Source of the DNA: Smithella sp.
Lineage (GTDB): Bacteria; Desulfobacterota; Syntrophia; Syntrophales; Smithellaceae
NCBI GenBank assembly: GCA_018056685.1
Contig: JAGPFC010000003.1
Coordinates: 62,001 to 126,000 of the forward strand
Length of the DNA: 64,000 nucleotides
Direction: 5' to 3'
The notes under the pieces were generated by a model. That model saw only the letters and a list, made by a program, of their open reading frames with translations. It ran no database searches and was not told the DNA's origin. Within the stretch, counting starts at the first letter, position 1. Each line of letters begins with the position of its first letter. Positions 1 through 64,000 of the stretch are shown here, one piece after another. Position numbers and translations under genes: made by a program.

Positions 1-1
1 T

Positions 2-409
2 CTGCTGCCGCTTGACCGGTTGCATTATTTTTCGCACTGGATTACGCCGGAGCCTTTCCCTCTGCGCTATGATGTCCGTTTTTTTGTGACGGAGGCACCG
101 CCGGATCAACCCGTAATCCATGACGGCATTGAATTAACCAGCCACGTCTGGATTCGTCCGGCGGAAGCGCTACGACAGTATGAGCAGGGAAGGCTGGATA
201 TGGTCTTGCCGCAGATCATGACCCTGGAAGATATAAAACATTTCAAAACCGTTGCGGAGGTTGTTGACGCAGCCCGTCAACGCCACGTTCCCGCCACGCT
301 GACCAAAATTAAAAGAATCGACGGCAAAGATGTCGAGGTGATGCCTGACGGCTCCGGATTTGAAAGCCGCCCGCCTGTTTATTCCTGGCCGGACAAGGAT
401 CCGGACTGA
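2..409 (+). CDS. NUDIX hydrolase, C-terminal part (5' truncated)
   Basis: The frame is open from base 2 with no stop upstream, so the gene begins before the window and only about 135 C-terminal residues are visible. The opening HWITPE block, then RYDVRFFV, HDGIE and WIRPAEAL resemble the C-terminal half of NUDT19-like NUDIX hydrolases, which cleave nucleoside-diphosphate-linked substrates such as CoA derivatives. The NUDIX box itself would lie upstream and cannot be checked, so the substrate is unknown. The last ~50 residues are a less conserved tail. It ends about 110 bases before the MarR gene and is not obviously linked to it. Confidence 0.6.
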   Translation: MLPLDRLHYFSHWITPEPFPLRYDVRFFVTEAPPDQPVIHDGIELTSHVWIRPAEALRQYEQGRLDMVLPQIMTLEDIKHFKTVAEVVDAARQRHVPATLTKIKRIDGKDVEVMPDGSGFESRPPVYSWPDKDPD

Positions 410-483
410 TTCCGATTTTGTTCCCGAACATAAAAAGTAAATTGGTTTATCGGCTACTTAGGCATGACAGTCTATAATCTTTC

Positions 484-516
484 TTGACAAAACCGAAAAT
501 GGTTGTATATTACAAC
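484..516 (+). promoter_or_regulatory. Promoter and palindromic operator of the marR-hgcAB locus
   Basis: A -35 TTGACA (484-489) is followed after 16 bases by TATATT (506-511). A perfect inverted repeat, GTTGTA-TAT-TACAAC (502-516), covers the -10. It ends one base before the ATG at 518, so a transcript starting about 7 bases after the -10 would be almost leaderless. A dimeric MarR repressor bound here would block its own promoter; autoregulation is inferred. Confidence 0.65.
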
Positions 517-517
517 T

Positions 518-979
518 ATGTTGAAGAAGAAAAAAGAAAATGCAACAGATTTAATGGATGTGCTGGGCGGTCTTGCGCAGGTCATGCGTTCCTGCTGTCG
601 GGATGAGGCTTTTTGCGAAGGGGTAACCTTTCATCAGTTCATGATTCTTGATGCCGTGGCCAGGGAGAAAGAATTACCTATGGCGGACTTGCACAAACTG
701 CTTGCTGTGGAAAAAAGCACCACCACACGGTTGGTCAATCCTTTAATCAGGAAGGGGCTTGTCACAAGAGAAATGGCGGCCCATGATTCCCGGGCGATTA
801 AACTCGTCCTGACCGTTAAAGGCAGAGAAACCCACCAAAAGGTTCAATTATGCTTGGCGGATTTTTTTCAGAGAGCGCTGGGAAACATGTCGGAAAAGAA
901 AAGAACCGACGTTTTGCAATCGGTCAAAATATTTATAACGGCTGTAAAAAATTCATCGACTGACCGCGGGTGTTGTTAG
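518..979 (+). CDS. MarR-family regulator, cysteine-rich, upstream of hgcAB
   Basis: This 153-residue protein has the MarR winged-helix layout: recognition region around residues 55-80 (LHKLLAVEKSTTTRLVNPLIRKGLV) and the wing DSRAIKLVLTVKG at 90-102. I chose the ATG at 518 because an in-frame TTG at 503 lies inside the promoter. It has six cysteines, including vicinal pairs at 26-27 and 152-153 plus Cys33, unusually many for MarR and suggestive of thiol, metal or metalloid sensing. It lies 85 bases before hgcA on the same strand, so it may control and be cotranscribed with the mercury-methylation genes. That role is inferred. Reported hgcAB-linked regulators that I know of are ArsR-like. Confidence 0.85.
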   Translation: MLKKKKENATDLMDVLGGLAQVMRSCCRDEAFCEGVTFHQFMILDAVAREKELPMADLHKLLAVEKSTTTRLVNPLIRKGLVTREMAAHDSRAIKLVLTVKGRETHQKVQLCLADFFQRALGNMSEKKRTDVLQSVKIFITAVKNSSTDRGCC

Positions 980-1038
980 GGTATTTTGAAAGGTACCATT
1001 CTCACTTGGAGCTGCACGTGGGATAATTCACCTTACAA

Positions 1039-1064
1039 ATTTCAGTTCACTACGTTTCTGAAAT
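1039..1064 (+). promoter_or_regulatory. Hairpin immediately before the hgcA start
   Basis: ATTTCAG (1039-1045) and CTGAAAT (1058-1064) form a perfect 7-bp stem with a 12-base loop ending directly before the ATG at 1065. No clear Shine-Dalgarno sequence is visible. The hairpin could limit initiation at 1065, make the in-frame ATG at 1077 the true start, or be a second regulator site. Confidence 0.4.
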
Positions 1065-2213
1065 ATGAGTTTCATTATGGAAAAAATTGCTCTTCCCATC
1101 ATTCCGGAACACGCAAATTGCTGCGGCAGTATTGTGACAGCAGCATCGGAAAATGCCGTGCCTGCATTGAATCAGTCTTTTGTTGTCGGTACTGTGGAGA
1201 CACCAGCGGGCAGATTGCCGCGGGTGTCTTCAGAACTTGTCCGGCAGGATCGCTGGGGCGGCATGAAAGCGCGCTGGGGCGTGGGACGCATGGAATACAA
1301 AGTCGATCCCGGGCTTTACGCGCTGGGCACACCGGATGAACGTTCTCCGGTTTTTGTTTCCGCCAATTACAAGATGAGCTTTGACCTTTTGCGGCAGTCG
1401 CTGACAGGGCGCTCCGGTTGGATTCTGGTGCTGGATACGAGGGGAATCAATGTCTGGTGCGCTTCGGGCAAGGGGACTTTTGGCACGGAGGAACTGATCA
1501 GACGGATTGAACTGAGCGGGCTGAAAAAAATTGTCAGTCATAGAAAATTAATTTTGCCTCAATTGGGCGCACCGGGAGTCGCTGCTCACACGGTCAAAAA
1601 GCTTTCGGGTTTTCATGTTCAATACGGGCCGATTCGTGCGGAAGATTTGCCGGCTTATCTCGATGCCGGTTTGAAGGCAACAGATGAAATGCGGATAAAA
1701 ACTTTTCCTTTAAAAGAAAGAGCCGTGCTCATTCCCATCGAACTGATCGGAGCGGTGAAACCGTTGCTGATTCTGATGGTGACTTTTTTTGCAATAAGCG
1801 GCTTCGGCGGCCCTGCCGGATTTTGGGATAACGCGGCTGGCATCGGTGTATTCGCTGTTTTTGCTCTGTTGAGTGCTGTCATCGGCGGCACCGTGCTCAA
1901 TCCGCTCTTACTGCCTTATCTTCCGGGGCGTGCCTTTACGATCAAAGGCTTTTCCGTAGGCCTTGTTGTGACGCTGATGCTGCTTTATCTGCGCGGTATG
2001 GATTTGTCGGCGTGGCCGGGTAGGCTGGAAACCCTGGCGTGGCTGTTGATCATTCCCGCCATATCCGGGTATCTGGCCATGAATTTTACCGGATGTTCCA
2101 CCTATACATCTTTGTCGGGCGTAAACAAGGAAATGCGCTGGGCTCTGCCGCTGGAAATCACCTGCTTTGCCGTGGGAATTTTTATGTGGCTGGGCGCGCT
2201 GTTGATGGCTTAG
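1065..2213 (+). CDS. hgcA: HgcA, corrinoid protein for mercury methylation
   Basis: HgcA carries a methylcobalamin-like corrinoid and transfers its methyl group to Hg(II), making methylmercury. The N-terminal half is the soluble corrinoid-binding domain with the family signature on the cap helix, here NVWCASGK at residues 129-136. Cys132 is the expected cobalt-coordinating thiolate. Residues 225-382 contain about five hydrophobic segments, matching the membrane anchor of HgcA. The motif has Ser where the usual consensus N(V/I)WCA(A/G)GK has Ala or Gly. The chosen start adds about 40 residues before the motif relative to the ND132 protein (Cys93); ATG 1077 is an alternative. hgcB follows 9 bases later. 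The pair identifies the organism as a probable methylmercury producer. Confidence 0.95.
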   Translation: MSFIMEKIALPIIPEHANCCGSIVTAASENAVPALNQSFVVGTVETPAGRLPRVSSELVRQDRWGGMKARWGVGRMEYKVDPGLYALGTPDERSPVFVSANYKMSFDLLRQSLTGRSGWILVLDTRGINVWCASGKGTFGTEELIRRIELSGLKKIVSHRKLILPQLGAPGVAAHTVKKLSGFHVQYGPIRAEDLPAYLDAGLKATDEMRIKTFPLKERAVLIPIELIGAVKPLLILMVTFFAISGFGGPAGFWDNAAGIGVFAVFALLSAVIGGTVLNPLLLPYLPGRAFTIKGFSVGLVVTLMLLYLRGMDLSAWPGRLETLAWLLIIPAISGYLAMNFTGCSTYTSLSGVNKEMRWALPLEITCFAVGIFMWLGALLMA

Positions 2214-2222
2214 GAGTTGAGC

Positions 2223-2531
2223 ATGAAAAATCCGGTTTATCTGAAAAATGTTGTCACCCTGCAACTGGATGAAAATAAATGCACGGGTTGCGGGATGTGT
2301 CTGGATGTCTGTCCACATGAAGTGTTTAAGATGAATGGCAAGCACGTTGTCATCCGGAATCGCGATGCCTGCATGGAATGCGGCGCGTGCCGGCAAAACT
2401 GCCCGGCGAACGCCATTGCCGTGGAATCGGGTGTCGGTTGCGCCGCTGCGGTGATTAACGCCATGCTGGGGAGAGAGGGCGAATGTTGCTGCGGACCTTC
2501 CGACTCCGATGGCAAAGGCTGCTGTTGTTGA
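2223..2531 (+). CDS. hgcB: HgcB, 2[4Fe-4S] ferredoxin partner of HgcA
   Basis: HgcB is thought to reduce the corrinoid of HgcA and may pass on mercury. The 102-residue protein has two CxxCxxCxxxC clusters: Cys20, 23, 26, 30 and Cys50, 53, 56, 60. The family-specific Cys73 lies in ESGVGCAAA. The C-terminus is cysteine-rich, with CCC at 88-90 and CCC at 100-102, where HgcB normally has a vicinal pair. The start is ATG 2223: AGGAG at 2212-2216 overlaps the hgcA stop and sits 6 bases before it. Translation is probably coupled to hgcA. The gene converges on the dehydrogenase at 2552 with only 20 bases between. Confidence 0.96.
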   Translation: MKNPVYLKNVVTLQLDENKCTGCGMCLDVCPHEVFKMNGKHVVIRNRDACMECGACRQNCPANAIAVESGVGCAAAVINAMLGREGECCCGPSDSDGKGCCC

Positions 2532-2551
2532 TGTTATCTTCAGTTGTGCCG

Positions 2552-3565
2552 TTATTCGTGGGGTTTGATGATGACCTTGATGGATTCCCGCCCGTCCGTC
2601 ACCAGTTGAAATCCTTTTACAATTTCATTCAGAGGCAGCCGGTGCGTAATCAGATCATCGACGGTGACATGGTGCCATTCGATTAATTTCATCGCTTCGA
2701 TGATGTCGGGCGGACCACAGTAGTAGGACGTAAGGATGGTGATTTCCTTCATCCAGAAATCATTGACGGGAACGGCCACTTTTTTATCCGGTGCGGGAAC
2801 GGCAAAGAGCACGATGGTGCCGCCCTTATCCACGCACGGCCAGGTCTGTTCGACCGCGGAATCGGCGGCGGCGCATAACAATACAACGTCCGCTTTCCGG
2901 CCGGTTATTTCAATCAGTTTTTCGGAAATATTATCCGCGGCGTCGATAACTTTATCGGCGCCCATCTGCCGGGCCATTTCCAGTTTGGTTTGATTGATGT
3001 CGGCAGCAATGATCCGGCATCCTTTTGTCCTCGCCAGTTTGATGTGCATCAGACCGGACATGCCGCAGCCGATGACCAGCACGGTTTGGCCTTTTTTTAC
3101 GCCGGCCAGTCTTTGCGCCCGGACGGCACAGGCGAGCGGTTCGATAAACGTGCTTTGATCATAGGTGATGTTGTCCGCAAGAAGATAGGTTCCGTTTTCG
3201 ATCAGGATTTCAGGAACCAGAATGTATTCGGAAAAACCGCCGGGCAGTCTTTCCTTGACTTCGGAACATTGCGGGTAGTGTCCGTTTTCACAATAATAGC
3301 ATTTCATGCAGGGCACTTTGGGAGCGATGAATACGCGATCGCCGGGCTTGTATTTTTTAACCGATTTGCCGACCAAGACAACCTGAGCGCCGACCTCGTG
3401 TCCCTGAATCAGCGGCGCCCGCGGGAGGCGGTACCATTCGACGATGTCACTGCCGCAGATACCGCAGGACAAGACCTTGACCAGCATTTCCCGGCTTTTG
3501 GGACGGGGGGTGGGAATGTCTTCGATGCGGATATCTCTGTTATTATACCAGTACGCGACCTTCAT
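2552..3565 (-). CDS. Zinc-dependent medium-chain dehydrogenase (alcohol/polyol type)
   Basis: This 337-residue enzyme belongs to the sorbitol/threonine dehydrogenase branch of the MDR family. The catalytic zinc site is visible as CGICGSD (Cys37) with GHE at 55-57, and a structural zinc loop CMKCYYCENGHYPQC follows near residue 90. The Rossmann nucleotide-binding glycines are in VIGCGMSGL. It should oxidise a secondary alcohol or polyol with NAD(P). I chose ATG 3565; the in-frame TTG at 3577 lies in the structured repeat. It lies downstream of the LsrF-type aldolase on the same strand, separated by that repeat, so the two may share a sugar or polyol pathway. The substrate cannot be read from sequence. 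Confidence 0.85.
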   Translation of the reverse strand: MKVAYWYNNRDIRIEDIPTPRPKSREMLVKVLSCGICGSDIVEWYRLPRAPLIQGHEVGAQVVLVGKSVKKYKPGDRVFIAPKVPCMKCYYCENGHYPQCSEVKERLPGGFSEYILVPEILIENGTYLLADNITYDQSTFIEPLACAVRAQRLAGVKKGQTVLVIGCGMSGLMHIKLARTKGCRIIAADINQTKLEMARQMGADKVIDAADNISEKLIEITGRKADVVLLCAAADSAVEQTWPCVDKGGTIVLFAVPAPDKKVAVPVNDFWMKEITILTSYYCGPPDIIEAMKLIEWHHVTVDDLITHRLPLNEIVKGFQLVTDGRESIKVIIKPHE

Positions 3566-3567
3566 AA

Positions 3568-3660
3568 TGAGACCCAAACTTCAGAAATAAAGTGCACTGA
3601 AGTTTGTTGGACGAATTATCCCGCGAGCTTCAGCGTGCGGGATTTGGGTTCTGTTTCATA
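3568..3660. repeat. Dispersed structured repeat, copy 1
   Basis: Two adjacent hairpins: AAACTTCA (3576-3583) with TGAAGTTT (3598-3605), 14-base loop; and ATCCCGC (3618-3624) with GCGGGAT (3637-3643). A diverged copy lies at about 62338-62470, where the first stem is AAATTTCA/TGAAATTT, again with a 14-base loop, so one base pair changed on both sides. Both copies end in a TTGGG-to-TTCATACC stretch. This copy overlaps the stop codon of the aldolase gene and may end or process its transcript before the dehydrogenase. Confidence 0.6.
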
Positions 3661-4540
3661 CCTTCGATTTCTTCAGGCTCTTGTAAAGCTCGAAAGCCTT
3701 CTTGGGAGTTTCGTTGTCGTGAACAACGGCGCGCACCGCCTGAATCATGGCAATCGGCGCGTCCGACTGGAAAATGTTGCGTCCCATATCGACACCGGCA
3801 GCGCCTTTTTGCACGGCGTTATAGGCCATCGTCAGGGCGTCGAGCTCAGGAATCTTCTTGCCGCCGGCCATGACGATGGGTACGGGGCAGGAAGACGTCA
3901 CCGTCTCGAAATCTTTCTCAATATAGTAGGTTTTGATGTAGTGAGCGCCGAGCTCCGCGCAGATGCGGCAGGCCAGCCGGAAGTATTTCGCGTCCCGGGC
4001 CATATCTTTGCCGACCGCGGTTACCGCGAGCGTTGGAATGCCGTAACGGTTGCCGATATCCACCATTTTGGTCATGTTGATGATGGATTGTCTTTCAAAT
4101 TCACCACCGATGAAAACCTGCACGGCCATGGCGCAGACATTCAGACGGATGGAATCTTCGATATCGACGGCGATTTCTTCATTGGAGAGTTCCTTAAGAA
4201 TACTGGCGCCACCGGAAACGCGCAGCACGATGGCCTGGTTGAATGACGGTGGTATGACGGAGCGTAGAATGCCCCGGGTCAGCATCAGCGTGTCCGCATA
4301 TGGAGCTAAGGGAAGGATATTAATATCAACTCTTTCCAGGCCGGTGGTCGGTCCCTGGAAATAACCGTGATCGATGGCCAGCATCACGGTGCGGCCGGAT
4401 TGGGGATTAAATATCCGGGAAAGTCTGTTTTTCATTCCCCAGTCCAGGGCGTTCGACCCTTTGAGAAAAAATCCCTCTGTCTGTTGAGGCATGTCACAGT
4501 GAAACATCTTGGCTTCTTTGATTCCATCCAGGTCTGCCAT
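3656..4540 (-). CDS. LsrF/DhnA-type class I aldolase or thiolase
   Basis: The 294-residue protein closely follows the LsrF pattern: [37 protein letters not shown] and [11 protein letters not shown]. The Schiff-base lysine is expected in [10 protein letters not shown]. LsrF processes phosphorylated autoinducer-2, but relatives of the DhnA family act on other sugar phosphates. No lsr transporter, kinase or lsrG lies beside it, so an AI-2 role is not supported; a dehydrogenase follows instead. GGAG about 10 bases upstream supports the start. The stop lies within the structured repeat. Confidence 0.8.
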
Positions 4541-4701
4541 ATTTTCTATTCTCCTTTTTGATGAACGCTTTGATAAGAAAGTTATGTTTGTTTATGGGAG
4601 GCAATCTGCCATATTTTTTCAGTCACGTCAAATTCGCTTTTGTGAAAACGGGAATTTTCCAGCCAGGTATTCAGGAAAGATTAAATCGGGTGAAGATAGA
4701 G

Positions 4702-5256
4702 TTATTTCTTCGGCGGTGTTATCGTATCGGAGCTGCAATAACCTTTTGTTTGCGCGACTCTTAATGTAATGCAATCGCCCAGTTCACAGGCTTTTTGCGC
4801 GTCAAGACAGCCCTGTTTATTCTTGTTCTGCTTGAGATAAACAACCGCTCTGTTGTTGTAGAAAATGGCGTATTCCGGTTTTAAAAGGATGGCTTGATTA
4901 TAATCTTCCAGCGCTTCCTTATATTTGCCCAGTTTGACGTAAGCCCCGGCTCTGTTGTTGTAGGCGTCGGCATAGTCCGGCGACAAGCGGATAGCTTCAC
5001 TGTCATCTTCAACGGTGCGTTGATAATCACCCAGATTGTAGTAAGCGGTCCCTCTCTTGTTGTAGGTATCGGCGTTGTTCGGTTGTAGTTGAATGGCCTT
5101 GTTCAGATATTCGATTGCCTTTCGTGGTTCTGTATATTGTTGCCCGTCCCAGGATTTTTGAGCCTTGTTAATCCAGTCTTCCGCCGTATTATTCCTTTCG
5201 GAGCAGGAATAAAGAAAAGCTGAGAAAAGAAGAATTAATATAAAATATTTACGCAT
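4702..5256 (-). CDS. TPR-repeat lipoprotein
   Basis: The N-terminus is a lipoprotein signal with the lipobox ending LYSC, Cys18 being the predicted lipidated residue. Residues ~50-150 hold three tetratricopeptide repeats of the NAxxYNNRGxxYxxLGxYxxAxED type, which usually mediate protein-protein contacts. The tail has Cys residues in GCLDAQKACELGDC, a motif also at the C-terminus of the larger TPR protein at 8573-10246, which suggests related ancestry. It is probably anchored in the periplasm; partner unknown. A 140-base gap with no recognisable signal separates it from the aldolase. Confidence 0.8.
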   Translation of the reverse strand: MRKYFILILLFSAFLYSCSERNNTAEDWINKAQKSWDGQQYTEPRKAIEYLNKAIQLQPNNADTYNKRGTAYYNLGDYQRTVEDDSEAIRLSPDYADAYNNRAGAYVKLGKYKEALEDYNQAILLKPEYAIFYNNRAVVYLKQNKNKQGCLDAQKACELGDCITLRVAQTKGYCSSDTITPPKK

Positions 5257-5471
5257 AACCGAATCTTATCTGTAGAAAGGAAGCTCCTTTTTACGCTCGT
5301 CATGAATTCAAACTCAGAACAATTGTTCACGGTGTTTATTTTAGTCTTATTCAATAATCAAGAATATTTTTTTAATGGTGGGATTCTGTTATGTATCTTA
5401 TTGGTTGACACGGTATTATTTATAGTGTACGTAATTAACAAAAAGTATGTATCTTTTTAGGAGTAGGTATT

Positions 5472-5960
5472 ATGGCAAAAAAGATAACGATCAGTGTGCC
5501 GGATGACCTGTATGAAAAAATGACCGTATGGAAATCTTCTCTGAATTTTTCAAAAGTCTTTCAGGATGCGGTTTCCGGTATGATCAGAAAAAAGGAAGTT
5601 TTGACATCCAGACTCAGAGAGGAAATCGATTTTTCAGCCGTTGTGGACCGTTTGAAAAAAGAGAAAATCGAGTTTGAATGCAATATCACGGAATGCGGTA
5701 AAAAAGACGGTCTCGAATGGTCGAAAACCGCCCATTACCGGGAACTTCAGTATGCCCTTGCCTGGAATAGTTATGAAAATCCTGACCGGGATGAAGAACT
5801 GGGCGATTATTTCTCTCATATGTTTAAGCATTACAAAAAAAGAATAACGGCGTCCGGCAAAAAAGCGCAGGATTGTTTCAACGGTTTTTCGGAAAAATAT
5901 CTGAAAGGGTGGAAGGAAGGGGTTGAATTGTTCTGGAACGAAGTGAAGGATAAGCTTTAA
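5472..5960 (+). CDS. Ribbon-helix-helix domain protein
   Basis: A 162-residue protein whose first ~45 residues (KKITISVPDDLYEKM then a helix) match the CopG/Arc ribbon-helix-helix DNA-binding fold. The rest is helical, charged and rich in aromatic residues with no family I recognise, so it may be an effector or oligomerisation domain. AGGAG at 5459-5463 precedes the ATG. A TTGACA at 5405-5410 is a possible -35, but no good -10 is seen. No toxin partner is adjacent; the next gene is an acyltransferase. Confidence 0.6.
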   Translation: MAKKITISVPDDLYEKMTVWKSSLNFSKVFQDAVSGMIRKKEVLTSRLREEIDFSAVVDRLKKEKIEFECNITECGKKDGLEWSKTAHYRELQYALAWNSYENPDRDEELGDYFSHMFKHYKKRITASGKKAQDCFNGFSEKYLKGWKEGVELFWNEVKDKL

Positions 5961-6011
5961 CCGGCGGGCAAATATTAATTGGAAAAATCATGGACCCAAG
6001 GGGGGAATGGT

Positions 6012-6842
6012 ATGGGATTGGGAGACGAAGCGAAAGAATTTTTTGAAGAATACAGACAAAGATTTCTGGAAAACCGGCAAAAATTTTCAGCCAGCGTTAA
6101 GATATTTGCTGAAAAAAAAGACTGGATAACCCGTGTCAGTTACCAGCCTTACAAGTGGCTTTTTATTTTACCTTTACTGATCACGACCACCTTCATATGC
6201 GGGATTCTGGCCATCATCACTTCCCTGCTGTTCACGCCGCGCACTGGCGGCATTTTTGCCGTGCTTTGGGCAAGAATCAACAGCTTTTTCACTCCGATGA
6301 CTGTGAATGTCATCGGCGCTGAAAACATAGAACCCGGCACGTCCTATGTGATTACGTCCAATCACCAGAGCATGTATGACATCTATGTCCTGTATGGCTG
6401 GCTGGGCGTCGATTTCAAATGGGTGATGAAAAAAGAACTGGAACAGGTCCCGGTGCTGGGTCTGGCCTGCAAAGTCCTTGGCCATATTTATATTGACCGG
6501 TCTGACTCGAAAAGCGCTGTGGAAACCATCAAGGCCGCCAAAGCAAAAATTGTCAACGGAACATCGGTTCTGTTTTTTCCGGAAGGCACACGCAGCGACG
6601 ACGGGAAAATGAAGCCTTTTAAAAAAGGCGCCTTCAAGATGGCGACCGATCTGAAGATACCCATTCTTCCCGTCACCATTAACGGCACCAGGAACATCCT
6701 GCCGAAAGGAAGCCTGGACCTGATGCCCGGCGGGGTGACGATGATCATTCACAAGCCGATTTCCGTAGAGGGCTATCATGAGAAAAACATACATGAACTG
6801 ATGGAAAGGACAAGAATCATCATCAACGCGTCTCTGGATTGA
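6012..6842 (+). CDS. plsC: 1-acyl-sn-glycerol-3-phosphate acyltransferase family protein
   Basis: PlsC-type enzymes transfer a fatty acyl group to lysophosphatidic acid in membrane lipid synthesis. Two hydrophobic segments lie at about 48-75, followed by the catalytic HxxxxD motif as NHQSMYD (His118, Asp123) and the substrate motif FPEGTRS at 189-195. Its 276 residues, with an extra N-terminal helix, are slightly longer than minimal PlsC. The start at 6012 is preferred for the G-rich ribosome site ending about 6 bases before it; an in-frame TTG at 5979 is less likely. A strong hairpin follows the gene. Confidence 0.88.
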   Translation: MGLGDEAKEFFEEYRQRFLENRQKFSASVKIFAEKKDWITRVSYQPYKWLFILPLLITTTFICGILAIITSLLFTPRTGGIFAVLWARINSFFTPMTVNVIGAENIEPGTSYVITSNHQSMYDIYVLYGWLGVDFKWVMKKELEQVPVLGLACKVLGHIYIDRSDSKSAVETIKAAKAKIVNGTSVLFFPEGTRSDDGKMKPFKKGAFKMATDLKIPILPVTINGTRNILPKGSLDLMPGGVTMIIHKPISVEGYHEKNIHELMERTRIIINASLD

Positions 6843-6898
6843 ATGGATTCGAATCTGCTTAGGAATCGAATCAGAAGATAAGACGCTATCCTTATTTT

Positions 6899-6925
6899 AG
6901 ACAGCCCGGCGGTGCCGGGCTGTCT
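6899..6925. terminator. Perfect 12-bp hairpin between convergent genes
   Basis: AGACAGCCCGGC (6899-6910) and GCCGGGCTGTCT (6914-6925) pair perfectly around a 3-base loop. It lies between the convergent acyltransferase gene and the exported-protein gene. Neither side has a T-run, so it may act as a two-way transcript end barrier rather than a classic intrinsic terminator. Confidence 0.6.
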
Positions 6926-6963
6926 TGTCTGTGCGGGACTGAATTGCGGGAAGAATAAATATT

Positions 6964-7608
6964 CTAATACTTGTTCGGATAAAATGTCGCCGTTAAGGTT
7001 CCATAAATGGACGCTTTGCCATCGCCGGCGATGTTCACAGAGTTCTTTGCCCCTGCGTAAAAGCTGTGGGCACCTTGAGTTACTTCATATACTCTTGTAT
7101 GTGAAAAAGGATGATTATTACCATCACCTTCAAAGACTACGCATTTATCAACACTAAAATTATAAGTTTCTGTGTCACTTGCTGCCAGTAATAATCTGTC
7201 TCCTGTGTCCGCAATGGCTCTCCCGTCAAATCTGACCACAACATAACCTGCCGTAGGAGCGGCCACCGTAACGGTTGCCAGCGTGACGTCGTTTGTGCTG
7301 ACATCAATACCTGTTTTGGAAATATTTGCCCACTCTACACCCGGCATTTGATTGCCAACTGCCTTAAAATTGTCATTCATCTGGCTTGAGCTGATCGTTG
7401 TTCCGGATGTAAATGCATTAGGCACTGTTACATGGACAACCGGCAAGGAACCTAACGGGAATGCCGGACCTCCCGGGTATAGCGGGGTATCCTTTATTGG
7501 ATCAATCACTAACTTTCCAACGGCATACGGGATGGTCATAAAAAAGACAAACGCAACAGTCAAAAGAACAACTCTTGCTGAAAATTTTATTTTACTTAAA
7601 GTTCTCAT
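6964..7608 (-). CDS. Exported protein of unknown function
   Basis: The 214-residue protein starts with a basic stretch and a long hydrophobic signal segment (residues ~12-30, ending near YAVG). The mature part is rich in Thr, Ser, Val and Gly, with alternating patterns typical of beta structure. A segment reading FTSGTTISSSQMNDNFKAV resembles short pieces found in tail-fibre or surface-fibre proteins, but this is too little to assign a family. It contains one cysteine. It heads a stretch of cell-envelope genes transcribed in the same direction. Confidence 0.6.
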   Translation of the reverse strand: MRTLSKIKFSARVVLLTVAFVFFMTIPYAVGKLVIDPIKDTPLYPGGPAFPLGSLPVVHVTVPNAFTSGTTISSSQMNDNFKAVGNQMPGVEWANISKTGIDVSTNDVTLATVTVAAPTAGYVVVRFDGRAIADTGDRLLLAASDTETYNFSVDKCVVFEGDGNNHPFSHTRVYEVTQGAHSFYAGAKNSVNIAGDGKASIYGTLTATFYPNKY

Positions 7609-7721
7609 GATATTCTCCTTTTTGAATGATCTAAATAATTTTTTATTTTATGAATGGATAACCTTATGCAAATCGTCTTTCATAAGATTAAACCAAAAAA
7701 ACAATCAGCTCTTGACCGGGT

Positions 7722-8138
7722 TTAGGGTCCCCATTCGGGCTCATCCCACTTTGATTCGTCCCATTTTCCTATTACGGCTGATTCCAGAATCCACAGCGCA
7801 TATAAGGTTACGTTCGATGAACCCATCACGAAAGTCTGTCCCTGGGTATAGGTCGTTCCGCTTCCGTTCGATTGCGTATTCCAACCCGTAAAGAGATAGC
7901 CCGTTTTTGCAAGGGTTCCGGTGTTTCCGAGAACCGTGACCGTCTGTCCGCTTGAGTAATTCGTAGAATCCACCGGAACGCTGCCGCCGGTGCTGCCATT
8001 ACCGTTATACGTTACGGTGTACGTTGAGTCTGGCGGTGCATCATCATGGTCTGATCCGCCATCGCCTCCTCCTCCACTGCAAGCTGACATCGACAAAAGC
8101 AACATTGCAAACAATAATACCAGATACTTTATTTTCAT
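7722..8138 (-). CDS. Lipoprotein with InlB B-type (Listeria-Bacteroides) repeat
   Basis: The signal peptide ends in SMSAC, making Cys20 the likely lipid-modified residue, followed by a Gly/Asp linker. Residues ~38-115 form one InlB B-repeat: VTYNGNGSTGG, an SGQTVTVLGN core, GYLFTGWNT and VTLYALW. These beta-grasp-like repeats occur in surface proteins, often in many copies; here there is a single repeat. A short acidic WDESKWDEPEW tail follows. It is probably exposed at the cell surface or in the periplasm. Function unknown. Confidence 0.8.
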   Translation of the reverse strand: MKIKYLVLLFAMLLLSMSACSGGGGDGGSDHDDAPPDSTYTVTYNGNGSTGGSVPVDSTNYSSGQTVTVLGNTGTLAKTGYLFTGWNTQSNGSGTTYTQGQTFVMGSSNVTLYALWILESAVIGKWDESKWDEPEWGP

Positions 8139-8572
8139 TGTTTCCCTCCTTTTGCCTTGTTTTAAATAAATTGATTGTCTGAAAACGGCTTAACGATTAA
8201 CAATGCCTGCATGTCATCTAAGATTTGTTAAAAAAATACCAATAAACGACTCTGCTTTTACGACCAGCGTGAAACAAAAAACAGACACGTTGAATGATGC
8301 TTGATGATGGATAGGAGTATCTCTGTAGAACAGAGTATATTAAGCACGTTTTTATGTGTCAAGAAGATTCTTGGGAAGATTTCCGGACAGGGTTCCTTTG
8401 CCGTGAAGAAAACTTTTTTCATAGGTCATTTATCCTAGCACGGTGTAATGAAAATCTGTATAAGATGAAAAATACAAAGCACCTCTGGCCGATAAGCAGG
8501 AATGTACAATCAGAGTGATGGATACCGGTTCTTTTCTGTATAACGTCTTGGAAAAACGAAGCCCACGATCAT
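8139..8572. other. 434-bp gap without a recognised gene
   Basis: No convincing coding frame. A short hairpin CTCTGT-AGA-ACAGAG lies at 8321-8335, with no T-run. The part next to 8138 holds the ribosome site of the lipoprotein gene. Nothing else was recognised. Confidence 0.5.
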
Positions 8573-10246
8573 TCAGTGGCAGTAATTTTGATCCGTGGCC
8601 CATTTCAGTGTTTTACAGTTTCCCATGGCGCAGGCTGTTTGCGCATCAGCACATCCGGGTTGTTTTTGACCTTGAACAAGATAGATATAACCGCGATTGT
8701 TGTAGGCGTCGGCATGATCCTGTTTTAATTGAATGGCCTGATTGAAGTCTTCCAGCGCCGGCTGATATTGACGCAGGTTAACATAAGCAAGCCCCCTGTT
8801 GAAATAGTCTTCCGCATGATATGGTTTCAGACGGATGGCGCTGCTGTAATCTTCTATGGATTGTTGATCATGTCCCAGGCTTTCGTGAGCAATTGCCCGC
8901 ATGCGGTAGAACTGGTAAAGGGGTTTTATCCGGAGCGCCTGATTTAAATGTTCAATAGCCTCCAGGGGTTTGTTTTCATTTAACAGGGCAATGGCCAAGC
9001 CGCCATGGGCCATGTAATTATCATTGGTGACCTGCAGAGCGTGTTGAAAAAGCGTGATGCTGTTTTTCCAGTAGCCGCATTGTTTCCAGGTTATGACGGA
9101 CAGAATGAATAATACGGCTATGGCTGACGGGACCAAAACTTTTTTACGGAAGTCATTCTTTACTAAGAAAAACTTAACTCCCCATGACAGCATGACAGCG
9201 ATGCCGATCGACGGCAAATACGTGTAGCGGTCGGCCATTGCCTGTGAGGCAACCTGTATCAGACCCAGGACAGGAATCAACGTTCCCAGATACCAGTACC
9301 ATCCTACGAATAAAAAAGGCATTTTTTTTATCTGGTAAATAACGGTAACGGAAATTCCTGTCAGAATCAAAAGGGAGAGTAAGAGCTGCCATAAAGGAAA
9401 GGGGAACTCGTAAGGATAATGAATGGCCAGATTTGAGGGCCAGAAAAATTTGCCGAGATAAGCAACATAGGAAATGATCGCGTTCAACGCGCGCACGGAA
9501 AACGGTATGTTTTCCATGGGAATCACCAATCCGCCTTTATTCTGCGCCCACAGAGTCAGGATGATCGAAATGATCGATAAAATAATAAAAGGGATCTTTT
9601 CCCGGATCAGAGAGCGGTTGGCAAAAGGTGCTGACTGCCAACGCCCCAGGGGCCAGTAATCAATCAGCAGTAAAACAAAAGGCAGCGTGACCAGCATGGG
9701 TTTGCTCATCAAACTCAAGGCAAACAAGATCAAACAAAGCATATATCGGGAGGGTTTGGAGTTTTCAGCGTAGAAAGCATAGGCATAAAGGCAGGCCATG
9801 CCGAAAAACATGCTCAACACATCTTTTCGTTCAGCAGCCCAAGCTACGGATTCGACCCGCAGGGGATGTAAGGCGAAAATAGCGGCGGCAAAACCTGACG
9901 TCCAGGGATTGCCGGTAGTTTTCTTGAGAAACAGAAATAAAAAAACAACAGCGCCAATATGAAATATCAAACTGACGATATGATGGCCGGCGGGATGTGC
10001 TCCGAACAGCGCCCAGTCCAGCATATGTGAAAGCATCGTCAACGGATGCCAGTTGCCGGATACAACCGCCGTCAAGGTCCATCGGACATTTTCCGGATTG
10101 AACCCGGATTGAACATGTTGGTTGCCGATGATGTAACGACCGTCATCAAAACAAATAAATTCATTGCCCGCTATCCGGCCGAACGTGACACAACAGGCAA
10201 GTGTTAAAAGTGCAATGATCAGCCCCGTGTATTTTTTTGACATCAA
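8573..10246 (-). CDS. Polytopic membrane protein with C-terminal TPRs (TMTC-like)
   Basis: The 557-residue protein has about ten to twelve hydrophobic segments between residues 8 and 400, then three or more tetratricopeptide repeats at ~420-540. Near the N-terminus, FICFDDGRYI supplies the paired acids of the first periplasmic loop of PMT/GT-C-type glycosyltransferases. GNWHPLTMLSHMLDW and AAIFALHPLRVESVAWAAERKD are typical of bacterial TMTC-like proteins. It may glycosylate exported proteins with a lipid-linked sugar, but activity is unproven. The last residues (GCADAQTACAMGNCK) resemble the tail of the small TPR lipoprotein at 4702. Confidence 0.75.
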   Translation of the reverse strand: MMSKKYTGLIIALLTLACCVTFGRIAGNEFICFDDGRYIIGNQHVQSGFNPENVRWTLTAVVSGNWHPLTMLSHMLDWALFGAHPAGHHIVSLIFHIGAVVFLFLFLKKTTGNPWTSGFAAAIFALHPLRVESVAWAAERKDVLSMFFGMACLYAYAFYAENSKPSRYMLCLILFALSLMSKPMLVTLPFVLLLIDYWPLGRWQSAPFANRSLIREKIPFIILSIISIILTLWAQNKGGLVIPMENIPFSVRALNAIISYVAYLGKFFWPSNLAIHYPYEFPFPLWQLLLSLLILTGISVTVIYQIKKMPFLFVGWYWYLGTLIPVLGLIQVASQAMADRYTYLPSIGIAVMLSWGVKFFLVKNDFRKKVLVPSAIAVLFILSVITWKQCGYWKNSITLFQHALQVTNDNYMAHGGLAIALLNENKPLEAIEHLNQALRIKPLYQFYRMRAIAHESLGHDQQSIEDYSSAIRLKPYHAEDYFNRGLAYVNLRQYQPALEDFNQAIQLKQDHADAYNNRGYIYLVQGQKQPGCADAQTACAMGNCKTLKWATDQNYCH

Positions 10247-10275
10247 CAGAGAATATCCCCATGATGATTCATTCT

Positions 10276-10293
10276 GAAAATGACGTCATTTTC
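10276..10293. promoter_or_regulatory. 18-bp perfect palindrome upstream of the TMTC-like gene
   Basis: The sequence GAAAATGAC followed by its exact reverse complement is centred at 10284/10285. It sits 30-47 bases before the start of the gene at 10246, where a repressor or activator would act. No protein is assigned to it. Confidence 0.45.
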
Positions 10294-10379
10294 GGTACAG
10301 ACGAACGGCAGGCAGGCAAAACGCAAGACGCGAAAGATGTTATGTCTGGTCCGTGTTTCTGCTGCTGTGGCGTTCATGA

Positions 10380-11159
10380 CTATTGTTTTTCCAAAATGCC
10401 GGTACCGCTTACTTCACCTGTACAGGCCGTTCTGCCATCGTATTGCAGAATCATCGTCTGCGGTTCCGTGAGCGTGTTAAGATAGGAAAAGACGTCAAAG
10501 GTGCCGTTGCAGTATGGCGGTTCTACAATGGTCAATACAGCACTGCCGGTTTTGTTGTCGCCGACAGAACCGGCGAGCGTTCCCTTGGCGCCAATGTTCG
10601 CGGAACCGGTGCCGGTGACTGTCTTACCATTTTGTTGGAGGTCGAGTGTCATATACCCCAGCCCGGTAAAAAAGCCATACCAGGTACCGGCTACATTTTC
10701 AGAAGAGGAGGGTTGTTTTGCCATGATGACGGTACCGTTTTCATCACCGCCACAGGCTGTGGAATCGTCAAATTGGAAACTGACTGTTTCAGGATCGGAT
10801 TGATTGTCAAATGTTCCGGTGCCATTAAAACTGCCCTGGCAGTCCGGATTGAGAATGGTTATCGTAAAACTGGCGGTATTGCCGGCAAGAGTACCTTCCA
10901 GCGTACCGGCGCTGCCATCGGATGAAAAAAACGTACCCGTCAGTTTGTTGCCGTTTTGTTGGATGTTTAGTTCGTTTGTTAATGGGCCGGAAGCCGTTGA
11001 GTTATAGGAGCCCTTCCAGGTACCGTTTGCATTGACTGAAGATGGAGAGGGCGGGTTGTCGTTGTTATCACTATGACTGCTGCTGCCTCCGCCCCCGCCA
11101 CTGCAGGAAGTCATCGCTAAAATACCAATTGCCACCAGTATTATAAAATATTTTTTCAT
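10380..11159 (-). CDS. Lipoprotein with two tandem homologous domains
   Basis: The lipobox MTSC follows a short hydrophobic signal and precedes a poly-Gly/Ser linker. Two related units follow, at ~45-145 and ~150-259. Both have GTWxGxF/Y, a LNIQQNGNKLTGT or LDLQQNGKTVTGT strand, then (D/Y)CxGxFxxxGT and a C-terminal TxACxGxExGT. The pattern suggests an internal duplication of a small beta-barrel with a conserved disulfide. The start at 11159 is chosen for the purine-rich ribosome site and the signal peptide; the frame extends upstream to 11273 without signal features. Function unknown. Confidence 0.75.
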   Translation of the reverse strand: MKKYFIILVAIGILAMTSCSGGGGGSSSHSDNNDNPPSPSSVNANGTWKGSYNSTASGPLTNELNIQQNGNKLTGTFFSSDGSAGTLEGTLAGNTASFTITILNPDCQGSFNGTGTFDNQSDPETVSFQFDDSTACGGDENGTVIMAKQPSSSENVAGTWYGFFTGLGYMTLDLQQNGKTVTGTGSANIGAKGTLAGSVGDNKTGSAVLTIVEPPYCNGTFDVFSYLNTLTEPQTMILQYDGRTACTGEVSGTGILEKQ

Positions 11160-11371
11160 TGCCCTCTCCCTCCGCAAATAGATTTTATGGATTGATTTTT
11201 CCTGAATATGTAATGAACAGTCTTTTAAGTCAAGAAAATCTTCCATCTTTTGGAGGAAAACATCAGCAGGCATTCATAATCCCAGGCTTTGCATCCTCAA
11301 TCAGGTGTCGGAGAAGTTTCACACGGGGAAAACCGTTTTGCGGATTGCCTCCGCCGGGATCATGATTTAGA

Positions 11372-13129
11372 TTAACTTAAAACAAAACATTTATCCCTGA
11401 ATAATTTCAGGCAGGCATCGACAACCTCTTCGTCGAAAAGAATGCCCCGGTTTCTGGTGATTTCTTCCAAAGCAGCTTCAATGCCCAATTTCGCGCGGTA
11501 AGGGCGGTCAGAGGAAATCGCTTCCACCACATCGGCAACAGAAACTATTTTGGACTCCGGCAAAATTTCCTCCCCTTTGAGATTCAAAGGATAACCTGTT
11601 CCGTTAATCCGTTCATGGTGCTGCAAAATGACGGTGGCGACAGGCCAGGGAAATTCAATATCTTTCACAATGTTATATCCCGCCTGGGAATGGGTCTTGA
11701 TTAACTCATATTCCAGGTCGCTCAGTCTCGTCGGTTTGGTCAGAATTTCTGCCGGTATCGATAATTTCCCGATGTCATGGATGGTTGCGGCCATACCGAT
11801 AAATTCATTTTGTTCACTGCTTAATCCCATCACGGAAGCAATCGCCCGGGCAATCTGGGCGACGCGCCTCTGATGACCGGTGGTGTAAGGATCTCGCACC
11901 TCGACAATGTTGGCAATAGAGTGTATAGTTGCGTCCAGGGTCGCTCTCATACGGTTATAATGTTCAGCGCGTTCTTCCTCCAACAGTTTGCTTTCGGTTA
12001 CATCCTTGAAAAAAACAAGCGTGGCGGGTTTGTTCTCCCATTCCACAAGCGTGACATTCATTTCCACCCAGAGGATTCTTCCATCGCGGTGCAAAACTCT
12101 GAACGTATAATCGGAAGGAACGTTTTCACCGCTCAGTCTCCTCTTGTTAAAATCCAGGACCATGAACTGATCATCGGGATGAATAAATTGAATAAACTCG
12201 CCGGATGTTAAAACGTCCAGAGGATAACCGAGATTGCTGATGACGGCTTTATTGGCAAAAACGACTTTTTTATCCTGTATAATCAGAATCGACTCGTGAG
12301 AGTTTTCAACAACGAGACGGTACCGCTCCTCGCTGTTTTTGAGATCTTTTTCAGCCTGCTTGCTTTTGGTGATGTCCGCATACAGGGCCTGTATTCTCAT
12401 TTGGCCGTTCCACAAAACTTTTTTAAGGAACACTTCGATGTTGCGGATGCTCCCGTCTTTGCGGACAATATCCGTTTCGTATCTGGCCGGAAAGAATGAA
12501 TCATCTTTTAACATCTTGTTTCTGATTTGATATTCGGCAAAGGATTCCGGCGTATATCTTTGACAGGGAGGAGTGGCTTTTAGTTCTTCGAAATTATCGT
12601 AACCGAATAAATTTAAAAACTCTCTGTTGGCGTAAATAATCCCGGCATTTTCATCCACAATGACCACTCCCAAAGGAGACTCATCCATGGAATGATGAAA
12701 ATTTTCCTCGCTTCTTTTCAGCATATTTTCCGCGTTTCTCTTGTCGCGCCTGATTTTCGCGTCGTGTATCTCTTTTTCAATGGAGACGGTCAGTTTGGCA
12801 AGTTTATCCTTCATCAGGTAATCGTGAGCGCCCGATTTCATTGCGCTGACGGCTGTTTCTTCTCCGATGGTTCCGGAGACGATTATAAAGGGAATATCCA
12901 AATCCTTTTCCTGCATCAGTTGCAGGGCGGCCGGCGCGCTGAATCTGGGCATATTATAATCACAGAGAATGACATCCCATGTCTGCTGTTCCAAAGCATC
13001 CTTCATGGCCTGAGGCGTATCAATCCGCTTTGAAAACACCTGATAACCAGCGTTTTTTAACTTTCTGACGAGAAGCATGGCGTCATCTTCGGAATCATCA
13101 ACGATGAGAACGTGAAGGGCATTATTCAT
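11372..13129 (-). CDS. Response regulator with two PAS domains and HD-GYP phosphodiesterase
   Basis: The domains run receiver (1-125, phosphoacceptor Asp57 in LCDYNMP), PAS (~140-260), PAS (~268-385), HD-GYP (~395-585). The output domain keeps the metal ligands in TIHDIGK and the HHERINGTGYP motif, so it should hydrolyse cyclic di-GMP. The receiver implies control by a histidine kinase. The adjacent nine-PAS kinase upstream on the same strand, 76 bases away, is the obvious candidate partner. The PAS domains could add small-ligand or redox input. The protein is cytoplasmic, with no membrane segments. Confidence 0.9.
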   Translation of the reverse strand: MNNALHVLIVDDSEDDAMLLVRKLKNAGYQVFSKRIDTPQAMKDALEQQTWDVILCDYNMPRFSAPAALQLMQEKDLDIPFIIVSGTIGEETAVSAMKSGAHDYLMKDKLAKLTVSIEKEIHDAKIRRDKRNAENMLKRSEENFHHSMDESPLGVVIVDENAGIIYANREFLNLFGYDNFEELKATPPCQRYTPESFAEYQIRNKMLKDDSFFPARYETDIVRKDGSIRNIEVFLKKVLWNGQMRIQALYADITKSKQAEKDLKNSEERYRLVVENSHESILIIQDKKVVFANKAVISNLGYPLDVLTSGEFIQFIHPDDQFMVLDFNKRRLSGENVPSDYTFRVLHRDGRILWVEMNVTLVEWENKPATLVFFKDVTESKLLEEERAEHYNRMRATLDATIHSIANIVEVRDPYTTGHQRRVAQIARAIASVMGLSSEQNEFIGMAATIHDIGKLSIPAEILTKPTRLSDLEYELIKTHSQAGYNIVKDIEFPWPVATVILQHHERINGTGYPLNLKGEEILPESKIVSVADVVEAISSDRPYRAKLGIEAALEEITRNRGILFDEEVVDACLKLFRDKCFVLS

Positions 13130-13205
13130 GTTACAGCCTCGATAAAAATGGATAAAGTGGAAGCTTCATTCATCATTCATCCGCAGCAAGTTATGTGACC
13201 ATTGC

Positions 13206-16200
13206 TCAATCATGTAAAGTAAAATAAATCGTGGTTCCCCGGTCTAAATGCGATTGAGCCCAGACACGGCCGCCGTGGCGGATTATGATACGCTGTATGA
13301 GCGCCAGACCGATTCCAGTACCGGAAAACTCTTCCGCTGAGTGAAATCTTTGAAAAGGCGCGAACAATTTTTTTGAATTTTCCATGTTGAAGCCCGCTCC
13401 GTTATCGCGAACATAATACACCTTTTGATTTCCTTCGGTTCTTGCCGAAAATTCAATTTCGGCTTTTTCTTTTTTCCCGGTAAATTTCCACGCATTTCCT
13501 ATTAAATTTTCCAGAACAATACGCATTAATCTCGGATCTGCCGAATCCACGAGATTATCGGTAATGGTAATGTTGATAAGGCGGTCTTGATGCGCGCTCT
13601 GCAATTCATCGGCAACCGCTCTGGCGATCTGGGAGAGATTGACCGGTACGATGTCCATTTCCGAACGGGATATTCTGGATAATTTCAGCATATCCTCAAT
13701 CAGGTCTGCCATTTTATTGGTGGCACGGGTTATTCTTTTCAAATAGGATTTGCCCTGCTCGTCAAGTTTATCGTCATATTCCTCCAAAAGGGCCTGTCCA
13801 AAGCCGTCAATGGTTCTCAGGGGCGCGCGAAGATCGTGAGACACGGAATAAGAAAAGGCTTCCAACTCGGCGGTGCGTTCTTTCACTTTTTCTTCGAGTG
13901 TTTCATTGAGTCTGATGATCTTTTCTTCGGCTTTTTTACGTTCGGTAATATCCGTGATATAGCCATGGGAAAGAATACTTCCGTCCGGCAGTCGCTCCGG
14001 AGTGGAATGACCAAAAAGCCATTTTACAGGCTGTCCGGGAAGTTGAACACGGAATTCCAGTTCCCAAGGGGTCATGTTTTTTCCCGTGACGATGAAAGAT
14101 CGATAAAGCTTTTTGAGGTCGTCTTTGTAAATGACCTTTTCTACCGGAGCAAAATCATGACGGACATCCTCGGGTGAACAGCCAAACAGTTGACGGATGG
14201 AGTCGGTCGCAAAAGGAAAACAATACGTTCCGTCCGTCCTTCCTAAAAAATTATATAGCATTCCGGGAACATGCGCGGACAGTTTTTTAAATCGGGTGTC
14301 CCGTTCCACCAGGGCGTCCTCCGCATGCTTTTGTTCGGTAATATCAATAACCGAAATAATTACGGCAAGACTTCCCCCGATGTTTGTTGTCGCACCTGAA
14401 AGATAAAGCCACTTGATGGTACCGTTTTTGGTAATAATTCTCAGGCCATAACGGCTTGGTACGGCCTCGCCCCGCTGGCGTTTCAGACCGCGTTCCATAA
14501 CCGCTTTTTTATCTTCAGGGTGGACAAAATCCCAGAAATTCATTTCCAGCAGCTCCCGGTTGCTGTATCCGGAAATTTCCGATGCGGCAGGATTCGCGTA
14601 AACCCATTTATTGTTTTGATAAAGCATGACGGCTGTTGGTGTGGATTCTGTAAGCGTACGGAACTTCTCTTCGCTTTCGCGCAGGGATTGCTCCACGCGT
14701 TTGCGTTCGGTGATATCGCGAAGATTAATAATGACGGCCTCAATGGTATTATGGTTGACAATACTTCTTGCCATGATTTCAAATTCTCGCAGGGTTCCAT
14801 CAGCATGACGGATACGCGCTTCCGTCCGCTGGGGAGGCGCATGGATGTCGCTGACCAATAGATTGAAAGAATTAATGATTGTATTCAGATCGTCTGCATA
14901 AATGTTCTTGAATGTGCTGTAGCCAATTCGTTCGGCAGGATTGTATCCGAGAAGTTGTTCGAGGACGGGATTCGCGTACAGAATAATGCCGTTTTTATCC
15001 GTAAGAACGATGATATCTGAAGACTGCTCCGCCACGGTCCTGAATTTTGCTTCCTGCACGCGTAATTTTTCTTCGGCCTCCTTCCGATCGGAAATGTCGC
15101 GTAAATTGGCGATCATCATTTCAATGCGTCCGTCTTTCTTCAAAACATTTCCGATGGCTTCAAACGTACGCCACGTTCCGTTTATGTCACGAATGCGTAT
15201 TTCGGCCTTTTCAACGTCCGGGATTTCTCCTCGCATTAAAGTCGTGAACAGATCCATGAAATAAGGTTGATCATCAGGATGAATATTTTCAAAGGCGTTT
15301 TGATCTTTCCTGCTTTGAAAATTGTATCCCAGGATTTTTTCTACGGCGAGATTCTCATAGATGATCTTGCCTTCGGGGCTGACCAGGATAATGATATCGG
15401 AAGATTGTTCCGTGATGATTCGGAAGCGTTCCTGCTCTTTGCGTAAGTTTTCTTCCGCTGTCTTTCTCTCCGTGACGTTGAGCAAAATTCCGTCAAAAAC
15501 CACCCGATCTTCAAGCCGGGTCGGTACGGACAGTCCCTGAAACCAGACAATTTGCCCGTTTTTCGCGTATATCCGGCCCTCGAAATTCCAGCGGGATGAC
15601 GTTTCAATGGATTCCTTGATGGATGCAAAAAATCTTTCCCGGTCATCTTCATGAATGCGGGAGCAGAAATCGGAAAACAACGAATTCAGATTTTCTGATG
15701 CTGATAAGGACAGGACATCTTGAATCTGATGGGAAGGTTGGCTGACGTAACTTACCCCTGATTCTCCGTTATCTTTTACATAAAACTGATAAATCATTCC
15801 CGGCAAATTTTCGGTGATGCCGCGCAGGCGTTTTTCTTTTTCCTGTAAGGCTGACTTGGTCCTCTTAATTTCCGTGATATCGACGCCGATTCCGAGATAA
15901 TGGTCGCTGCCGCCAATGTTGATTTTTCTCGGCGTGAAAAACATGGGAATGGTTCTCCCGTCTTTTGTGAGCAGTCGTGCTTCCACGTTGCTGCTTCCCG
16001 TTTTCATCGCTTCGATCATGGCCTTCTTGATGTTGGAGCGGTCAGGTTCCAGATCGCCGAACCAGTCCAGAATATACATGCCTTTCATTTCTTCGCTGGA
16101 GTAGCCGGTTAAGGCTTCGTGCATTTTGTTCCACCACACCAGATGGCCGGTATGATCGTACAGATAAAGAATGCCGGGAACACTGTTGATGAGTTCTTCG

Positions 16201-17480
16201 TTAAAAATTTGAGCCTGTGTTAATTTTTCTATCGCTTCCTTGCTGTCGGTAATGTCCATGATTTGTGTGAGGATAAAAGGCGAATTGGAAATGTTGATGA
16301 TTAATGCTGAGTGGAGTCCCCAATGTATTTTCCCGTGCTGGTCACGGACGCGTAATTCGAAATTATTTGCCGCACCCGTTTTATAAAGTTGTTTTAAAAA
16401 AGCCCTGGGTTCGGATTTATCAATCCAGAGACCGAGATCCGCGGGTGTGTGACCGATGAGATCTTCGCGTTTGCATCCCAGAGCGTGAAGATAGGCATCG
16501 TTGGCATCAACATAGCGTCCTTCGGGAAAGCTGTTAATGCACATGGGCGAGGGACTTTGGTTGAAGGCGAGGGCAAACTTTTCTGCTGTATAACGCAGGG
16601 CTTCTTCGGCTTTTTTACGTTCGGAAATATCCTTGACGATATGCACAAATCCGGTCAGTCCGCCCTGATCATCCAAGATCGGATAGGCGATGACATTGTA
16701 CCACATGCCGTTTTTCCGGCGTTCTATGGCTTCCTTTTGCAGCGATTTTTTGACTTTCAGGACCGGGCAGTCCGGGGGAGGTTCGGTTGTGCCGTGAATG
16801 ATTTCCCAGCAGTATTTTCCTGTGGTTTCTTCCTTGGGAACGTTGAACATCCTGCTCATCATGCTGTTGCAACGGACGATTCGCTGGTTGATGTCCAGCA
16901 TGCAAATGGCGTCGCTGACCGTGTCAAACGTGGTCTGCCATTCCCGGGCGGATTTCTTCAGGACGTCCTCTTTCATGACGCGATCGGTGATGTCACGTAT
17001 CATGCCTTTAAAGCCAATGGGTTTGCCGGATGGATCGTTCAATAAGGATACGGAAAGTTCAACGTGAATAACCGAGCCGTCTTTTTTTTTCGCCTGCCAG
17101 TCTATTTCCCGGACAAATTGTCCCGTCTGGTAAACGTTATGAAAGCTGCGATACGCTTTTCCGGCACTTTCGTTGGACATGAAATGACGGTAATTATTCC
17201 CGATGATCTCATCTTGGGTATAGCCAAACATACGGCAAAGCGCATCATTGGCATAAGTATAATTGCCGGCAAGATCCACTTCAAAATATCCTTCCAGCAA
17301 ATTTTCAATAATCTCGCGGAACATATCGGGGTTGTTTTTTCGAAGGGATTGGACCTTGCGTTTTACGGAAGGAGGGCTTTTTGTCGCGGTCTTTTTATTT
17401 TTATCCTGCCCGGACAATGATGGTTTGCGTTGGGCTGTCTTTCTTTTATTGGCGGATTGAATGGTGTTTTGCTTTTTCAT
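13206..17480 (-). CDS. Soluble histidine kinase with about nine PAS domains
   Basis: At 1424 residues this is a very large sensor. After a basic Lys/Arg-rich N-terminus, I count nine PAS units, starting near residues 53, 177, 298, 420, 543, 672, 798, 925 and 1048. The last is followed by a coiled linker, a HisKA domain with phosphoacceptor His in FSYSVSHDLRAPLRTIDGF, and a HATPase domain (VLENLIGNAWKF, DNGAGF, GTGIGLAL). No transmembrane segment is visible, so it senses a cytoplasmic signal. Two PAS units (units 6 and 7) are close copies, suggesting recent internal duplication. It probably phosphorylates the receiver-HD-GYP protein encoded just downstream. Confidence 0.9.
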   Translation of the reverse strand: MKKQNTIQSANKRKTAQRKPSLSGQDKNKKTATKSPPSVKRKVQSLRKNNPDMFREIIENLLEGYFEVDLAGNYTYANDALCRMFGYTQDEIIGNNYRHFMSNESAGKAYRSFHNVYQTGQFVREIDWQAKKKDGSVIHVELSVSLLNDPSGKPIGFKGMIRDITDRVMKEDVLKKSAREWQTTFDTVSDAICMLDINQRIVRCNSMMSRMFNVPKEETTGKYCWEIIHGTTEPPPDCPVLKVKKSLQKEAIERRKNGMWYNVIAYPILDDQGGLTGFVHIVKDISERKKAEEALRYTAEKFALAFNQSPSPMCINSFPEGRYVDANDAYLHALGCKREDLIGHTPADLGLWIDKSEPRAFLKQLYKTGAANNFELRVRDQHGKIHWGLHSALIINISNSPFILTQIMDITDSKEAIEKLTQAQIFNEELINSVPGILYLYDHTGHLVWWNKMHEALTGYSSEEMKGMYILDWFGDLEPDRSNIKKAMIEAMKTGSSNVEARLLTKDGRTIPMFFTPRKINIGGSDHYLGIGVDITEIKRTKSALQEKEKRLRGITENLPGMIYQFYVKDNGESGVSYVSQPSHQIQDVLSLSASENLNSLFSDFCSRIHEDDRERFFASIKESIETSSRWNFEGRIYAKNGQIVWFQGLSVPTRLEDRVVFDGILLNVTERKTAEENLRKEQERFRIITEQSSDIIILVSPEGKIIYENLAVEKILGYNFQSRKDQNAFENIHPDDQPYFMDLFTTLMRGEIPDVEKAEIRIRDINGTWRTFEAIGNVLKKDGRIEMMIANLRDISDRKEAEEKLRVQEAKFRTVAEQSSDIIVLTDKNGIILYANPVLEQLLGYNPAERIGYSTFKNIYADDLNTIINSFNLLVSDIHAPPQRTEARIRHADGTLREFEIMARSIVNHNTIEAVIINLRDITERKRVEQSLRESEEKFRTLTESTPTAVMLYQNNKWVYANPAASEISGYSNRELLEMNFWDFVHPEDKKAVMERGLKRQRGEAVPSRYGLRIITKNGTIKWLYLSGATTNIGGSLAVIISVIDITEQKHAEDALVERDTRFKKLSAHVPGMLYNFLGRTDGTYCFPFATDSIRQLFGCSPEDVRHDFAPVEKVIYKDDLKKLYRSFIVTGKNMTPWELEFRVQLPGQPVKWLFGHSTPERLPDGSILSHGYITDITERKKAEEKIIRLNETLEEKVKERTAELEAFSYSVSHDLRAPLRTIDGFGQALLEEYDDKLDEQGKSYLKRITRATNKMADLIEDMLKLSRISRSEMDIVPVNLSQIARAVADELQSAHQDRLINITITDNLVDSADPRLMRIVLENLIGNAWKFTGKKEKAEIEFSARTEGNQKVYYVRDNGAGFNMENSKKLFAPFQRFHSAEEFSGTGIGLALIQRIIIRHGGRVWAQSHLDRGTTIYFTLHD

Positions 17481-17820
17481 GACGTCAAATCTCTTATGGT
17501 CATTGAAGGAGAAAGATGACTAATTTATTATGTCGCGGGCATTTACGATGAACGAACAACTTCAGAATAAGCGTTCAGTGCCATGATTAAATCTGATGAA
17601 GATTTTCGTCAAATGCTTAATTTGTTTAGGTTAAATTATATTCTTAAAAAAATTAAAGTCAATAGATTTATTATTGCATTATGAGGTGGCGGTGGTTGAA
17701 TATATGTATCTGTCCGCAGATGACGCCCGCTTTATAAATTTCTTTCCGGCCATCCGGTTTCACAAAAAAATCCCCGGGTTCTTTATCGGGCCCGGGGATT
17801 CGCATTCAAAAGAGACGTGG
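17481..17820. other. 340-bp gap with porin terminator
   Basis: No coding frame is convincing. The right part holds the intrinsic terminator of the porin gene. The rest is AT-rich and presumably contains the promoter of the nine-PAS kinase, but no clear -35/-10 pair was found. Confidence 0.5.
17768..17799 (-). terminator. Intrinsic terminator of the porin gene
   Basis: AATCCCCGGG and CCCGGGGATT form a 10-bp GC-rich stem around a short loop. Reading on the minus strand it is followed by a run of T residues, the standard layout for rho-independent termination of the gene ending at 17821. Confidence 0.85.
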
Positions 17821-19269
17821 TTAGAAAGTAAGAGTCAGTTTATTCAGGATGATATAGTCATCGTGCACTTCACTGGTTTTGTCAAAACCTTTGAAATAAT
17901 CACCCGTGAAGAGATAACCAAATCCCAGCATGTAACTCAGGTTGTCGGTGATTTTGTAAGTTCCTGTAAGATCAATTTCCGTACCATATTCGTCAGAAAC
18001 GACGTCCGGAGCACCCATCAGGGTACTGTTGTCGGCCTTCGCATAAGAGAGAGAAGCCATGATGTCCAGTTTGTCGATGGGTTTCACACCCGCTCTGCCC
18101 TGAAAGAACCATGCATTGTACATCCCTGTGTCATTCAGATTATATTGCTGAGAGATGTAATTCATGTATGAACTGGTTACGTTATTACCGTAAATTGTCC
18201 CGACCCAGTAATGGCGCTGATTGTTAAATAAAAGCAGGGTGGGATTCCAGTCCATGCCACCTGTCAGGAAGCCGCCTGTTACTTTCTTCATTTTCCCCGA
18301 GTCATTTAAATGGCTCCAATCGTTGCCCGCAACATAAGCAACGCTTCCGCCAAAATAAACTTGATTCAAAACAACACTGGCATCAATCCAGGCGGCGAGA
18401 TTATCCACTTTTATATCCTGGCCTCGGGTGAAATCATTGACATCATCAGCCTTAATCTTGCCCCAGGCATAGTTGACTTCCGCCTGAATTTTAGCAGGAC
18501 CGAGCTGGATAATAGCGTAAGGTTCTAGAACATAAACATTTCCGGTAAAGCCAACGTCAGCGCCCATGAACGTTTGAGGCCTGGAGCTGGCTTCTCGATA
18601 GTAAACACCCAAAAGGCCGGCCTGACCGCCCTTCCATTCATAAAAAACTACCGCCTCATACTTGTCCGTATCGTTGTCCGTAACGGATGAAGCATACGCT
18701 CTGGTATAGCTGTTATCATTGAGTTTAAATGCTTGCAGGGCAACCGTCCAGCCCTTTGCCTGCGCGGCCCAGAGGATTCCCCCTTGCGGAACGGAGGTAT
18801 CTCCGAAGATAGTTCCCCAAGGGCCGTCATCCATGTAACCGACAGCAAACAAACCAATGGGAGAGGTGTATTCGACATAGGCGAGGTCGAAAGCAATGTT
18901 TTCATTATCCGCTCTTGACTGGGCTGATTGGAAGTCGTTTGGTCCATCCGGATCCGATCTCTTGGCGCCCCAACTTCTTTCCATGACATCGAAACGGGTG
19001 ACCATCTTGAGTGACGGTGAAACAATAAAATCAGTCTGCAAACGCAGTCTCTGATAAAAGAAGGCCGTGCTGGGAGAGCCATCGCTATACGTTGGATTCT
19101 GAAAGTCCGGCAGAGTCGCGAAATAGCCGTCTTTGACAAAAGTGGTTTTATCCAGATACATACCGGCAGCATAATAGGAACCGCTGAATTTGACATCGAC
19201 CGCCAGAGCCGATGCACTGAAGGCCATGATCAGCCCTAACGAAAACAAAACCAACCAAAATTTCTTCAT
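17821..19269 (-). CDS. Outer-membrane beta-barrel porin
   Basis: A cleavable signal peptide (residues 1-23, ending SALA) is followed by ~460 residues of alternating hydrophobic/polar strands rich in aromatic residues, ending in phenylalanine (LTLTF), the usual recognition signal for barrel assembly. Repeated Tyr/Trp-girdle strands and turns such as DNDTDKYEAVVFYEW support a 16- to 18-strand porin. It probably gives small solutes passage across the outer membrane. Substrate unknown. It has its own terminator and stands alone, though the aldolase and catabolic cluster begin on its other side. Confidence 0.85.
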   Translation of the reverse strand: MKKFWLVLFSLGLIMAFSASALAVDVKFSGSYYAAGMYLDKTTFVKDGYFATLPDFQNPTYSDGSPSTAFFYQRLRLQTDFIVSPSLKMVTRFDVMERSWGAKRSDPDGPNDFQSAQSRADNENIAFDLAYVEYTSPIGLFAVGYMDDGPWGTIFGDTSVPQGGILWAAQAKGWTVALQAFKLNDNSYTRAYASSVTDNDTDKYEAVVFYEWKGGQAGLLGVYYREASSRPQTFMGADVGFTGNVYVLEPYAIIQLGPAKIQAEVNYAWGKIKADDVNDFTRGQDIKVDNLAAWIDASVVLNQVYFGGSVAYVAGNDWSHLNDSGKMKKVTGGFLTGGMDWNPTLLLFNNQRHYWVGTIYGNNVTSSYMNYISQQYNLNDTGMYNAWFFQGRAGVKPIDKLDIMASLSYAKADNSTLMGAPDVVSDEYGTEIDLTGTYKITDNLSYMLGFGYLFTGDYFKGFDKTSEVHDDYIILNKLTLTF

Positions 19270-19392
19270 GCTTTCCTCCTTAAATTTAAAGGTTCAAATT
19301 AGGCTTCCGGAAAAACGGGCATTTCCTGAAGGCTCCTTTATTTTTTTTAGAAATTATAAAAAAATATGTACAAAAAATAAATGAGTTTTTTA

Positions 19393-19455
19393 TTGACATC
19401 ATAAATAATCTACTATAAACATTAATTGAATGGCATTAAATTAATATTATTCAAT
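19393..19455 (+). promoter_or_regulatory. Promoter with covarying operator, left edge of the RLP cluster
   Basis: TTGACA (19393-19398) and TATAAA (19414-19419), 15 bases apart, make a plausible promoter for the aldolase gene. Just downstream is an inverted repeat, ATTGAAT (19425-19431) and ATTCAAT (19449-19455), with a 17-base spacer. A matching element lies at 27881-27911 at the other end of the cluster with the arms ATTTAAT/ATTAAAT and the same spacing. One position has changed on both arms, which indicates selection for symmetry, as expected for a dimeric repressor. The TetR protein at 25899 is the likely binder. Confidence 0.65.
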
Positions 19456-19539
19456 CATAAAGTCAACAAAAATTTCAAACTTTTTTGGGTCACATAATCA
19501 TTTAATAAAATTATAAATCAAGGAGATCATTCAATTTTT

Positions 19540-20229
19540 ATGAGCGAATACAGAAAATACAAGCAGGATGTTCTGGACGCAACGCAGTGGCTTTACCAGG
19601 AGGGCTATTTTGGATCGCAAAGGGGCAGCGGAGGTAATGTTTCCGTGCGGGTCAGGGAAACCGTTATGGCGATTACACCGTCATCGGTGAAATATCCTGA
19701 ACTTGTTGTGGAAGATATTTGCATTGTTGATCTGGACCTCTCGGTCATCGAAGAAAATCAAAAATTGAAACCTTCTGTGGAATCGGCAATGCACAGCATC
19801 ATTTACCGCAACAGACCGGACGTCAATGCCATTGTTCATACGCATCAGCCATACGGCAGCGTTTTCAGCCTGATTAACACATCGATACCGGCTCTTTTCG
19901 ATGAGGTTGCCTTTTCACTGGGGCAGACGATAGATGTCGTTCCTTATGCTCTTTCCGGCAGTTCTGAACTTGTGCACAATGTGGCCGCCAAACTGTCCAA
20001 TAACGCCAACGCCTACATCCTGCAGAACCATGGCATCTTAGCCTTGGGCAGGGATCTCGATAAGGCAATTCTGCATGCGGAACTTCTGGAAAAAGTTGCT
20101 CATATCTACTGTTTTGCGCTGTCCACCGGCAAGCCGGTGACCGCTCTTCCTGAATCAATTATCGCAGTGGTTAAATTAGTGAGAGACGGTGAAGTCGAGC
20201 AGGCGGCAAAAAAGAAGCAGGACAATTGA
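19540..20229 (+). CDS. Class II aldolase/adducin family protein
   Basis: This 229-residue enzyme resembles fuculose-phosphate aldolase, ribulose-phosphate epimerase and methylthioribulose-phosphate dehydratase. Zinc ligands are visible in VHTHQPYG (two His) and LQNHGIL (one His), with an acid in KPSVESAMH. Such enzymes split or epimerise phosphorylated ketoses, often releasing dihydroxyacetone phosphate and an aldehyde. It points toward the RuBisCO-like operon and shares an operator with its far end, so it probably acts after the FGGY kinase. The exact substrate is unknown. AAGGAG at 19520-19525 lies well upstream of the ATG. Confidence 0.85.
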   Translation: MSEYRKYKQDVLDATQWLYQEGYFGSQRGSGGNVSVRVRETVMAITPSSVKYPELVVEDICIVDLDLSVIEENQKLKPSVESAMHSIIYRNRPDVNAIVHTHQPYGSVFSLINTSIPALFDEVAFSLGQTIDVVPYALSGSSELVHNVAAKLSNNANAYILQNHGILALGRDLDKAILHAELLEKVAHIYCFALSTGKPVTALPESIIAVVKLVRDGEVEQAAKKKQDN

Positions 20230-20240
20230 TGTAAAATCTC

Positions 20241-21356
20241 TCAATTCTTCCGTGATGAAAATGCGCTCAGTAGAAGTCCCAGCATTCTTCCTACATCCAC
20301 GAGGATTTCAATCGTTATCGCGTCCAGAAAACTAAGCGAGGATAGATGGATATCCTTAAAAATAACCTTTGAGGCATCTTTCGAACACATATTGGTCTGA
20401 GTGGCGGCGTCCAGATGACTGTCCGGATCCATTTTCTGGAAAGCATTGATGAGTTCCTGGCCGAACTCATCAAGAAAAAAATAGAAAATTGATTTCATCT
20501 GTGTTGCTGCACGGTGCCTGTAAGCCTTGATGTCTCCCAAAACGTCACGTCTTTCGTTTTGTCCGATATTTGCTCCTTTCAGCAAGGCCTCTTTGAAGGG
20601 AGGGAATCCTTCGCGGAATCGGCGCTCCGCGTAAATTTCATAACCCTGATGGACGGCGGATAGAACCTGAAAAAGCTTATTGGACGAAAATAAATTCCTG
20701 ACCAAAAACAACGGGGGAACCGCGTAAACATGGAAAGGATTGCCCAGGTCGGCCAGATAATGCGTGCAGCGTGAAAGATACCGCCAGCCCCAATAATCAT
20801 TATTGTTTTCAAAGGCCTTTTGGGCAAGGTCTAAATGGACACGAAAGGACTCGGCCGCTATGCCGAATTTTTTACCGAGCACCCGGAATTGCATGTGCCG
20901 CCAACCGTGTGACCCGCCGGTGATTTTCTGATACCGGTGAAGATACAGATCACAGTCCGGATTCAAATCCGGTTCGGTCGTGTAGATCACGAGAATCTTC
21001 CAGGGTTCGATGGTTTTCTCGACCGGTGGTTCGACGCTGTATTGAGCGTTGCGTTCTGCATAGGAATAGGACGAAAGCAGGGGAAGGTTGCGGTCTTCCC
21101 GGTAAGATTCCTTGTAGCAATCGATGTGCTTGGGGCCCACAGGCCAACAATCCTTTTCGACATCGGGCTTGGGCTGAACCGGCACCGGCGGCAAGCCCAT
21201 GAGGTTGTCCAGAGCCTGCACGACAAAATACGTGATGTACTCATGGGAAAACCACGGCGCCCATGCTGAAGGCATTCGAGGATCGTCGTGCAGGTAATAG
21301 TCTGAATTTTGCATTTTTATAAATAGCCGGTGCGGATTGATCATCAAGCCCCGCAC
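20241..21356 (-). CDS. Zinc-dependent phospholipase C / S1-P1 nuclease-like protein
   Basis: The family is suggested by metal-ligand spacing: His199-x3-Asp203-x5-His209 in THYLADLGNPFH, and later His236-x3-Glu240 in VHQGYEIYAE. This is the pattern of the trinuclear zinc site in bacterial phospholipase C (His118, Asp122, His128, His142, Glu146 in the Bacillus enzyme). His38 and His154 could add ligands. Members cleave phosphodiesters in lipids or nucleic acids. Unlike most family members it has no clear signal peptide, so it may be cytoplasmic. It is the last gene of the RuBisCO-like operon, 30 bases after it. The start is uncertain: Met1 or Met5. Confidence 0.6.
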   Translation of the reverse strand: MRGLMINPHRLFIKMQNSDYYLHDDPRMPSAWAPWFSHEYITYFVVQALDNLMGLPPVPVQPKPDVEKDCWPVGPKHIDCYKESYREDRNLPLLSSYSYAERNAQYSVEPPVEKTIEPWKILVIYTTEPDLNPDCDLYLHRYQKITGGSHGWRHMQFRVLGKKFGIAAESFRVHLDLAQKAFENNNDYWGWRYLSRCTHYLADLGNPFHVYAVPPLFLVRNLFSSNKLFQVLSAVHQGYEIYAERRFREGFPPFKEALLKGANIGQNERRDVLGDIKAYRHRAATQMKSIFYFFLDEFGQELINAFQKMDPDSHLDAATQTNMCSKDASKVIFKDIHLSSLSFLDAITIEILVDVGRMLGLLLSAFSSRKN

Positions 21357-21386
21357 CGGCTTCCGGAATTCGTTTTGAATTTTCAG

Positions 21387-22730
21387 TTAAATTTTGAAAT
21401 CTGTCTTTTTGCCCCAGACGCCCAGCGCGACACCGAGTTCTTCATGCTCCTTGGCATATTCTTCCAGTTTGACGCCCTTCATGGCGGCATCAATGGCTTG
21501 GCGCAGAGCACGCGCGCCGGCTCTCGGTCCCTGAGGATGGGCATGTATGCCACCGCCTGACCCGATCATGATGTCCCTGCCCAGCGCGTTGACGATGTCC
21601 TGCACGTTTTGTGGCGTGATGCCGCCTGACGGCATGGGCATGGTCGGCTTGAGATTACCCATCGGATAAATCAGGTTGCGTGTTGTATTCATGAAACGCT
21701 CGTGCATGTAGATGGCTTTCCCGCCCATGGAGAAGGGGAGAACAATGGAATCCGCGCCGCACAGCCGGGCGATCTTGCCGAAAATGATCGGCGATGAAAT
21801 TCCCTGATAGGGGGACATGAAGAAAGCGCCGGCCACGTCCATATGGGCCAGAATCGGAACGTTGATCTGCGGGTCGTCAGCCAGGGCGCGCATGGCTTCG
21901 GGGCCGACGGCCAGGTAGTTGACCATCATGCCGTTTACGCCCGCGTCGACGCAGCGCTTCGCCAGATCGAACATTCGCGGCAGGCGGTCGGTAATATTCA
22001 CAGTATAGAGCGTGTGCTCGCCGGTTTCCTCAAACACTTCTTTTTCAATCTTCATGTAGGTTTTGACTCTTTTCACAGCGTCATTGTAACGCATGTTGGC
22101 AATCAGCTCGTCGTCCTTGATGACATCGCACCCGCCCAGCGCCGCTTCTCTGAAAAGTTTGGCGCCAACTTCCAGCGGATAGCCGCTGCACGGCTTAATC
22201 ATGTTATTGAGCAGCGGACGTCCTTTCTCGAGCCCCAGCGCTTTCCACCAGCCGTCGATTCCGAACCGGGGACCGTTGAACTGATCCAGGGTCGCCTTGG
22301 GGAGTCGGATATCCAGAAGCTTCAAATTGGGTACCAGGGAGATGTTACCGACCAGCGCCGTCAGCATCATGGGAAGCTGGTCTTCCACGTTGGCGGCGGG
22401 GAAGGCCACCTGGATGACATACTGGCGTGCGGTGACATCCGCCGGGACGCCGTATTCATAATAGGGTGCTTCGTAAACGCCCATGACCTTGGCGACGTGC
22501 TTCGCGCGTATCTCTGGTGTTTCTCCAGGTACCGGTGTCCAGGTTCCGGTGGTCTGTTCAATGGCGATCACCTGACTCATGACCGACGCGTCCCATGCCT
22601 TGTCCATCTGAGCCCAGTACGTGGCAATCAAGTGATTTTCCATATCAATGCTCTCCGGAATGGTGATGGGTTTGTCTGCGAAGGCATCAAAATCTTTTTT
22701 TACACAGATCGGTTCGTTCTTCTTTTTCAT
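21387..22730 (-). CDS. RuBisCO-like protein (form IV)
   Basis: The 447-residue protein has the RuBisCO large-subunit fold signatures: TGTWT at 61-65 with Glu58, Asn129, IKP at 178-180, GGCDVIKDDE at 199-208, loop 6 GGK at 336-338, SGG at 368-370 and GGG at 392-394. Relative to true RuBisCO (spinach numbering) it keeps K175, K201, D203, E204, a K334-like Lys338 and S379. K177 is Cys181. The HIHRAMH and HIHSG segments carrying H294, R295 and H327 are replaced (LAHMDVAG, IVLPFSM). It is therefore unlikely to fix CO2 and more likely enolises, isomerises or decarboxylates a phosphorylated sugar. Context: FGGY kinase, aminotransferase, class II aldolase. The known RLP pathways (methionine salvage, apionate) are not matched by these neighbours. 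AAGGAG precedes the start. Confidence 0.9.
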   Translation of the reverse strand: MKKKNEPICVKKDFDAFADKPITIPESIDMENHLIATYWAQMDKAWDASVMSQVIAIEQTTGTWTPVPGETPEIRAKHVAKVMGVYEAPYYEYGVPADVTARQYVIQVAFPAANVEDQLPMMLTALVGNISLVPNLKLLDIRLPKATLDQFNGPRFGIDGWWKALGLEKGRPLLNNMIKPCSGYPLEVGAKLFREAALGGCDVIKDDELIANMRYNDAVKRVKTYMKIEKEVFEETGEHTLYTVNITDRLPRMFDLAKRCVDAGVNGMMVNYLAVGPEAMRALADDPQINVPILAHMDVAGAFFMSPYQGISSPIIFGKIARLCGADSIVLPFSMGGKAIYMHERFMNTTRNLIYPMGNLKPTMPMPSGGITPQNVQDIVNALGRDIMIGSGGGIHAHPQGPRAGARALRQAIDAAMKGVKLEEYAKEHEELGVALGVWGKKTDFKI

Positions 22731-22765
22731 AAATGACTCCTTTTTTATTAATTATTTTTATGATG

Positions 22766-24175
22766 TTAGTTTTTTGGAATCAGCGAAAGCACGTATTCCC
22801 ATATGTCCAAAGTCTTTTTCAACGCGGCGTCATCGTGTTGCATGCAGGTATACATGCGGGTACCGGCCAGCGTGCACAATCCGTGAGCCATGGTTACCAC
22901 CTGATAATCGTCCGCGACCTGCTTGCGCGAAAAGATCTGGGTGAAGGCGTCGGGTGCATTCAAGTCTACGGAGAAAAACGCGGTTGTCATGTAATGCATG
23001 ATGGCGCCGAAATTATAAACAAAGAATCCCAGCTCGGGACGCGTAGCGAAAAGATCGTTCAGTGCCTGAGTCAGTTTGTCGGCGTAAGCTGTTGCCTTCG
23101 CTACCGCATCCTGTTCAACCATATATTTCAGGGCATAGTAACAGGCGGCCATGGAAATGGGGTTGGCAGCCAGTGTGCCGCCGACAAATATCTTGTCACC
23201 CAGACTGCCCGCGCACACCTTCATGACGTCTTTTCTGCCGGCGACCGCGCCAGAGGAGGGGTAACCATGCGTGATTATCTTACCCAGCACTGTCAGGTCA
23301 GGCAGGATGTTGAAATATTTCTGAGCGCCGCCCATGTCCAGCCTGAACCCGGTCACGACTTCATCAAAGATCATCAGCGATTCATACTGATCGCACAACT
23401 TGCGAATGGTTTTGTTCCATTCGGGATGAACCGGATGAGCGCCGGATTCACCGCCAATGGGTTCAACGAGCACGCCGGCAACACCACCCTTGTCCTGATT
23501 GTCCTTAAAGGCCTTTTCCAGTGCCTCGAAGTCATTGGGCGCTACATCCACCGTATGGGCATAATATTCCGGAGGGATGCCTTTGGATTCGAAATTGCCG
23601 GTCTTGGGAATGTGCACCGAATAGATCATCTGATCCGACCAGCCGTGATAGCTGCCGCCGATTTTGATGATTTTGAGTTTGCCCGTAAAGGCGCGGGCGA
23701 TTCGGACGGCGGCCATATCGGCTTCCGTGCCGGACTGGAGAAAACGCACCATTTCCACGCCGGGCATATGTTTGATGATTTCTTCAGCGGCCAGAAGTTC
23801 GTACTCGGATGTCAAACCGGTCGCCGGTCCTTTTTGCCGGATGATCTCAATAATTTTTTCATCAAGCGGTTCATAACCGTGCCCCAGCATAATGGGCGCG
23901 CCGCACATCAGATAGTCAATGTACTCGTTGCCATCCACGTCCCAGATCTTGTAACCTTTGGCGCGGTCCATGGCCAGAGGAAACGGTTTGTTCTGGCTTA
24001 AGTTGTGTTCGACGCCGCCGGGAATCAGGGATTTGGCTTTTTCAAAAATTTCTATCGAACGTTTGCAACGCTGGGCATAAAGTTTATGTTCCGCGTCGAG
24101 TTTATCCTTGGGAATCGGCTGCACCGGCCTCGACAAAATAAAATCTTTCCTTTTCATGATTTCCGCGTATTCCAT
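22766..24175 (-). CDS. Class III aminotransferase, glutamate-1-semialdehyde aminomutase-like
   Basis: This 469-residue PLP enzyme has the fold-type I class III pattern: GYKIWDVDGNEYIDYLM, SGTEADMAAVRIARAFTGK, SYHGWSDQ, IFDEVVTGFR and LGKIITHGYP, the last with the Schiff-base lysine. It resembles HemL, but substitutions around LGKIITHGYPSSGAVAGR and its place in a catabolic operon argue against heme synthesis. It may transaminate an aldehyde or ketone made by the cluster. I chose ATG 24175 because AGGAGG lies directly upstream; the frame continues upstream to 24226 without a ribosome site. It is 28 bases after the kinase gene. Confidence 0.87.
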   Translation of the reverse strand: MEYAEIMKRKDFILSRPVQPIPKDKLDAEHKLYAQRCKRSIEIFEKAKSLIPGGVEHNLSQNKPFPLAMDRAKGYKIWDVDGNEYIDYLMCGAPIMLGHGYEPLDEKIIEIIRQKGPATGLTSEYELLAAEEIIKHMPGVEMVRFLQSGTEADMAAVRIARAFTGKLKIIKIGGSYHGWSDQMIYSVHIPKTGNFESKGIPPEYYAHTVDVAPNDFEALEKAFKDNQDKGGVAGVLVEPIGGESGAHPVHPEWNKTIRKLCDQYESLMIFDEVVTGFRLDMGGAQKYFNILPDLTVLGKIITHGYPSSGAVAGRKDVMKVCAGSLGDKIFVGGTLAANPISMAACYYALKYMVEQDAVAKATAYADKLTQALNDLFATRPELGFFVYNFGAIMHYMTTAFFSVDLNAPDAFTQIFSRKQVADDYQVVTMAHGLCTLAGTRMYTCMQHDDAALKKTLDIWEYVLSLIPKN

Positions 24176-24203
24176 ATCTCTACCTCCTAAGATTGCATGG
24201 CGA

Positions 24204-25811
24204 CTATTGGGGCAGCGCACACACACCGGGTGCCCGCCTGTTGAGCCGCGCGCATGCTGTTTTCTGCGTTTTGTAATGATTTAAAAATTCGGCAAAAAGT
24301 TCATCATAAATCTTTCGATTATCGGGATTGGGCGTGTATTCCGCCTTTATTTTGATATCTTGAGGAATCTGTTCCAGGGTAATATATTTAAGAGCCATCG
24401 CGGCAAGAAATGCCGCACCGCGCGCGTTGGAATAGATCGGATCTTTCACCTGCCTGATTTTTCTTTCGAGGATATCAGCCATGATCTGCGACCACACATC
24501 GGAATTGGCGCCGCCGCCAATAAAGTTGATATGATCGAATGATCTTTTCATGAATTTCTCTATTGGACCGAGCAGCCATTTCGTATTGAACGCCACGCCT
24601 TCAAAGACAGACCGCAGGATGTCTTCCCTCGTATTTTCCAGCGAAAGGTTAAAGAGGGATGCGCGGATATGGCAATCGTCCACAGGCGAGCGTTCCCCGA
24701 AGAGCCAGGGGGTGAAAATAACGCTGTTGGAACCGGCCGGCGCGCGTCCCACGATTTTATCCAGCACCTTGAAAATATCCGGGGCCTTTTCATCCTTCAT
24801 CAGTTCATCTTTGTGATACAGAAAATTGTCTCTTAACCAGGTGAGGCATTTGCCGGCGCATTCCTGTTCCGAAAGAATAAGATAACGTCCCGGAAGCGGA
24901 CTCGGGAACGATCCGAAGTTGTGGATGATATCGGTTTTTTTGAAAGGAACATGGGCGGAGAGCCACGACGACGTTCCGATATAAAGATGGCCTTCATAGT
25001 CCCGTACCGCTCCGGATCCCACTCCCGCTGATGGCACATCCGGCGTTCCGCCGATAACCGGCGTATCCGGTTTCAGACCCAGGTCGGTGGCGATTTCTTT
25101 TTTTATCGGACCCAGGATATCCATCGCCCGGATGAGATCCGGCAGCTTGTCGCGTTCCAAACGGGCGATTTTCAAGAGTCTGTCGTTATAAACAACACGC
25201 AACGGATCACGATTATCCGTTACCCAGTGCAGCAGGATGGAATCCTGTGTGGCGGCAAATTTTCCCGTGAAGCGGAAGTTTATATAATCTTTCGGCTCGA
25301 GAAATTTATAGGTTTTGCGATACAGATCCGGACGGTTTTTTTTCAACCATAGAATGTGGCACAGGGAATCTTTACCGGAGTGTGATGGAGCACCACCAGT
25401 CAATTTCATCCAGGTCATGAATTTGAGCAGCGGGTAGCCCTCTATTTTAACAAGTCCGTCGAGTATTTCTTTGACGGCTTCTGCGCCCCGGCTGTCCATC
25501 CAGATCATGGCGTTCATCAGATGATTCCCTTCCGAATCCAGCGCGACAGTGCCGGACCATTGGGCAGTCACGCTTATGGCAACGATATTTTCAGGCGCGG
25601 TGAGTTCCCGCCGCAGCAATTTTTTGGCGGTGGACATGATGGCATTCCACCAGCCTTCCGGATTCTGTTCCGCTCCTCCACCGGGAAGCAGGATAATCGG
25701 CGTGTCCATAAATTCACTGCCGATCACTTCTCCGTATACCGAAACTAAAGCGGTCTTGGGACCGGACGTTCCCAAATCAACCGCCAGAATATATTTGTTT
25801 TTGTTTTCCAC
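24204..25811 (-). CDS. FGGY-family carbohydrate kinase (xylulokinase-like)
   Basis: The 535-residue protein has the two actin-like ATPase lobes of FGGY kinases. The first begins ILAVDLGTSGPKTALV; a central TPDVPSAGVGSGA and the C-terminal FIGGGANSDVWSQIMADILERKI and RGAAFLAAM complete the nucleotide site. The family phosphorylates sugars or polyols such as xylulose, ribulose or autoinducer-2. It should make the phosphorylated substrate used by the RuBisCO-like protein and aldolase nearby. The C-terminal 20 residues are basic and poorly conserved. 87 bases separate it from the TetR gene upstream. Confidence 0.87.
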   Translation of the reverse strand: MENKNKYILAVDLGTSGPKTALVSVYGEVIGSEFMDTPIILLPGGGAEQNPEGWWNAIMSTAKKLLRRELTAPENIVAISVTAQWSGTVALDSEGNHLMNAMIWMDSRGAEAVKEILDGLVKIEGYPLLKFMTWMKLTGGAPSHSGKDSLCHILWLKKNRPDLYRKTYKFLEPKDYINFRFTGKFAATQDSILLHWVTDNRDPLRVVYNDRLLKIARLERDKLPDLIRAMDILGPIKKEIATDLGLKPDTPVIGGTPDVPSAGVGSGAVRDYEGHLYIGTSSWLSAHVPFKKTDIIHNFGSFPSPLPGRYLILSEQECAGKCLTWLRDNFLYHKDELMKDEKAPDIFKVLDKIVGRAPAGSNSVIFTPWLFGERSPVDDCHIRASLFNLSLENTREDILRSVFEGVAFNTKWLLGPIEKFMKRSFDHINFIGGGANSDVWSQIMADILERKIRQVKDPIYSNARGAAFLAAMALKYITLEQIPQDIKIKAEYTPNPDNRKIYDELFAEFLNHYKTQKTACARLNRRAPGVCALPQ

Positions 25812-25898
25812 GAGCTAATCTCCTGACTGCATCAAATATGCTATGGAAAATGATGATCTTACCCGTCTTGATTCGTATCCTCAGGATCACCATGGAAT

Positions 25899-26534
25899 TT
25901 ATTTGGTGATCGATCGAATGATGTCGTCGACGATCTTCTTCAAAACAGTTTCCGTATCCCCGGCAACCTGATACAGAACACCGCTGTTGTGCAGAGAAAT
26001 TACGCCATGCAAAGCACTGATGATTTGAACGGCCAGAAGTTCTTCATCAACAGGCTTTAAATTCGGCTTCGTTTTTCTGTAATCCTTAATAACTTTGAGA
26101 GCAAAAGTCAGCACCTTGAGCGAATTATGAAATTCATCATCAGAGATTTTCTCCAATGGTGTGCCGACATAGTCACTATGTTGTTTGACGGGTCTGTTAA
26201 ACATGACGTCATAAATATTAATGTTCCGGGTACCGAATTGCACAAAGGAATTGACGATATTCCGTACTCGTTGCAGGGGGGTGTCGGATTTTTTTACGGA
26301 ATTACGAATTTCGTCATACAACATGGAGTAGGTTTTTTTGTGAATGGCAATAAGAAGCTCGTCTTTATTGGTATAGTAATTATAAAGATTGGCTGCCGTC
26401 ATGTTCATCTTGGAACCGAGCTTGGCCATGGATAAACTTTCAAATCCGTTTTTCTCGAGAATTTTAATGGCACAATCGAGGATTCGTTCGCGAACCGCAT
26501 CTATCTCTCCGAGACTTCGTGTTGTTTTGGGCAT
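25899..26534 (-). CDS. TetR-family transcriptional regulator
   Basis: The N-terminal helix-turn-helix (residues ~12-60) has the TetR signature ILEKNGFESLSMAKLGSKMNMTAANLYNYYTNKDELL. The C-terminal ligand-binding domain is helical, about 150 residues. It lies between the transporter and kinase genes of the RuBisCO-like operon, so it probably controls that cluster and binds the two matched operators at 19425-19455 and 27881-27911. The ligand could be the transported substrate or a pathway intermediate. This assignment is by position. Confidence 0.9.
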   Translation of the reverse strand: MPKTTRSLGEIDAVRERILDCAIKILEKNGFESLSMAKLGSKMNMTAANLYNYYTNKDELLIAIHKKTYSMLYDEIRNSVKKSDTPLQRVRNIVNSFVQFGTRNINIYDVMFNRPVKQHSDYVGTPLEKISDDEFHNSLKVLTFALKVIKDYRKTKPNLKPVDEELLAVQIISALHGVISLHNSGVLYQVAGDTETVLKKIVDDIIRSITK

Positions 26535-26564
26535 GATTAATATCCTTTTTGATTCGTATTTTTT

Positions 26565-27788
26565 TTAAATCTCATCCGTCTTTATCATTTTCGATTCATG
26601 AAGTCTAAGAACAATGAACACATTGAGGATCATCATGACCATGAAGATGAGCATGGCCGGCGTTTTCGGCGCTCCAGCGGCCGTCATGATGTCCATACCG
26701 AAAATAAATATTATTCCCGAAATCTGTCCGGCAAGAAGCAGCAGTCCCTGGGAAGTGGCCTCGGGCGCCGGATAAGATATTTCAGCGCTGTACTGAAATC
26801 CGATTGGCGCTGCCGCCATGAGAAAAAAGCCGGATATAAAGCATGAAGCAAGGAGCAGCCAGTAACTATTAGCAAACGTTAATCCCAAGATTCCGGGAAT
26901 AGAGCCAATCAACGTAATGACGATGAAAATTTTTCTTTTACGCCATTTATCGGAAAGAGGCGGCAAGGTCGCGGCACCGATGATGCCTCCGACCATCATG
27001 ATCGCTCCGCAAATGCCCGCTTCCGTAATGGAAAAGCCGCGCGGCCGGACAATTTGCTCAATCCAGGTCGTGACCGCGTTGAATATTCCAATGGAAATAA
27101 AAAATACAATAATCATATAGAGCATATCTCTTTGCTTGAGAATGTGTTTCAAACCTGCAAATACGGAGATTCTTTCGTCATGACCGGCGGGGCAGGGCGG
27201 TGTGGGGGGATGTTCTTTATTGAACAGTATAAAAATAACGGCGCCGGTAAGCGCGGCTGTTCCATAAAGCATCAGCATCTTTTCCATACCCCACGCTTTG
27301 AATAAGAATGGCGTGGCCACCATGGCTATAATAATACCAACAAATTGGGCCAAGACCGATATTCCGGCTTGCGTTGCGCGTTCTTGCAGGGGAAACCACC
27401 GTACGCCCACTTTGGTGACGGCATTGAGAACAAAAGGTTGTCCGATGGCAATTCCGATTTGAGCGATAATGATCATTTTGTAACTACTGCCGTAGAATCC
27501 TTTCATGAGGCCGAAGATGCCCATTAATAAAGCGCCGATGCCGATGCCGATTCTGATGCCCCATGTGTCAATGATATAAGATGCCGGAAAGGAGACGAAA
27601 AGATAAACGATCATAAAGATCAGGGAAAGCAAATCGATTTGCAAGGGGGAGACGTTGTAAAATGTGACCGCTTCACTGGTGATGGGCGCAAATGTTATCC
27701 ATTGAATCTGCATCAAAACATTAATTAAGAAATAAACCCCAAGGATGACCCATCTGTAGCCGTATACTTTAATTTCGGATTGTGCCAT
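26565..27788 (-). CDS. MFS transporter, FLVCR-like
   Basis: About twelve hydrophobic segments across 407 residues, with a hydrophilic central loop (PPTPPCPAGHDERIS), match the major facilitator superfamily. The first segment YRWVILGVYFLINVLMQIQWITFAPI resembles the FLVCR branch, whose animal members move choline, ethanolamine or heme. Bacterial substrates are unclear. It is the first gene of the six-gene operon, 93 bases downstream of the operator, and is likely the importer for the pathway substrate. AAGGAT upstream of ATG 27788 is an adequate ribosome site. Confidence 0.85.
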   Translation of the reverse strand: MAQSEIKVYGYRWVILGVYFLINVLMQIQWITFAPITSEAVTFYNVSPLQIDLLSLIFMIVYLFVSFPASYIIDTWGIRIGIGIGALLMGIFGLMKGFYGSSYKMIIIAQIGIAIGQPFVLNAVTKVGVRWFPLQERATQAGISVLAQFVGIIIAMVATPFLFKAWGMEKMLMLYGTAALTGAVIFILFNKEHPPTPPCPAGHDERISVFAGLKHILKQRDMLYMIIVFFISIGIFNAVTTWIEQIVRPRGFSITEAGICGAIMMVGGIIGAATLPPLSDKWRKRKIFIVITLIGSIPGILGLTFANSYWLLLASCFISGFFLMAAAPIGFQYSAEISYPAPEATSQGLLLLAGQISGIIFIFGMDIMTAAGAPKTPAMLIFMVMMILNVFIVLRLHESKMIKTDEI

Positions 27789-27880
27789 TTTCGATCCTTA
27801 ATTGTATCTCGCCTAAACACCTAATTCCCGATTGTTTTAAAAAAAGCTTGCTTTTTAAAAAAATATTGTTATAAGCGTTA

Positions 27881-27911
27881 ATTTAATGGCATTAAGTTAA
27901 TATAATTAAAT
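27881..27911. promoter_or_regulatory. Covarying operator, right edge of the RLP cluster
   Basis: ATTTAAT (27881-27887) and ATTAAAT (27905-27911) flank the 17-base spacer GGCATTAAGTTAATATA, which matches the element at 19425-19455 at all but two spacer positions. Similarity extends to both sides (TTAA before, ATAAAGTCAA after). It lies between the divergent transporter operon and the DUF2147 gene and could regulate both. Confidence 0.7.
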
Positions 27912-27984
27912 TATAAAGTCAATGACTTTTTTGGCGTTGAGTAAAGATTTTTTTGTAACGAGAACCGTCAGGAGGGATAGATCG

Positions 27985-28470
27985 ATGAAAAAAATTTTTA
28001 TGCCGGTCATTATTTGTTTCTTCGTCGTTGGATTATTCAGTATTTCTGCAAGATCCCAAAACCCCGCCAATCCACAAAATCCGATTGTCGGAACATGGGA
28101 AACCATCGATGACGAAGGTCCGAACAAAGGGAAAGCATCATCTTACATAGAAATATTTGAGAACAGCGGTGTCTATTCCGGTAAAATTGTCAAACTCCTT
28201 CTCGATCCCCCCGATAAGATTTGTCTTCAATGTAAAGGAAATTTAAAAAATAAACCGCTCATTGGAATGAAAATTTTAGATAGCATGAAAAAAACTGGCA
28301 ACGTGGATCAAAAACTCGGAGCAGAATATAGCGGTGGGACGATCCTGGATCCCGATTCGGGAGCCACTTATAAATGCAAAATGTGGGTAAGGGATAACGT
28401 CCTGACTGCTCGAGGATATATCGGAATCAGCTTGCTGGGCAGGTCCCAGCAATGGCACAGGGTTAAATGA
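27985..28470 (+). CDS. DUF2147 exported protein
   Basis: The 161-residue protein has a signal peptide (1-24) and the DUF2147 pattern: IVGTWET near the start, EIFENSGVYSGKIVKLL, CLQCKGNLKNKPLIGM, YSGGTILDPDSGATYKCKMWV and RGYIGISLLGRSQQWHRV at the end. Members are periplasmic, about 130-160 residues, and of unknown function. The start at 27985 is supported by AGGAGGG about 10 bases upstream and by the signal peptide; the frame extends further upstream. It precedes the two ceramidase genes on the same strand by 37 bases, so the three may form an operon. Confidence 0.88.
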   Translation: MKKIFMPVIICFFVVGLFSISARSQNPANPQNPIVGTWETIDDEGPNKGKASSYIEIFENSGVYSGKIVKLLLDPPDKICLQCKGNLKNKPLIGMKILDSMKKTGNVDQKLGAEYSGGTILDPDSGATYKCKMWVRDNVLTARGYIGISLLGRSQQWHRVK

Positions 28471-28507
28471 TGAAAGAATCATCGATAACAAAAAAGGAGG
28501 GGCTTTT

Positions 28508-30526
28508 ATGTTTAAATTAAGAATGATTCTTGTGATGTTGATTTTTGCTGCTCTGATGATTGTTCCCGCACCAGGTTTTACGTCAACATATCTGATCGGC
28601 ACAGGGATATATGACATTACCGGACCGGCAGCGGAATGCGGTATGATGGGTTATTTCATGCCTGATCAGGTCACCGAAGGCATCCATACGAGATTGAGGT
28701 CCCGGGCCTTTGTGGTTGTTGATCCCCGGAGCGGCAAGCGGGTGGCGCTGGTCATTGCAGAAGCCGGGATTATTCCCCAAGGTATCAATCAGGCGGTTGT
28801 TAAAAAACTGTTGACCAAATACAACGGCCTTTACACGGACCAAAACGTGACCATCAGTGCGACACACACCCATTCCGGTCCCGGCGCTTATTCCCATTAT
28901 GCCCTGTATAATCTCTCCATGTTTGGATATGACGAAAAACACTTCAACACCGTTGCCGAAGGGATCTATCAGTCCATTGTCAGAGCGCATAACAATCTCA
29001 GACCCGGTGATATCCGGATCAACAGGGGAGAATTGAACCATTGCGGCTGGAACCGTTCGTCTCTGGCCTATGAGGAAAATCCGGATGAGGAAAAAGCACG
29101 ATACAATTCCAACACGGATAAAACCATGACTCTTTTGCGATTCGTTGCCACGGATGGGTCCGATCTCGGTACGGTCAACTGGTTTGCCGTCCATCCGACC
29201 AGTGTAGGAAATACCAATAAACTCATCAGCGGTGATAATAAAGGGTATGCCGCCTATTTATTTGAAAAACAAATAGGGACCAATTATGCGGCGGCTGATA
29301 CCTTTGTGGCCGCGTTTGCGATCAGTAATGCCGGCGACGTTTCTCCCAATATTTACTGGGGATATCCCAATGGCGTTGATGATTACGAGCATATGAAAAT
29401 CATCGGCGAGTGCCAGTATTACAAGGCGATCGAATTGTTTAATGAAGCCGATGTCAATTTGGCCGGGTCCGTCGATTACCGACACATGTATGTGGATATG
29501 TCGAATCAGTCTATCAGTCCCGCCTTCATGCCGCCGGATCATTCCGGCGCTGGGAAAACCTGTGTAGCGGCTATCGGCGCCTCCGTGCTGGCCGGCAGCA
29601 CCGAAGATGGGAAAGGTATCGATATTCCCGAAGGGCTCACGTACCCTTATGATATCTCCGTGCTGGGTAATCCGTACAAGTTGGCATTCACGATCTCTCC
29701 TTTGGACCAGCAATGTCAGGGTAAAAAACCCATTGTGCTGCCCACTGGCAGAATCAAATTCCTGGGCATTCCGATGACACCTGAAGTGCTGCCTGTTCAG
29801 ATTTTGAAGATCGGCAATCTTGCCATTATCGCCATGCCGACGGAAATAACCACGATGGCCGGCCGTCGACTGCAGGAAACGGTCATGAACGCTCTGGGTG
29901 ATCAAGTGGATTATGTGGTGATCGCAGCACTTTCCAATGCCTATGCTGAATATGTGTCTACTTATGAAGAATACAACGTGCAGCACTATGAAGGCGCATC
30001 CACCCATTTCGGCCCCTATACCTTAAACGCTTTTCAGGAAAAATTCGATTACATCGCACGAGCCATGAAAAACGGTGTTTCAGTCAGTCCGGGTCCAACG
30101 CCGAGAGATATATCGGGCAGCCAGCTGATCAAAATTCCGGGAGTTGCGTTTGACGACAAGCCTCTGTCCAAAAGTTTTGGTTCTGTGGAGACGGATGCTG
30201 CCGCCTCATATACCAGAGGCCAGACCGTCAGCGTGACATTTTGGGGCGGACACCCCAAGAACAATTACCAGATTCAGAAGACATTTTTGAAAGTGGAAAA
30301 AATTACTCCGACCGGAGCCGTCACCGTGGCCAACGATTGGGATCCCGAAACCCGTTATTACTGGAAACGCTCTGGAACTGCCAATTCAAAAATCACGATC
30401 GAGTGGGATACAACCGATGCGGTTCCCGGAACGTATCGCATCAGACATTATGGCCACTGGAAATCCGGTTGGACCGGCGCCATTACCCCTTATGAGGGGG
30501 TATCGCGAACCTTTACTGTACATTAA
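28508..30526 (+). CDS. Neutral ceramidase family hydrolase, first copy
   Basis: Neutral ceramidases split ceramide into sphingosine and fatty acid using zinc. A signal peptide (1-25) indicates export. Zinc ligands are in SATHTHSGPG (His120, His122), WFAVHP (His229) and the later PTEITTMAGRR glutamate. The expected catalytic serine is Ser279 in NAGDVSPN. The C-terminal ~140 residues form the immunoglobulin-like domain typical of the family (TFWGGHPKNN, YRIRHYGHWKSGW). At 672 residues it is full length. A second copy follows after 77 bases. The true substrate might be another N-acyl lipid. Confidence 0.9.
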   Translation: MFKLRMILVMLIFAALMIVPAPGFTSTYLIGTGIYDITGPAAECGMMGYFMPDQVTEGIHTRLRSRAFVVVDPRSGKRVALVIAEAGIIPQGINQAVVKKLLTKYNGLYTDQNVTISATHTHSGPGAYSHYALYNLSMFGYDEKHFNTVAEGIYQSIVRAHNNLRPGDIRINRGELNHCGWNRSSLAYEENPDEEKARYNSNTDKTMTLLRFVATDGSDLGTVNWFAVHPTSVGNTNKLISGDNKGYAAYLFEKQIGTNYAAADTFVAAFAISNAGDVSPNIYWGYPNGVDDYEHMKIIGECQYYKAIELFNEADVNLAGSVDYRHMYVDMSNQSISPAFMPPDHSGAGKTCVAAIGASVLAGSTEDGKGIDIPEGLTYPYDISVLGNPYKLAFTISPLDQQCQGKKPIVLPTGRIKFLGIPMTPEVLPVQILKIGNLAIIAMPTEITTMAGRRLQETVMNALGDQVDYVVIAALSNAYAEYVSTYEEYNVQHYEGASTHFGPYTLNAFQEKFDYIARAMKNGVSVSPGPTPRDISGSQLIKIPGVAFDDKPLSKSFGSVETDAAASYTRGQTVSVTFWGGHPKNNYQIQKTFLKVEKITPTGAVTVANDWDPETRYYWKRSGTANSKITIEWDTTDAVPGTYRIRHYGHWKSGWTGAITPYEGVSRTFTVH

Positions 30527-30603
30527 TGTTCATTCCAGGGTGACAGTGAATAAAGGATGCTAAATGGGTGAAGAATCTTCGATAAGCAAAAAGGAGGATC
30601 TTA

Positions 30604-32661
30604 ATGTTTAAAATGAGAATGATTCTTGTCATGTTTTTTTTTACTGCTTTTATGATCGTTCCCGTACCGGGGTTTACGTCAACGTATCTGATCGGTTCAG
30701 GGATTTATGATATAACCGGAACGGCTGGCGAAATCGTTATGGAGGCATTTGCCGTGAGTTCTCAGAAAACAGCCGGCATCCATACGAGATTAAGGTCGCG
30801 GGCGTTTGTGGTTGGTGACGGAACAAATCGGGTCGTCTTTGTCAGTGCCGATCTCGGCATGATGTTTCAAATGGTAAAAATAAAAGTGTGTGAGAAAATC
30901 GCTGATGATCCGGTGCTGTCACCCTTCTATAATGAAAAAAATGTCCTCCTTTCCGCGACTCATACCCATAATGATCCGGGTGGTTACTCGGGATATTTTC
31001 TCTACGATTCCCACGTACAGGGCTTTGTCCGGCAGAATTTCAATGCCATTGTCAACGGCATCTACATGTCCATAAAAAATGCCCATGGTAATTTGAAACC
31101 CGGGAAGATATTGATTAATCAGGGAACGATTGAAGGCTGCGGCGGAAATCGTGCTGAACCTCCCTATAACAATAATCCCGCCGGGGAAATAGCCCAATAC
31201 TCAAGCAACACCGATAAAACCATGACCCTCCTTAAATTTGTAGCCCTGGATGGAGAGGAAATCGGCACATTGAACTGGTACGCGGTGCATCCGGACAGTA
31301 TCGGACCGGACAATCATCTCATTAGCTCAGATAACAAGGGATGGGCTTCCTACTTGTTTGAAAAAGACAAGGGGACCAATTATCAGGCCTCCAGAACGTT
31401 TGTCGCAGCGTTTGCCCAGACGAACGCCGGAGATGTAACGCCGAATATTGGCTATGGCCAGGCTCCCCAATATGTGACCTTTGCCCAAAATCCAAGCCTG
31501 AAGAACGCTGTCTTGAAGCAGTATAACAAAGCCAAAACATTATACGATAACGCTTCAAAAGAATTATCGGGGTCCGTTGATTACCGGCATGAATGGGTGG
31601 ATATGAGAACGCTGTATGTCGAAACAGCCGGTACCACAACATGTGCCGCCGGCATGGGAGCATCTTTTGCCGCCGGGAGCCCTTACGATAACCCAAGCCC
31701 GTTTCCATTATTTCCAAATGGTACCACGGTGAACAGCTTGAACTGGAACGACGATGCTGCCCGCACGGCTTTAAACAGCTTGCTGGGTGGTATGTTCGCT
31801 TTTGCCTGGCCGGCAACCGCTAATGCAGCTTATCAGGAATGCCATGCGGAAAAACCAATTCTTATTCCAACAGGCGTTGCGCATCTTAATATCAGTGGTC
31901 CGACGATGACCCCGCAGATTGTTCCTCTGCAAGTATTGAAAATCGGTAACCTGGCGATTGCCGGTGTGCCTGCGGAAGTGACCACCATGGCCGGACGCCG
32001 GATAAAGAAAACCATCCTTTCTTCTCTTAGCCCAATCGGCGTTAATTATGCCGTTGTAGCAGCGCTGGCCAATACGTATACGTCTTACCTTGCCACCCGG
32101 GAAGAGTATGCCATGCAGTGGTATGAAGGGGCCTGTACGCAGTTTGGCCCAAATGAACTGGCCGCGTTCCAGCAGGAATATACGAAACTCTGCAATGCCA
32201 TTGCAGATGGCACAGACGTTGATCCGGGACCAACCCCGGAAGATATAACGGGGCAAACTGTCGACTTTACCGCGAAGGTTGTATTTGACGATGTGCCACT
32301 CGGCAAAAATTTCGGTAGTGTTTATACGCAGCCGAAAACAAGTTATACACGTGGTGAAACTGTAAGCGCCGTATTCTGGGGAGGACATCCCAACAACGAT
32401 CTGAGAACCCAGGACACATTCCTCGTCATTGAAAAGCTTAAAGGTGGCGTTTATGTTCCTGTCGCGAGAGACTGGGATCCAGAAACCACGTATAACTGGG
32501 CGCGAAATTCCATTGCCTATTCCAGAATAACGATTACCTGGGACACTACCAATGCGACGCCGGGAATATACCGAATTCGACATAAGGGAAATTGGAAGTC
32601 GGGTTGGACGCGCAAGATCAGCCCGTATGAAGGCGTTACGAATTCATTTGTTCTCAATTAA
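30604..32661 (+). CDS. Neutral ceramidase family hydrolase, second copy with Ser-to-Thr change
   Basis: A paralogue of the preceding gene: the signal peptide and first 40 residues are nearly the same (TSTYLIGSGIYDIT) and the zinc ligands are kept (SATHTH at 118-122, YAVHP, PAEVTTMAGRR). The catalytic position reads GDVTPN, with Thr279 instead of Ser. HTHNDPG also replaces HTHSGPG. Threonine can sometimes serve as nucleophile, so it may be active, altered in specificity, or weak. It has an extra ~30-residue insert around residue 360. AGGAGG ribosome sites precede both copies, which arose by tandem duplication. A terminator follows. Confidence 0.88.
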   Translation: MFKMRMILVMFFFTAFMIVPVPGFTSTYLIGSGIYDITGTAGEIVMEAFAVSSQKTAGIHTRLRSRAFVVGDGTNRVVFVSADLGMMFQMVKIKVCEKIADDPVLSPFYNEKNVLLSATHTHNDPGGYSGYFLYDSHVQGFVRQNFNAIVNGIYMSIKNAHGNLKPGKILINQGTIEGCGGNRAEPPYNNNPAGEIAQYSSNTDKTMTLLKFVALDGEEIGTLNWYAVHPDSIGPDNHLISSDNKGWASYLFEKDKGTNYQASRTFVAAFAQTNAGDVTPNIGYGQAPQYVTFAQNPSLKNAVLKQYNKAKTLYDNASKELSGSVDYRHEWVDMRTLYVETAGTTTCAAGMGASFAAGSPYDNPSPFPLFPNGTTVNSLNWNDDAARTALNSLLGGMFAFAWPATANAAYQECHAEKPILIPTGVAHLNISGPTMTPQIVPLQVLKIGNLAIAGVPAEVTTMAGRRIKKTILSSLSPIGVNYAVVAALANTYTSYLATREEYAMQWYEGACTQFGPNELAAFQQEYTKLCNAIADGTDVDPGPTPEDITGQTVDFTAKVVFDDVPLGKNFGSVYTQPKTSYTRGETVSAVFWGGHPNNDLRTQDTFLVIEKLKGGVYVPVARDWDPETTYNWARNSIAYSRITITWDTTNATPGIYRIRHKGNWKSGWTRKISPYEGVTNSFVLN

Positions 32662-32683
32662 CATCATTTTTGCAAACGCGATT

Positions 32684-32726
32684 CATCGGGCCCTTTGTCT
32701 TTTAACACAGAAGGCCTGATGTTTTT
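32684..32726 (+). terminator. Intrinsic terminator after the ceramidase genes
   Basis: CATCGGGCC (32684-32692) pairs with GGCCTGATG (32713-32721), one G-T wobble, followed by TTTTT at 32722-32726. Confidence 0.75.
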
Positions 32727-32738
32727 CAAAGGAGAGAA

Positions 32739-33281
32739 TTATTCCCAGCTTATTTTCCATTGCCACTCATGGGGATTATTTTCTATTTTGGTTATTTTAA
32801 TATTTTTCGCACCGGCTAATTCCAGAACACACGATACAACGCCGCAAATATATTCTCGTTGAATAGCCGTCAATTCAGGCAGGTCCGAAATGACGAACAT
32901 CCTGCTGTTGGGCGTCAATTCGTCAACCCGAACGGTACCTTTGTCATTCATCGTATTAAAGGTTGCCGAGGCATTCCTGATGATAAAGCCAATGCTGGGA
33001 ATCCTCAGAAAGAACTTGTAAATGCCCGTAAATTGTTTTCCTGCCACGGTATGTCCCAGCTTATAGATCGGCCGCGGATCTGAGGGAAAAAGCAATCTGG
33101 ACGCCGCCTGAATGATTTCTGCTTCAACCTCGAGCGGAATCCACGTCAACGAAAGAGCCGTTTGAAAAGTCTTCGATACATCAGGCGAGATCGACGCGTT
33201 CATCGTATGGAGGTACTGTTCCCCTTTTTCCTTCAAGATGTCACGGATGATAACAATATCACTTGCCTTGACATTTGCCAT
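32739..33281 (-). CDS. Uncharacterised cytoplasmic protein, possibly DUF2378-like
   Basis: The 180-residue protein is mixed alpha/beta with no signal peptide or membrane segment. The C-terminal ~90 residues contain an FTGIYKFFLRIPSIGFIIRNASATFNTMNDKG core, then CGVVSCVLELAGAKNIKI and a tryptophan-rich end. This loosely resembles the DUF2378/V4R-type sensory fold, but I cannot confirm it. I chose the start at 33281 because GGAAGGAGG lies directly upstream; the longer frame to 33389 has no ribosome site. It converges on the ceramidase genes and has no functional neighbour. Confidence 0.6.
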   Translation of the reverse strand: MANVKASDIVIIRDILKEKGEQYLHTMNASISPDVSKTFQTALSLTWIPLEVEAEIIQAASRLLFPSDPRPIYKLGHTVAGKQFTGIYKFFLRIPSIGFIIRNASATFNTMNDKGTVRVDELTPNSRMFVISDLPELTAIQREYICGVVSCVLELAGAKNIKITKIENNPHEWQWKISWE

Positions 33282-33547
33282 AACGTGCCTCCTTCCAGCA
33301 TCAGTGCTTGGCATATCATTGATAACAAATCTTATATTTTTAAACAGTATAGAAAAAAATGTCCTTATGTGCAAGGGAATCTGAGCCACTGAATTGCCTC
33401 AAATAAAATGTTACTAAAGGGTGTGGTCAGCAGGGATATGCTGACCATAAATGGCAAATGGCACGGCCATGTATTCCCCGCTTGATAGCTGTGTTTAGAC
33501 AGAACACGTCCTTTAGAGTTTTCCGGGGCAATGCCATGATGGTTCAA

Positions 33548-33997
33548 CTATAATAATTTGCTATGCCGAACGACAACAGGCACCCCATTGAGAACAGTTT
33601 CTCCGACAGGGCAGCGGCTTTTCACCATGGCCAGCAGTTCAGCGATCTTCTCCTCAGGGGCATTGGCCTTAATATGGACGGTCAACCGGATCTCCTGCAA
33701 GCCGGGACGGATGCCCGAATCGGCATTCAGAAAGCCCCTGGCATCGATATCCCCCTCAACATCCACGTGGCATTCTTGAAGATCGATTTTAAGCAGCATG
33801 GCAAAAAAACGGGCCGTCATGCACTGACAGGCTCCAAGAGCACACAAAAGGGTTTCCACGGGGTTCATTCCCTTGTTGGTTCCACCGAGACCCCTGGGTT
33901 CATCGGCGATAAATTTGAATCCCCTCACTTCGTTTTCCACCATCATCCCCGTTTCTTTTAAGACCGAAGCCGCTTTATAGGTATGTATTCCCATCAT
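33548..33997 (-). CDS. OsmC/Ohr family thiol peroxidase-like protein
   Basis: OsmC proteins reduce organic peroxides with two reactive cysteines. Here one lies in CALGACQCMTARF, at the start of the central helix, and the other in KSRCPVGETV. The 149-residue length and GLGGTNKGMNPVETLL fit the YhfA/OsmC branch. It is a single-gene unit in a region with no clear partner. The ATG at 33997 is followed by a second Met; AGGAG lies a few bases upstream. Confidence 0.85.
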   Translation of the reverse strand: MMGIHTYKAASVLKETGMMVENEVRGFKFIADEPRGLGGTNKGMNPVETLLCALGACQCMTARFFAMLLKIDLQECHVDVEGDIDARGFLNADSGIRPGLQEIRLTVHIKANAPEEKIAELLAMVKSRCPVGETVLNGVPVVVRHSKLL

Positions 33998-34448
33998 TTC
34001 TCCTGTTTACAAGCTATCCATTCATACAGATTCCTGCAAAATGGAAGTATGCAGCAATCTATGATTGCCCGGTTGACTTTCCGGGATCTTTCAACGGGGC
34101 ATATGCCCCGTTGCCATAATGCTGACCTGATGTGCCCCGGTAATTGTTTCAGTCAGGTATTGTTCTTATTTGGCCGGAGAAAACGAGTCACTTTCTGCGG
34201 CAAGAATAAGAACGGGGGCAGAGATTGCTCCGAGCCACTTCATAGCATCAAATTCGTTCATTGGTAAGAACTTCTTTCAGAGGGGTACAGCATCAGAAGC
34301 AAGGACTTTCATGTCAGGAATATTATGCCGCAAAGACAGGGACTACATGTGTAAACCTTGCCTCTAGCGGTTGATGATAAAATAATAGATAAAAGAGATT
34401 AGTTATGTTTTAATAATTAAAAATTATTATTTTATCATATCATTTTTC
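33998..34448. other. 451-bp gap with palindromes
   Basis: No gene is convincing. A 22-bp perfect palindrome lies at 34092-34113. Just before the diguanylate cyclase is an AT-only hairpin, TAATAATT (34411-34418) with AATTATTA (34422-34429). No riboswitch was recognised. Confidence 0.5.
34092..34113. promoter_or_regulatory. 22-bp perfect palindrome
   Basis: CAACGGGGCAT followed by its exact reverse complement, centred between 34102 and 34103, about 95 bases upstream of the OsmC gene. It has no T-run on either side, so a protein binding site is more likely than a terminator. Binder unknown. Confidence 0.45.
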
Positions 34449-35633
34449 ATGAATGACAAAACGAGTGAATATCAAATATCAAGGTGGTTGGCCGAATTTT
34501 CAGACCGCGACACGGAAGCATCTTTTCAAAGCCATGTTCAGCCCATCGTGACACGACAGTTGCGAACCGCTCTGGTCGTCTGGGGAATTCTGCTTCTGCT
34601 TTTTGCCATTCCCGACTATTTGGGCATGGGGTTGACGGGCCCGTTTTATTATCTTCTTGCCTATCGGGTCGTCATGGCTATTACTTTGTTCATTCTTTAC
34701 CTTACGATCACACCTGAAACCAACATTTTCAAAATAAGTTATCCGGTGATGTGGTTTGTCATTGTTTATATTTCAGGATTTATGCTTTTTTTTATTTATC
34801 GGCCGGATGTCGTTTATCTGGTTATTGGAGTACTCATGATTCAGCTGCTCGCTTTGCTGGTCTTTATTCCCATTCGTTTTATAATGTCATTTTCCGCCGC
34901 CGTATATGGCGTTTTTATCATCCTGCTGACCCGTTTTTTGCTGGGGACTACAGCAGAAAAGATGATCTCTTTATTTGTGATTCTGTTGCTGCCGGTCGGA
35001 GTTGGCGCGGCAACAACACACCGCCTGGGCATTATGCACCGGAGAGAATATGCCCTGTGGATCAAGACACAAAAAATCAACCGGCAGTTGGAAGAAGAGA
35101 TTAATCGTCGAATTAAACTGGAAGCGGCCCTTCAAGAAATGGCGGCAACAGACCCTCTGACCGGCCTTTACAACCGGCGGGAATGTGACATTCTTTTCCG
35201 GCATGAAATGGAGCGGGCAAATCGTTTGAATACGCCCTTGTCCGTCGGCCTTATCGATCTCGATCACTTCAAGCAGGTCAATGATACCTATGGCCATGCC
35301 GCAGGTGACGAAGTATTGCGGCGTACCGCACGTTTGTTCCGGGAAAATCTCCGAACGATGGATATTGTCGGACGTTGGGGAGGAGAAGAGTTTATTATCA
35401 TGCTGCCCGAAATGGCCATTGATCAGGCAAACATAACCGGCAACAGACTTTTGCAAGCCCTTGCGGCAACCGACATTGATGCAGGCTCAGCATTGATAAA
35501 GATTACCGCTACGATTGGAATAACCCAACTTCTTCCCGGTGACAAGATGGACGAAATCATAAGCAGAGCCGACGCCGCCCTGTATAAAGGTAAAGAAGCA
35601 GGTCGAAACCGCGTTGAAATCATGATTAATTGA
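34449..35633 (+). CDS. Membrane-bound diguanylate cyclase (GGDEF)
   Basis: Six hydrophobic segments span residues ~38-188, then a short coiled linker and a GGDEF domain (232-394). The active site is GGEEF at 311-315, and the allosteric inhibitory RxxD is Arg302-Asp305, five residues before it, so it should make cyclic di-GMP and be inhibited by its product. Other signatures: DPLTGLYNRRECD and DLDHFKQVNDTYGHAAGDEVL. It faces the CHASE2-HD-GYP gene, which should degrade the same messenger. No ribosome site is obvious before the ATG. Confidence 0.9.
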   Translation: MNDKTSEYQISRWLAEFSDRDTEASFQSHVQPIVTRQLRTALVVWGILLLLFAIPDYLGMGLTGPFYYLLAYRVVMAITLFILYLTITPETNIFKISYPVMWFVIVYISGFMLFFIYRPDVVYLVIGVLMIQLLALLVFIPIRFIMSFSAAVYGVFIILLTRFLLGTTAEKMISLFVILLLPVGVGAATTHRLGIMHRREYALWIKTQKINRQLEEEINRRIKLEAALQEMAATDPLTGLYNRRECDILFRHEMERANRLNTPLSVGLIDLDHFKQVNDTYGHAAGDEVLRRTARLFRENLRTMDIVGRWGGEEFIIMLPEMAIDQANITGNRLLQALAATDIDAGSALIKITATIGITQLLPGDKMDEIISRADAALYKGKEAGRNRVEIMIN

Positions 35634-35808
35634 GCTTTTGAATATTCTGCTCAGGAATAACGCCGCGTTGATTCTCTGTTTATTGTGCAGTATGAGAAAT
35701 GGTTTCTTATGGGTTGGGAATATTATGGATGCATAACTGTATGTAATCGTCCTATGAGTCATCAGGATCGGCGCAGACCATTTGAGGCCGGTTCTTGATA
35801 TCGCTTGT

Positions 35809-37926
35809 TCAATCCGATGATTTATCGGCAGTGAACGAATTGGCATTATTGATTGAATCTTCCGCTGGAATTCCTTTTTCCAGAAGGACCCTTTCCTCCT
35901 CAAAATCGGCAAACTGACGCGCAATATCTCTAAACTGTTCATGAATCTCCAGAAACGCATCCACCATGTCGGGATCAAAGTGCGTTCCTCTACCTTGAAT
36001 GATGGTATTCACGGCAATGGCATGCGGGTAGGCTATCTTATAGACGCGTTTACTGATCAGAGCGTCATATACATCGGCCAGCGCCATCAGCCTGCCACTG
36101 ATTGGAATCGCATTCCCTTTGAGGCCCAAGGGATATCCGGAACCATCCCATTTCTCATGGTGTGAATAGGCTATCTCTTCGGCAATGGCCAAAAAAGATG
36201 TCTTGCCGTATTTACGAACGGAGGAGCGGATCAGGTTACGGCCGTTGGTCGTGTGTGTTTTAATGATTTCAAACTCCTCTTCTGTCAGTTTTCCCGGCTT
36301 GAGTAAAATCTTGTCAGGGATGCCGACCTTGCCGATATCATGCAGGGGGGCTGATTTATAAAGCATGTCAATATTGACATCCGTGAGAAATGATTTGTAC
36401 CTGTCTTGATGCTTAATATGATTGGCCAGCAATCTGACATACATTCTTGTGCGCTTAATGTGGCCGCCGGTTTCCTGATTCCGGTGTTCCGTCAGGTTGG
36501 CCATAATTTCGATGGTCATATCCTGCGTAAGCAGCAGTTTTCGCATGCCGGAAAGAACCTTCTTTTCTTCCAAACGGTATTTTAAGACCGTCAGATACAT
36601 GTAAGTGCAGACAATTGAGGCTATCGGAAACGCCGTTGCTATAAAAAAGCCCATTTGGAAAAAAATCTGTTGCGTCACAAACCATAATCCGCTGACAAAC
36701 AGCAACATGACAAAAAAGCAGGATGCCGCATTTCTATGACTGATCAACAGGCTCATCATCAAACCCGGCACGATCACAAGGAGAAGAACCAGGCCATTCG
36801 CCCAACCGGGCACCGAGATGAAATCTTCAGTCAGAAGGTTATCGACGGTCGTCGCGTGCACCTCAACGCCCGGTAATACCGGGCCAAGGGGTGTATTCAA
36901 CAATTCTTTCAATCCCATCGCTGAGGTACCGACAAATACGATCTTTCCTTGCAGCCGTTCTGGAGAAACGGTACTGTCCAGGATATCAGCGGCTGGTATA
37001 TATTCATATTTATGTTCCGGACCACGAAACTTGATCAGCATCTGGCCGTGCCGGTCAACAGGTACGGAATGTCTTCCGTAATGAATTGATTGCAGAATAT
37101 TGTGGTCATGTTTCAGCAGGATATGATTTTCTTTATTCAGTTTCAAAATCGTTGCCAGCGCGAGGTTGGGATATACATTCCCGTTATATTCAATGAGCAG
37201 GGGCAGGCGTCTCAGCACGCCATCCTCGTCGGGACTGAAATTAAAGAAACCCGAGGCATTAACCTTTTCAGAAAGGATTGCTAAATTACAGAGAACGCCG
37301 GTGCTTTGCGGAAATTCTCTTCTTACGTTTTGTCCATCCACGTGATGTACATATGAATGTTTGACGGGATGCAGAACGCATTTTCCCGGGTTTGCCTTCA
37401 TGTGATTAAAATGAAATACATTCCCCAGGACAAAAGGTCCTTTAGCCAGGGTTTCAGCTAGCATTCGATCGTTGTCGCTCAGTTCGCGTGGTAACCTGCC
37501 AACATCGATTTTAAGCTTAAATGTGTTTTGCAGGTCTTTGAGCAGCGGTTCTGCGGATGTCTTGTCCGGTTCGGCAAAAACGATATCTAGGCTGATGACC
37601 TCGGGCTTCATGGCCGTGATTTTGTCCAATAACTGGGCGACGCGGTAACGGGGCCAGGGCCATTGACCGTAACGACTCAAGCTTTTTTCATCAAGGTCCA
37701 CTATGACCAGTTTTTTACTGGCGTTATTATTCGGGAATTTTTTCAGAAGAGTATCGTACTCCAGATATTCAAGCCGTTTCAAGAGGTTGGGATAGAAGAC
37801 AAAGACCAATGCAAAACACAGGGTACACAAAATGCCCCAGATCAGGATACGCCGATTCTCTGAGCCGTTGCTTACAATAAAATGGTTGGTTTGAGAAATT
37901 TGATTATTTGTCGATTCTTTTTTCAT
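35809..37926 (-). CDS. CHASE2 sensor with HD-GYP phosphodiesterase
   Basis: The 705-residue protein has an N-terminal membrane segment (~28-45), a periplasmic CHASE2 domain (~50-380: VIVDLDEKSLSRYGQWPWPRY, ISLDIVFAEPD, GKIVFVGTSAMGL), three further membrane segments (~385-445) and an HD-GYP domain with LHDIGK and HHEKWDGSGYP. It should couple an external signal to cyclic di-GMP breakdown. More often CHASE2 proteins in this context carry adenylate cyclase domains. It ends an operon after FecR and OmpA genes, 25 bases downstream of the latter, an arrangement often seen with CHASE2 sensors. Confidence 0.9.
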   Translation of the reverse strand: MKKESTNNQISQTNHFIVSNGSENRRILIWGILCTLCFALVFVFYPNLLKRLEYLEYDTLLKKFPNNNASKKLVIVDLDEKSLSRYGQWPWPRYRVAQLLDKITAMKPEVISLDIVFAEPDKTSAEPLLKDLQNTFKLKIDVGRLPRELSDNDRMLAETLAKGPFVLGNVFHFNHMKANPGKCVLHPVKHSYVHHVDGQNVRREFPQSTGVLCNLAILSEKVNASGFFNFSPDEDGVLRRLPLLIEYNGNVYPNLALATILKLNKENHILLKHDHNILQSIHYGRHSVPVDRHGQMLIKFRGPEHKYEYIPAADILDSTVSPERLQGKIVFVGTSAMGLKELLNTPLGPVLPGVEVHATTVDNLLTEDFISVPGWANGLVLLLVIVPGLMMSLLISHRNAASCFFVMLLFVSGLWFVTQQIFFQMGFFIATAFPIASIVCTYMYLTVLKYRLEEKKVLSGMRKLLLTQDMTIEIMANLTEHRNQETGGHIKRTRMYVRLLANHIKHQDRYKSFLTDVNIDMLYKSAPLHDIGKVGIPDKILLKPGKLTEEEFEIIKTHTTNGRNLIRSSVRKYGKTSFLAIAEEIAYSHHEKWDGSGYPLGLKGNAIPISGRLMALADVYDALISKRVYKIAYPHAIAVNTIIQGRGTHFDPDMVDAFLEIHEQFRDIARQFADFEEERVLLEKGIPAEDSINNANSFTADKSSD

Positions 37927-37951
37927 GAATAAACAGGGCGAACCGTGTTGA

Positions 37952-38554
37952 TCATCTAATGGTTACTTCGACTCTTCGGTTTCGAGGTTCATCAATTTCA
38001 TCGGCTGTTTTTATCAGGGGATTACCTTCTCCATGAGAGGTGACCGTTATCGCAGAAGCGTTTGCGCCATGGGCTACCAGAATTTGTGATGCTGTTTGCG
38101 CCCGTTCCAGGGCGAGCTGGTAATTATAATCCTTTTCTCCCACGGTGTCGGTATGTCCGGAAATGATGATATCGCCCGACGGCCGGCTCTGGACGGTTTT
38201 TATAATTTGCGGCAGAACCGCACTGGAGTCATCGGTCAATTCATTGGTTGCGGGAAGAAAATAAAGGATGAATGTTACAGGCGGCAACGGCCGCGCATCC
38301 AGCGCCTCAGCAAAAACGGACCGGATTCTCTTATCACTGAGCGTTGTTACCTTACCGGGCGGTTCTTTGCGATCCATTACTTCAACGGACTGATTTGCCT
38401 CGCTCAAGACCTGCTTGCCGCCTTCCGTTGTGACCAGCAACTTTCCGACATGACCGTCGTAATCGGGAATCAAGACGATCGTACTATTCGCACAACAGCC
38501 TGTTAAAATGAAACACAGATTTAAACACGCAAAGGTCCTGATCAAACGATTCAT
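37952..38554 (-). CDS. OmpA-family lipoprotein
   Basis: A lipoprotein signal ends in LTGC, followed by ~85 residues of unassigned beta-rich sequence and a C-terminal OmpA peptidoglycan-binding domain (ISGHTDTVGEKDYNYQLALERAQT, SHGEGNPL, NRRVEVTI). It probably links the outer membrane to peptidoglycan. I chose ATG 38554, with a GAGG site upstream; two earlier in-frame starts exist. It lies between the FecR-domain gene and the CHASE2 sensor in one operon. Confidence 0.87.
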   Translation of the reverse strand: MNRLIRTFACLNLCFILTGCCANSTIVLIPDYDGHVGKLLVTTEGGKQVLSEANQSVEVMDRKEPPGKVTTLSDKRIRSVFAEALDARPLPPVTFILYFLPATNELTDDSSAVLPQIIKTVQSRPSGDIIISGHTDTVGEKDYNYQLALERAQTASQILVAHGANASAITVTSHGEGNPLIKTADEIDEPRNRRVEVTIR

Positions 38555-38634
38555 TGCAAACCTCATACTAAAACGCTGCAAGACAAAGCTGTCAAAAAAA
38601 AAATTATGACTGCTTCAGATTATAAATTGACCAA

Positions 38635-39084
38635 TCACCTGCAACAGTCCACCTTGACTAGAAACTGAGTTCCGCGAATGCCTATTGTAGAATCCGGGGT
38701 AATAAATTTCACCGATTCCGGGGATTGTCGCCCAATGATTCCTGAAAGATAGGATACTGTGCCTTTCACCATTCGGGCGATCATGGACAACAGACCTTTT
38801 TCAGGAGCAAATACATACTCATCAATCACGATTTCGCTATTGGAACCAAGGGACAAAACAGTGTTGTCTTCAAAAATGATTCCGACGGAGCTGTTTGGCC
38901 CTGTTCGAATGATATCTTTCTGGAAAATTTTGTCACCGGTGGTCAGAGGAGCTTGTTTGCCCACGCGGATGACGACGATATCGCCGGTGCCTGTTCGGAT
39001 TTTTCCTATCGGCGATTCTTCTCCCATGGCAAGGAATGGTAAAAAAAACATAATCATCAGACAAACGACAAAGATTCTTCTCAT
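38635..39084 (-). CDS. FecR-domain periplasmic protein
   Basis: The signal peptide (residues 1-21) precedes a FecR domain: a VIRVGKQAPLTTGDKIFQKDIIRTG strand, SVGIIFEDNTVLSLGSNSEIVIDEYVF and FITPDSTIGIRGTQFLVKVD, the usual signature of the family. FecR domains act as periplasmic signal or glycan sensors. The protein stops early after the RGTQFLV block; many relatives run 50-100 residues longer, so this is a minimal form. It opens the FecR-OmpA-CHASE2 operon. Confidence 0.87.
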   Translation of the reverse strand: MRRIFVVCLMIMFFLPFLAMGEESPIGKIRTGTGDIVVIRVGKQAPLTTGDKIFQKDIIRTGPNSSVGIIFEDNTVLSLGSNSEIVIDEYVFAPEKGLLSMIARMVKGTVSYLSGIIGRQSPESVKFITPDSTIGIRGTQFLVKVDCCR

Positions 39085-39458
39085 AGGTTACCTTTCCGAT
39101 TTTAAATGTAACTGGGGTTTCCGTATTACGTCCGAACCATTTAAGAACGGGCGTCTGTTTTTTCGATGATTACGGTTTTATTCTTACTCTTTTTGTAGAA
39201 TTTTATCAAGAGGGAATGGGGGCGAGTTCAGACCGGCCTCACTTTTTTTTTCAAGAGAAGGATTAATCCCAACTGTATCTCTATTTCCATGCCATGAAAA
39301 CAATATGATGATTCCGGCACAGGTTGATTTCCAGTCCTCCTCGGAGCTCATCAGTAATTTCAATAAACGGCGGATGCCGCCTATGGCAAAACCAATTTTA
39401 GAAAAGAAGAGGGATGGGGATTGAATCCCTCATCCCTCTTTAAGATGATACTCAGTTT
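39085..39458. other. 374-bp gap with terminator
   Basis: No gene is convincing. It contains the terminator of the acyl-CoA dehydrogenase operon (39407-39440) and a small GGCGG-ATG-CCGCC hairpin to its left. The promoter of the FecR operon must lie near 39085-39200 but has no clear consensus. Confidence 0.5.
39407..39440 (-). terminator. Intrinsic terminator of the acyl-CoA dehydrogenase operon
   Basis: AAGAGGGATG (39407-39416) and CATCCCTCTT (39431-39440) form a 10-bp stem; on the minus strand a T-rich stretch follows, 19 bases after the stop at 39459. Confidence 0.8.
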
Positions 39459-41288
39459 TTACACGGTGAAGGCCGCTTCGGGCGCTTCCATGATGGAGTT
39501 GTCGCCTTCCTTGATCACTCTCTGAATGGTGCCCACGATGGGCAGAATATTATGGCAGAAAAATTTGGCGGATGCCACCTTACCCGCATAAAACGGATAT
39601 TCAAAGTTTTCCTTGCCGATTTCCTCGACTTTTTTCTGGCAGATCAGCGCTTGTTCGAGCAGAAGTTTAGCGGCATAAATATAACCGGTGGCATGCAGGA
39701 TACGGGTGGCGAAAAAGCCGATCATCCCCAACTTGCCCTGACCCAGGTAGCCGGCCATGGTATTCTGGATGTCCCGGTAGTTGTTCAGCGCCTCTTCCAA
39801 AAGGGCAAACTGCGCGCCGAACACCGCATGGTCTTTGTTGGCTTGAACGAATTTGTCGATCTCGCCGAGCCACGTCGCAAAGACCTGGCCTCCGGCCATC
39901 ATCCACTTGCGGCCGATAAGGTCCATGGACTGGATGTAGTTGGTGCCTTCCCAGATGGGATAGATGCGGCAGTCACGGAGCTGCTGGGCGATGGGGTATT
40001 CTTCCGAGAAACCGTATCCGCCATAGCACTGCATGGCTTCCGAGATAGAGAGGAATGCCATGTCGGAGCACCAGGCCTTGACGATGGGAATGTTAACTTC
40101 GATATAGGCCTTGGCCAGTTTGCGCTCGTTTTCATCCGAGGTGTTCTCCGCGATATCCATGCAATAGTAGGAAAAGGCGATCATGGCGCGGGACGCTTCC
40201 GTAATGGACTTCTGAAACAGGAGCATGCGGCGCACATCTTCATGGTTGATGATGGGAACCCGGCCCGCCTTGGGATTGGTGAGCTGGCGTCCCTGAATAC
40301 GGCCCGCCGCATACGCGCAGGCGTTGTTGTAGGCGACGGTTGCCGCGGACATGGCGGCAAGACCGGTGACCGTGCGTTCTTCGTTCATCATCTGGAACAT
40401 CTGGGCCATGCCCTGTCCCTTACCGTCAACTGGAGGATCGCCGAGCAGGTAACCGCGGCACTTGTTTTCCTCGCCGAAGTTCACGATGGCTGTAGCCGAG
40501 CCTCTCAGACCCATCTTATGTTCGATACCGCCACAGTTCACGTCGTTGAATTCGCCCTTCTCGCCGTTGGCGTCCGGCCAGTACTTGGGAACGACAAACA
40601 GCGAGATGCCCTTGGTGCCCGGAACGCAACCTTCAATGCGGGCAAGCGTCAGGTGAATGATGTTTTCGGTGATGTCCTGATCGCCGCCGGTGATAAAACA
40701 TTTTGTCCCCGTAATATTGTAGATGCCGGGCTCACCGGTGGGGGTTGCCTTGGTGATGATGTCGCCGACGTCGGAGCCGCTGTTGGGTTCGGTCAGGTCC
40801 ATCGTTCCGGACCACTGGCCCGAAAACATCTTGGGGAGAAAGATGTTCTTGATATTTTCACTGCCGAAGTCACGGATCAAACCGGCTGAACCGGTCGTTG
40901 CCATGACATAGGGGCCCAAAGAGGCGTTGGCTGCTGCGATGTACTCGTTGGTCGCGCCCATTACGCACAGCGGCATGGAGCTGGGATCCGAGTGATCGGC
41001 ATTGCTGCTGCCGAGGCCGTTTTCCTGAATATCCCAGTAGCCCTTCTTGTAGGATTCCGGTGTCGTCACCTTGCCGGCTTTGTATACGGCATGGATGTTG
41101 TCTCCGTCATCGCTGGTGGGGGCTATCGACAGTTTGGCTATTTTCATTGCGTTTTCGAGGATGGAATCTATATCATCGACGCTGTAGCCGCCCTGGAAAC
41201 GTCCCGCTCCAAAGACCTTGGACAGGTCGAGCCATTCTTTCAGTATGAACTTTTGTTCACGGGTGGAATACAAAAAATTTGATGCCAT
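39459..41288 (-). CDS. Acyl-CoA dehydrogenase, long DmdC-type
   Basis: This 609-residue flavoprotein belongs to the long acyl-CoA dehydrogenase group that includes the methylmercaptopropionyl-CoA dehydrogenase DmdC. It has the N-terminal extension (YSTREQKFILKEWLDL), the flavin segment GSAGLIRDFGSENIKNIFLPKMFSGQWSGTMDLTEPNSGSDVG, and the catalytic glutamate in YPIWEGTNYIQSMD. The substrate may be a fatty or branched acyl-CoA. It is transcribed after a shorter acyl-CoA dehydrogenase, 109 bases away. It feeds electrons to electron-transfer flavoprotein, which is not in the window. Confidence 0.9.
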   Translation of the reverse strand: MASNFLYSTREQKFILKEWLDLSKVFGAGRFQGGYSVDDIDSILENAMKIAKLSIAPTSDDGDNIHAVYKAGKVTTPESYKKGYWDIQENGLGSSNADHSDPSSMPLCVMGATNEYIAAANASLGPYVMATTGSAGLIRDFGSENIKNIFLPKMFSGQWSGTMDLTEPNSGSDVGDIITKATPTGEPGIYNITGTKCFITGGDQDITENIIHLTLARIEGCVPGTKGISLFVVPKYWPDANGEKGEFNDVNCGGIEHKMGLRGSATAIVNFGEENKCRGYLLGDPPVDGKGQGMAQMFQMMNEERTVTGLAAMSAATVAYNNACAYAAGRIQGRQLTNPKAGRVPIINHEDVRRMLLFQKSITEASRAMIAFSYYCMDIAENTSDENERKLAKAYIEVNIPIVKAWCSDMAFLSISEAMQCYGGYGFSEEYPIAQQLRDCRIYPIWEGTNYIQSMDLIGRKWMMAGGQVFATWLGEIDKFVQANKDHAVFGAQFALLEEALNNYRDIQNTMAGYLGQGKLGMIGFFATRILHATGYIYAAKLLLEQALICQKKVEEIGKENFEYPFYAGKVASAKFFCHNILPIVGTIQRVIKEGDNSIMEAPEAAFTV

Positions 41289-41397
41289 TGCTTCATTCTC
41301 CTTCTTGATTAAACTTTATGTTTATATCCTGATAAACACGGCAGGCAGTATAGGAACCGCCAGTCATTTTGTCAACGAGTTAAATCCCCGAATATAT

Positions 41398-42537
41398 TTA
41401 TTCCTTAAAAACTTCTCTTGCGATAACGATGCGCTGAATTTCCGATGTGCCTTCGTAGATGGTTGTTGCGCGGGCGTCCCGGTATAGACGCTCTACCTTG
41501 TAATCCTTCGTATAGCCGTACCCGCCGTGAACCTGAAGCGCCATATAGGCGCTTGAATTAGCTGTTTCCGAGGCAAATAATTTGGCCATGGAGGCTTCCC
41601 GGGTGAATTTCAATCCTCTGTCTTTGCGGTCGGCCGCGGCGAGCGTGAGCCATGATGCCGCTTCAATTTTTGTTGCCGCATCCGCGACCATGAAACGGAT
41701 CGCTTCAAACGAACTGATGGATTTTCCGAACTGGCGCCGTTGGCTGGTATAATATATGGCCTCTTCAAGACAAGCTCTGGCAATGCCCACGGCCTGAGAC
41801 GCGATGCCGATTCTTCCGCTGTCGAGAGCGAGCATCGCGACCTTGAATCCTTCGCCCGGGTTTCCCAGCAGATTTTTAGCGGGAACTTCGCAGTCTTCAA
41901 AAACAAGTTCGACAGTGTTGGACGCCCGAAGCCCTAGTTTTTCTTCTTTTGTGCCGATTGTAAAACCGGGTGTGCCCTTTTCAACGATGAAAGCGGAAAG
42001 CCCTTTTGTTCCCTTTTCCTGGCCGGTCCGGGCGATCAGATTGATGACGTCTGCGTACTGTCCGTGCGTGATGAATATCTTAGTGCCGTTAATGATATAC
42101 TTGTCTTTTTTCAGTATTGCGCTGGTCGTCATTGAGCCGGGATCAGAGCCTGCGCCCGGTTCAGTCAACGCGAAGGCGCCGAGAAGTGATCCTTCGGCAA
42201 GACCGGTAAGCCACTTTTTTTTCTGGGCCGGTGTGCCGAACTTCAGAAGCGGCTCCGTGGACAAATTGGCAACGGACATGGTGACCGCGCTTGAGGCGCA
42301 GTGAAACGCTATTTCCTGCAGGGCCAGGGAATAGGCCACAGCCCCGGCACCTGATCCCCCAAGATCAGCGGGAACCATCATTCCCAGCAGGCCGAGCTCT
42401 CCCATCTTTTTAACCGTATCCACCGGGAAGATCCCCTGACGGTCCCATTGGGCAGCCATCGGCTCCAGTTCCTTCCTGGCGAAGTCTCTGGCCATGAGTC
42501 TGATCATTTCCTGTTCGCTTGATATTTCAAATGGCAT
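41398..42537 (-). CDS. Short-chain-type acyl-CoA dehydrogenase
   Basis: The 379-residue protein has the standard length and signatures: GAFALTEPGAGSDPGSM, IFITHGQYAD, LGLRASNTVELVFEDCEVP and YRDARATTIYEGTSEIQRIVIARE with the catalytic glutamate. It probably oxidises short- or medium-chain acyl-CoA, or carries out the reverse reaction in syntrophic metabolism. It follows the XRE-cupin regulator gene by only 9 bases, so the two are cotranscribed. The longer dehydrogenase lies downstream. Confidence 0.92.
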   Translation of the reverse strand: MPFEISSEQEMIRLMARDFARKELEPMAAQWDRQGIFPVDTVKKMGELGLLGMMVPADLGGSGAGAVAYSLALQEIAFHCASSAVTMSVANLSTEPLLKFGTPAQKKKWLTGLAEGSLLGAFALTEPGAGSDPGSMTTSAILKKDKYIINGTKIFITHGQYADVINLIARTGQEKGTKGLSAFIVEKGTPGFTIGTKEEKLGLRASNTVELVFEDCEVPAKNLLGNPGEGFKVAMLALDSGRIGIASQAVGIARACLEEAIYYTSQRRQFGKSISSFEAIRFMVADAATKIEAASWLTLAAADRKDRGLKFTREASMAKLFASETANSSAYMALQVHGGYGYTKDYKVERLYRDARATTIYEGTSEIQRIVIAREVFKE

Positions 42538-42546
42538 CGACGCACC

Positions 42547-43095
42547 TCATGGAATATAAAGAACTACGAGCAGTTCTGTTTTTTTGGAAGAAGGGTTGCT
42601 CAATGCATGATGAAGGGCGGAATTAAAATGAATACTCTCACCCGGTTCCAGTAGACTGGTATTCCTGCCCACCGAGATCGACAGTCTGCCTTTTAATACA
42701 TAGATGAATTCCTCGCCCTCATGGTGATATTCGACGCCCTCATGAGCCGTTTTGGGTTCGATCGTAACAAGATACGCGCCAAGATGTTTGTCGGAACCTG
42801 ACCGGGTAAGCTGCGTATAAGCGTATGATCCGGCGCGTTTTTTCAGGCTTTTTACCCTCGACGAAGCCTTCTTGCTTTCACTCGGATCCAGTTTTTCCAC
42901 ATCAACTTTCAGCGACCGGCCCAGTTGCAAAACAAGCGCAACCGGCGGTGTCATTTCGTCTTTTTCAACCTTTTCGAGAAGGTCAGCCGGATACCCGGTT
43001 TCATGCGCCAGTTCCCTGACACTCAATCCTTTGCTCTCACGATAATTCCTGATGTTCTGCCCGAATGACTGTTTTGTTTTTTTTCCTTTGATCAT
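42547..43095 (-). CDS. XRE-cupin transcriptional regulator
   Basis: An N-terminal Cro/CI helix-turn-helix (residues ~12-66: IRNYRESKGLSVRELAHETGYPADLLEKVEKDEM) is joined through a basic linker to a C-terminal cupin barrel (~110-182: GVEYHHEGEEFIYVLKGRLSISVG, LEPGESIHF). The cupin may bind a small acid or acyl-CoA-related ligand. The gene heads the acyl-CoA dehydrogenase operon and is likely its local regulator. Confidence 0.9.
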   Translation of the reverse strand: MIKGKKTKQSFGQNIRNYRESKGLSVRELAHETGYPADLLEKVEKDEMTPPVALVLQLGRSLKVDVEKLDPSESKKASSRVKSLKKRAGSYAYTQLTRSGSDKHLGAYLVTIEPKTAHEGVEYHHEGEEFIYVLKGRLSISVGRNTSLLEPGESIHFNSALHHALSNPSSKKTELLVVLYIP

Positions 43096-43627
43096 AATGT
43101 TCTTCCCGTAGCAGGTTCTGTATTTTGAAGGCCGTCATTTTTGATGATATTCCATAAATAGAGAACCGCGTCCCAAGATAGTTGTTGATAATTGAATTGA
43201 ATGAATTGGTAAGATCTCATCTCGATTTTTTCTGACTATATGAAGCATGTAAAGCTGTGTCAAGCGAATTCTGACCACTATAGAGCATGGATGGGATGAA
43301 CAGATCGGGTCTGAATGATTGTGCCAACCTTTTCATGTTTCTGCCCTGTCAGACTGCAGGACAAGTCCCCTTTGCACCGGAATCAGGCGTAAGGTCGCGT
43401 TGCGACCTGTTTTGATATTGGAACGTGATGACGGACGTAATCATTGCATGCAAATTCCGGATTGCCGTAGATCATGTCAGGATGTTTTTGAATTTAAATG
43501 ACGGCAACGACGTATTCGCGGTTCGGCGTGCGTTGACCGGATACCGGCCGGCAAAATCCTGACAGTTTCTCAGCTGACCGTTCGCGTCAGGAGAAATCAT
43601 GAAAGGCAATGACGCAAAGTACAGAAA
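43096..43627. other. 532-bp gap without a recognised gene
   Basis: No frame looks coding. It includes a 7-bp hairpin, AGGTCGC-GTT-GCGACCT (43392-43408), followed by a short T-run on the plus strand, and a candidate terminator for the NfnAB operon near 43558-43591. No other signals were recognised. Confidence 0.5.
43558..43591 (-). terminator. Candidate terminator of the NfnAB operon
   Basis: CCTGAC (43558-43563) pairs with GTCAGG (43586-43591); on the minus strand ATTTT follows. An alternative longer bulged stem uses TTTCTC/GAGAAA. The stem is short, so confidence is low. Confidence 0.4.
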
Positions 43628-45889
43628 TCACCACTGGCCCGTTTTCAGGTATTCATCCATTGCCGCAGCGGCCTTGCGTCCTGCGCCCATGGCCAGGATA
43701 ACCGTTGCGGCGCCTGTTACGATGTCGCCGCCCGCAAAAACGCCTTTCCGGCTCGTCTTTCCCGTTTCGAGATCGGCAACAATATAACCGGGTTTTCTGA
43801 GTTCCAAGCCTGGTCCGCTCTGGGTCAGGACCGGGTTCGGGCCCTGTCCAATGGCAACGATGACAACGTCCACGTCGATGATGGCGTTGGAGCCGGGTAT
43901 ATCCATGGGTTTGCGTCTTCCCGAAGCGTCGGGTTCACCCAGTTGTTGTTTAACCACTTCGAGTCCCGTTACCCATCCATGCTCGTCACCCACGACCCTG
44001 ACGGGGTTGGTCAGGAGCTGGAAATCAATTTCCTCTTCCTCGGCGTGATGGGCCTCTTCCGCCCGCGCCGGCATTTCCGCCCGGGAGCGCCGGTAAACCA
44101 GATAGACCTTATCCGCGCCCAGTCGCTTCGCCACCCTTGCGGCGTCCATCGCCACATTGCCGCCGCCGATGACGGCAACCTTTTTCCCCATCCGCACCGG
44201 GGTGTCGTAATCCGGAAAGAGATAAGCCTTCATCAGGTTTGACCGCGTGAGGAACTCATTGGCCGAATAGACGCCATTCAGGTTTTCACCGGGGATGTTG
44301 AGGAAGTAAGGCAGCCCGGCGCCGGTTCCGACAAAGATGGCCTCAAAGCCCTGGGCAAAGAGTTCATCAATCGTAACGGTTTGTCCGACGATCACATCCA
44401 CCTTTATCTTTGCGCCGAGTTTACTGACATAATCCACTTCCCTCTGGACAATGGCCTTCGGAAGACGAAATTCCGGGATGCCATAGACCAGAACGCCGCC
44501 GGCTTTGTGAAGCGATTCAAAAACCGTCACATCGTGGCCTTTCTTGGAAAGTTCGCCGGCAACCGTAAGACCGGAAGGTCCCGCGCCGACAACGGCCACC
44601 TTCTTCCCGGTCGGTTTGGCCGCTTCAGGCACTCTGATATCGCCATGGTGGGCTTCATAATCGGCGGCGAAACGTTCCAGTCTTCCAATGGCCACCGGTT
44701 CGCCTTTCTTGCCCAGAACACATTTTGCCTCGCACTGCGTTTCCTGCGGGCAGACGCGGCCGCATATGGCCGGGAGCGCATTCGTGTCTTTGATTGTATG
44801 GATGGCGCCCATAAAATCGCCGTCCGCCATTTGCTTAATGAAGGACGGGATGGCAATGTTCACGGGGCATCCTTCCACGCAGGGCATTTTCTTGCACTGC
44901 AGGCAACGGGAGGCTTCCCGGATCGCATTCTCCCTCGTATAGCCGAGCGCAACCTCGTTGAAGTTCTGAATCCGCTTTTTCGGATCCTGTTCAGGCATTC
45001 TTTCGCGCCTTTTCGTTTTCTTCTTCAACTGTTTCGCCTGGAATTCCAGCTTGCACTGATGGTCCCACAGCGCCCGCCTTTCTTCGCGGTTATACATTTT
45101 CTGGCGGTCGATCAGTTCCTTGAAGTCCACCTGATGGCCGTCAAATTCAGGCCCGTCCACGCAGACGAATTTCGTTTCCCCCGCGATGGTCGCGCGGCAG
45201 CAGCCGCACATACCGGTTCCATCCACCATGATGGTGTTCAGGCTGACGATCGTGCGGATATTGTAGGGCCTGGTGACGTCCGTTACGGCACTCATCATGA
45301 TCACAGGACCGATGCCGATAACTTCATCAATCTTCTCCCCTTTTTCAATGAGCTCTTTCAAAATGTCGGTAACAAAGCCGTGGTGGCCATAGCTACCATC
45401 GTTGGTTGTGACATATAATTGTGTACTGACGGCTTTCATTTCGTCTTCCAGAATCAGCATTTCTTTCGACTTGGCACCGATGATGGAAATGACCCTGTTG
45501 CCCGCCTCATGGAGGGCTTTGGCAATCGGCAGAACCGGAGCGACGCCAACACCCCCGCCCACGCAGACCACGGTTCCGAATTTTTCAATGTGGCTGGGTT
45601 TGCCCAGGGGACCTACAACATCAAGGATCGTTTGTCCGACGTCGTATTTTTCCATCTTCCGGGTGGATGACCCGACCGCCTGAAAGATAACGCTGATCAG
45701 GCCGGCCTCTCTGTCGTACTCCATCACGGTCAGGGGGATGCGTTCCGCATAATCATCCGCCCGCAGGACGACAAACTGGCCTGCCTGAACTTTCCTGGCA
45801 ATGTCGGGTACATAGAGTTTAAAAAGCGTGAGCGAAGGCGCCGGTGTACGTTTTTCAACAATTTCATTTAGTTTTTGTTCTCTGGCCAT
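43628..45889 (-). CDS. nfnAB: Single-chain NfnAB, electron-bifurcating ferredoxin:NADP oxidoreductase
   Basis: NfnAB couples NADH and ferredoxin oxidation to NADP reduction, or the reverse. Residues 1-~285 form the NfnA part: FAD and NAD binding (CVGGGVGVAPVLPIAKAL) and a [2Fe-2S] site in DGTGMCGCCRATIAGETKFVC. Residues ~298-753 form the NfnB part: PEQDPKKRIQNFNEVALGY, RCLQCKKMPCVEGCPV and CGRVCPQETQCEAKC iron-sulfur sites, then GAGPSGLTVAGELSKKGHDVTVFE and GGGNVAMDAARVAKRLGADKV. The subunits are normally separate proteins; here one frame joins them through a basic linker. An internal in-frame ATG at 44998, where NfnB proteins begin, could also give a separate NfnB. The start 45889 has GGGAG upstream. 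Confidence 0.9.
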   Translation of the reverse strand: MAREQKLNEIVEKRTPAPSLTLFKLYVPDIARKVQAGQFVVLRADDYAERIPLTVMEYDREAGLISVIFQAVGSSTRKMEKYDVGQTILDVVGPLGKPSHIEKFGTVVCVGGGVGVAPVLPIAKALHEAGNRVISIIGAKSKEMLILEDEMKAVSTQLYVTTNDGSYGHHGFVTDILKELIEKGEKIDEVIGIGPVIMMSAVTDVTRPYNIRTIVSLNTIMVDGTGMCGCCRATIAGETKFVCVDGPEFDGHQVDFKELIDRQKMYNREERRALWDHQCKLEFQAKQLKKKTKRRERMPEQDPKKRIQNFNEVALGYTRENAIREASRCLQCKKMPCVEGCPVNIAIPSFIKQMADGDFMGAIHTIKDTNALPAICGRVCPQETQCEAKCVLGKKGEPVAIGRLERFAADYEAHHGDIRVPEAAKPTGKKVAVVGAGPSGLTVAGELSKKGHDVTVFESLHKAGGVLVYGIPEFRLPKAIVQREVDYVSKLGAKIKVDVIVGQTVTIDELFAQGFEAIFVGTGAGLPYFLNIPGENLNGVYSANEFLTRSNLMKAYLFPDYDTPVRMGKKVAVIGGGNVAMDAARVAKRLGADKVYLVYRRSRAEMPARAEEAHHAEEEEIDFQLLTNPVRVVGDEHGWVTGLEVVKQQLGEPDASGRRKPMDIPGSNAIIDVDVVIVAIGQGPNPVLTQSGPGLELRKPGYIVADLETGKTSRKGVFAGGDIVTGAATVILAMGAGRKAAAAMDEYLKTGQW

Positions 45890-45903
45890 AATTTCTCCCT
45901 TAG

Positions 45904-47421
45904 TCATGTTGTCGGGCATGATTCCGATGCCCGCTCCTGTTCTTTTTTAACAGGCAATTTTACAGTAAAGGTCGTACCTTTGCCGACCTCGCTTGTGACA
46001 TCAATGCGTCCGTAGTGTGATTCCACGATCCTTTTGACAATGGACAGTCCCAGGCCTGTTCCGGTTACATACCTGGTTTCAGGACTGTTGACGCGGTAGA
46101 ACTCATCAAAAATTCTGGACAGGTGTTCCTTGGCTATGCCAATGCCCGTATCGGCAATCCTGATATTCAGGTAATGGTCACCCGAATCCGCGGATATGGT
46201 AACCTTGCCTTTCTTGACATTATAGTTGATGGCGTTCGAGATGAGATTTGTAAATAATACTTCCAATTCCACACGATCCGCTTCCACGAGGGGCAGTTTC
46301 TCCGGCAGGTTCGTCTCAAAATGGATTTCATTTGCCTCGCCCCGGTTCTTCAGGAGTTCCACGGTGCCCGTCAGAATGCCCGTCACGTCCAGCAATTCCT
46401 TTTTTCGCTCCACCCGCTTACTCTCCATTCTGCTGAATTGAAGAAGGTCATTCACAAGATCGAGGAGCGAGTGGGTTCTGGCTTTGGCCCGCTCCAGCAT
46501 CTGGCGATTCGTCCGGGGGTCGGTGCCGGCGGCACCGCTTAAATAGGCTGAAAGATAACCCTCCACGGCGGAGAGGGGCGCACGCAACTCGTGGGTGACC
46601 ATGGAAATAAACTGGGACTTAATCTGGTCAAGTTCTTTCATGCTCGTTATATCCCGGAGGGTGCTCACAACACCGAGTTCCAGGCCGTGCTTGTCCCGGA
46701 TGACGGATACATTGATCATCAGTGTTTTCGGTTCAGGTTCTTTTATCTCTATTTCTTCGGAAATGGCCGTATATTGTGAGGCGTCCGGTAATAACGCCCT
46801 GTCGATGAGGGCGACCAGACTTTTTTCGTGAATGACCTCTCCGATATCCTTGCCCGCTTCCAGCTTCCCGTTCAGGTTAAGCATCCTGACTGCCGCGGGA
46901 TTCCAGAGAACCAGTTGATGTTCCTTGTTCATCACAAGGATTCCATCCGCCATTGAATTCACAATGGTATGGCTCTTGGATTCCTCGCGGGCGACTTCCA
47001 GGAGATGCTGATCTCTTTCTTCCATGAGCCTCTTGGCCTTCAGGCGAAGAAGCCTCTTTTCGAGACCCCTGTTCACAACGGCGAGAACCTGGTCGGGCGC
47101 GAACGGTTTCGGCAGATAGTCGTAGGCGCCGTGTTTCATCGCATCAACGGCCGTTTCGATGGTGGCGAATCCGGTAATCACGATCATGATAATTTCCGGG
47201 TCGTACTCCCGAACCTTGTCCATCATATCGAGACCACCCATAACCGGCATCATCAGATCAACCAGAATGAGGTCATAAGGTTTGGACCCGACGAGATTGA
47301 ACCCTTCTGCGCCGTTTTCGGCCACATCGACCGTGTGACCTTCACTCGCGAGAATACGGCGGCATCCTTCCCGGATGCCCCGCTCATCATCAACAACGAG
47401 TATGTTTGCCGTTTCAGCCAT
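45904..47421 (-). CDS. Receiver-PAS-histidine kinase
   Basis: The 505-residue protein starts with a receiver domain (LVVDDERGIREGC, phosphoacceptor Asp in LILVDLMMP, TGFATIETAVDAMKHGAYDYLPKPF), then a PAS domain (~150-260), a HisKA domain with phospho-His in SMVTHELRAPLSAVEGY and a HATPase domain (NLISNAINYNVKKG, DTGIGI, GTGLGLSIV). It has no membrane segment. It sits between a lone response regulator and NfnAB, so it probably relays a signal within the module. The stop lies 14 bases before the NfnAB start. Confidence 0.92.
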   Translation of the reverse strand: MAETANILVVDDERGIREGCRRILASEGHTVDVAENGAEGFNLVGSKPYDLILVDLMMPVMGGLDMMDKVREYDPEIIMIVITGFATIETAVDAMKHGAYDYLPKPFAPDQVLAVVNRGLEKRLLRLKAKRLMEERDQHLLEVAREESKSHTIVNSMADGILVMNKEHQLVLWNPAAVRMLNLNGKLEAGKDIGEVIHEKSLVALIDRALLPDASQYTAISEEIEIKEPEPKTLMINVSVIRDKHGLELGVVSTLRDITSMKELDQIKSQFISMVTHELRAPLSAVEGYLSAYLSGAAGTDPRTNRQMLERAKARTHSLLDLVNDLLQFSRMESKRVERKKELLDVTGILTGTVELLKNRGEANEIHFETNLPEKLPLVEADRVELEVLFTNLISNAINYNVKKGKVTISADSGDHYLNIRIADTGIGIAKEHLSRIFDEFYRVNSPETRYVTGTGLGLSIVKRIVESHYGRIDVTSEVGKGTTFTVKLPVKKEQERASESCPTT

Positions 47422-47450
47422 CGTCCGCTTTCCGATCCGGTTGATTCTTT

Positions 47451-47855
47451 TTATCCCTGCGCTTTTCTGGCCAGGAGTTCGTTGATTTTCTTGACCAGAT
47501 CCTCGGGTGCCAACGGTTTGGAGGCATAATCATCCGTCTTCATCCAGTACCCGTCAAGCTGCTGTGAGAATTCCGTGCCCGTCTCGCTGCCCACTGCCGT
47601 AAGCATCAGGATGGGGATGTGCTTGAATGTCGGATCAGCCTTAATCGTCCGGGCAACCGTAAAGCCTGAATCATGTTTTTCCATCATCAGGTCCAGAACA
47701 ATCAGGTCCGGATTTTCAGACATGACCCGGTCAATCCCTTCGGTTCCGGAATAGGCGGTCACAACATCGAATCCGTTATTTTCAAGGACGGCCTTGTTCA
47801 GGTCGATAAAATCAACGTCGTTGTCAACCAGTAATATTTTTGCTTTTTTACTCAT
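47451..47855 (-). CDS. Single-domain response regulator
   Basis: A 134-residue receiver alone: acidic pocket LLVDNDVDF, phosphoacceptor Asp in IVLDLMMEKHDSG, LTAVGSE and the switch lysine in YASKPLAPEDLV. It lacks an output domain, so it must act through protein contacts, perhaps as a phosphate relay between the two kinases on either side. The start at 47855 has a GGGAG site directly upstream. Its stop is 29 bases before the next gene. Confidence 0.9.
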   Translation of the reverse strand: MSKKAKILLVDNDVDFIDLNKAVLENNGFDVVTAYSGTEGIDRVMSENPDLIVLDLMMEKHDSGFTVARTIKADPTFKHIPILMLTAVGSETGTEFSQQLDGYWMKTDDYASKPLAPEDLVKKINELLARKAQG

Positions 47856-47904
47856 GGTTTGCTCTCCCTGCCGTTTCAAATTTTGAATGCATATCCGTTT
47901 GTCC

Positions 47905-49950
47905 CTACTTTACCCCTGCCGTCTCCGCAATGGCGGTAACCGGCAGGGTAATAATAAATGTTGTTCCCTTTCCCAACTCCGTTTCAACGTCAATCTTGCC
48001 CTGATGACGCTCGACGATGCCGTAGGATATCGCCAGTCCCAGGCCTGTCCCTTTTTCCCGGGTTGTAAAAAAAGGATGAAAAAGATTCGCCATGACCTCG
48101 GGGGTGATGCCCGGACCGTTGTCGGCAATCCTGATCCTGACCTGCGTCCTGTCAAAGGTGGTGCTGATCGTCAATGTGCCGTTGCCCTCCATGGCCTGGG
48201 CGGCATTGAGGATGATGTTGAGAAAGACCTGTTTGAGTTGCGTTTCATCCGCGACGATCGTCTGCATATCCGGAGCCAGAAATTTTTTGATCTCGATGTT
48301 GAAGAACAATGACTGATTGACAAGCAGGGTCAACACGTCTTCCAGAATATCGTTGACATTGACTTCGTAAACCCGGAGCTTTTTTTCCCTGGCAAAACTC
48401 AGGAGGCCCTGGACAATTTCTTTGGCTCTGTTGGTCTCACTGATGACCAGCGCAATATCCTCTTTGCGCGAATCATCAGGCTCCAGACTTTTCTGGAACA
48501 TATGGGAATAAAGCAGAATCGTGCTGAGAGGGTTATTGATTTCGTGGGCCACCCCCGCCGCCAGTTGACCGATCGATGCCATTTTCTCGGCCCTGATCAG
48601 TTGCGTTTGCGCCTGTTCCAGATCCTGATGCGATACCTTAAGCTCTTCGTGGGATTTTTCCAGCTCATGATAGATTCTTTTGCTTTCCGCCAACAGGTAG
48701 GGCAGGCAATATTCCTCATGAGCCATGCCCTGCACAACGGCAATGGCCTTGTCCCGGCACGACGAATAACCGCAAGCTCTGCAATCCAGGTTTTGGTGCG
48801 GCGGCAGTTTCCCGATTTTCCTGAGCACGGCGCCGATCTCTTCTTCCGTCGGCGTCGGCAGCTTTTGCTCCAGGTTTTGAAAGCGTCTGCTCAGATCGAT
48901 ATGCTTGAACCTGTCCAGTTCCGCCATCGCACACGAAACGTCCTGCTTGTCCATTTCCGACTTTGTGTATCGGGCCACGATCTGCCGGCTGGCGAGGATG
49001 GACAGGTTGCGCTTGGCAAAGGGACCATCGACACAACCGTTACAAAAAACGCAATCGAGAAACTTGCCCTGAATATGGCCTTCAGCTGTTTGCTTGATTG
49101 CGCTGATCGACTGCCTGTTGCCTCCCGTGATGCTGATTTCATCGGAGAGAAAGTCGAGGCTTTCCCACATGGTGCTGGACAGCCCCCCGATTACCGGGAT
49201 GATTCTGCCCCGGTGCGGTCTCGGGCCTTCGAATTCCGTCTCCGGCAGTGCCGCTTGATCGATGCTGGCTTCATGCACCAGTCTGCGTATGTCATCGAAC
49301 GTGATGACCTCGTCAATATACCCCGCCACCTCGGGGGCGACCATTTCACCCATCCGGGCAAAGCAGGACGTGATGTACACCACTTTCCAATCCGCGCCCT
49401 TCAGTTCGCGGGCAACCTTGCCGACGGCGATCATGGGAGAGACCACCGGGGCAAGGTTTGGAATCAGTTGAGGGTAATATTTCTGGATATAAAAGACAAT
49501 GGCAGGACAGAAAGAAGAGATGATGGGGTTGACGGTCTGATCATGAAGCAGCCTGAAATAGACCCTGCTGATGAGGTCGGCCCCGAAAGCTCCTTCCCAA
49601 ACTTCAGCGAATCCTATTTGCTTGAGCGCGCTGACGACCTGTCGCGGTGTTCCAAGCTCGGTCTCAACGGGGAACGCCGGATCAAGGACAGCGACAATGT
49701 TCATCTTCGCGGCCAAAAAATTCTGTACGTTGGACAAGCCGTCATGGTAGGTCAGCGCCCCGTGGGGACACATCCTGATGCAGCCCCCGCACATGATGCA
49801 TCGTTCGGGAATGACCTCAAAACCGCTTTTTCTCGCTTTGATGGTCTTGGTTGGACAGACCCGGATGCAATACGAACAGCGGCGGCACTTATGTTTATCG
49901 ACATAAATGTCATAGGGAGTTTTCGTCCTGTTGAGCGTTACTCTTGCCAT
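47905..49950 (-). CDS. [FeFe]-hydrogenase-like sensor histidine kinase
   Basis: The domains run two [4Fe-4S] ferredoxin motifs (Cys22, 25, 28, 32 and 51, 54, 57, 61), a hydrogenase large-subunit domain (~75-330), an Fe-S domain (LDCRACGYSSC), a coiled coil, HisKA (phospho-His in AAGVAHEINNPLS) and HATPase (NAAQAMEG, DNGPGI, GTGLGLAIS). The four cysteines expected to hold the H-cluster are kept: Cys148 (SSFCPA), Cys196 (TSC), Cys303 and Cys306. The proton-relay cysteine of TSCCP is Phe147. It may therefore sense hydrogen or redox state without turnover. It heads the operon leading to NfnAB. The start at 49950 is preferred to a TTG at 49980, though its ribosome site is weak. Confidence 0.88.
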   Translation of the reverse strand: MARVTLNRTKTPYDIYVDKHKCRRCSYCIRVCPTKTIKARKSGFEVIPERCIMCGGCIRMCPHGALTYHDGLSNVQNFLAAKMNIVAVLDPAFPVETELGTPRQVVSALKQIGFAEVWEGAFGADLISRVYFRLLHDQTVNPIISSFCPAIVFYIQKYYPQLIPNLAPVVSPMIAVGKVARELKGADWKVVYITSCFARMGEMVAPEVAGYIDEVITFDDIRRLVHEASIDQAALPETEFEGPRPHRGRIIPVIGGLSSTMWESLDFLSDEISITGGNRQSISAIKQTAEGHIQGKFLDCVFCNGCVDGPFAKRNLSILASRQIVARYTKSEMDKQDVSCAMAELDRFKHIDLSRRFQNLEQKLPTPTEEEIGAVLRKIGKLPPHQNLDCRACGYSSCRDKAIAVVQGMAHEEYCLPYLLAESKRIYHELEKSHEELKVSHQDLEQAQTQLIRAEKMASIGQLAAGVAHEINNPLSTILLYSHMFQKSLEPDDSRKEDIALVISETNRAKEIVQGLLSFAREKKLRVYEVNVNDILEDVLTLLVNQSLFFNIEIKKFLAPDMQTIVADETQLKQVFLNIILNAAQAMEGNGTLTISTTFDRTQVRIRIADNGPGITPEVMANLFHPFFTTREKGTGLGLAISYGIVERHQGKIDVETELGKGTTFIITLPVTAIAETAGVK

Positions 49951-50458
49951 AGTTCGTTTACAAGCCTGGATCCGTATCAAACGGCAGTATTCTTATGCCG
50001 CAATCGGGCATCAAGTCGGGAGAAACACGAAGCTCTAAAAAATTCGACAATCCTGATACGATTAAATCAATTGTCAAGGCAAAACGAGGACCATGACGAA
50101 AAACTGCCCCGGATGAACCCATACGGGGTCGTGATATGCTAATCATGGACAAGCATACTACGCCGTCTCTTCTTTGAACGATCCAGCCCCTGATCAACAC
50201 CGATATGTTTAATCTGCGAATATGAAAAGAACTTCCTTTCAGTGGCCGGCAGTATAAAAAACGCACCCTTGTGTGTCAAGAGAATTTTGGGATAGAACAT
50301 CAAATTTCGGCAAGGAATACTTAAAGTTACTTGTTGATAAAATCAGGATCGTAAAAGAAGAAGTGCACGTGTCTGGGATCTTGGCTGCCCTGACAGGTGC
50401 ACTTTGTTCAGGATCGGGAGAGGGTTCTTTTGAAAGAGTGCCCACTCCCGTAATGTTC
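49951..50458. other. 508-bp gap before the tRNA
   Basis: No convincing gene or structured RNA. A TTGACA on the minus strand near 50071-50076 may belong to the sensor operon promoter, but no good -10 follows. Confidence 0.4.
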
Positions 50459-50534
50459 TGGCTCCCCAGCGCGGACTCGAACCACGGACATGCTGGTTAA
50501 CAGCCAGCCGCTCTACCGACTGAGCTACTGGGGA
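50459..50534 (-). tRNA. tRNA-Asn (GTT)
   Basis: The minus strand reads TCCCCAGTAGCTCAG at the 5' end and CTGGGGAG at the 3' end, giving a 7-bp acceptor stem. The anticodon loop is CTGTTAACC with anticodon GTT, and the T arm is the usual GGTTCGAGTCC. The CCA end is encoded. 76 bases including CCA. Confidence 0.96.
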
Positions 50535-50551
50535 ACAATTTTTTCTGGCGC

Positions 50552-50580
50552 TTCATAATACAAGAAAAGACAGATGTCAA
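50552..50580 (-). promoter_or_regulatory. Promoter of tRNA-Asn
   Basis: On the minus strand, TTGACA (50580-50575) is followed after 17 bases by TATGAA (50557-50552), 17 bases before the tRNA 5' end. Confidence 0.6.
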
Positions 50581-50751
50581 CATCAATTAAATATTTTTTC
50601 AGGACTCGGGAACAAAATCTTCATTGATACAAAATGTTTAGTTGTTTCAAGCACTTTTCATTTAAAAATATTTTTTCGTCACAATCTCTTGCCACATAAA
50701 TCACGATAGGATATAAAAGCCGCACTTCAGAAATAAAAAAAGGAATCGGAT

Positions 50752-51903
50752 TTGAAAGCAAAGGTAAAAAGTCAGCAGTTTCTGAAAAAAAATGTGCTGG
50801 AAGAGAGTTTGTGCACCGGTTGCGGTGCCTGTGTCGGACTCTGTCCCTATCAGGTCATTTATCACGACCGGACGGTGCAATTGCACAGCTGTGATTTGGA
50901 AGACGGCCGATGTTATGTTTATTGTCCCCGCACCCTGACTGATACGGTCACTCTCCGGGAGATGCTTTTTCATCCCGCCGATTGGACACCGGAAATCGGT
51001 CCGGTAAAAGGTTATTATTTTGGCCGGGCGGTTGATGCTGTATTGCGGGCTGCCGCTCAGCACGGAGGAACAGTTACCGCCTTGATGGCGCTGGCGCTGG
51101 CTGAAGGTTTGATTGACTCCGCCCTTGTCTCGTCACGTAATTCGGACTTTGAGCAGGAAGGATCGATGATCCGTGATAAAAAAGATTTGCAAAAAAATGC
51201 CAAAAGTAAGTTTACCGTATCGCCAACGATCGCGGCTTTCCATAGACTGGTCACGAAAGATCGAAGCCGTATAGGCATTGTGGCTACCCCCTGCCAGGCG
51301 CTGTCATTGGCCAAGATGAAAACTAAACCGGCTAAGGAAGACTTCGACAAGGTCAATCAACTGCAACTGGTGATCGGTTTGTACTGTGGCTGGACGTTGT
51401 CGATTGAAGCGTACTCGAAAATGTTGTCCGAAAATAACATCAGCAGGGAAACGGTCAGGGGATTGGATATCCCGGCGGGGAAAAATGTTCTGGAAATTTT
51501 TACAAATCAGGGTGTGAAGCATATTCCTTTTCATGAAGTTGAAGCCTGTATTCGAACAGCCTGTAAATATTGTCTGGACAGTACAGCGGAGTATGCCGAT
51601 TTATCGGTGGGCTCCGCTCGATTTTCAGGGGATTGGGAAGAAGTGCGCAAATGGAACCAGCTGATTGTCAGAACAGACAAAGGGCAGGCACTGGTTGACC
51701 TGGCTGTGCAAAAAGGGGTGCTGGAGATTCGGGAGGCCCCGGTTGAAAGTTTAAACGAGTTAAAAGAAGCGGCAGTCAGAAAGAAAAAACAGGCGCTGAA
51801 TAATATTGTACAGAAAACCGGCTCCACAAAAAATTTATTATATCTGGATAGCCGCGATCCGGTGGTGAAAAAATATTTAGGAGCTCGACGTAAGAATGAA
51901 TAA
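50752..51903 (+). CDS. FrhB-family (F420 hydrogenase beta-like) flavoprotein
   Basis: The N-terminus has a [4Fe-4S] motif CTGCGACVGLC and further cysteines (HSC, YVYC). The central part has GRAVDAVLRAAAQHGGTVTALMALALAEG and IGIVATPCQALSLAKM, typical of the FrhB/FdhB family of FAD and iron-sulfur electron carriers. Members link ferredoxin to a flavin or F420 partner. It starts with TTG, preceded by AAAGGA. It overlaps iorA by 8 bases, so it likely works with the indolepyruvate oxidoreductase as an extra electron-transfer subunit. 383 residues. Confidence 0.85.
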   Translation: MKAKVKSQQFLKKNVLEESLCTGCGACVGLCPYQVIYHDRTVQLHSCDLEDGRCYVYCPRTLTDTVTLREMLFHPADWTPEIGPVKGYYFGRAVDAVLRAAAQHGGTVTALMALALAEGLIDSALVSSRNSDFEQEGSMIRDKKDLQKNAKSKFTVSPTIAAFHRLVTKDRSRIGIVATPCQALSLAKMKTKPAKEDFDKVNQLQLVIGLYCGWTLSIEAYSKMLSENNISRETVRGLDIPAGKNVLEIFTNQGVKHIPFHEVEACIRTACKYCLDSTAEYADLSVGSARFSGDWEEVRKWNQLIVRTDKGQALVDLAVQKGVLEIREAPVESLNELKEAAVRKKKQALNNIVQKTGSTKNLLYLDSRDPVVKKYLGARRKNE

Positions 51904-53836
51904 ATTGCTGTCACCGGCCAAAACGGAACTTTTATGTATGGGTAATGAAGCCATCGCACGGGGCGCTCTGGAAGCCGGCCTCAATGTCGTTGCCGGTTAT
52001 CCCGGTACACCTTCCTCTGAGGTTATCGAGCGTCTCTCCGAAGTTGCCCGTGATAGAAATCTTTATGTGGAGTGGTCAACCAATGAGAAGGTTGCGCTGG
52101 AAGTGGCGGCGGCCGCTTCTTTTGCCGGATTGCGTTCGATGTGCGTGATGAAACAAAACGGCGTCAACGTTGCCTCCGATTTTCTCCTGCATCTTGCCTC
52201 TTCGGGAACGCGCGGCGGAATCGTGCTGATCGAGTGTGAAGATCCAGGTGCGCTGTCGAGTGTCAATGAGGGCGAATCACGGTATTTCGCTCGCATGCTC
52301 GAAATTCCTCTTTTGGAACCGGCGACTTTACAGGAAGCCAAGGATCTGACCAGATGGGCGTTTGAATTATCGGAAAAAATCAGAAATGTCGTTATCCTGC
52401 GCTCGGTGACGCGCATGTCGCACGCCAGCGGCAATGTGATTTGCGGAAGACTGCCGGTAAAATCCCGTACAGCCCGCTTTATTTTTGACGGGTCGGTGAT
52501 GGATCCCTTGCGGGGGCCGGTTGTCAGCACGCCCGTGGTCATCAAACATGGTCTTCAGCAGAAAAAACTGGAAACCGCGGCGGAACTTTTTGAAAAAAGT
52601 CCTTTCAATGGTTATTATGGCTCCCAAAAGCCTGAACTTCTGATCATCACCAGCAGCGCCTGTTTCCTCTACAGCCGGGAAGCCATCGAAATGCTCAATC
52701 TGCAAAAGCGAGTTGGAATATTAAAATTAAGCTGCACCTGGCCGCTGCCTCAAAAACTTCTGAAAAAATATTTCCGCCTGACCAAAAAAATAATGATAGT
52801 GGAAGAAGTTCTGCCGTTTCTTGAAGAGAACGTCAAGGTTGCCGCGATGGGCATGATGAAGGAGATCGGCGGTAAAACTTTCTTCGGTAAAATGGATAAG
52901 ACACTGCCTTCGACGGGTGAATTGAATCCGGAAATTGTTGCCACAGCGCTGAGCAACATCATGAAGGTCAAGTCCAAATCGTTGCCTGCCGATTACGTTC
53001 GAGAAATGCAAAAAGTGGCGGCGATCATCCCGCCCCGGGAGCAGACTTTCTGCCCTGGTTGTCCTCACCGCGCGTCGTTCTGGAACATCAACACGGCTCT
53101 GAAACTTGATGGCCGCGACGGCATTGTCTGCGGCGATATCGGTTGTTATTCCATGGCCTCTCTTTCTCCGGCGGTTGGTTTTCACACCGTGCGCACGCTT
53201 CATTCCATGGGATCGGGCACGGGCCTGGCCAGCGGTTTTGCCAAATTGCAGGCTTTCGGTCTTGATCAACCGGTGATGTCGATTTGCGGGGATTCCACTT
53301 TTTATCATGCCGTCATTCCAGCGCTGATCAACGCCCAGCACAACCGAGCGGACATTACGTTTATCGTTTTGGATAACGCCGGAACGGCGATGACGGGCTT
53401 CCAGCCCCATCCCGGCATTAATCAGAGCGCCATAGGCGAACCGCTTCCTTCCGTTGATATTGCCGGAATTTGTGAAGCGATCGGCGCAAAAGTTGCCGTC
53501 TGCGATCCTTTTGATCTCGAAGCGACCAGTAAAATTCTAACATCTTTTATGGCTGAGCGCGGTTCAATGAAAGTTCTGATCATGAAGCAGGCCTGCGCGC
53601 TGAGTCCTGAAAAAAAAGGCAGGAAACAATACCAGATGAGCGTCAACGAAGAACTTTGCCTCGGGGATAACTGCGGATGCAATCGTTTATGCACCAGGAT
53701 TTTCCGCTGTCCGGCGCTGACGTGGGATAGGACAAAGAAGAAAGCCGTGATTGATGAAGTCATTTGCGCCGGCTGCGGCGTCTGCTATTTGATCTGCCCG
53801 CAAAAAGCGATCACGAGAACGGAGGCCGCGCGATGA
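51896..53836 (+). CDS. iorA: Indolepyruvate:ferredoxin oxidoreductase, alpha subunit
   Basis: IorA oxidatively decarboxylates aryl pyruvates to aryl-acetyl-CoA with ferredoxin as acceptor. The N-terminal pyrimidine domain has GNEAIARGALEAGLNVVAGYPGTPSSEV; the TPP domain has FCPGCPHRA, GDIGCYSMASLSPA, ICGDSTFYHAVIPALINA and LDNAGTAMTGFQ. The C-terminus carries ferredoxin cysteines (CLGDNCGC, CAGCGVCYLICP). 646 residues is slightly longer than usual. It overlaps frhB-like by 8 bases and iorB by 4. Confidence 0.95.
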   Translation: MNKLLSPAKTELLCMGNEAIARGALEAGLNVVAGYPGTPSSEVIERLSEVARDRNLYVEWSTNEKVALEVAAAASFAGLRSMCVMKQNGVNVASDFLLHLASSGTRGGIVLIECEDPGALSSVNEGESRYFARMLEIPLLEPATLQEAKDLTRWAFELSEKIRNVVILRSVTRMSHASGNVICGRLPVKSRTARFIFDGSVMDPLRGPVVSTPVVIKHGLQQKKLETAAELFEKSPFNGYYGSQKPELLIITSSACFLYSREAIEMLNLQKRVGILKLSCTWPLPQKLLKKYFRLTKKIMIVEEVLPFLEENVKVAAMGMMKEIGGKTFFGKMDKTLPSTGELNPEIVATALSNIMKVKSKSLPADYVREMQKVAAIIPPREQTFCPGCPHRASFWNINTALKLDGRDGIVCGDIGCYSMASLSPAVGFHTVRTLHSMGSGTGLASGFAKLQAFGLDQPVMSICGDSTFYHAVIPALINAQHNRADITFIVLDNAGTAMTGFQPHPGINQSAIGEPLPSVDIAGICEAIGAKVAVCDPFDLEATSKILTSFMAERGSMKVLIMKQACALSPEKKGRKQYQMSVNEELCLGDNCGCNRLCTRIFRCPALTWDRTKKKAVIDEVICAGCGVCYLICPQKAITRTEAAR

Positions 53837-54447
53837 AAAAACAGTTTCTCTCTAAGGAACCGACAAACATTATCATCACCGGTGTCGGCGGGCAGGGCAA
53901 CGTCATGGCTTCACGTGTTCTGGCCGGAATGCTGGTGAATGCCGGTTTCACCGTGACGATCGGTGAAACGTTTGGTATGTCTCAGCGCGGCGGTTCGGTG
54001 ATGAGTCATTTGCGTGTTTCTTCCCGTTCGGTTTTAAGTCCGCAGATTCCGCAGGGGAATGCGGACATTATCATCGCGCTGGAACCGGTCGAAGCGCTCA
54101 GAGTGCTTTCAAAATACGGCAACCCCGGTGTCGCGGTTTTATCCAATTCGCGCATGGTTTATCCTCTGGGAGTCATCACCGGCGAATTCATGTATCCGTC
54201 ACTGGATGACGTCCAATCAATATTCGCAAAACTGGCGGCAAAGCACTGGCTGATGGATGCGACATCCGTGGCTGTGGAATTGGGAAATCCCGTGCTCAGC
54301 AACATCGTCATGATCGGAGCGCTCGCGGGCACGTCGCTACTGCCGATTGACCGCCGCGCCTTTGAAAAGGAAATCTCGAAAAGTATTCCTGCCGCTAAAC
54401 GCGCAATCAATATGACCGCCTTTGATGCCGGCGCAAAGATGCTTTAG
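53833..54447 (+). CDS. iorB: Indolepyruvate:ferredoxin oxidoreductase, beta subunit
   Basis: The 204-residue gamma-type domain has NIIITGVGGQGNVMASRVLAGML, GMSQRGGSVMSHLR and a C-terminal AKRAINMTAFDAG. It begins at 53833: the ATGA overlap with the iorA stop indicates coupled translation. IorB binds the CoA-handling domain of the complex. The three genes at 50752-54447 form one operon. Confidence 0.94.
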   Translation: MKKQFLSKEPTNIIITGVGGQGNVMASRVLAGMLVNAGFTVTIGETFGMSQRGGSVMSHLRVSSRSVLSPQIPQGNADIIIALEPVEALRVLSKYGNPGVAVLSNSRMVYPLGVITGEFMYPSLDDVQSIFAKLAAKHWLMDATSVAVELGNPVLSNIVMIGALAGTSLLPIDRRAFEKEISKSIPAAKRAINMTAFDAGAKML

Positions 54448-54450
54448 TGT

Positions 54451-55389
54451 TTACGTCTTCAGGAATAGTCGCCATCCCGCGTACAACGATTCGGGAAGCA
54501 AGTCCAAAGCGCCGGAAGCTTCGGCAACCGGTGTAAATCCGCAGGCGTCGCAATTTATTTCGCCCCGGCTCTTCACATAACAACCGCGGGTAATGGTTCC
54601 ATCCGGATCAACATTGATGAGAATATCATCGTGGCAATGCCAGTGATTATCTATCTGGGCTTTGAGCCTTCCCGCTGAATTTAAGATGGGAAAGCCTGCC
54701 TTTTTCAGCTTTAATAATTTCTCAATAGCGAAACGCCTTTCTTCCGGAGAAAGCGCAAGGTTTTCTTCACCCTGATTGTAGGGATAGAAAAATTGAACTG
54801 TCATGCCTTGGATTGCGAGCGTTTGCCGGACCAGCTTTGCCAGGGATTCCACGTCCTGCCAGTTGCGGCGATTCAGTGTGCAATGAATAAAAATCCGGGG
54901 ATGTCTTGTATCCTTTATGTTTGACCAAATACGGTCAAAAGATGCGCTTCTCAATTCATCATGCGTTTCTTTCAGACCGTCGAGGCTTACCCACAATGTA
55001 TGGCATGGAATGTCCAGGGGCAATGTACCGTTTGTGGTGACCGCCACGCGCAGAAAGAGTTTTCTGGCGTAACGGACAAGATCGTGAAAACGATAGGGTC
55101 CGTCACGCCAAAGCAGTGGTTCACCACCTTCAAAGACAATGATGCGGGTGCCGGCTTTGTGCAGGTTGTCCATTGCTTCAATGGCCTTATTCCAGGACAT
55201 GGACGATTCAGTCTTGCCGGAACGAAGATGAAACGGGCAGGCGCGGCAGGCCAGGTTGCATCGATAAGTCACTTTAAAGCTGGCCAGCAGGGGAATTTTA
55301 CGGTTTAATATTTTTCTTTGCAGAAAAAACCATGACAGATTAAGCGGCCAGGATAAATTCGCGGAGTGTAAGTTCTTTTTGTCTTTCAT
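54451..55389 (-). CDS. Radical SAM protein with C-terminal cysteine motif
   Basis: The radical SAM cluster motif is CNLACRAC with Cys44, Cys48 and Cys51, and the SAM-binding GGEP follows as FEGGEPLLW. A SPASM-like C-terminal part has HWHCHDDILINVDPDGTITRGCY and INCDACGF. The family modifies peptides or small molecules. It converges on iorB with 3 bases between. The start at 55389 is tentative, as the frame runs to 55473 and no ribosome site is clear. Function unknown; no peptide partner is adjacent. Confidence 0.8.
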   Translation of the reverse strand: MKDKKNLHSANLSWPLNLSWFFLQRKILNRKIPLLASFKVTYRCNLACRACPFHLRSGKTESSMSWNKAIEAMDNLHKAGTRIIVFEGGEPLLWRDGPYRFHDLVRYARKLFLRVAVTTNGTLPLDIPCHTLWVSLDGLKETHDELRSASFDRIWSNIKDTRHPRIFIHCTLNRRNWQDVESLAKLVRQTLAIQGMTVQFFYPYNQGEENLALSPEERRFAIEKLLKLKKAGFPILNSAGRLKAQIDNHWHCHDDILINVDPDGTITRGCYVKSRGEINCDACGFTPVAEASGALDLLPESLYAGWRLFLKT

Positions 55390-55574
55390 CGGGAAAATGT
55401 CTCTTTTGCTGAAACTATAGAAACAAAAGGAATGTCTGTCAATATCACAAAAAATAATCACCACGCTGACCATTGGTTAAAGTCAAGTTTTCCCTAATAA
55501 AATCAAAACTAAAACTTTTCACAAACCGTTGCTTTGGTTACTGAAAATTATAGGTAAATTGATGTAAGTATTGA

Positions 55575-55602
55575 TTGACATAACCCGATGAGACCTTATA
55601 TT
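55575..55602 (+). promoter_or_regulatory. Promoter of the oxygen-defence operon
   Basis: TTGACA (55575-55580), a 16-base spacer, then TATATT (55597-55602), 33 bases before the flavoprotein ATG. Confidence 0.7.
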
Positions 55603-55635
55603 ATCCCCAACGTAAAATAATCCAGAGGTGAAAAG

Positions 55636-56838
55636 ATGAAGGATATTTATTCGGCAATAAAAGTTTCTGAGAATGTTTACTGGGTTGGCGCGATTGACTG
55701 GACCATTCGCGATTTTCACGGTTATACAACACCGCACGGCAGCACTTACAACGCCTATCTGGTGATGGCGGACAAGATTACCTTAATTGATACAGTGAAG
55801 AAGCCTTTCATGGATGAAATGATCGCCCGAATCAAATCCGTCGTCGATCCTTCCAAAATAAAATATATCATTTCCAATCATTCCGAAATGGATCACTCCG
55901 GATGTCTGCCGGAGGTGATTGATCTGATCAAACCGGAGAAGGTGTTTGCTTCAGCGGTGGGTGTGAAAACTTTGCAGGAACTGCTGCATCACCGGCATGA
56001 CATTATTCCTGTCAAAGATGGCGAAGCGTTGAGTCTCGGCAATATGGATTTGAGATTTATGGAAACGCGCATGATTCACTGGCCGGACAGCATGTTTACC
56101 TATCTGGCCAAGGATGAACTTTTGTTTTCGCAGGATGCTTTCGGCATGCATCTGGCGACACAGGAGCGTTTTGCGGATGAAATTCCGGCCGCGACGCTGG
56201 AATACGAAGGCGCGACTTACTACGCCAATATCGTCCTGCCATATTCTCCGGTTGTTTTAAAAGCCCTGGAGAAGGTGGCTTCAGCGGGATTGAAAATCAA
56301 CGTTATCGCTCCCGATCACGGACCCGTCTGGCGCAAGGATATCGGCTGGATTATCGATCTCTATAAAAAATGGGCGGTACAAAAACCCACGGCCAAGGCG
56401 GTTGTGGTTTATGCGACGATGTGGCATTCCACCGAAAAAATGGCCCGAGCCATCAGCGAATCTCTGTCACAGTCGGGCATTAAGGTAAAACTCTTATCGA
56501 TGAACGAAACGCACCGCAGCGAAGTTGTTTATGAAGTGTTGGATGCCGGCGCGCTGATTGTTGGATCGCCGACACTCAACAACAATATTCTGCCGCAGAT
56601 GGCCGATGTGATGACTTATTTGAAGGGTCTGAAACCCGCCAACAAGATAGGCGCCGCCTTCGGTTCTTACGGTTGGAGCGGGGAATCGGTAAAAAATCTG
56701 GAAGCGATGCTGAAAGAAATGAAAGTTGATGTTATTGCGGAATCCATAGCGGTGAAAAACGCTCCCGGCGATGATGTTCTGGAAAAATGTCATCACCTTG
56801 GCAAAAAAATAGCTGAAGAACTGCTCAAAAGAATATAA
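55636..56838 (+). CDS. fprA: A-type flavodiiron protein (rubredoxin:oxygen oxidoreductase)
   Basis: This enzyme reduces oxygen to water (or nitric oxide) with electrons from rubredoxin. The beta-lactamase-like domain holds the diiron ligands HSEMDH (His82, Glu84, Asp86, His87) and further His residues in MIHWPDS and APDHGPVW. The C-terminal flavodoxin domain has AVVVYATMWHSTEKMA and GSPTLNNNILPQM. At 400 residues it is full length. The following genes are rubredoxin, its electron donor, and rubrerythrin. Confidence 0.94.
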   Translation: MKDIYSAIKVSENVYWVGAIDWTIRDFHGYTTPHGSTYNAYLVMADKITLIDTVKKPFMDEMIARIKSVVDPSKIKYIISNHSEMDHSGCLPEVIDLIKPEKVFASAVGVKTLQELLHHRHDIIPVKDGEALSLGNMDLRFMETRMIHWPDSMFTYLAKDELLFSQDAFGMHLATQERFADEIPAATLEYEGATYYANIVLPYSPVVLKALEKVASAGLKINVIAPDHGPVWRKDIGWIIDLYKKWAVQKPTAKAVVVYATMWHSTEKMARAISESLSQSGIKVKLLSMNETHRSEVVYEVLDAGALIVGSPTLNNNILPQMADVMTYLKGLKPANKIGAAFGSYGWSGESVKNLEAMLKEMKVDVIAESIAVKNAPGDDVLEKCHHLGKKIAEELLKRI

Positions 56839-56860
56839 ACAATAAAAAGGAGATGAAAAA

Positions 56861-57019
56861 ATGAAAAAATACGTATGTGGTGTCTGCGGTTATGTTTACG
56901 ATCCGGTCGAAGGTGATGCTGAAGGCAACGTTCCGGCCGGAACGCCGTTTGAAAAATTACCCGATGATTGGTCATGCCCTGTGTGCGGCGCGGCCAAGGA
57001 CGAATTCTCGCCGGAATAA
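56861..57019 (+). CDS. Rubredoxin
   Basis: A 52-residue protein, too short for most gene finders. It has both iron-binding motifs, [12 protein letters not shown] and [15 protein letters not shown], and the usual [10 protein letters not shown] segment. AAGGAG at 56847-56852 precedes the ATG. It lies 22 bases after fprA and 17 bases before rubrerythrin, and is probably the electron carrier for both. Confidence 0.95.
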
Positions 57020-57036
57020 ACGATACAGGTGTCTCA

Positions 57037-57534
57037 ATGGATAAAATAAAAGATGCGTTGAATCAGGCGTATATAGGTGAAGCCAAGGCGGCACTGCGAT
57101 TGAAGGTTTACGCGCAAAAGGCTGAAGATGAAGGCTATAAACAGATGGCGAAACTCTTCCGCGTTGTATCTTTTTCGGAAGAAATCCACGGCGCGAGAGC
57201 ATTGAAAGTTCTCCGGGAAATCAAAAGTACCGAAGAAAATCTGGCCGCCAGTTTCGAATCGGAAAAACAGGTTGCTGAAATCGCTTACGATCAGTTTGTG
57301 AAACTGGCCGAAGCGGAGGGGAACAAAGAGGCTGTTTTACATTTCAGTCAGAGCCGGGATGTCGAAGAAACTCACGCCAAACTTTACAAACAGGCCATGA
57401 ATCATTTTATGGAAGAACGGGAAACGAATTACTATGTCTGCAAACTTTGCGGCTATGTGGCGGATGGCGTTCTGCCGGAAGAATGTCCGGTTTGCGGGGC
57501 CAAGGCAAAAATGTTTGTGGCTTTTGAACAATAA
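57037..57534 (+). CDS. Rubrerythrin
   Basis: Rubrerythrin reduces hydrogen peroxide at a diiron site in its ferritin-like domain, fed by a C-terminal rubredoxin-like domain. Helices have EAKAALRLKVYAQKAEDEGY, SFSEEIHGARAL and SRDVEETHAKLY as iron-binding blocks; the C-terminus has CKLCGYVADGVLPEECPVCG. 165 residues. The start 57037 is chosen because the upstream frame overlaps the rubredoxin gene. Confidence 0.93.
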   Translation: MDKIKDALNQAYIGEAKAALRLKVYAQKAEDEGYKQMAKLFRVVSFSEEIHGARALKVLREIKSTEENLAASFESEKQVAEIAYDQFVKLAEAEGNKEAVLHFSQSRDVEETHAKLYKQAMNHFMEERETNYYVCKLCGYVADGVLPEECPVCGAKAKMFVAFEQ

Positions 57535-57592
57535 AAAACGTCTCCTGTCGGCTCTTTCTCTTCGAATGGCTGAAAAGGTTCCAGGGAAGAAA

Positions 57593-58435
57593 ATGCGCTT
57601 TTTGTCCAGAATCACAGGGACATTATTCTTTTTGTTTCTTTTATGGCCCGTAACGGTTGTTGGTCAGGAAAAGCCTCTCTGGGAAATCGGTATCGGTGTG
57701 GGCATGCTCCAGATGCCCGATTATCGGGGTGCAGACGAAGGGAAGATATATTTTCTTCCGTATCCCTACGCCGTTTATCGCGGCGATTTCCTGAAGATAG
57801 ATGAACAGCGTATTTCCGGACAGATTTTTAAAACAGACCGGGTTGTGCTGGATTTCAGCGGTTTTGGTTCTGTGCCGGTGGACAGTAACGATAATGACGC
57901 CCGCAAGGGTATGCCGGACCTGGATCCGACTTTTGAATTGGGACCGGCTTTGAAAATCAAACTGTTGAATGATAAAGATTATAAAATCAAAATGGACATC
58001 ACGCTGCCCGTGCGCGCTTTTTTTTCCACAGATTTTTCCCGCGTGCGTCATGAGGGCTGGGTATTCAGTCCGCGGTTGAACTTTATGAAAAACGATCTGA
58101 TTCCCGGTACCGGTTTAAATCTGGGCGTGTCCGCCGGACCGATGTTTGCCGACAGCGGTTATCACGATTACTACTACAGCGTAAAGCACCCGTACGCGAA
58201 TGCAAGGCGTCATGAATATTCGGCGGATGGCGGATACAGCGGTTCAACCTTGACGATCGGTTTGAGCAAATCCTACAAACAATTCATTTTCAACGCGTTC
58301 ATCAGCGCCGATTTTCTGCAGGGAGCATCCTTCGAAGACAGTCCGCTGGTGAAAAGGGAAACGTCCATCATGAGCGGACTTGGTGTTTCCTGGATTTTGC
58401 TCCAGTCGAAAAAAATGGTGAATGTGGAAAAATAA
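57593..58435 (+). CDS. MipA/OmpV-family outer-membrane protein
   Basis: A signal peptide (to about residue 25, VVGQ) is followed by a beta-rich barrel with strands such as WEIGIGVGMLQMPDYRGAD, VVLDFSGFGSVPVDS and FELGPALKIKL. The opening RGAD and LPYP blocks are typical of MipA/OmpV, scaffolds or porins of the outer membrane. I chose ATG 57593 for its AGGGA site and signal peptide. It is 280 residues. It lies downstream of rubrerythrin, with no obvious functional tie. Confidence 0.8.
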   Translation: MRFLSRITGTLFFLFLLWPVTVVGQEKPLWEIGIGVGMLQMPDYRGADEGKIYFLPYPYAVYRGDFLKIDEQRISGQIFKTDRVVLDFSGFGSVPVDSNDNDARKGMPDLDPTFELGPALKIKLLNDKDYKIKMDITLPVRAFFSTDFSRVRHEGWVFSPRLNFMKNDLIPGTGLNLGVSAGPMFADSGYHDYYYSVKHPYANARRHEYSADGGYSGSTLTIGLSKSYKQFIFNAFISADFLQGASFEDSPLVKRETSIMSGLGVSWILLQSKKMVNVEK

Positions 58436-58473
58436 AAAAAGAGGAATTATTTTTTTGATACGGAGGTGAGTTT

Positions 58474-58884
58474 ATGCTCATGATCATTACGCGCTGGTTG
58501 ATCATTACCGTGGCGATTTTGCTTGCGTCAAAATTTGTGCCGGGCATTCATGTCGATAATCTTTCAACGGCGGTGATTGCCGCCTGTGTTTTGGGACTCA
58601 TCAATGTCTTTATCCGGCCGATTTTTGTCGTGCTGACCCTGCCTCTGAGTATCCTGACGCTCGGATTGTTTTATTTCTGTATTAATGCCCTGATGCTGAT
58701 GCTTGCCGCTTATGTTGTTTCAGGCTTTGAAGTGAAAAGCTTTTTCGCGGCCTTTTTCGGCTCACTGATTATCAGTCTGGTCAGCTGGCTGGCCAATTCC
58801 TTCATCTCCACGCATAAAATTGTGAAAACGGATGATCCCGATTATATTGACTTGAAAAAAGGGGGCGACGGCAAATGGCGGTAG
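58474..58884 (+). CDS. Four-helix membrane protein of the YvlD/phage holin family 4
   Basis: The 136-residue protein has four hydrophobic segments and the conserved VLGLINVFIRPIFVVLTLPLSILTLGLF block of the family once named phage holin family 4. Most members are chromosomal, with poorly known roles in envelope stress. A GGAGGTGAG site lies directly upstream. The gene overlaps the mutS start by 10 bases. Confidence 0.85.
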   Translation: MLMIITRWLIITVAILLASKFVPGIHVDNLSTAVIAACVLGLINVFIRPIFVVLTLPLSILTLGLFYFCINALMLMLAAYVVSGFEVKSFFAAFFGSLIISLVSWLANSFISTHKIVKTDDPDYIDLKKGGDGKWR

Positions 58885-61532
58885 GCGCGACCCTTGATTT
58901 GACACCGGCGATGAAGCAGTATGTGAAGATCAAGGAAAGTCATCCTGATTGTATTTTGCTTTACCGGATGGGTGATTTTTATGAGATGTTTTTCGAAGAT
59001 GCCGTGACCGCCGCGCCCGTTCTGGAAATCACACTCACCTCCCGCAACAAAGGCAAGGAAGACAGTGTGCCGCTTTGTGGATTCCCTTATCACGCGGCTT
59101 CCGCCTATATTACCAAACTGGTGGAAAAGGGTTTCAAGGTGGCGATTTGCGAACAGGTTGAAGACCCGAAAAAAGCCAAGGGCATCGTCAAACGGGAAGT
59201 CATCAGGGTCATCACGCCAGGCTTGGTGCTGGATGAGGAAAATCTCGCGGCGGGAGAAAACAATTATCTGGCCTGTCTCTGTGCCGGCAGGAATATGCTG
59301 GGGCTGGCATTTCTGGATATTTCCACCGGAGAATTTCAGATCAGTGAGTTCAGCGATCGTGATTTTTTTTTCACGGCAATCGCAGGGCTTGATTTTAAGG
59401 AATTGCTGCTGCCCTCGGATTTTCCTGACAAGATTTTGCTCAAAACGCTGCTGATGCAAATGCCGGAACTCCGGATGAACATTCTGGATGACGGGTATTT
59501 TCAGTCAGCAAATGCTGAAGCGATGCTTGATCAAAATTTTTCCGCCGAAGCCCTGACGCGCTCCAGAATCAAAGAATTTCCGGCTCTGCTGAAGGCGGCC
59601 GGCGCCATTTTAAACTACGTCAACCAGACGCAGAAAATCAAACCCCGGCACGTGAACGAAATCAAATGGTATTCGACGGACCATCATCTCCTGCTTGACG
59701 ATACCGCGCGCCGCAATCTGGAAATCTTTGCGACCATTCAGGGGAGTTCCCGCGCCGGCTCTCTATTTTCCCTTTTTCAGGAAACGCTGACGCCGATGGG
59801 AACACGCCGCCTGCGCTGGTGGATGAATTACCCGCTGGTTGATGTTGAAAAAATTAAAGCCAGGCTGGCCGCCGTCGCGGAATTTAAAAATGATCACATC
59901 CTGCGGGCGAATCTGCGCAAAATTCTTGCCCGTATTTATGATCTGGAAAGGCTGGCCGGCCGGGTCTCGCTCAGGGTGGCCAATCCCCGTGATCTGGTCG
60001 CGCTGAAGATTTCTCTTCTGGCAATACCGGAATTAAAATCAATGCTGGCTGATTGTACAGCGCCGGCGGTCGCTTCCATCCGCTCCCGTTTGCTGGAGAT
60101 GTCCGCCGTTGTGGAATTGATCGGGCGGGCTCTCATCGAGGATCCGCCGCCAAAGATTCAGGATGGCGGTTTCATGGCGATCGGCTATGATGAAGAGCTG
60201 GATCAACTACGCTTCATCAGTCGCGACGGGAAGCAATGGATTGCATCGCTGGAAGCGGAAGAAAGAAAAAAAACAGGGATCCATTCGCTGAAAATCGGTT
60301 TCAACAGCGTTTTCGGCTATTACATTGAAGTCACCAAGGCCAACGCCGAGCTGGTACCCGATTCATACATCCGCAAACAGACGCTGGTTAACGCGGAACG
60401 GTACATTAACCAGGAACTGAAGGAATTCGAACAAACCGTATTAAACGCTGAAGAAAAAATCAGAGCGAGAGAACAGGATCTTTTTCTTGCCCTGCGGGAA
60501 AATCTTGATCAGTATATTACTGATATACAGAGCAATGCGGGCCTCATTGCCGATCTGGACGCCCTGACGGCCCTGGCGGAAGTGGCCGAAAAATATCATT
60601 TTGTCTGTCCGGAAATTAATGACGATGACACCATCGACATCAGGGACGGACGCCATCCTGTTGTGGAAACCGCCCTAAAAAATGAAGGTTTTGTGCCGAA
60701 CGATTGTCTGCTGGATTTGCAGGATAACAAGCTTCTGGTGATCACCGGACCGAACATGGCGGGCAAATCCACTTACATCAGGCAGGTGGCCTTGATTGTT
60801 TTATAGGCCAAAATGGGCAGTTTCGTGCCTGCAGCCGGAGCGAAGATCGGTGTTGTTGATAAAATATTCACCCGTGTCGGTGCCTCGGACAGTCTGATTA
60901 AAGGACAGAGCACCTTTATGGTCGAGATGACGGAGACGGCGGAGATCCTGAAGAACGCGACGTCGCGCAGCCTGGTCATCATTGACGAAGTGGGCAGAGG
61001 CACGTCCACGTTTGACGGTTTGAGCATTGCCTGGGCGATTGCAGAATACATTCATGATTTTCAGGGGAGAGGCATAAGATCGCTCTTCGCAACCCATTAT
61101 CATCAACTCATTGATCTGGCTGTAACGAAAAACGGGGCGAAAAATTATAACATTGCGGTTAAGGAATGGGGGGAAAAGATCATTTTTCTGCATAAGATCG
61201 TGGAAGGCGGTACCAGCCGCAGTTACGGGATTGAAGTGGCGCGCATTGCCGGCGTGCCGAAAGAAGTGATCACCCGCGCCAGGGAAATCCTGCGCAATCT
61301 GGAAAAGGGAGAATTTGATGAAATCGGCATGCCCCGTATTGCGCGGGGGATTCGTGACGTAAAAAATACAAGTCCTCAGTTAAGTCTCTTTACGAGACGG
61401 GAGAGCGCCATGGCCCGTGAAAATAAAGAACAGGAAATTATCAATGAGCTGAAAAGTATTGATATTCAATCCATGTCGCCGTTGGAAGCGCTCAACAAAT
61501 TAAGTGAACTTCAAAACAAGATTCCGGAATAG
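58875..61532 (+). pseudogene. mutS: mutS with an in-frame amber codon after Walker A
   Basis: MutS recognises mismatches and starts methyl-independent repair. The frame encodes all domains: mismatch recognition near the start ([28 protein letters not shown]-like), core, clamp and ATPase with Walker A GPNMAGKST and later [18 protein letters not shown] and ATHYHQL. A TAG at 60804-60806 sits just after STYIRQVALIVL, where relatives have a hydrophobic residue. Coding resumes in the same frame for another 242 codons without other damage. Without readthrough the first product (643 residues) would lack most of the ATPase. Other genes here end in TAG, so TAG is a normal stop. Sequencing error or recent mutation are both possible. 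Confidence 0.88.
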
Positions 61533-61556
61533 GTCATCGTTTGTCACGAAACTGGC

Positions 61557-61584
61557 AAGCGGGAGATATTTCTATCTCCCGCTT
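61557..61584. terminator. Bidirectional terminator between mutS and the Spy-like gene
   Basis: AAGCGGGAGATA (61557-61568) and TATCTCCCGCTT (61573-61584) form a perfect 12-bp stem with a 4-base loop between convergent genes. T-runs are short on both sides. Confidence 0.75.
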
Positions 61585-61614
61585 TGAAGGGGGGTAAAGC
61601 TCAAGAGAAGGATC

Positions 61615-62130
61615 TTAGAAACACATTCCCGGGCCGGATGCACCGCCGCATCGTTTTCCTCCGCGGGGGGCGAACCCCGGTTCTTTATCCCAGCCCAGGG
61701 CTGCCAGTTTTTCTTTTTGTTCCGCTGTCATTAGTTTGTTGATTTCCAGACGAAAAGCGGTTCTTTTATCTTCCAGTTGGTCGCGCAGAGCGCGAACTTC
61801 TTTTTGTTTGGCGTTGATTTTATCCTTGTCCGGATTAACCTGCAGCCAGAGTTTTCTTAATTCCGCGGACTTGTCGAACATTTTTTCTCTAATCGGTCTG
61901 ACCTCTTTCTTGTGATTCAAGAACAGCGCATCAAACTTCGATCTTTGTTCGTCGGTGAGACTCAGTCTTTTAAATAGAAAATTACCGCAGTATCCTCCGC
62001 ATCCTTCTTCGTCAAAATTTCTCCATCCCTGACAATCCCCTCTGCCTCCATGGTGACCGAAAGCAAAAGCAGGCACGGTTAAAATCAAGGCGATCAAAAT
62101 TGCCGCCGATGTTATGAATAATTTTTTCAT
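61615..62130 (-). CDS. Spy/CpxP/ZraP-like periplasmic chaperone
   Basis: A signal peptide (1-23, ending FAFG) precedes a mature protein with the LTxxQ-type motif LSLTDEQRSKFDALF and helices of the Spy/CpxP/ZraP fold (KMFDKSAELRKLWL, ALRDQLEDKRTAFRLEINKLMTAEQ). The N- and C-terminal ends are rich in His, Gly and Cys (FGHHGGRGDC, GCGGYCG, RCGG, GMCF), as in zinc-binding ZraP. 171 residues. AAGGAG precedes ATG 62130. A sigma-54 promoter and upstream sites face the divergent kinase gene, matching the layout of the Escherichia zraP-zraSR system. Confidence 0.85.
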   Translation of the reverse strand: MKKLFITSAAILIALILTVPAFAFGHHGGRGDCQGWRNFDEEGCGGYCGNFLFKRLSLTDEQRSKFDALFLNHKKEVRPIREKMFDKSAELRKLWLQVNPDKDKINAKQKEVRALRDQLEDKRTAFRLEINKLMTAEQKEKLAALGWDKEPGFAPRGGKRCGGASGPGMCF

Positions 62131-62167
62131 GGTGAATCTCCTTATCATTTTTTCTGTTTCATATTAA

Positions 62168-62183
62168 AGCAAATGGTATGCCA
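62168..62183 (-). promoter_or_regulatory. Sigma-54 promoter of the Spy-like gene
   Basis: On the minus strand, TGGCATACCATTTGCT carries the -24 GG and -12 GC exactly 10 bases apart and matches the sigma-54 consensus well. It ends about 38 bases before the start codon at 62130. Confidence 0.75.
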
Positions 62184-62266
62184 TAATATTACTGCTTTCG
62201 TAAGATATTGAAATTAAAAAGATTATAAAAAAATCTTAAAATACGAGTTGAATAAGCAGTCATCAG

Positions 62267-62316
62267 TGGATACTATATATCCAACTATGAATATCCATCT
62301 GGATAATATGTATCCA
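62267..62316. promoter_or_regulatory. Paired enhancer sites for the sigma-54 activator
   Basis: Two copies of TGGATA-N5-TATCCA, at 62267-62283 and 62300-62316, begin 33 bases apart, about three helical turns. An extra TATCCA lies at 62292-62297. They sit 85-135 bases upstream of the sigma-54 promoter, the expected place for an enhancer-binding response regulator. Confidence 0.65.
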
Positions 62317-62337
62317 GAAAATAGACGGTATTTATTG

Positions 62338-62470
62338 TGAGACTCAAATTTCAAAAACGAAGTACATTGAAATTTGTAAGTCAAACAATCCCGCACAGCG
62401 GAGGGTGTAAAGCCCCCTCAGCGTGCTGCGGAATAGTCTCCAAAGTTTGCTTTGGGATTCATACCCGTGA
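62338..62470. repeat. Dispersed structured repeat, copy 2
   Basis: Diverged copy of the element at 3568-3660. Stem 1 is AAATTTCA (62346-62353) with TGAAATTT (62368-62375) and a 14-base loop. A second, longer hairpin is built from GAGGG and CCCTC around 62401-62421. It ends just before the kinase start. Confidence 0.6.
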
Positions 62471-62475
62471 TTGCC

Positions 62476-64000
62476 ATGAATAAAGCAAAAAGAAAAATAC
62501 GTTTTGATATTTCATACTGGGTGACGGTCAGCGCGGTAGCCGTGCTGGGCGTTATTTTATTGATGATGGCTGTGGCGCACTTCCAATGGCAAAAGGAAAA
62601 GGCCGTTTCCATATTGCTGGAAAAAGGAGCGACGTTGATCAACTCTTTTGAAGCGGGACTGCGTAACACGGCGGATGATCAAAACAGAATATTTCATCTG
62701 CGAAAGTTACTGATGGCCACAGCCCAGCAACCGGATATCGACTATCTCATTGTTACTGACCCTCAGGGCAATGTCATCGCGGACAGCGATCCTTCCATGA
62801 TTGAACAGAAATACGGTCTGGATCTGGATTTGATGCATCTTCAGACAAATCGCGAGATGATGTGGCGTCAGACGGCAAATCCGGAAGGTGCCGATACCTT
62901 TGAAGTGTATCGAGGCTTTTCCCCTTCTCCTGCGGATGATCTTAAAAATCAAAATGTATTCATAATTTTTGTCGGCTTTAATATGGATAAAATAGAAAAA
63001 GCCGCTGCCCTGGATAAGCGCAATGCTATCATTTTCATGCTTATTCTGCTGCTGGTCGGTTCTTCGGCCATCGTTTCTCTTTATCTGGTGTGGGACTATC
63101 GTCTGACCCGCACCTCCCTTTCCCGCATGAAGGTTTTTTCAGAGACGCTGGTCAGGAACCTGCCCATCGGGCTGATTGCTCTGGATCATCATGATGAAAT
63201 GATCCGATGCAATGAAAAGGCGGGGGACATCTTGAAAATGATTTCTCCTGGTTCTTCCGGCCTGGAACGAGTGGATGCGCTGCCCAAGCCGCTGAAAGAA
63301 TTGATCAATGAGTTGCCGGAAAAGGGAGGCCTTGTGGAGCGTGAACTTGAAATTACCGTGCCGCAAACGGGACAGTGCATCCTGGAGACGGTTGCCGCCG
63401 GTCTTATGGATGATGGTGAATCCGCGGGCAGGATTCTGATGATTCGTGACGTTACGCAGATCCGTCAGATGGAGCAGGAAGTCGCCCGGAGCCGCCATCT
63501 TTCTTCCATCAGTTCACTGGCCGCGGGAGTGGCGCATGAAATCAGAAATCCTCTCAGTTCCATCAAGGGATTTGCCGTCTATCTGAAAGGAAGATTATCG
63601 GCGGACGGCGACGATAAAAAAACAGCGGATATCATCATCGAAGAAGTGGAAAGATTGAACCGCGTCATCACGCAGTTGATAGAATTTGCACGTCCTCTGG
63701 AATTGAAAAAGGAAAGAACGTCCCTTGCGGATTTAATCGGTCATGCGATGAAATTAACGGAAGCGGAGAAGGTGAAAAATAATATTACGGTGATCCTGAA
63801 CGTACCGGATGATGTTCCACCGGCGAACGTCGATCCCGACAAAGTCAAACAGGTTTTACTCAATATCCTGCTCAATGCCCTGGCGGCGATGAAAAGCGGC
63901 GGCAGACTGGAAATCAATTTGAAGAGAGAAAAAGAAAATGTTCTGATCGAAGTGACGGACAGCGGTATGGGAATAGCCGCAGCGGATTTACCGCGCATCT
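62476..64000 (+). CDS. Membrane sensor histidine kinase, ZraS/NtrB-like (3' truncated)
   Basis: The gene runs off the window after about 508 codons. Two membrane segments (~14-34 and ~176-198) flank a periplasmic sensor of about 140 residues containing IDYLIVTDPQGNVIADSDPS. A PAS-like domain (~215-330), a HisKA domain with phospho-His in AAGVAHEIRNPLSSIKGF and a HATPase domain (VLLNILLNALAAMKSGG, DSGMGIAA) follow. It resembles ZraS. Together with the divergent Spy-like gene and sigma-54 signals it predicts a ZraR-like regulator just beyond the window. A GTG at 62467 is an alternative start. Confidence 0.9.
   Translation, partial: MNKAKRKIRFDISYWVTVSAVAVLGVILLMMAVAHFQWQKEKAVSILLEKGATLINSFEAGLRNTADDQNRIFHLRKLLMATAQQPDIDYLIVTDPQGNVIADSDPSMIEQKYGLDLDLMHLQTNREMMWRQTANPEGADTFEVYRGFSPSPADDLKNQNVFIIFVGFNMDKIEKAAALDKRNAIIFMLILLLVGSSAIVSLYLVWDYRLTRTSLSRMKVFSETLVRNLPIGLIALDHHDEMIRCNEKAGDILKMISPGSSGLERVDALPKPLKELINELPEKGGLVERELEITVPQTGQCILETVAAGLMDDGESAGRILMIRDVTQIRQMEQEVARSRHLSSISSLAAGVAHEIRNPLSSIKGFAVYLKGRLSADGDDKKTADIIIEEVERLNRVITQLIEFARPLELKKERTSLADLIGHAMKLTEAEKVKNNITVILNVPDDVPPANVDPDKVKQVLLNILLNALAAMKSGGRLEINLKREKENVLIEVTDSGMGIAAADLPRI

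Follow-up and report, generated by a model that had tools for sequence, protein, structure and literature searches.

Organization of the marR-hgcA-hgcB locus

The window, a 64,000-nucleotide stretch of Smithella sp. DNA taken from a metagenome-type assembly, carries a promoter followed by marR, hgcA and hgcB on its forward strand between positions 484 and 2531 (Table 1). The preceding gene stops at 409, upstream of the promoter, and the gene beyond hgcB is in the opposite orientation, so that the three genes stand alone. HgcA scores 462 bits against the NCBIfam equivalog NF040863 (cut-off 275), and HgcB scores 120.5 bits against NF040864 (cut-off 99). The cap-helix cysteine of HgcA is Cys132 in the motif NVWCASGK, numbered from ATG 1065; ATG 1080 may be an alternative start. 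HgcB contains two CxxCxxCxxxC motifs (cysteines 20/23/26/30 and 50/53/56/60), Cys73, and further cysteines at 88-90 and 100-102. By their sequences the two proteins qualify as an hgcAB mercury-methylation pair, and methylation of Hg(II) is predicted. An earlier note on this DNA had identified hgcAB by Cys132, Cys73 and the cysteine clusters of the HgcB tail, all of which are borne out, and had counted five membrane segments in HgcA, with which the hydropathy plot of the C-terminal half is compatible.

Table 1 Coordinates of features at the marR-hgcA-hgcB locus in the window
Feature	Position	Strand	Basis
-35 hexamer TTGACA of the marR-hgcAB promoter	484..489	+	consensus match; family loci
Predicted operator GTTGTATATTACAAC, perfect inverted repeat enclosing the -10 box	502..516	+	conserved, single genome copy
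-10 hexamer TATATT, ending 6 nt 5' of ATG 518	506..511	+	consensus match
marR, MarR-family winged-helix regulator, 153 aa, six Cys	518..979	+	PF12802, family alignment
marR-hgcA interval, mostly dispersed palindromic repeat	985..1065	+	~20 genome copies at E<1e-3
hgcA, corrinoid methyltransferase of mercury methylation	1065..2213	+	NF040863
hgcB, dicluster ferredoxin, Cys73 and C-terminal Cys clusters	2223..2531	+	NF040864

The repeat between marR and hgcA has two further copies in the window (3563-3628 and 62338-62380), and related repeats occupy the same interval in some relatives, e.g. at loci L039 and L045. A candidate promoter or attenuator specific to hgcA within 980-1064 was rejected, as the stretch consists of this dispersed repeat, and an Rfam search for riboswitches or known RNAs gave no match upstream of hgcA. 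As a separate observation, HgcA has an N-terminal extension with CC or CxC in 38 of 46 cases of this MarR class (window 1065-1200, for example), and the extension of Spirochaetota HgcA (L272, L275, L276, L286) carries MGCGC. Such extensions perhaps have a role in mercury transfer.

Fold and cysteines of the MarR protein

The window MarR matches PF12802 (47.7 bits, cut-off 27) and PF01047 (33.9 bits, cut-off 24.6), both MarR models, and gives no match to the ArsR model PF01022 (HTH_5). None of the NCBIfam equivalogs reaches its cut-off, the best being BilQ with 41 against 125 bits; the one OhrR model compared, NF052638, gives 27.7 bits, below its cut-off of 200. The gene had earlier been started at TTG 503; we prefer ATG 518 as the likely start because relatives keep this ATG. 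In an AlphaFold2 monomer model (pLDDT 83), helices are predicted at residues 2-27, 38-50, 55-62, 66-78 (the recognition helix), 100-121 and 126-147. The best Foldseek matches of this model are solved MarR proteins (E 1e-8), and the best PDB matches are approximately 18-27% identical to the window protein.

The six cysteines counted in the earlier note are confirmed at positions 26, 27, 33, 112, 152 and 153. Four of them, C33, C112, C152 and C153, are near-invariant among members linked to hgcAB, being present in 50/50, 49/50, 47/49 and 43/49 proteins, respectively, and a C-terminal cysteine pair occurs in 48 of 50. Cys26 is found in 43 of the 50, while C27, kept in only 6/50 relatives, is a local feature and not a family trait. 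The invariance of C33 equals that of residues in the DNA-recognition helix. C26 marks the end of helix 1, with C33 just past it; C112 lies in helix 5, and C152 and C153 are located in the C-terminal tail. The dimer interface of MarR proteins is built from helix 1, helix 5 and the C-terminal helix. As the cysteines of the monomer model lie on or next to these elements, a thiol site between subunits is plausible. The conserved cysteine set expected of a metal(loid)-responsive repressor is present, and a response to metal(loid)s is predicted.

Promoter and predicted operator

The two promoter hexamers, separated by 16 nt, agree with the consensus at 11 of 12 bases. The exact 15-bp palindrome around the -10 box occurs once in the window, whereas a shuffled window yields about one match even with two mismatches permitted; searched as an exact pattern, it is also single-copy in the 3.19-Mb genome. 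With small variations allowed, the palindrome is kept at the start of marR in 57/58 loci, and the remaining locus has it with one further mismatch. The -35 box lies 12-14 nt 5' of the palindrome in 49/58 family loci. Aligned family promoters nearly all read TTGACA, 16-17 nt, TATNAT, with TATNAT central in GTTGTATNATACAAC and the ATG almost directly 3' of it; of 49 promoters, 34 have 2 nt and 11 have 5 nt between the palindrome core and the ATG. Given this spacing, the predicted transcription start coincides with the ATG or lies a few bases from it, which would give a leaderless mRNA.

Across 35 genomes searched, the exact palindrome was found at marR in all 14 marR-positive genomes and was absent from 20 of the 21 marR-negative ones; the promoter of genome G013, missing at first, was found at the end of a separate contig. 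Two same-genus genomes carry exact operator copies in promoter-like sequence beside transposase genes (L251 1500-1514 and L252 2735-2749).

Conservation of marR beside hgcA

The occurrence of marR at hgcA was followed in two sets of genomes. The first comprised the window's genome and 59-60 relatives, 34 of which have HgcA above the cut-off. A MarR orthologue (45-76% identity, at least 136 bits) is encoded in 28 Syntrophales genomes, the window's own included, and lies directly upstream of hgcA on the same strand in 27 of them; in the 28th, the contig ends. For the second set, which partly overlaps the first, the family profile was run against 84,980 GTDB genomes. This search returned 54 marR loci: hgcA is the adjacent gene in 46, other genes adjoin marR in seven, and one locus stops within marR. 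Over 49 loci, the gap between the marR stop and the hgcA start has a median of 15 bp and is 31 bp or less in 36. At the 31 loci with both flanks, the marR-hgcAB unit is common to all (marR by selection), the upstream protein is common to 7% of locus pairs and the downstream protein to 18%. The flanks are thus mostly unshared, and the unit of conservation is marR-hgcA-hgcB.

Among 395 Desulfobacterota genomes, 114 have HgcA above the cut-off; a MarR match at E 1e-15 is present in only 16, in 13 of which it adjoins hgcA. The regulator is absent from about 100 of the 114 hgcA-positive genomes and hence is not needed for hgcAB in general; from these counts it is characteristic of the Smithella/Syntrophus lineage and of scattered others.

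Together, these data bear on the remaining statements of the earlier note. Its palindromic promoter for the MarR gene holds at the level of the family, and conservation of marR beside hgcA, fixed beforehand as a test, was found in both sets. A separate hgcA promoter, which had been named as an outcome against the idea, is not evident in view of the short median gap and the repeat that fills the window's interval. The proposed route of hgcAB control through a thiol-rich MarR is therefore supported as to regulation, by conservation.

Other regulators at hgcA and known systems

In a genome of the same genus (G009), an ArsR protein (PF01022) stands at hgcA in place of MarR. A second, distant MarR class is found directly before hgcAB, mostly with a CCGVTLxQCH motif, in Spirochaetota (L271-L276, L278, L282, L286, L289) and Desulfobacterota (L150-L153); several of these loci have promoters of the TTGAC...GTTGTATNATACAA type, the same type as that of marR-hgcAB. 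We also observed AbrB/MazE-like proteins of ~90-120 aa upstream of hgcA at L120, L126, L137, L139, L169, L224 and L230, which carry cysteine clusters (CCKVES..., GEVCC). They resemble the 'archaeal toxin-antitoxin' regulator described in PMC10349881 and, instead of being antitoxins, may act as thiol sensors.

Cysteine-bearing local regulators of hgcAB are already known in the form of ArsR; here the predicted regulator is a MarR instead. An ArsR-like hgcAB regulator has been described in Pseudodesulfovibrio/Desulfovibrio (Goni-Urriza 2020 and Gionfriddo 2023, as cited in PMC7438021 and PMC10349881), where it is reported to be co-transcribed with hgcA, and experiments in P. mercurii ND132, as cited in PMC10349881, are reported to show ArsR control of hgcAB with arsenic-linked changes. 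As far as these citing papers convey it, the ArsR system resembles the window in having a one-component regulator gene, probably for a repressor, directly upstream of hgcA, and in the genus of the window ArsR holds the same place in G009. It differs in belonging to the ArsR/SmtB family (PF01022) and in its reported response to arsenic.

MarR genes upstream of hgcA are mentioned for Dethiobacter alkaliphilus and Geobacter daltonii in one sentence of PMC10349881. They share with the window the position of a MarR-family gene adjoining hgcA; that sentence does not describe cysteines, operator or family, and the two genes may belong to this subfamily or to the second, CCG-type class. An unnamed 'putative transcriptional regulator' is conserved upstream of hgcAB in 112 genomes (PMC7438021). 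Like the window MarR it directly precedes hgcAB, also in genomes from thawing permafrost; its protein family is not named, and, known here by description, it may or may not overlap the present MarR family. A search aimed at this regulator found five Myxococcota hgcA loci, one of them with ArsR. In open-access full text, we saw neither this MarR subfamily nor its operator or cysteines described, and nothing relevant turned up on MarR proteins that respond to arsenic or on structure 8xt8, the Hg-bound MarR of C. difficile. By this open-access search, the operator, the cysteine signature and the extent of the family appear to be unreported.

Family members away from hgcAB

Members that are not located at hgcAB keep the palindrome and mostly keep the cysteines. 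In the Spirochaetes locus L111, the gene that follows marR is arsM (342 bits, cut-off 263), which has a palindrome copy to itself; at L110 and L268 the neighbour is an arsM-like methyltransferase gene that scores under the ArsM cut-off and likewise has a separate palindrome. The Spirochaetes genomes of L110 and L111 each contain two exact copies of the palindrome and no more, one at marR and the other shortly before the methyltransferase gene. In the tree, the arsM-linked L111 is placed beside the hgc-linked L115 (support 99/50, the second value being weak), a placement that would be consistent with partner switching. A member in a Bacillota genome adjoins gshA/gshB. Other, more distant MarR relatives precede an ArsP_1 permease or lie in an arsenic island on a Deinococcus plasmid.

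Cysteines and operator can part company. L113 and L116 lack C33 or C112 and retain the operator, and L117 (3962-4411), near cytochrome bd genes, has lost all conserved cysteines and kept the palindrome, which makes it a natural control for loss of the sensor. The idea that the operator requires the cysteines was rejected on account of L117. A flavodoxin/ferredoxin-type gene in the genome of L113 (Bacillota) is preceded by two GTTGTATAATACAAC copies with a spacing of 42 bp (L297 3351-3407) and is possibly a further target of the regulator.

A proposed mechanism and its alternatives

We infer co-transcription, binding, repression, the sensing role of the cysteines and the ligand from the promoter, the operator and its conservation, the gene order, the conserved cysteines and the MarR fold. 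On this basis the MarR protein is probably an autoregulated repressor of a marR-hgcA-hgcB operon that is released by a thiol-binding metal(loid). The three genes would be transcribed as one operon from the promoter at 484-511. A MarR dimer would bind the palindrome and cover the -10 box, and the bound protein would thereby block RNA polymerase, repressing marR together with hgcAB. Binding of a thiophilic metal(loid), such as As(III), a methylated arsenical, Hg(II) or similar, at the cysteines would then alter the dimer so that the operator is released.

The same architecture could serve a redox sensor of the OhrR/MexR type, in which oxidation of cysteines frees the operator and hgcAB answers oxidative stress. 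OhrR, MexR, MgrA/SarZ and E. coli MarR (which responds to Cu via Cys80) resemble the window protein as winged-helix dimers with palindromic operators and cysteines as the likely sensor; the profile and fold matches OhrR, MexR, MgrA and SarZ are oxidation sensors or have oxidised forms, and the neighbours of L117 (cytochrome bd genes) and L114 (glutathione synthesis genes, which it precedes) would suit such a role. The cysteine positions of these proteins differ from those of the window MarR, however, and the pattern of helix 1 end, helix 5 and C-terminal Cys-Cys departs from that of OhrR in particular. Moreover, the L117 protein has none of the conserved cysteines, and the other neighbours handle metal(loid)s. 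We thus consider oxidation sensing unlikely and favour a thiophilic metal(loid) as the cue on the strength of gene context, namely hgcAB, arsM, the ArsP_1 permease and arsenic island of distant relatives, and the ArsR of G009; the link to arsenic draws on few loci.

It is quite unlikely that MarR acts on itself alone or on an unlinked gene, with hgcAB read through or served by its own promoter. Spacings of 64-336 bp between marR and hgcA in some genomes would leave room for this, but the gap is short at most loci. A weak sigma70-like match at 999-1027 (9/12) could be an hgcA promoter, yet about two such matches are expected by chance in the region, and the longer gap of the window is dispersed repeat rather than conserved promoter DNA. 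In two genomes, additional copies of the operator next to transposase genes would allow for an unlinked target, against which stands the uniqueness of the exact operator in the window's genome. An activator, or a sensor of a non-metal small molecule with purely structural cysteines, seems to us very improbable. Many MarR proteins do bind phenolic ligands, and some family members lie beside a glycyl-radical enzyme and other enzymes; an operator placed on the -10 box nevertheless fits repression and not activation, and structural cysteines sit poorly with a C33 as invariant as the recognition helix.

Returning to the metal(loid)-released repressor, a broader role can be put forward more tentatively. 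An undescribed cysteine-sensing MarR subfamily with a single operator (GTTGTAN3TACAAC, lying on the -10 box of a leaderless mRNA) might control metal(loid) methylation generally. Its targets would be arsM or arsM-like genes in Spirochaetes, and in Syntrophales and other groups they would be hgcAB; we regard this as possible and short of probable.

Significance

Neither the inducer of hgcAB nor the purpose of HgcAB is settled, and methylmercury output hinges on both. Smithella-type syntrophs were the dominant hgcA-expressing Deltaproteobacteria in bog samples (PMC7438021). With a defined regulator, an operator and candidate sensor residues, the inducer of hgcAB can be sought in a brief set of in vitro and reporter assays. 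That hgcAB repeatedly occurs with cysteine-bearing regulators of unrelated families (MarR, ArsR, AbrB/MazE-like) suggests that control by thiophiles has been selected convergently. If the subfamily does govern metal(loid) methylation at large, hgcAB would be cued by an arsenical or another thiophile rather than mercury, and this would have a bearing on the native role of hgcAB.

Follow-up and report, generated by a model that had tools for sequence, protein, structure and literature searches.

A catabolic gene cluster built around a RuBisCO-like protein (RLP) is conserved and regulated as a unit in Smithella sp. and relatives, and lies outside the described RLP pathways, as judged from neighbourhoods, operators, curated cut-offs, conserved residues and an RLP tree. 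Its role is most likely the breakdown of ceramide-type membrane lipids by an undescribed route, in a host from oxygen-free habitats. The reading that we favour, at slightly less than an even chance, is a TetR-controlled regulon with which syntrophic anaerobes grow on N-acylated long-chain amino alcohols; ceramides and the sphingoid bases set free from them are the likeliest candidates. We infer the substrate and chemistry of this pathway from the gene set, its conservation, the common operators, the residue pattern of the RLP and the linkage to ceramidases. A literature search, largely of open-access papers, on RLPs with aminotransferases or FGGY kinases, with ceramidase or sphingoid terms or with these taxa found no description of the cluster.

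Gene order, operators and extent of the regulon

Coordinates refer to the window, which is the whole 64,000-nucleotide stretch that was analysed. The locus comprises seven intact ORFs. As originally predicted, six minus-strand genes, for an MFS transporter, a TetR-family regulator, an FGGY kinase, a class III aminotransferase, the RLP and a zinc phospholipase C (PLC)-fold protein, lie tail to tail with a class II aldolase gene, and the window proteins exceed the Pfam cut-offs for Aldolase_II, RuBisCO_large, Aminotran_3, FGGY_N/C, TetR_N and MFS_1. The matched operators expected on either side of this block are a 53-bp near-repeat (87%). Operator 1 (19414..19466, unstranded) has a palindromic core at 19422-19444, TTAATTGAATGGCATTAAATTAA, with an overlapping second half, and operator 2 (27870..27922, unstranded) has its core at 27878-27900, TTAATTTAATGGCATTAAGTTAA. 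Searched across the 3.2-Mb genome, the core matches without mismatch at two places, both in this locus, and a reversed control pattern at none. The TetR-family regulator (25899..26534, minus strand; PF00440) is the presumed ligand of both operators. Two weak operator-like sites (G000:C3:26097 in this genome and G010:C154:2383 in another), each flanked by minus-strand ORFs of similar size in the two genomes, probably belong to another regulator and were set aside.

The gene block stands as first delimited, but the regulon is larger. Operator 1 lies between the aldolase gene and a divergent gene for an outer-membrane porin of the Desulfovibrio-porin type (17821..19269, minus strand; NCBIfam DESULF_POR1 4e-16, below cut-off), and operator 2 separates the MFS operon from genes for a DUF2147 protein and two ceramidases. 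Both arrangements recur: the operator-1 element is also found between ald2 and the porin gene in three other loci, and operator 2 is conserved between the DUF2147 and MFS genes in four. Porin adjoins ald2 in five loci, as does DUF2147 the MFS gene. Across relatives, the operator occurs upstream of MFS, TetR, aldolase and SDR genes; tetR has its own in four loci, and in four the aldolase gene has one although it lies kilobases from the operon. In one genome the operator sits between the genes for an SDR and a Tat-exported amidohydrolase. The SDR is nearest to steroid/retinol dehydrogenases.

The order FGGY-aminotransferase-RLP is conserved in metagenome-assembled genomes (MAGs) assigned to Thermodesulfobacteriota, Spirochaetota and Myxococcota, whose contigs are possibly mis-binned in places. 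Because gene order is kept across three phyla, we regard the cluster as a real module, in agreement with the co-conservation that the original prediction required. Among 21 loci with RLPs of at least 80% identity, the RLP has the FGGY gene beside it in 19, the aminotransferase gene in 18 and the zinc-PLC gene in 16. In a class set of 155 genomes, orthologs of the zinc-PLC-fold protein are present in 14 of the 22 with an RLP and 2 of the 133 without. An SCP-2 protein adjoins one of the related loci (L043).

An RLP with one phosphate site

The RLP (21387..22730, minus strand; PF00016 5e-43) keeps the P1 phosphate site and the catalytic residues of RuBisCO and has lost the P2 phosphate site. It retains E60, T65, W66, N123, K175, K201, D203, E204, H294 and K334, the last aligned by sequence in a loop that is one residue longer; the RuBisCO carbamate lysine, metal ligands and loop-6 lysine (K201, D203, E204, K334) are thus all present. 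R295M, H298A and H327V are found in the window RLP and close orthologs. Given the loss of the second phosphate site (R295M, H327V), the substrate probably carries one phosphate and an uncharged tail. The RLP belongs to a 17-row clade (support 100/100) that keeps the RuBisCO metal and enolisation residues plus E60, N123 and K334, and it groups with no characterised class in this tree, whose references left out Rhodospirillum-type MTRu-1-P isomerase and form IV-Photo RLPs.

Three established identities were considered and rejected. RuBisCO forms I-III are ruled out by curated cut-offs and by the incomplete two-phosphate site (R295M, H298A, H327V). MtnW is the best-scoring curated model, but the RLP reaches 324.5 versus 409 bits (NF007095) and 281.9 versus 513.6 bits (TIGR03332), and it keeps E60, N123 and K334, which MtnW lacks. 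OiaX (3-oxo-isoapionate-4-phosphate decarboxylase) and other DUF1537-linked RLPs likewise reside beside a kinase in substrate-induced catabolic operons, but the score is 177 versus 700 bits, these proteins form a separate clade, and they keep the R295 that is lost here. The DUF1537 kinase (PF07005) is absent from the whole genome, as had been supposed for the cluster. The companion claim that methionine-salvage genes are missing holds around the RLP, where MtnK, MtnA, MtnB, MtnX and MtnD were not found, but a MtnA homologue does occur elsewhere, at a gatA/gatB locus.

This homologue would be needed if the cluster were a variant of MTA or 5-deoxyribose salvage, with methylthio- or deoxy-ribulose 1-phosphate as the RLP substrate and DHAP as an aldolase product. 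The class II aldolase (19540..20229, plus strand; PF00596 3.8e-48; fuculose-1-P aldolase/MtnB superfamily) is the sole PF00596 match genome-wide, an aldolase of fuculose-1-P type is used in the 5-deoxyribose route (PMC6079011), and within methionine salvage the aldolase is closest to MtnB and the RLP to MtnW. However, the aldolase is below every mtnB cut-off, the MtnA gene has no operator, and the operon has no MtnK-type kinase, MTA phosphorylase or nucleosidase. Salvage is also normally constitutive and without ceramidase linkage, whereas this RLP is missing from 133 of the 155 class genomes, so that we consider this explanation highly improbable.

Ceramidases, partner enzymes and the candidate substrate

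The genes beyond operator 2 encode the DUF2147 protein (27922..28470, plus strand; signal peptide; PF09917 4e-28; likely start near 27985) and two neutral ceramidases. Ceramidase 1 (28508..30526, plus strand) has a signal peptide, the canonical NAGDVSPN motif and strong matches to PF04734 (4e-166) and NF041649 (1e-140, under its 1200-bit equivalog cut-off). Ceramidase 2 (30604..32661, plus strand; PF04734 6e-147) carries the variant NAGDVTPN; it is 50% identical to ceramidase 1 and 84% identical to a copy in genome G002 that adjoins the same kind of operon. A strong ceramidase is present in 4 of the 155 class genomes, three of which (this one, G003 and G002) have it beside the RLP operon. In G003 it lies inside the operon, between the MFS and TetR genes, and the G002 locus is without an RLP because the contig ends in the FGGY gene. 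Co-occurrence of ceramidase and RLP at the genome level is modest evidence (6/22 versus 9/133, p = 0.009, among related genomes that are not independent), and position and operators carry the case.

The original prediction had guessed at a sugar or polyol from a lipid headgroup. Ceramidases under the common operator make the link to lipids stronger than was then apparent, but favour a long-chain amino alcohol over a headgroup. We prefer such a substrate because ceramidases or an amidohydrolase are co-controlled, because the RLP has lost its second phosphate site, and because relatives have outer-membrane transporters of hydrophobic compounds: FadL, MetA-type and DUF1302 proteins adjoin the operon in some of them, which suggests a hydrophobic substrate.

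Several observations argue against sphingoid bases. The motif Ser has become Thr in ceramidase 2 and in the copy of G003. Only within one genus, in three genomes, is a ceramidase linked to the operon, and other loci have none within about 10 kb; two related Myxococcota/Spirochaetota loci have sulfatases instead. Two Smithellaceae loci keep the RLP and zinc-PLC genes without FGGY and aminotransferase orthologs. The class III (GSA-type) aminotransferase (22766..24226, minus strand; PF00202 5e-53; 469-aa orthologs suggest a start near 24175) is nearer in PDB comparisons to GSA aminomutases (1e-69) than to the sphingoid-analogue enzyme FumI (6hbs, 3e-28). The structural relatives of the MFS transporter carry small amines.

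This transporter (26565..27788, minus strand; FLVCR1 3e-33), encoded by the first operon gene, has the choline/ethanolamine transporters FLVCR1/2 as its nearest relatives of known structure and keeps the aligned Trp and Gln of their ligand site, with Y349 replaced by Asn. It is therefore among the features that would suit a small or polar amino-polyol, for instance an amino sugar alcohol or the headgroup of a phospholipid or archaeal lipid, a substrate close to the earlier guess. Release by lipases or the PLC-fold protein would then be followed by FLVCR-like import, deamination to a ketose, phosphorylation, RLP rearrangement and aldolase cleavage. Sugars are the normal substrates of class II aldolases and FGGY kinases (here 24204..25811, minus strand; PF00370/PF02782; nearest models xylulokinase and gluconokinase), and more distant RLPs of the phylum are accompanied by two FGGY kinases and a solute-binding protein. 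The zinc-PLC/P1-nuclease-fold protein (20241..21356, minus strand), with an invariant W, H, D, E set, also fits. It has no Pfam or NCBIfam match, and its fold is assigned from a predicted model because no PDB sequence matches. The model has the zinc-dependent phospholipase C/S1-P1 nuclease fold, in keeping with the PLC-like identity first proposed: it aligns with B. cereus PC-PLC (1ah7) at Z 14.2 (212 residues, 3.1 A), and rows for this fold extend down to Z 9.7, the next row being at 3.3. However, the protein lacks a signal peptide (its orthologs, when aligned, point to a true start ~14 codons downstream), and co-control of ceramidases or an exported amidohydrolase, replacement of the P2 site by Met/Ala/Val and FadL-type neighbours all tell against an amino-polyol, which we therefore judge somewhat unlikely.

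Amide hydrolases in the regulon leave the identity of the amine unfixed, and the same order of enzymes could serve another N-acylated hydrophobic amine, for example an amino-hopanoid, a capnine-type sulfonolipid or an N-acyl-serinol. Sulfatases beside loci L030 and L031, the SCP-2 protein and the affinities of the SDR would accord with this. Yet each of the two hydrolases in the window fits neutral ceramidase models with E-values of 1e-140 or lower, and serinol would give DHAP and leave the RLP superfluous; this alternative is unlikely.

A proposed route and its relatives

Under the favoured sphingoid reading, exported amide hydrolases (two neutral ceramidases here, the Tat-exported amidohydrolase in a relative) would free the base and fatty acid, and the base would enter via porin, DUF2147 protein and FLVCR-like MFS transporter. 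The aminotransferase would convert the C2 amine to a ketone, giving a 1,3-dihydroxy-2-ketone. This product is a ketose head on a fatty tail, which makes a sugar isomerase unnecessary. The FGGY kinase would then phosphorylate C1. The RLP could hold the C1 phosphate at P1, which is intact, and the tail where RuBisCO binds the second phosphate of its substrate. Abstraction of the proton at C3, by analogy with RuBisCO acting on RuBP, would form a 2,3-enediol that could be isomerised, epimerised or converted further. The aldolase might cleave a C-C bond or dehydrate, leading to a phosphorylated C3 compound, DHAP for example, together with a fatty aldehyde or acid, and the zinc-PLC-fold protein might strip phosphate or a phospho-headgroup; the order of these last three steps is tentative.

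Amination was originally placed last. Deamination first fits better because kinase and RLP need the C2 ketone, and because it explains the missing sugar isomerase; a saccharopine-dehydrogenase-like gene in place of the aminotransferase gene at two loci (L031 and L074) also points to deamination. Sphinganine has no C4 hydroxyl, and ordinary retro-aldol cleavage would therefore be available only for 4-hydroxy bases, a further point against sphingoid substrates. Retro-Claisen and acireductone routes for a non-hydroxylated base, by analogy with methionine salvage, were not chosen, as the cluster has no matching hydrolase or dioxygenase.

We consider it quite improbable that the RLP is a true carboxylase acting on lipid, which would enolise a C1-phosphorylated 2-keto-3-hydroxy base, add CO2 to C2 and cut C2-C3 to yield 3-phosphoglycerate and a fatty acid. 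Retention of E60, N123, K175, K201, D203, E204, H294 and K334, together with loss of the tail-phosphate site, is compatible with this chemistry.

Parts of the route resemble known systems. MtnB, MtnW and MtnX of Bacillus methionine salvage also combine an aldolase-fold enzyme, an RLP and a phosphatase on a 1-phospho-2-ketone with an uncharged tail, but here the kinase is of the FGGY family, the ketone would come from an aminotransferase rather than an isomerase, and there is no dioxygenase. Disposal of 5-deoxyribose by DrdK-DrdI-DrdA similarly runs through a kinase, an isomerising step and a fuculose-1-P-type aldolase to DHAP and an aldehyde; this operon has an RLP and aminotransferase instead of DrdI/MtnA. 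The fumonisin aminotransferase FumI of Sphingopyxis, also a class III enzyme, uses pyruvate to deaminate a long-chain 2-amino-3-hydroxy compound at C2; from a sphingoid analogue it takes off the C2 amine without O2 (PMC2933618), although the window aminotransferase is much nearer GSA aminomutases. In the sphingosine response of P. aeruginosa (SphR, CerN, SphBCD) a ceramidase is likewise co-regulated with sphingoid-base metabolism, but SphBCD comprises a periplasmic cytochrome/oxidoreductase and a PLP aldolase, in contrast to the kinase, aminotransferase and RLP operon here.

Sphingosine metabolism awaits identification of its product even in P. aeruginosa (PMC11893366). The Smithella genome has no S1P-lyase-family gene, and the locus may bear on two unsettled topics, sphingoid-base breakdown without S1P lyase and anaerobic mineralisation of sphingolipids. 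Having lost one phosphate site but not its catalytic residues, the RLP clade offers a natural way to find out which residues set enolisation, isomerisation and carboxylation apart. If the sphingoid reading is true, the RuBisCO superfamily would gain a role in lipid breakdown, and, were the RLP a carboxylase, RuBisCO chemistry would serve O2-free sphingolipid breakdown. On the sphingoid reading, the patchily distributed module would also mark where sphingolipids are turned over in sediments, groundwater and digesters.

Gene block and its distribution

The MAG that contains the window (3.19 Mb, 68 contigs, 91% complete; window at C40:62001-126000) has one RuBisCO-family gene, encoding the RuBisCO-like protein (RLP; 21387-22730, minus strand). 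The ORFs, strands and families first assigned to its cluster all agree with ORF and profile analysis: the minus strand carries MFS transporter, TetR, FGGY kinase, class III aminotransferase, RLP and zinc-phospholipase-C-fold (zinc-PLC) genes in that order, and a class II aldolase gene lies tail to tail with the block. Just past the nearby porin gene, a 1424-aa histidine kinase with ~7 PAS domains adjoins a PAS-HD response regulator (13206-17480).

Within the class, 22 of 155 genomes encode an RLP ortholog (62-94% identity), a patchy distribution. The original prediction called for searching other genomes for the gene set, and its core does recur: among 21 RLP loci (at least 80% identity), several truncated by contig ends, FGGY (19/21), aminotransferase (18/21) and zinc-PLC (16/21) genes accompany RLP, and TetR (13/21), MFS (11/21) and aldolase (9/21) genes do so more rarely. 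Relatives with names include Syntrophaceae, Smithellaceae, Desulfobacterales, other Deltaproteobacteria and two Spirochaetes MAGs. Loci L031 and L074 lack the aminotransferase and instead carry, with kinase and RLP, a saccharopine-dehydrogenase-like gene, whose enzyme type is likewise capable of converting amines to ketones and back. The operon of L031 (389-16476) is flanked by an MFS gene, several genes of the sulfatase family, and genes for an SBP_bac_5 protein and an outer-membrane protein of the DUF1302 type.

The zinc-PLC protein (20241-21356, minus strand) matches no profile, and its AlphaFold model (pLDDT 79) resembles B. cereus PC-PLC (Z 14.2), followed by S1/P1 nucleases (~10) and the next fold (3.3). 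W, H, D and E residues are invariant among 16 aligned sequences. Orthologs are present in 14 of 22 RLP-positive versus 2 of 133 RLP-negative genomes (Fisher 1e-12, related genomes not being independent). Two loci, L106 (G024:C35) and L107 (G033:C27), have the gene without RLP, adjoining dnaB/rplI-like genes, at the site where relatives L028, L029 and L034 hold the whole operon; L107 also retains the aldolase. These look like leftovers of a lost operon, or reflect a separate role of the PLC-fold protein. In L026 (5146-6071) the gene is apparently frameshifted into two pieces, by mutation or assembly error.

Class and active site of the RLP

The RLP does not reach the curated models for MtnW (324/409 bits), type III (250/497) or OiaX (177/700). 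When placed in a tree, as originally proposed, it falls in an FGGY-linked clade (17 rows) separate from OiaX/DUF1537 RLPs; support is 100/100 both for this clade and for an aminotransferase core (11 rows). MtnW has a long branch, which makes its position unsure. Close orthologs retain (RuBisCO numbering) E60, T65, W66, N123, K175, K201, D203, E204, H294, K334, S379, G381, G403 and G404. MtnW lacks E60, N123 and K334, and OiaX has D60 and G123, yet keeps R295 and K334. In the close orthologs R295 is Met, H327 Val, K177 Cys and H298 mostly Ala; W66, R295, H327 and S379 vary in more distant members. In the established structure of RuBisCO, R295 and H327 grip the second phosphate, and because both are changed, the natural inference is a substrate with one phosphate and an uncharged tail.

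Other related RLPs have different neighbors. In L086 and L087, an RLP with intact catalytic residues accompanies two PEP-hydrolase-like proteins, a TPP enzyme and a TRAP transporter, apparently another undescribed neighborhood. L075 and L078, one of them in the window's genus (G006), have an FGGY_C_2 kinase and histidine phosphatase beside RLP.

Operators and ceramidases

A 53-bp near-repeat occurs at 19414-19466, between porin and aldolase genes, and at 27870-27922, between the MFS operon and genes for DUF2147 and two neutral ceramidases. The core, TTAATTTAATGGCATTAAGTTAA, is matched exactly at two places genome-wide, both at this locus. The operator positions therefore define a regulon of porin, aldolase, six-gene operon, DUF2147 and both ceramidases. 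In relatives the element precedes genes for MFS, TetR, FGGY, SDR and aldolase proteins, and some of these aldolase genes lie 2-4 kb from RLP. Among 21 genomes searched, a relaxed form is present in RLP-positive genomes; among seven RLP-negative congeners or family members it occurs only in G010, with a mismatch and in another context. A separate short contig of G015 carrying DUF2147, operator and MFS is the lacking end of that genome's operon. In G027 an unlinked operator lies between an amidohydrolase gene bearing a twin-arginine signal and an SDR gene (79% to the SDR near other clusters). Similar palindromes (one mismatch) between like-sized minus-strand ORFs at G000:C3:26097 and G010:C154:2383 may be bound by a TetR paralog. 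The locus is a real, undescribed, co-regulated RLP module.

Strong neutral ceramidases are found in only 4 of 155 genomes. The ceramidase genes diverge from the operon across the second operator in the window's genome (G000); in G003 the ceramidase gene lies inside the operon, and in G002, counted as RLP-negative, it adjoins DUF2147, MFS and TetR genes on a contig that stops inside the FGGY gene. A gene placed at random would fall within 5 kb of the 8.4-kb block with a probability of ~0.006 per genome, and since these three are congeners, the linkage is worth one to two independent events. The diverged ceramidase of G058 is on its own short contig. The two window ceramidases are tandem duplicates, with 77-79% DNA identity across their starts and upstream regions (28464-28722 and 30561-30818) and 50% protein identity.

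A possible route for sphingoid bases

Sphingoid bases are 2-amino-1,3-diols, ketose heads are phosphorylation targets of FGGY kinases, and known RLP chemistry first removes a proton next to a ketone. The aminotransferase could convert a sphingoid base to CH2OH-CO-CHOH-R, the FGGY kinase would phosphorylate this head, and the RLP would take the proton next to its C=O. Transamination would itself yield a ketose head, which would account for a set of kinase, RLP and aldolase that lacks an isomerase. FumI is a precedent for the aminotransferase step (PMC2933618). With 4-hydroxy bases the aldolase could yield DHAP and a fatty aldehyde, analogous to the cleavage of deoxy-ribulose phosphate by DrdA (PMC6079011); for bases without the 4-hydroxyl, cleavage would need the RLP either to form an isomer first or to make the cut itself by carboxylation.

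The MAG, at 91% completeness (so that absence is not absolute), has no PF00282-family gene, and S1P lyase is accordingly absent from it. The DUF1537 kinase, originally reported missing from the cluster, is likewise not found anywhere in the 91% complete MAG, and MtnA lies beside gatA/gatB. The substrate of the RLP module is likely a lipid amide, most likely a sphingoid base.
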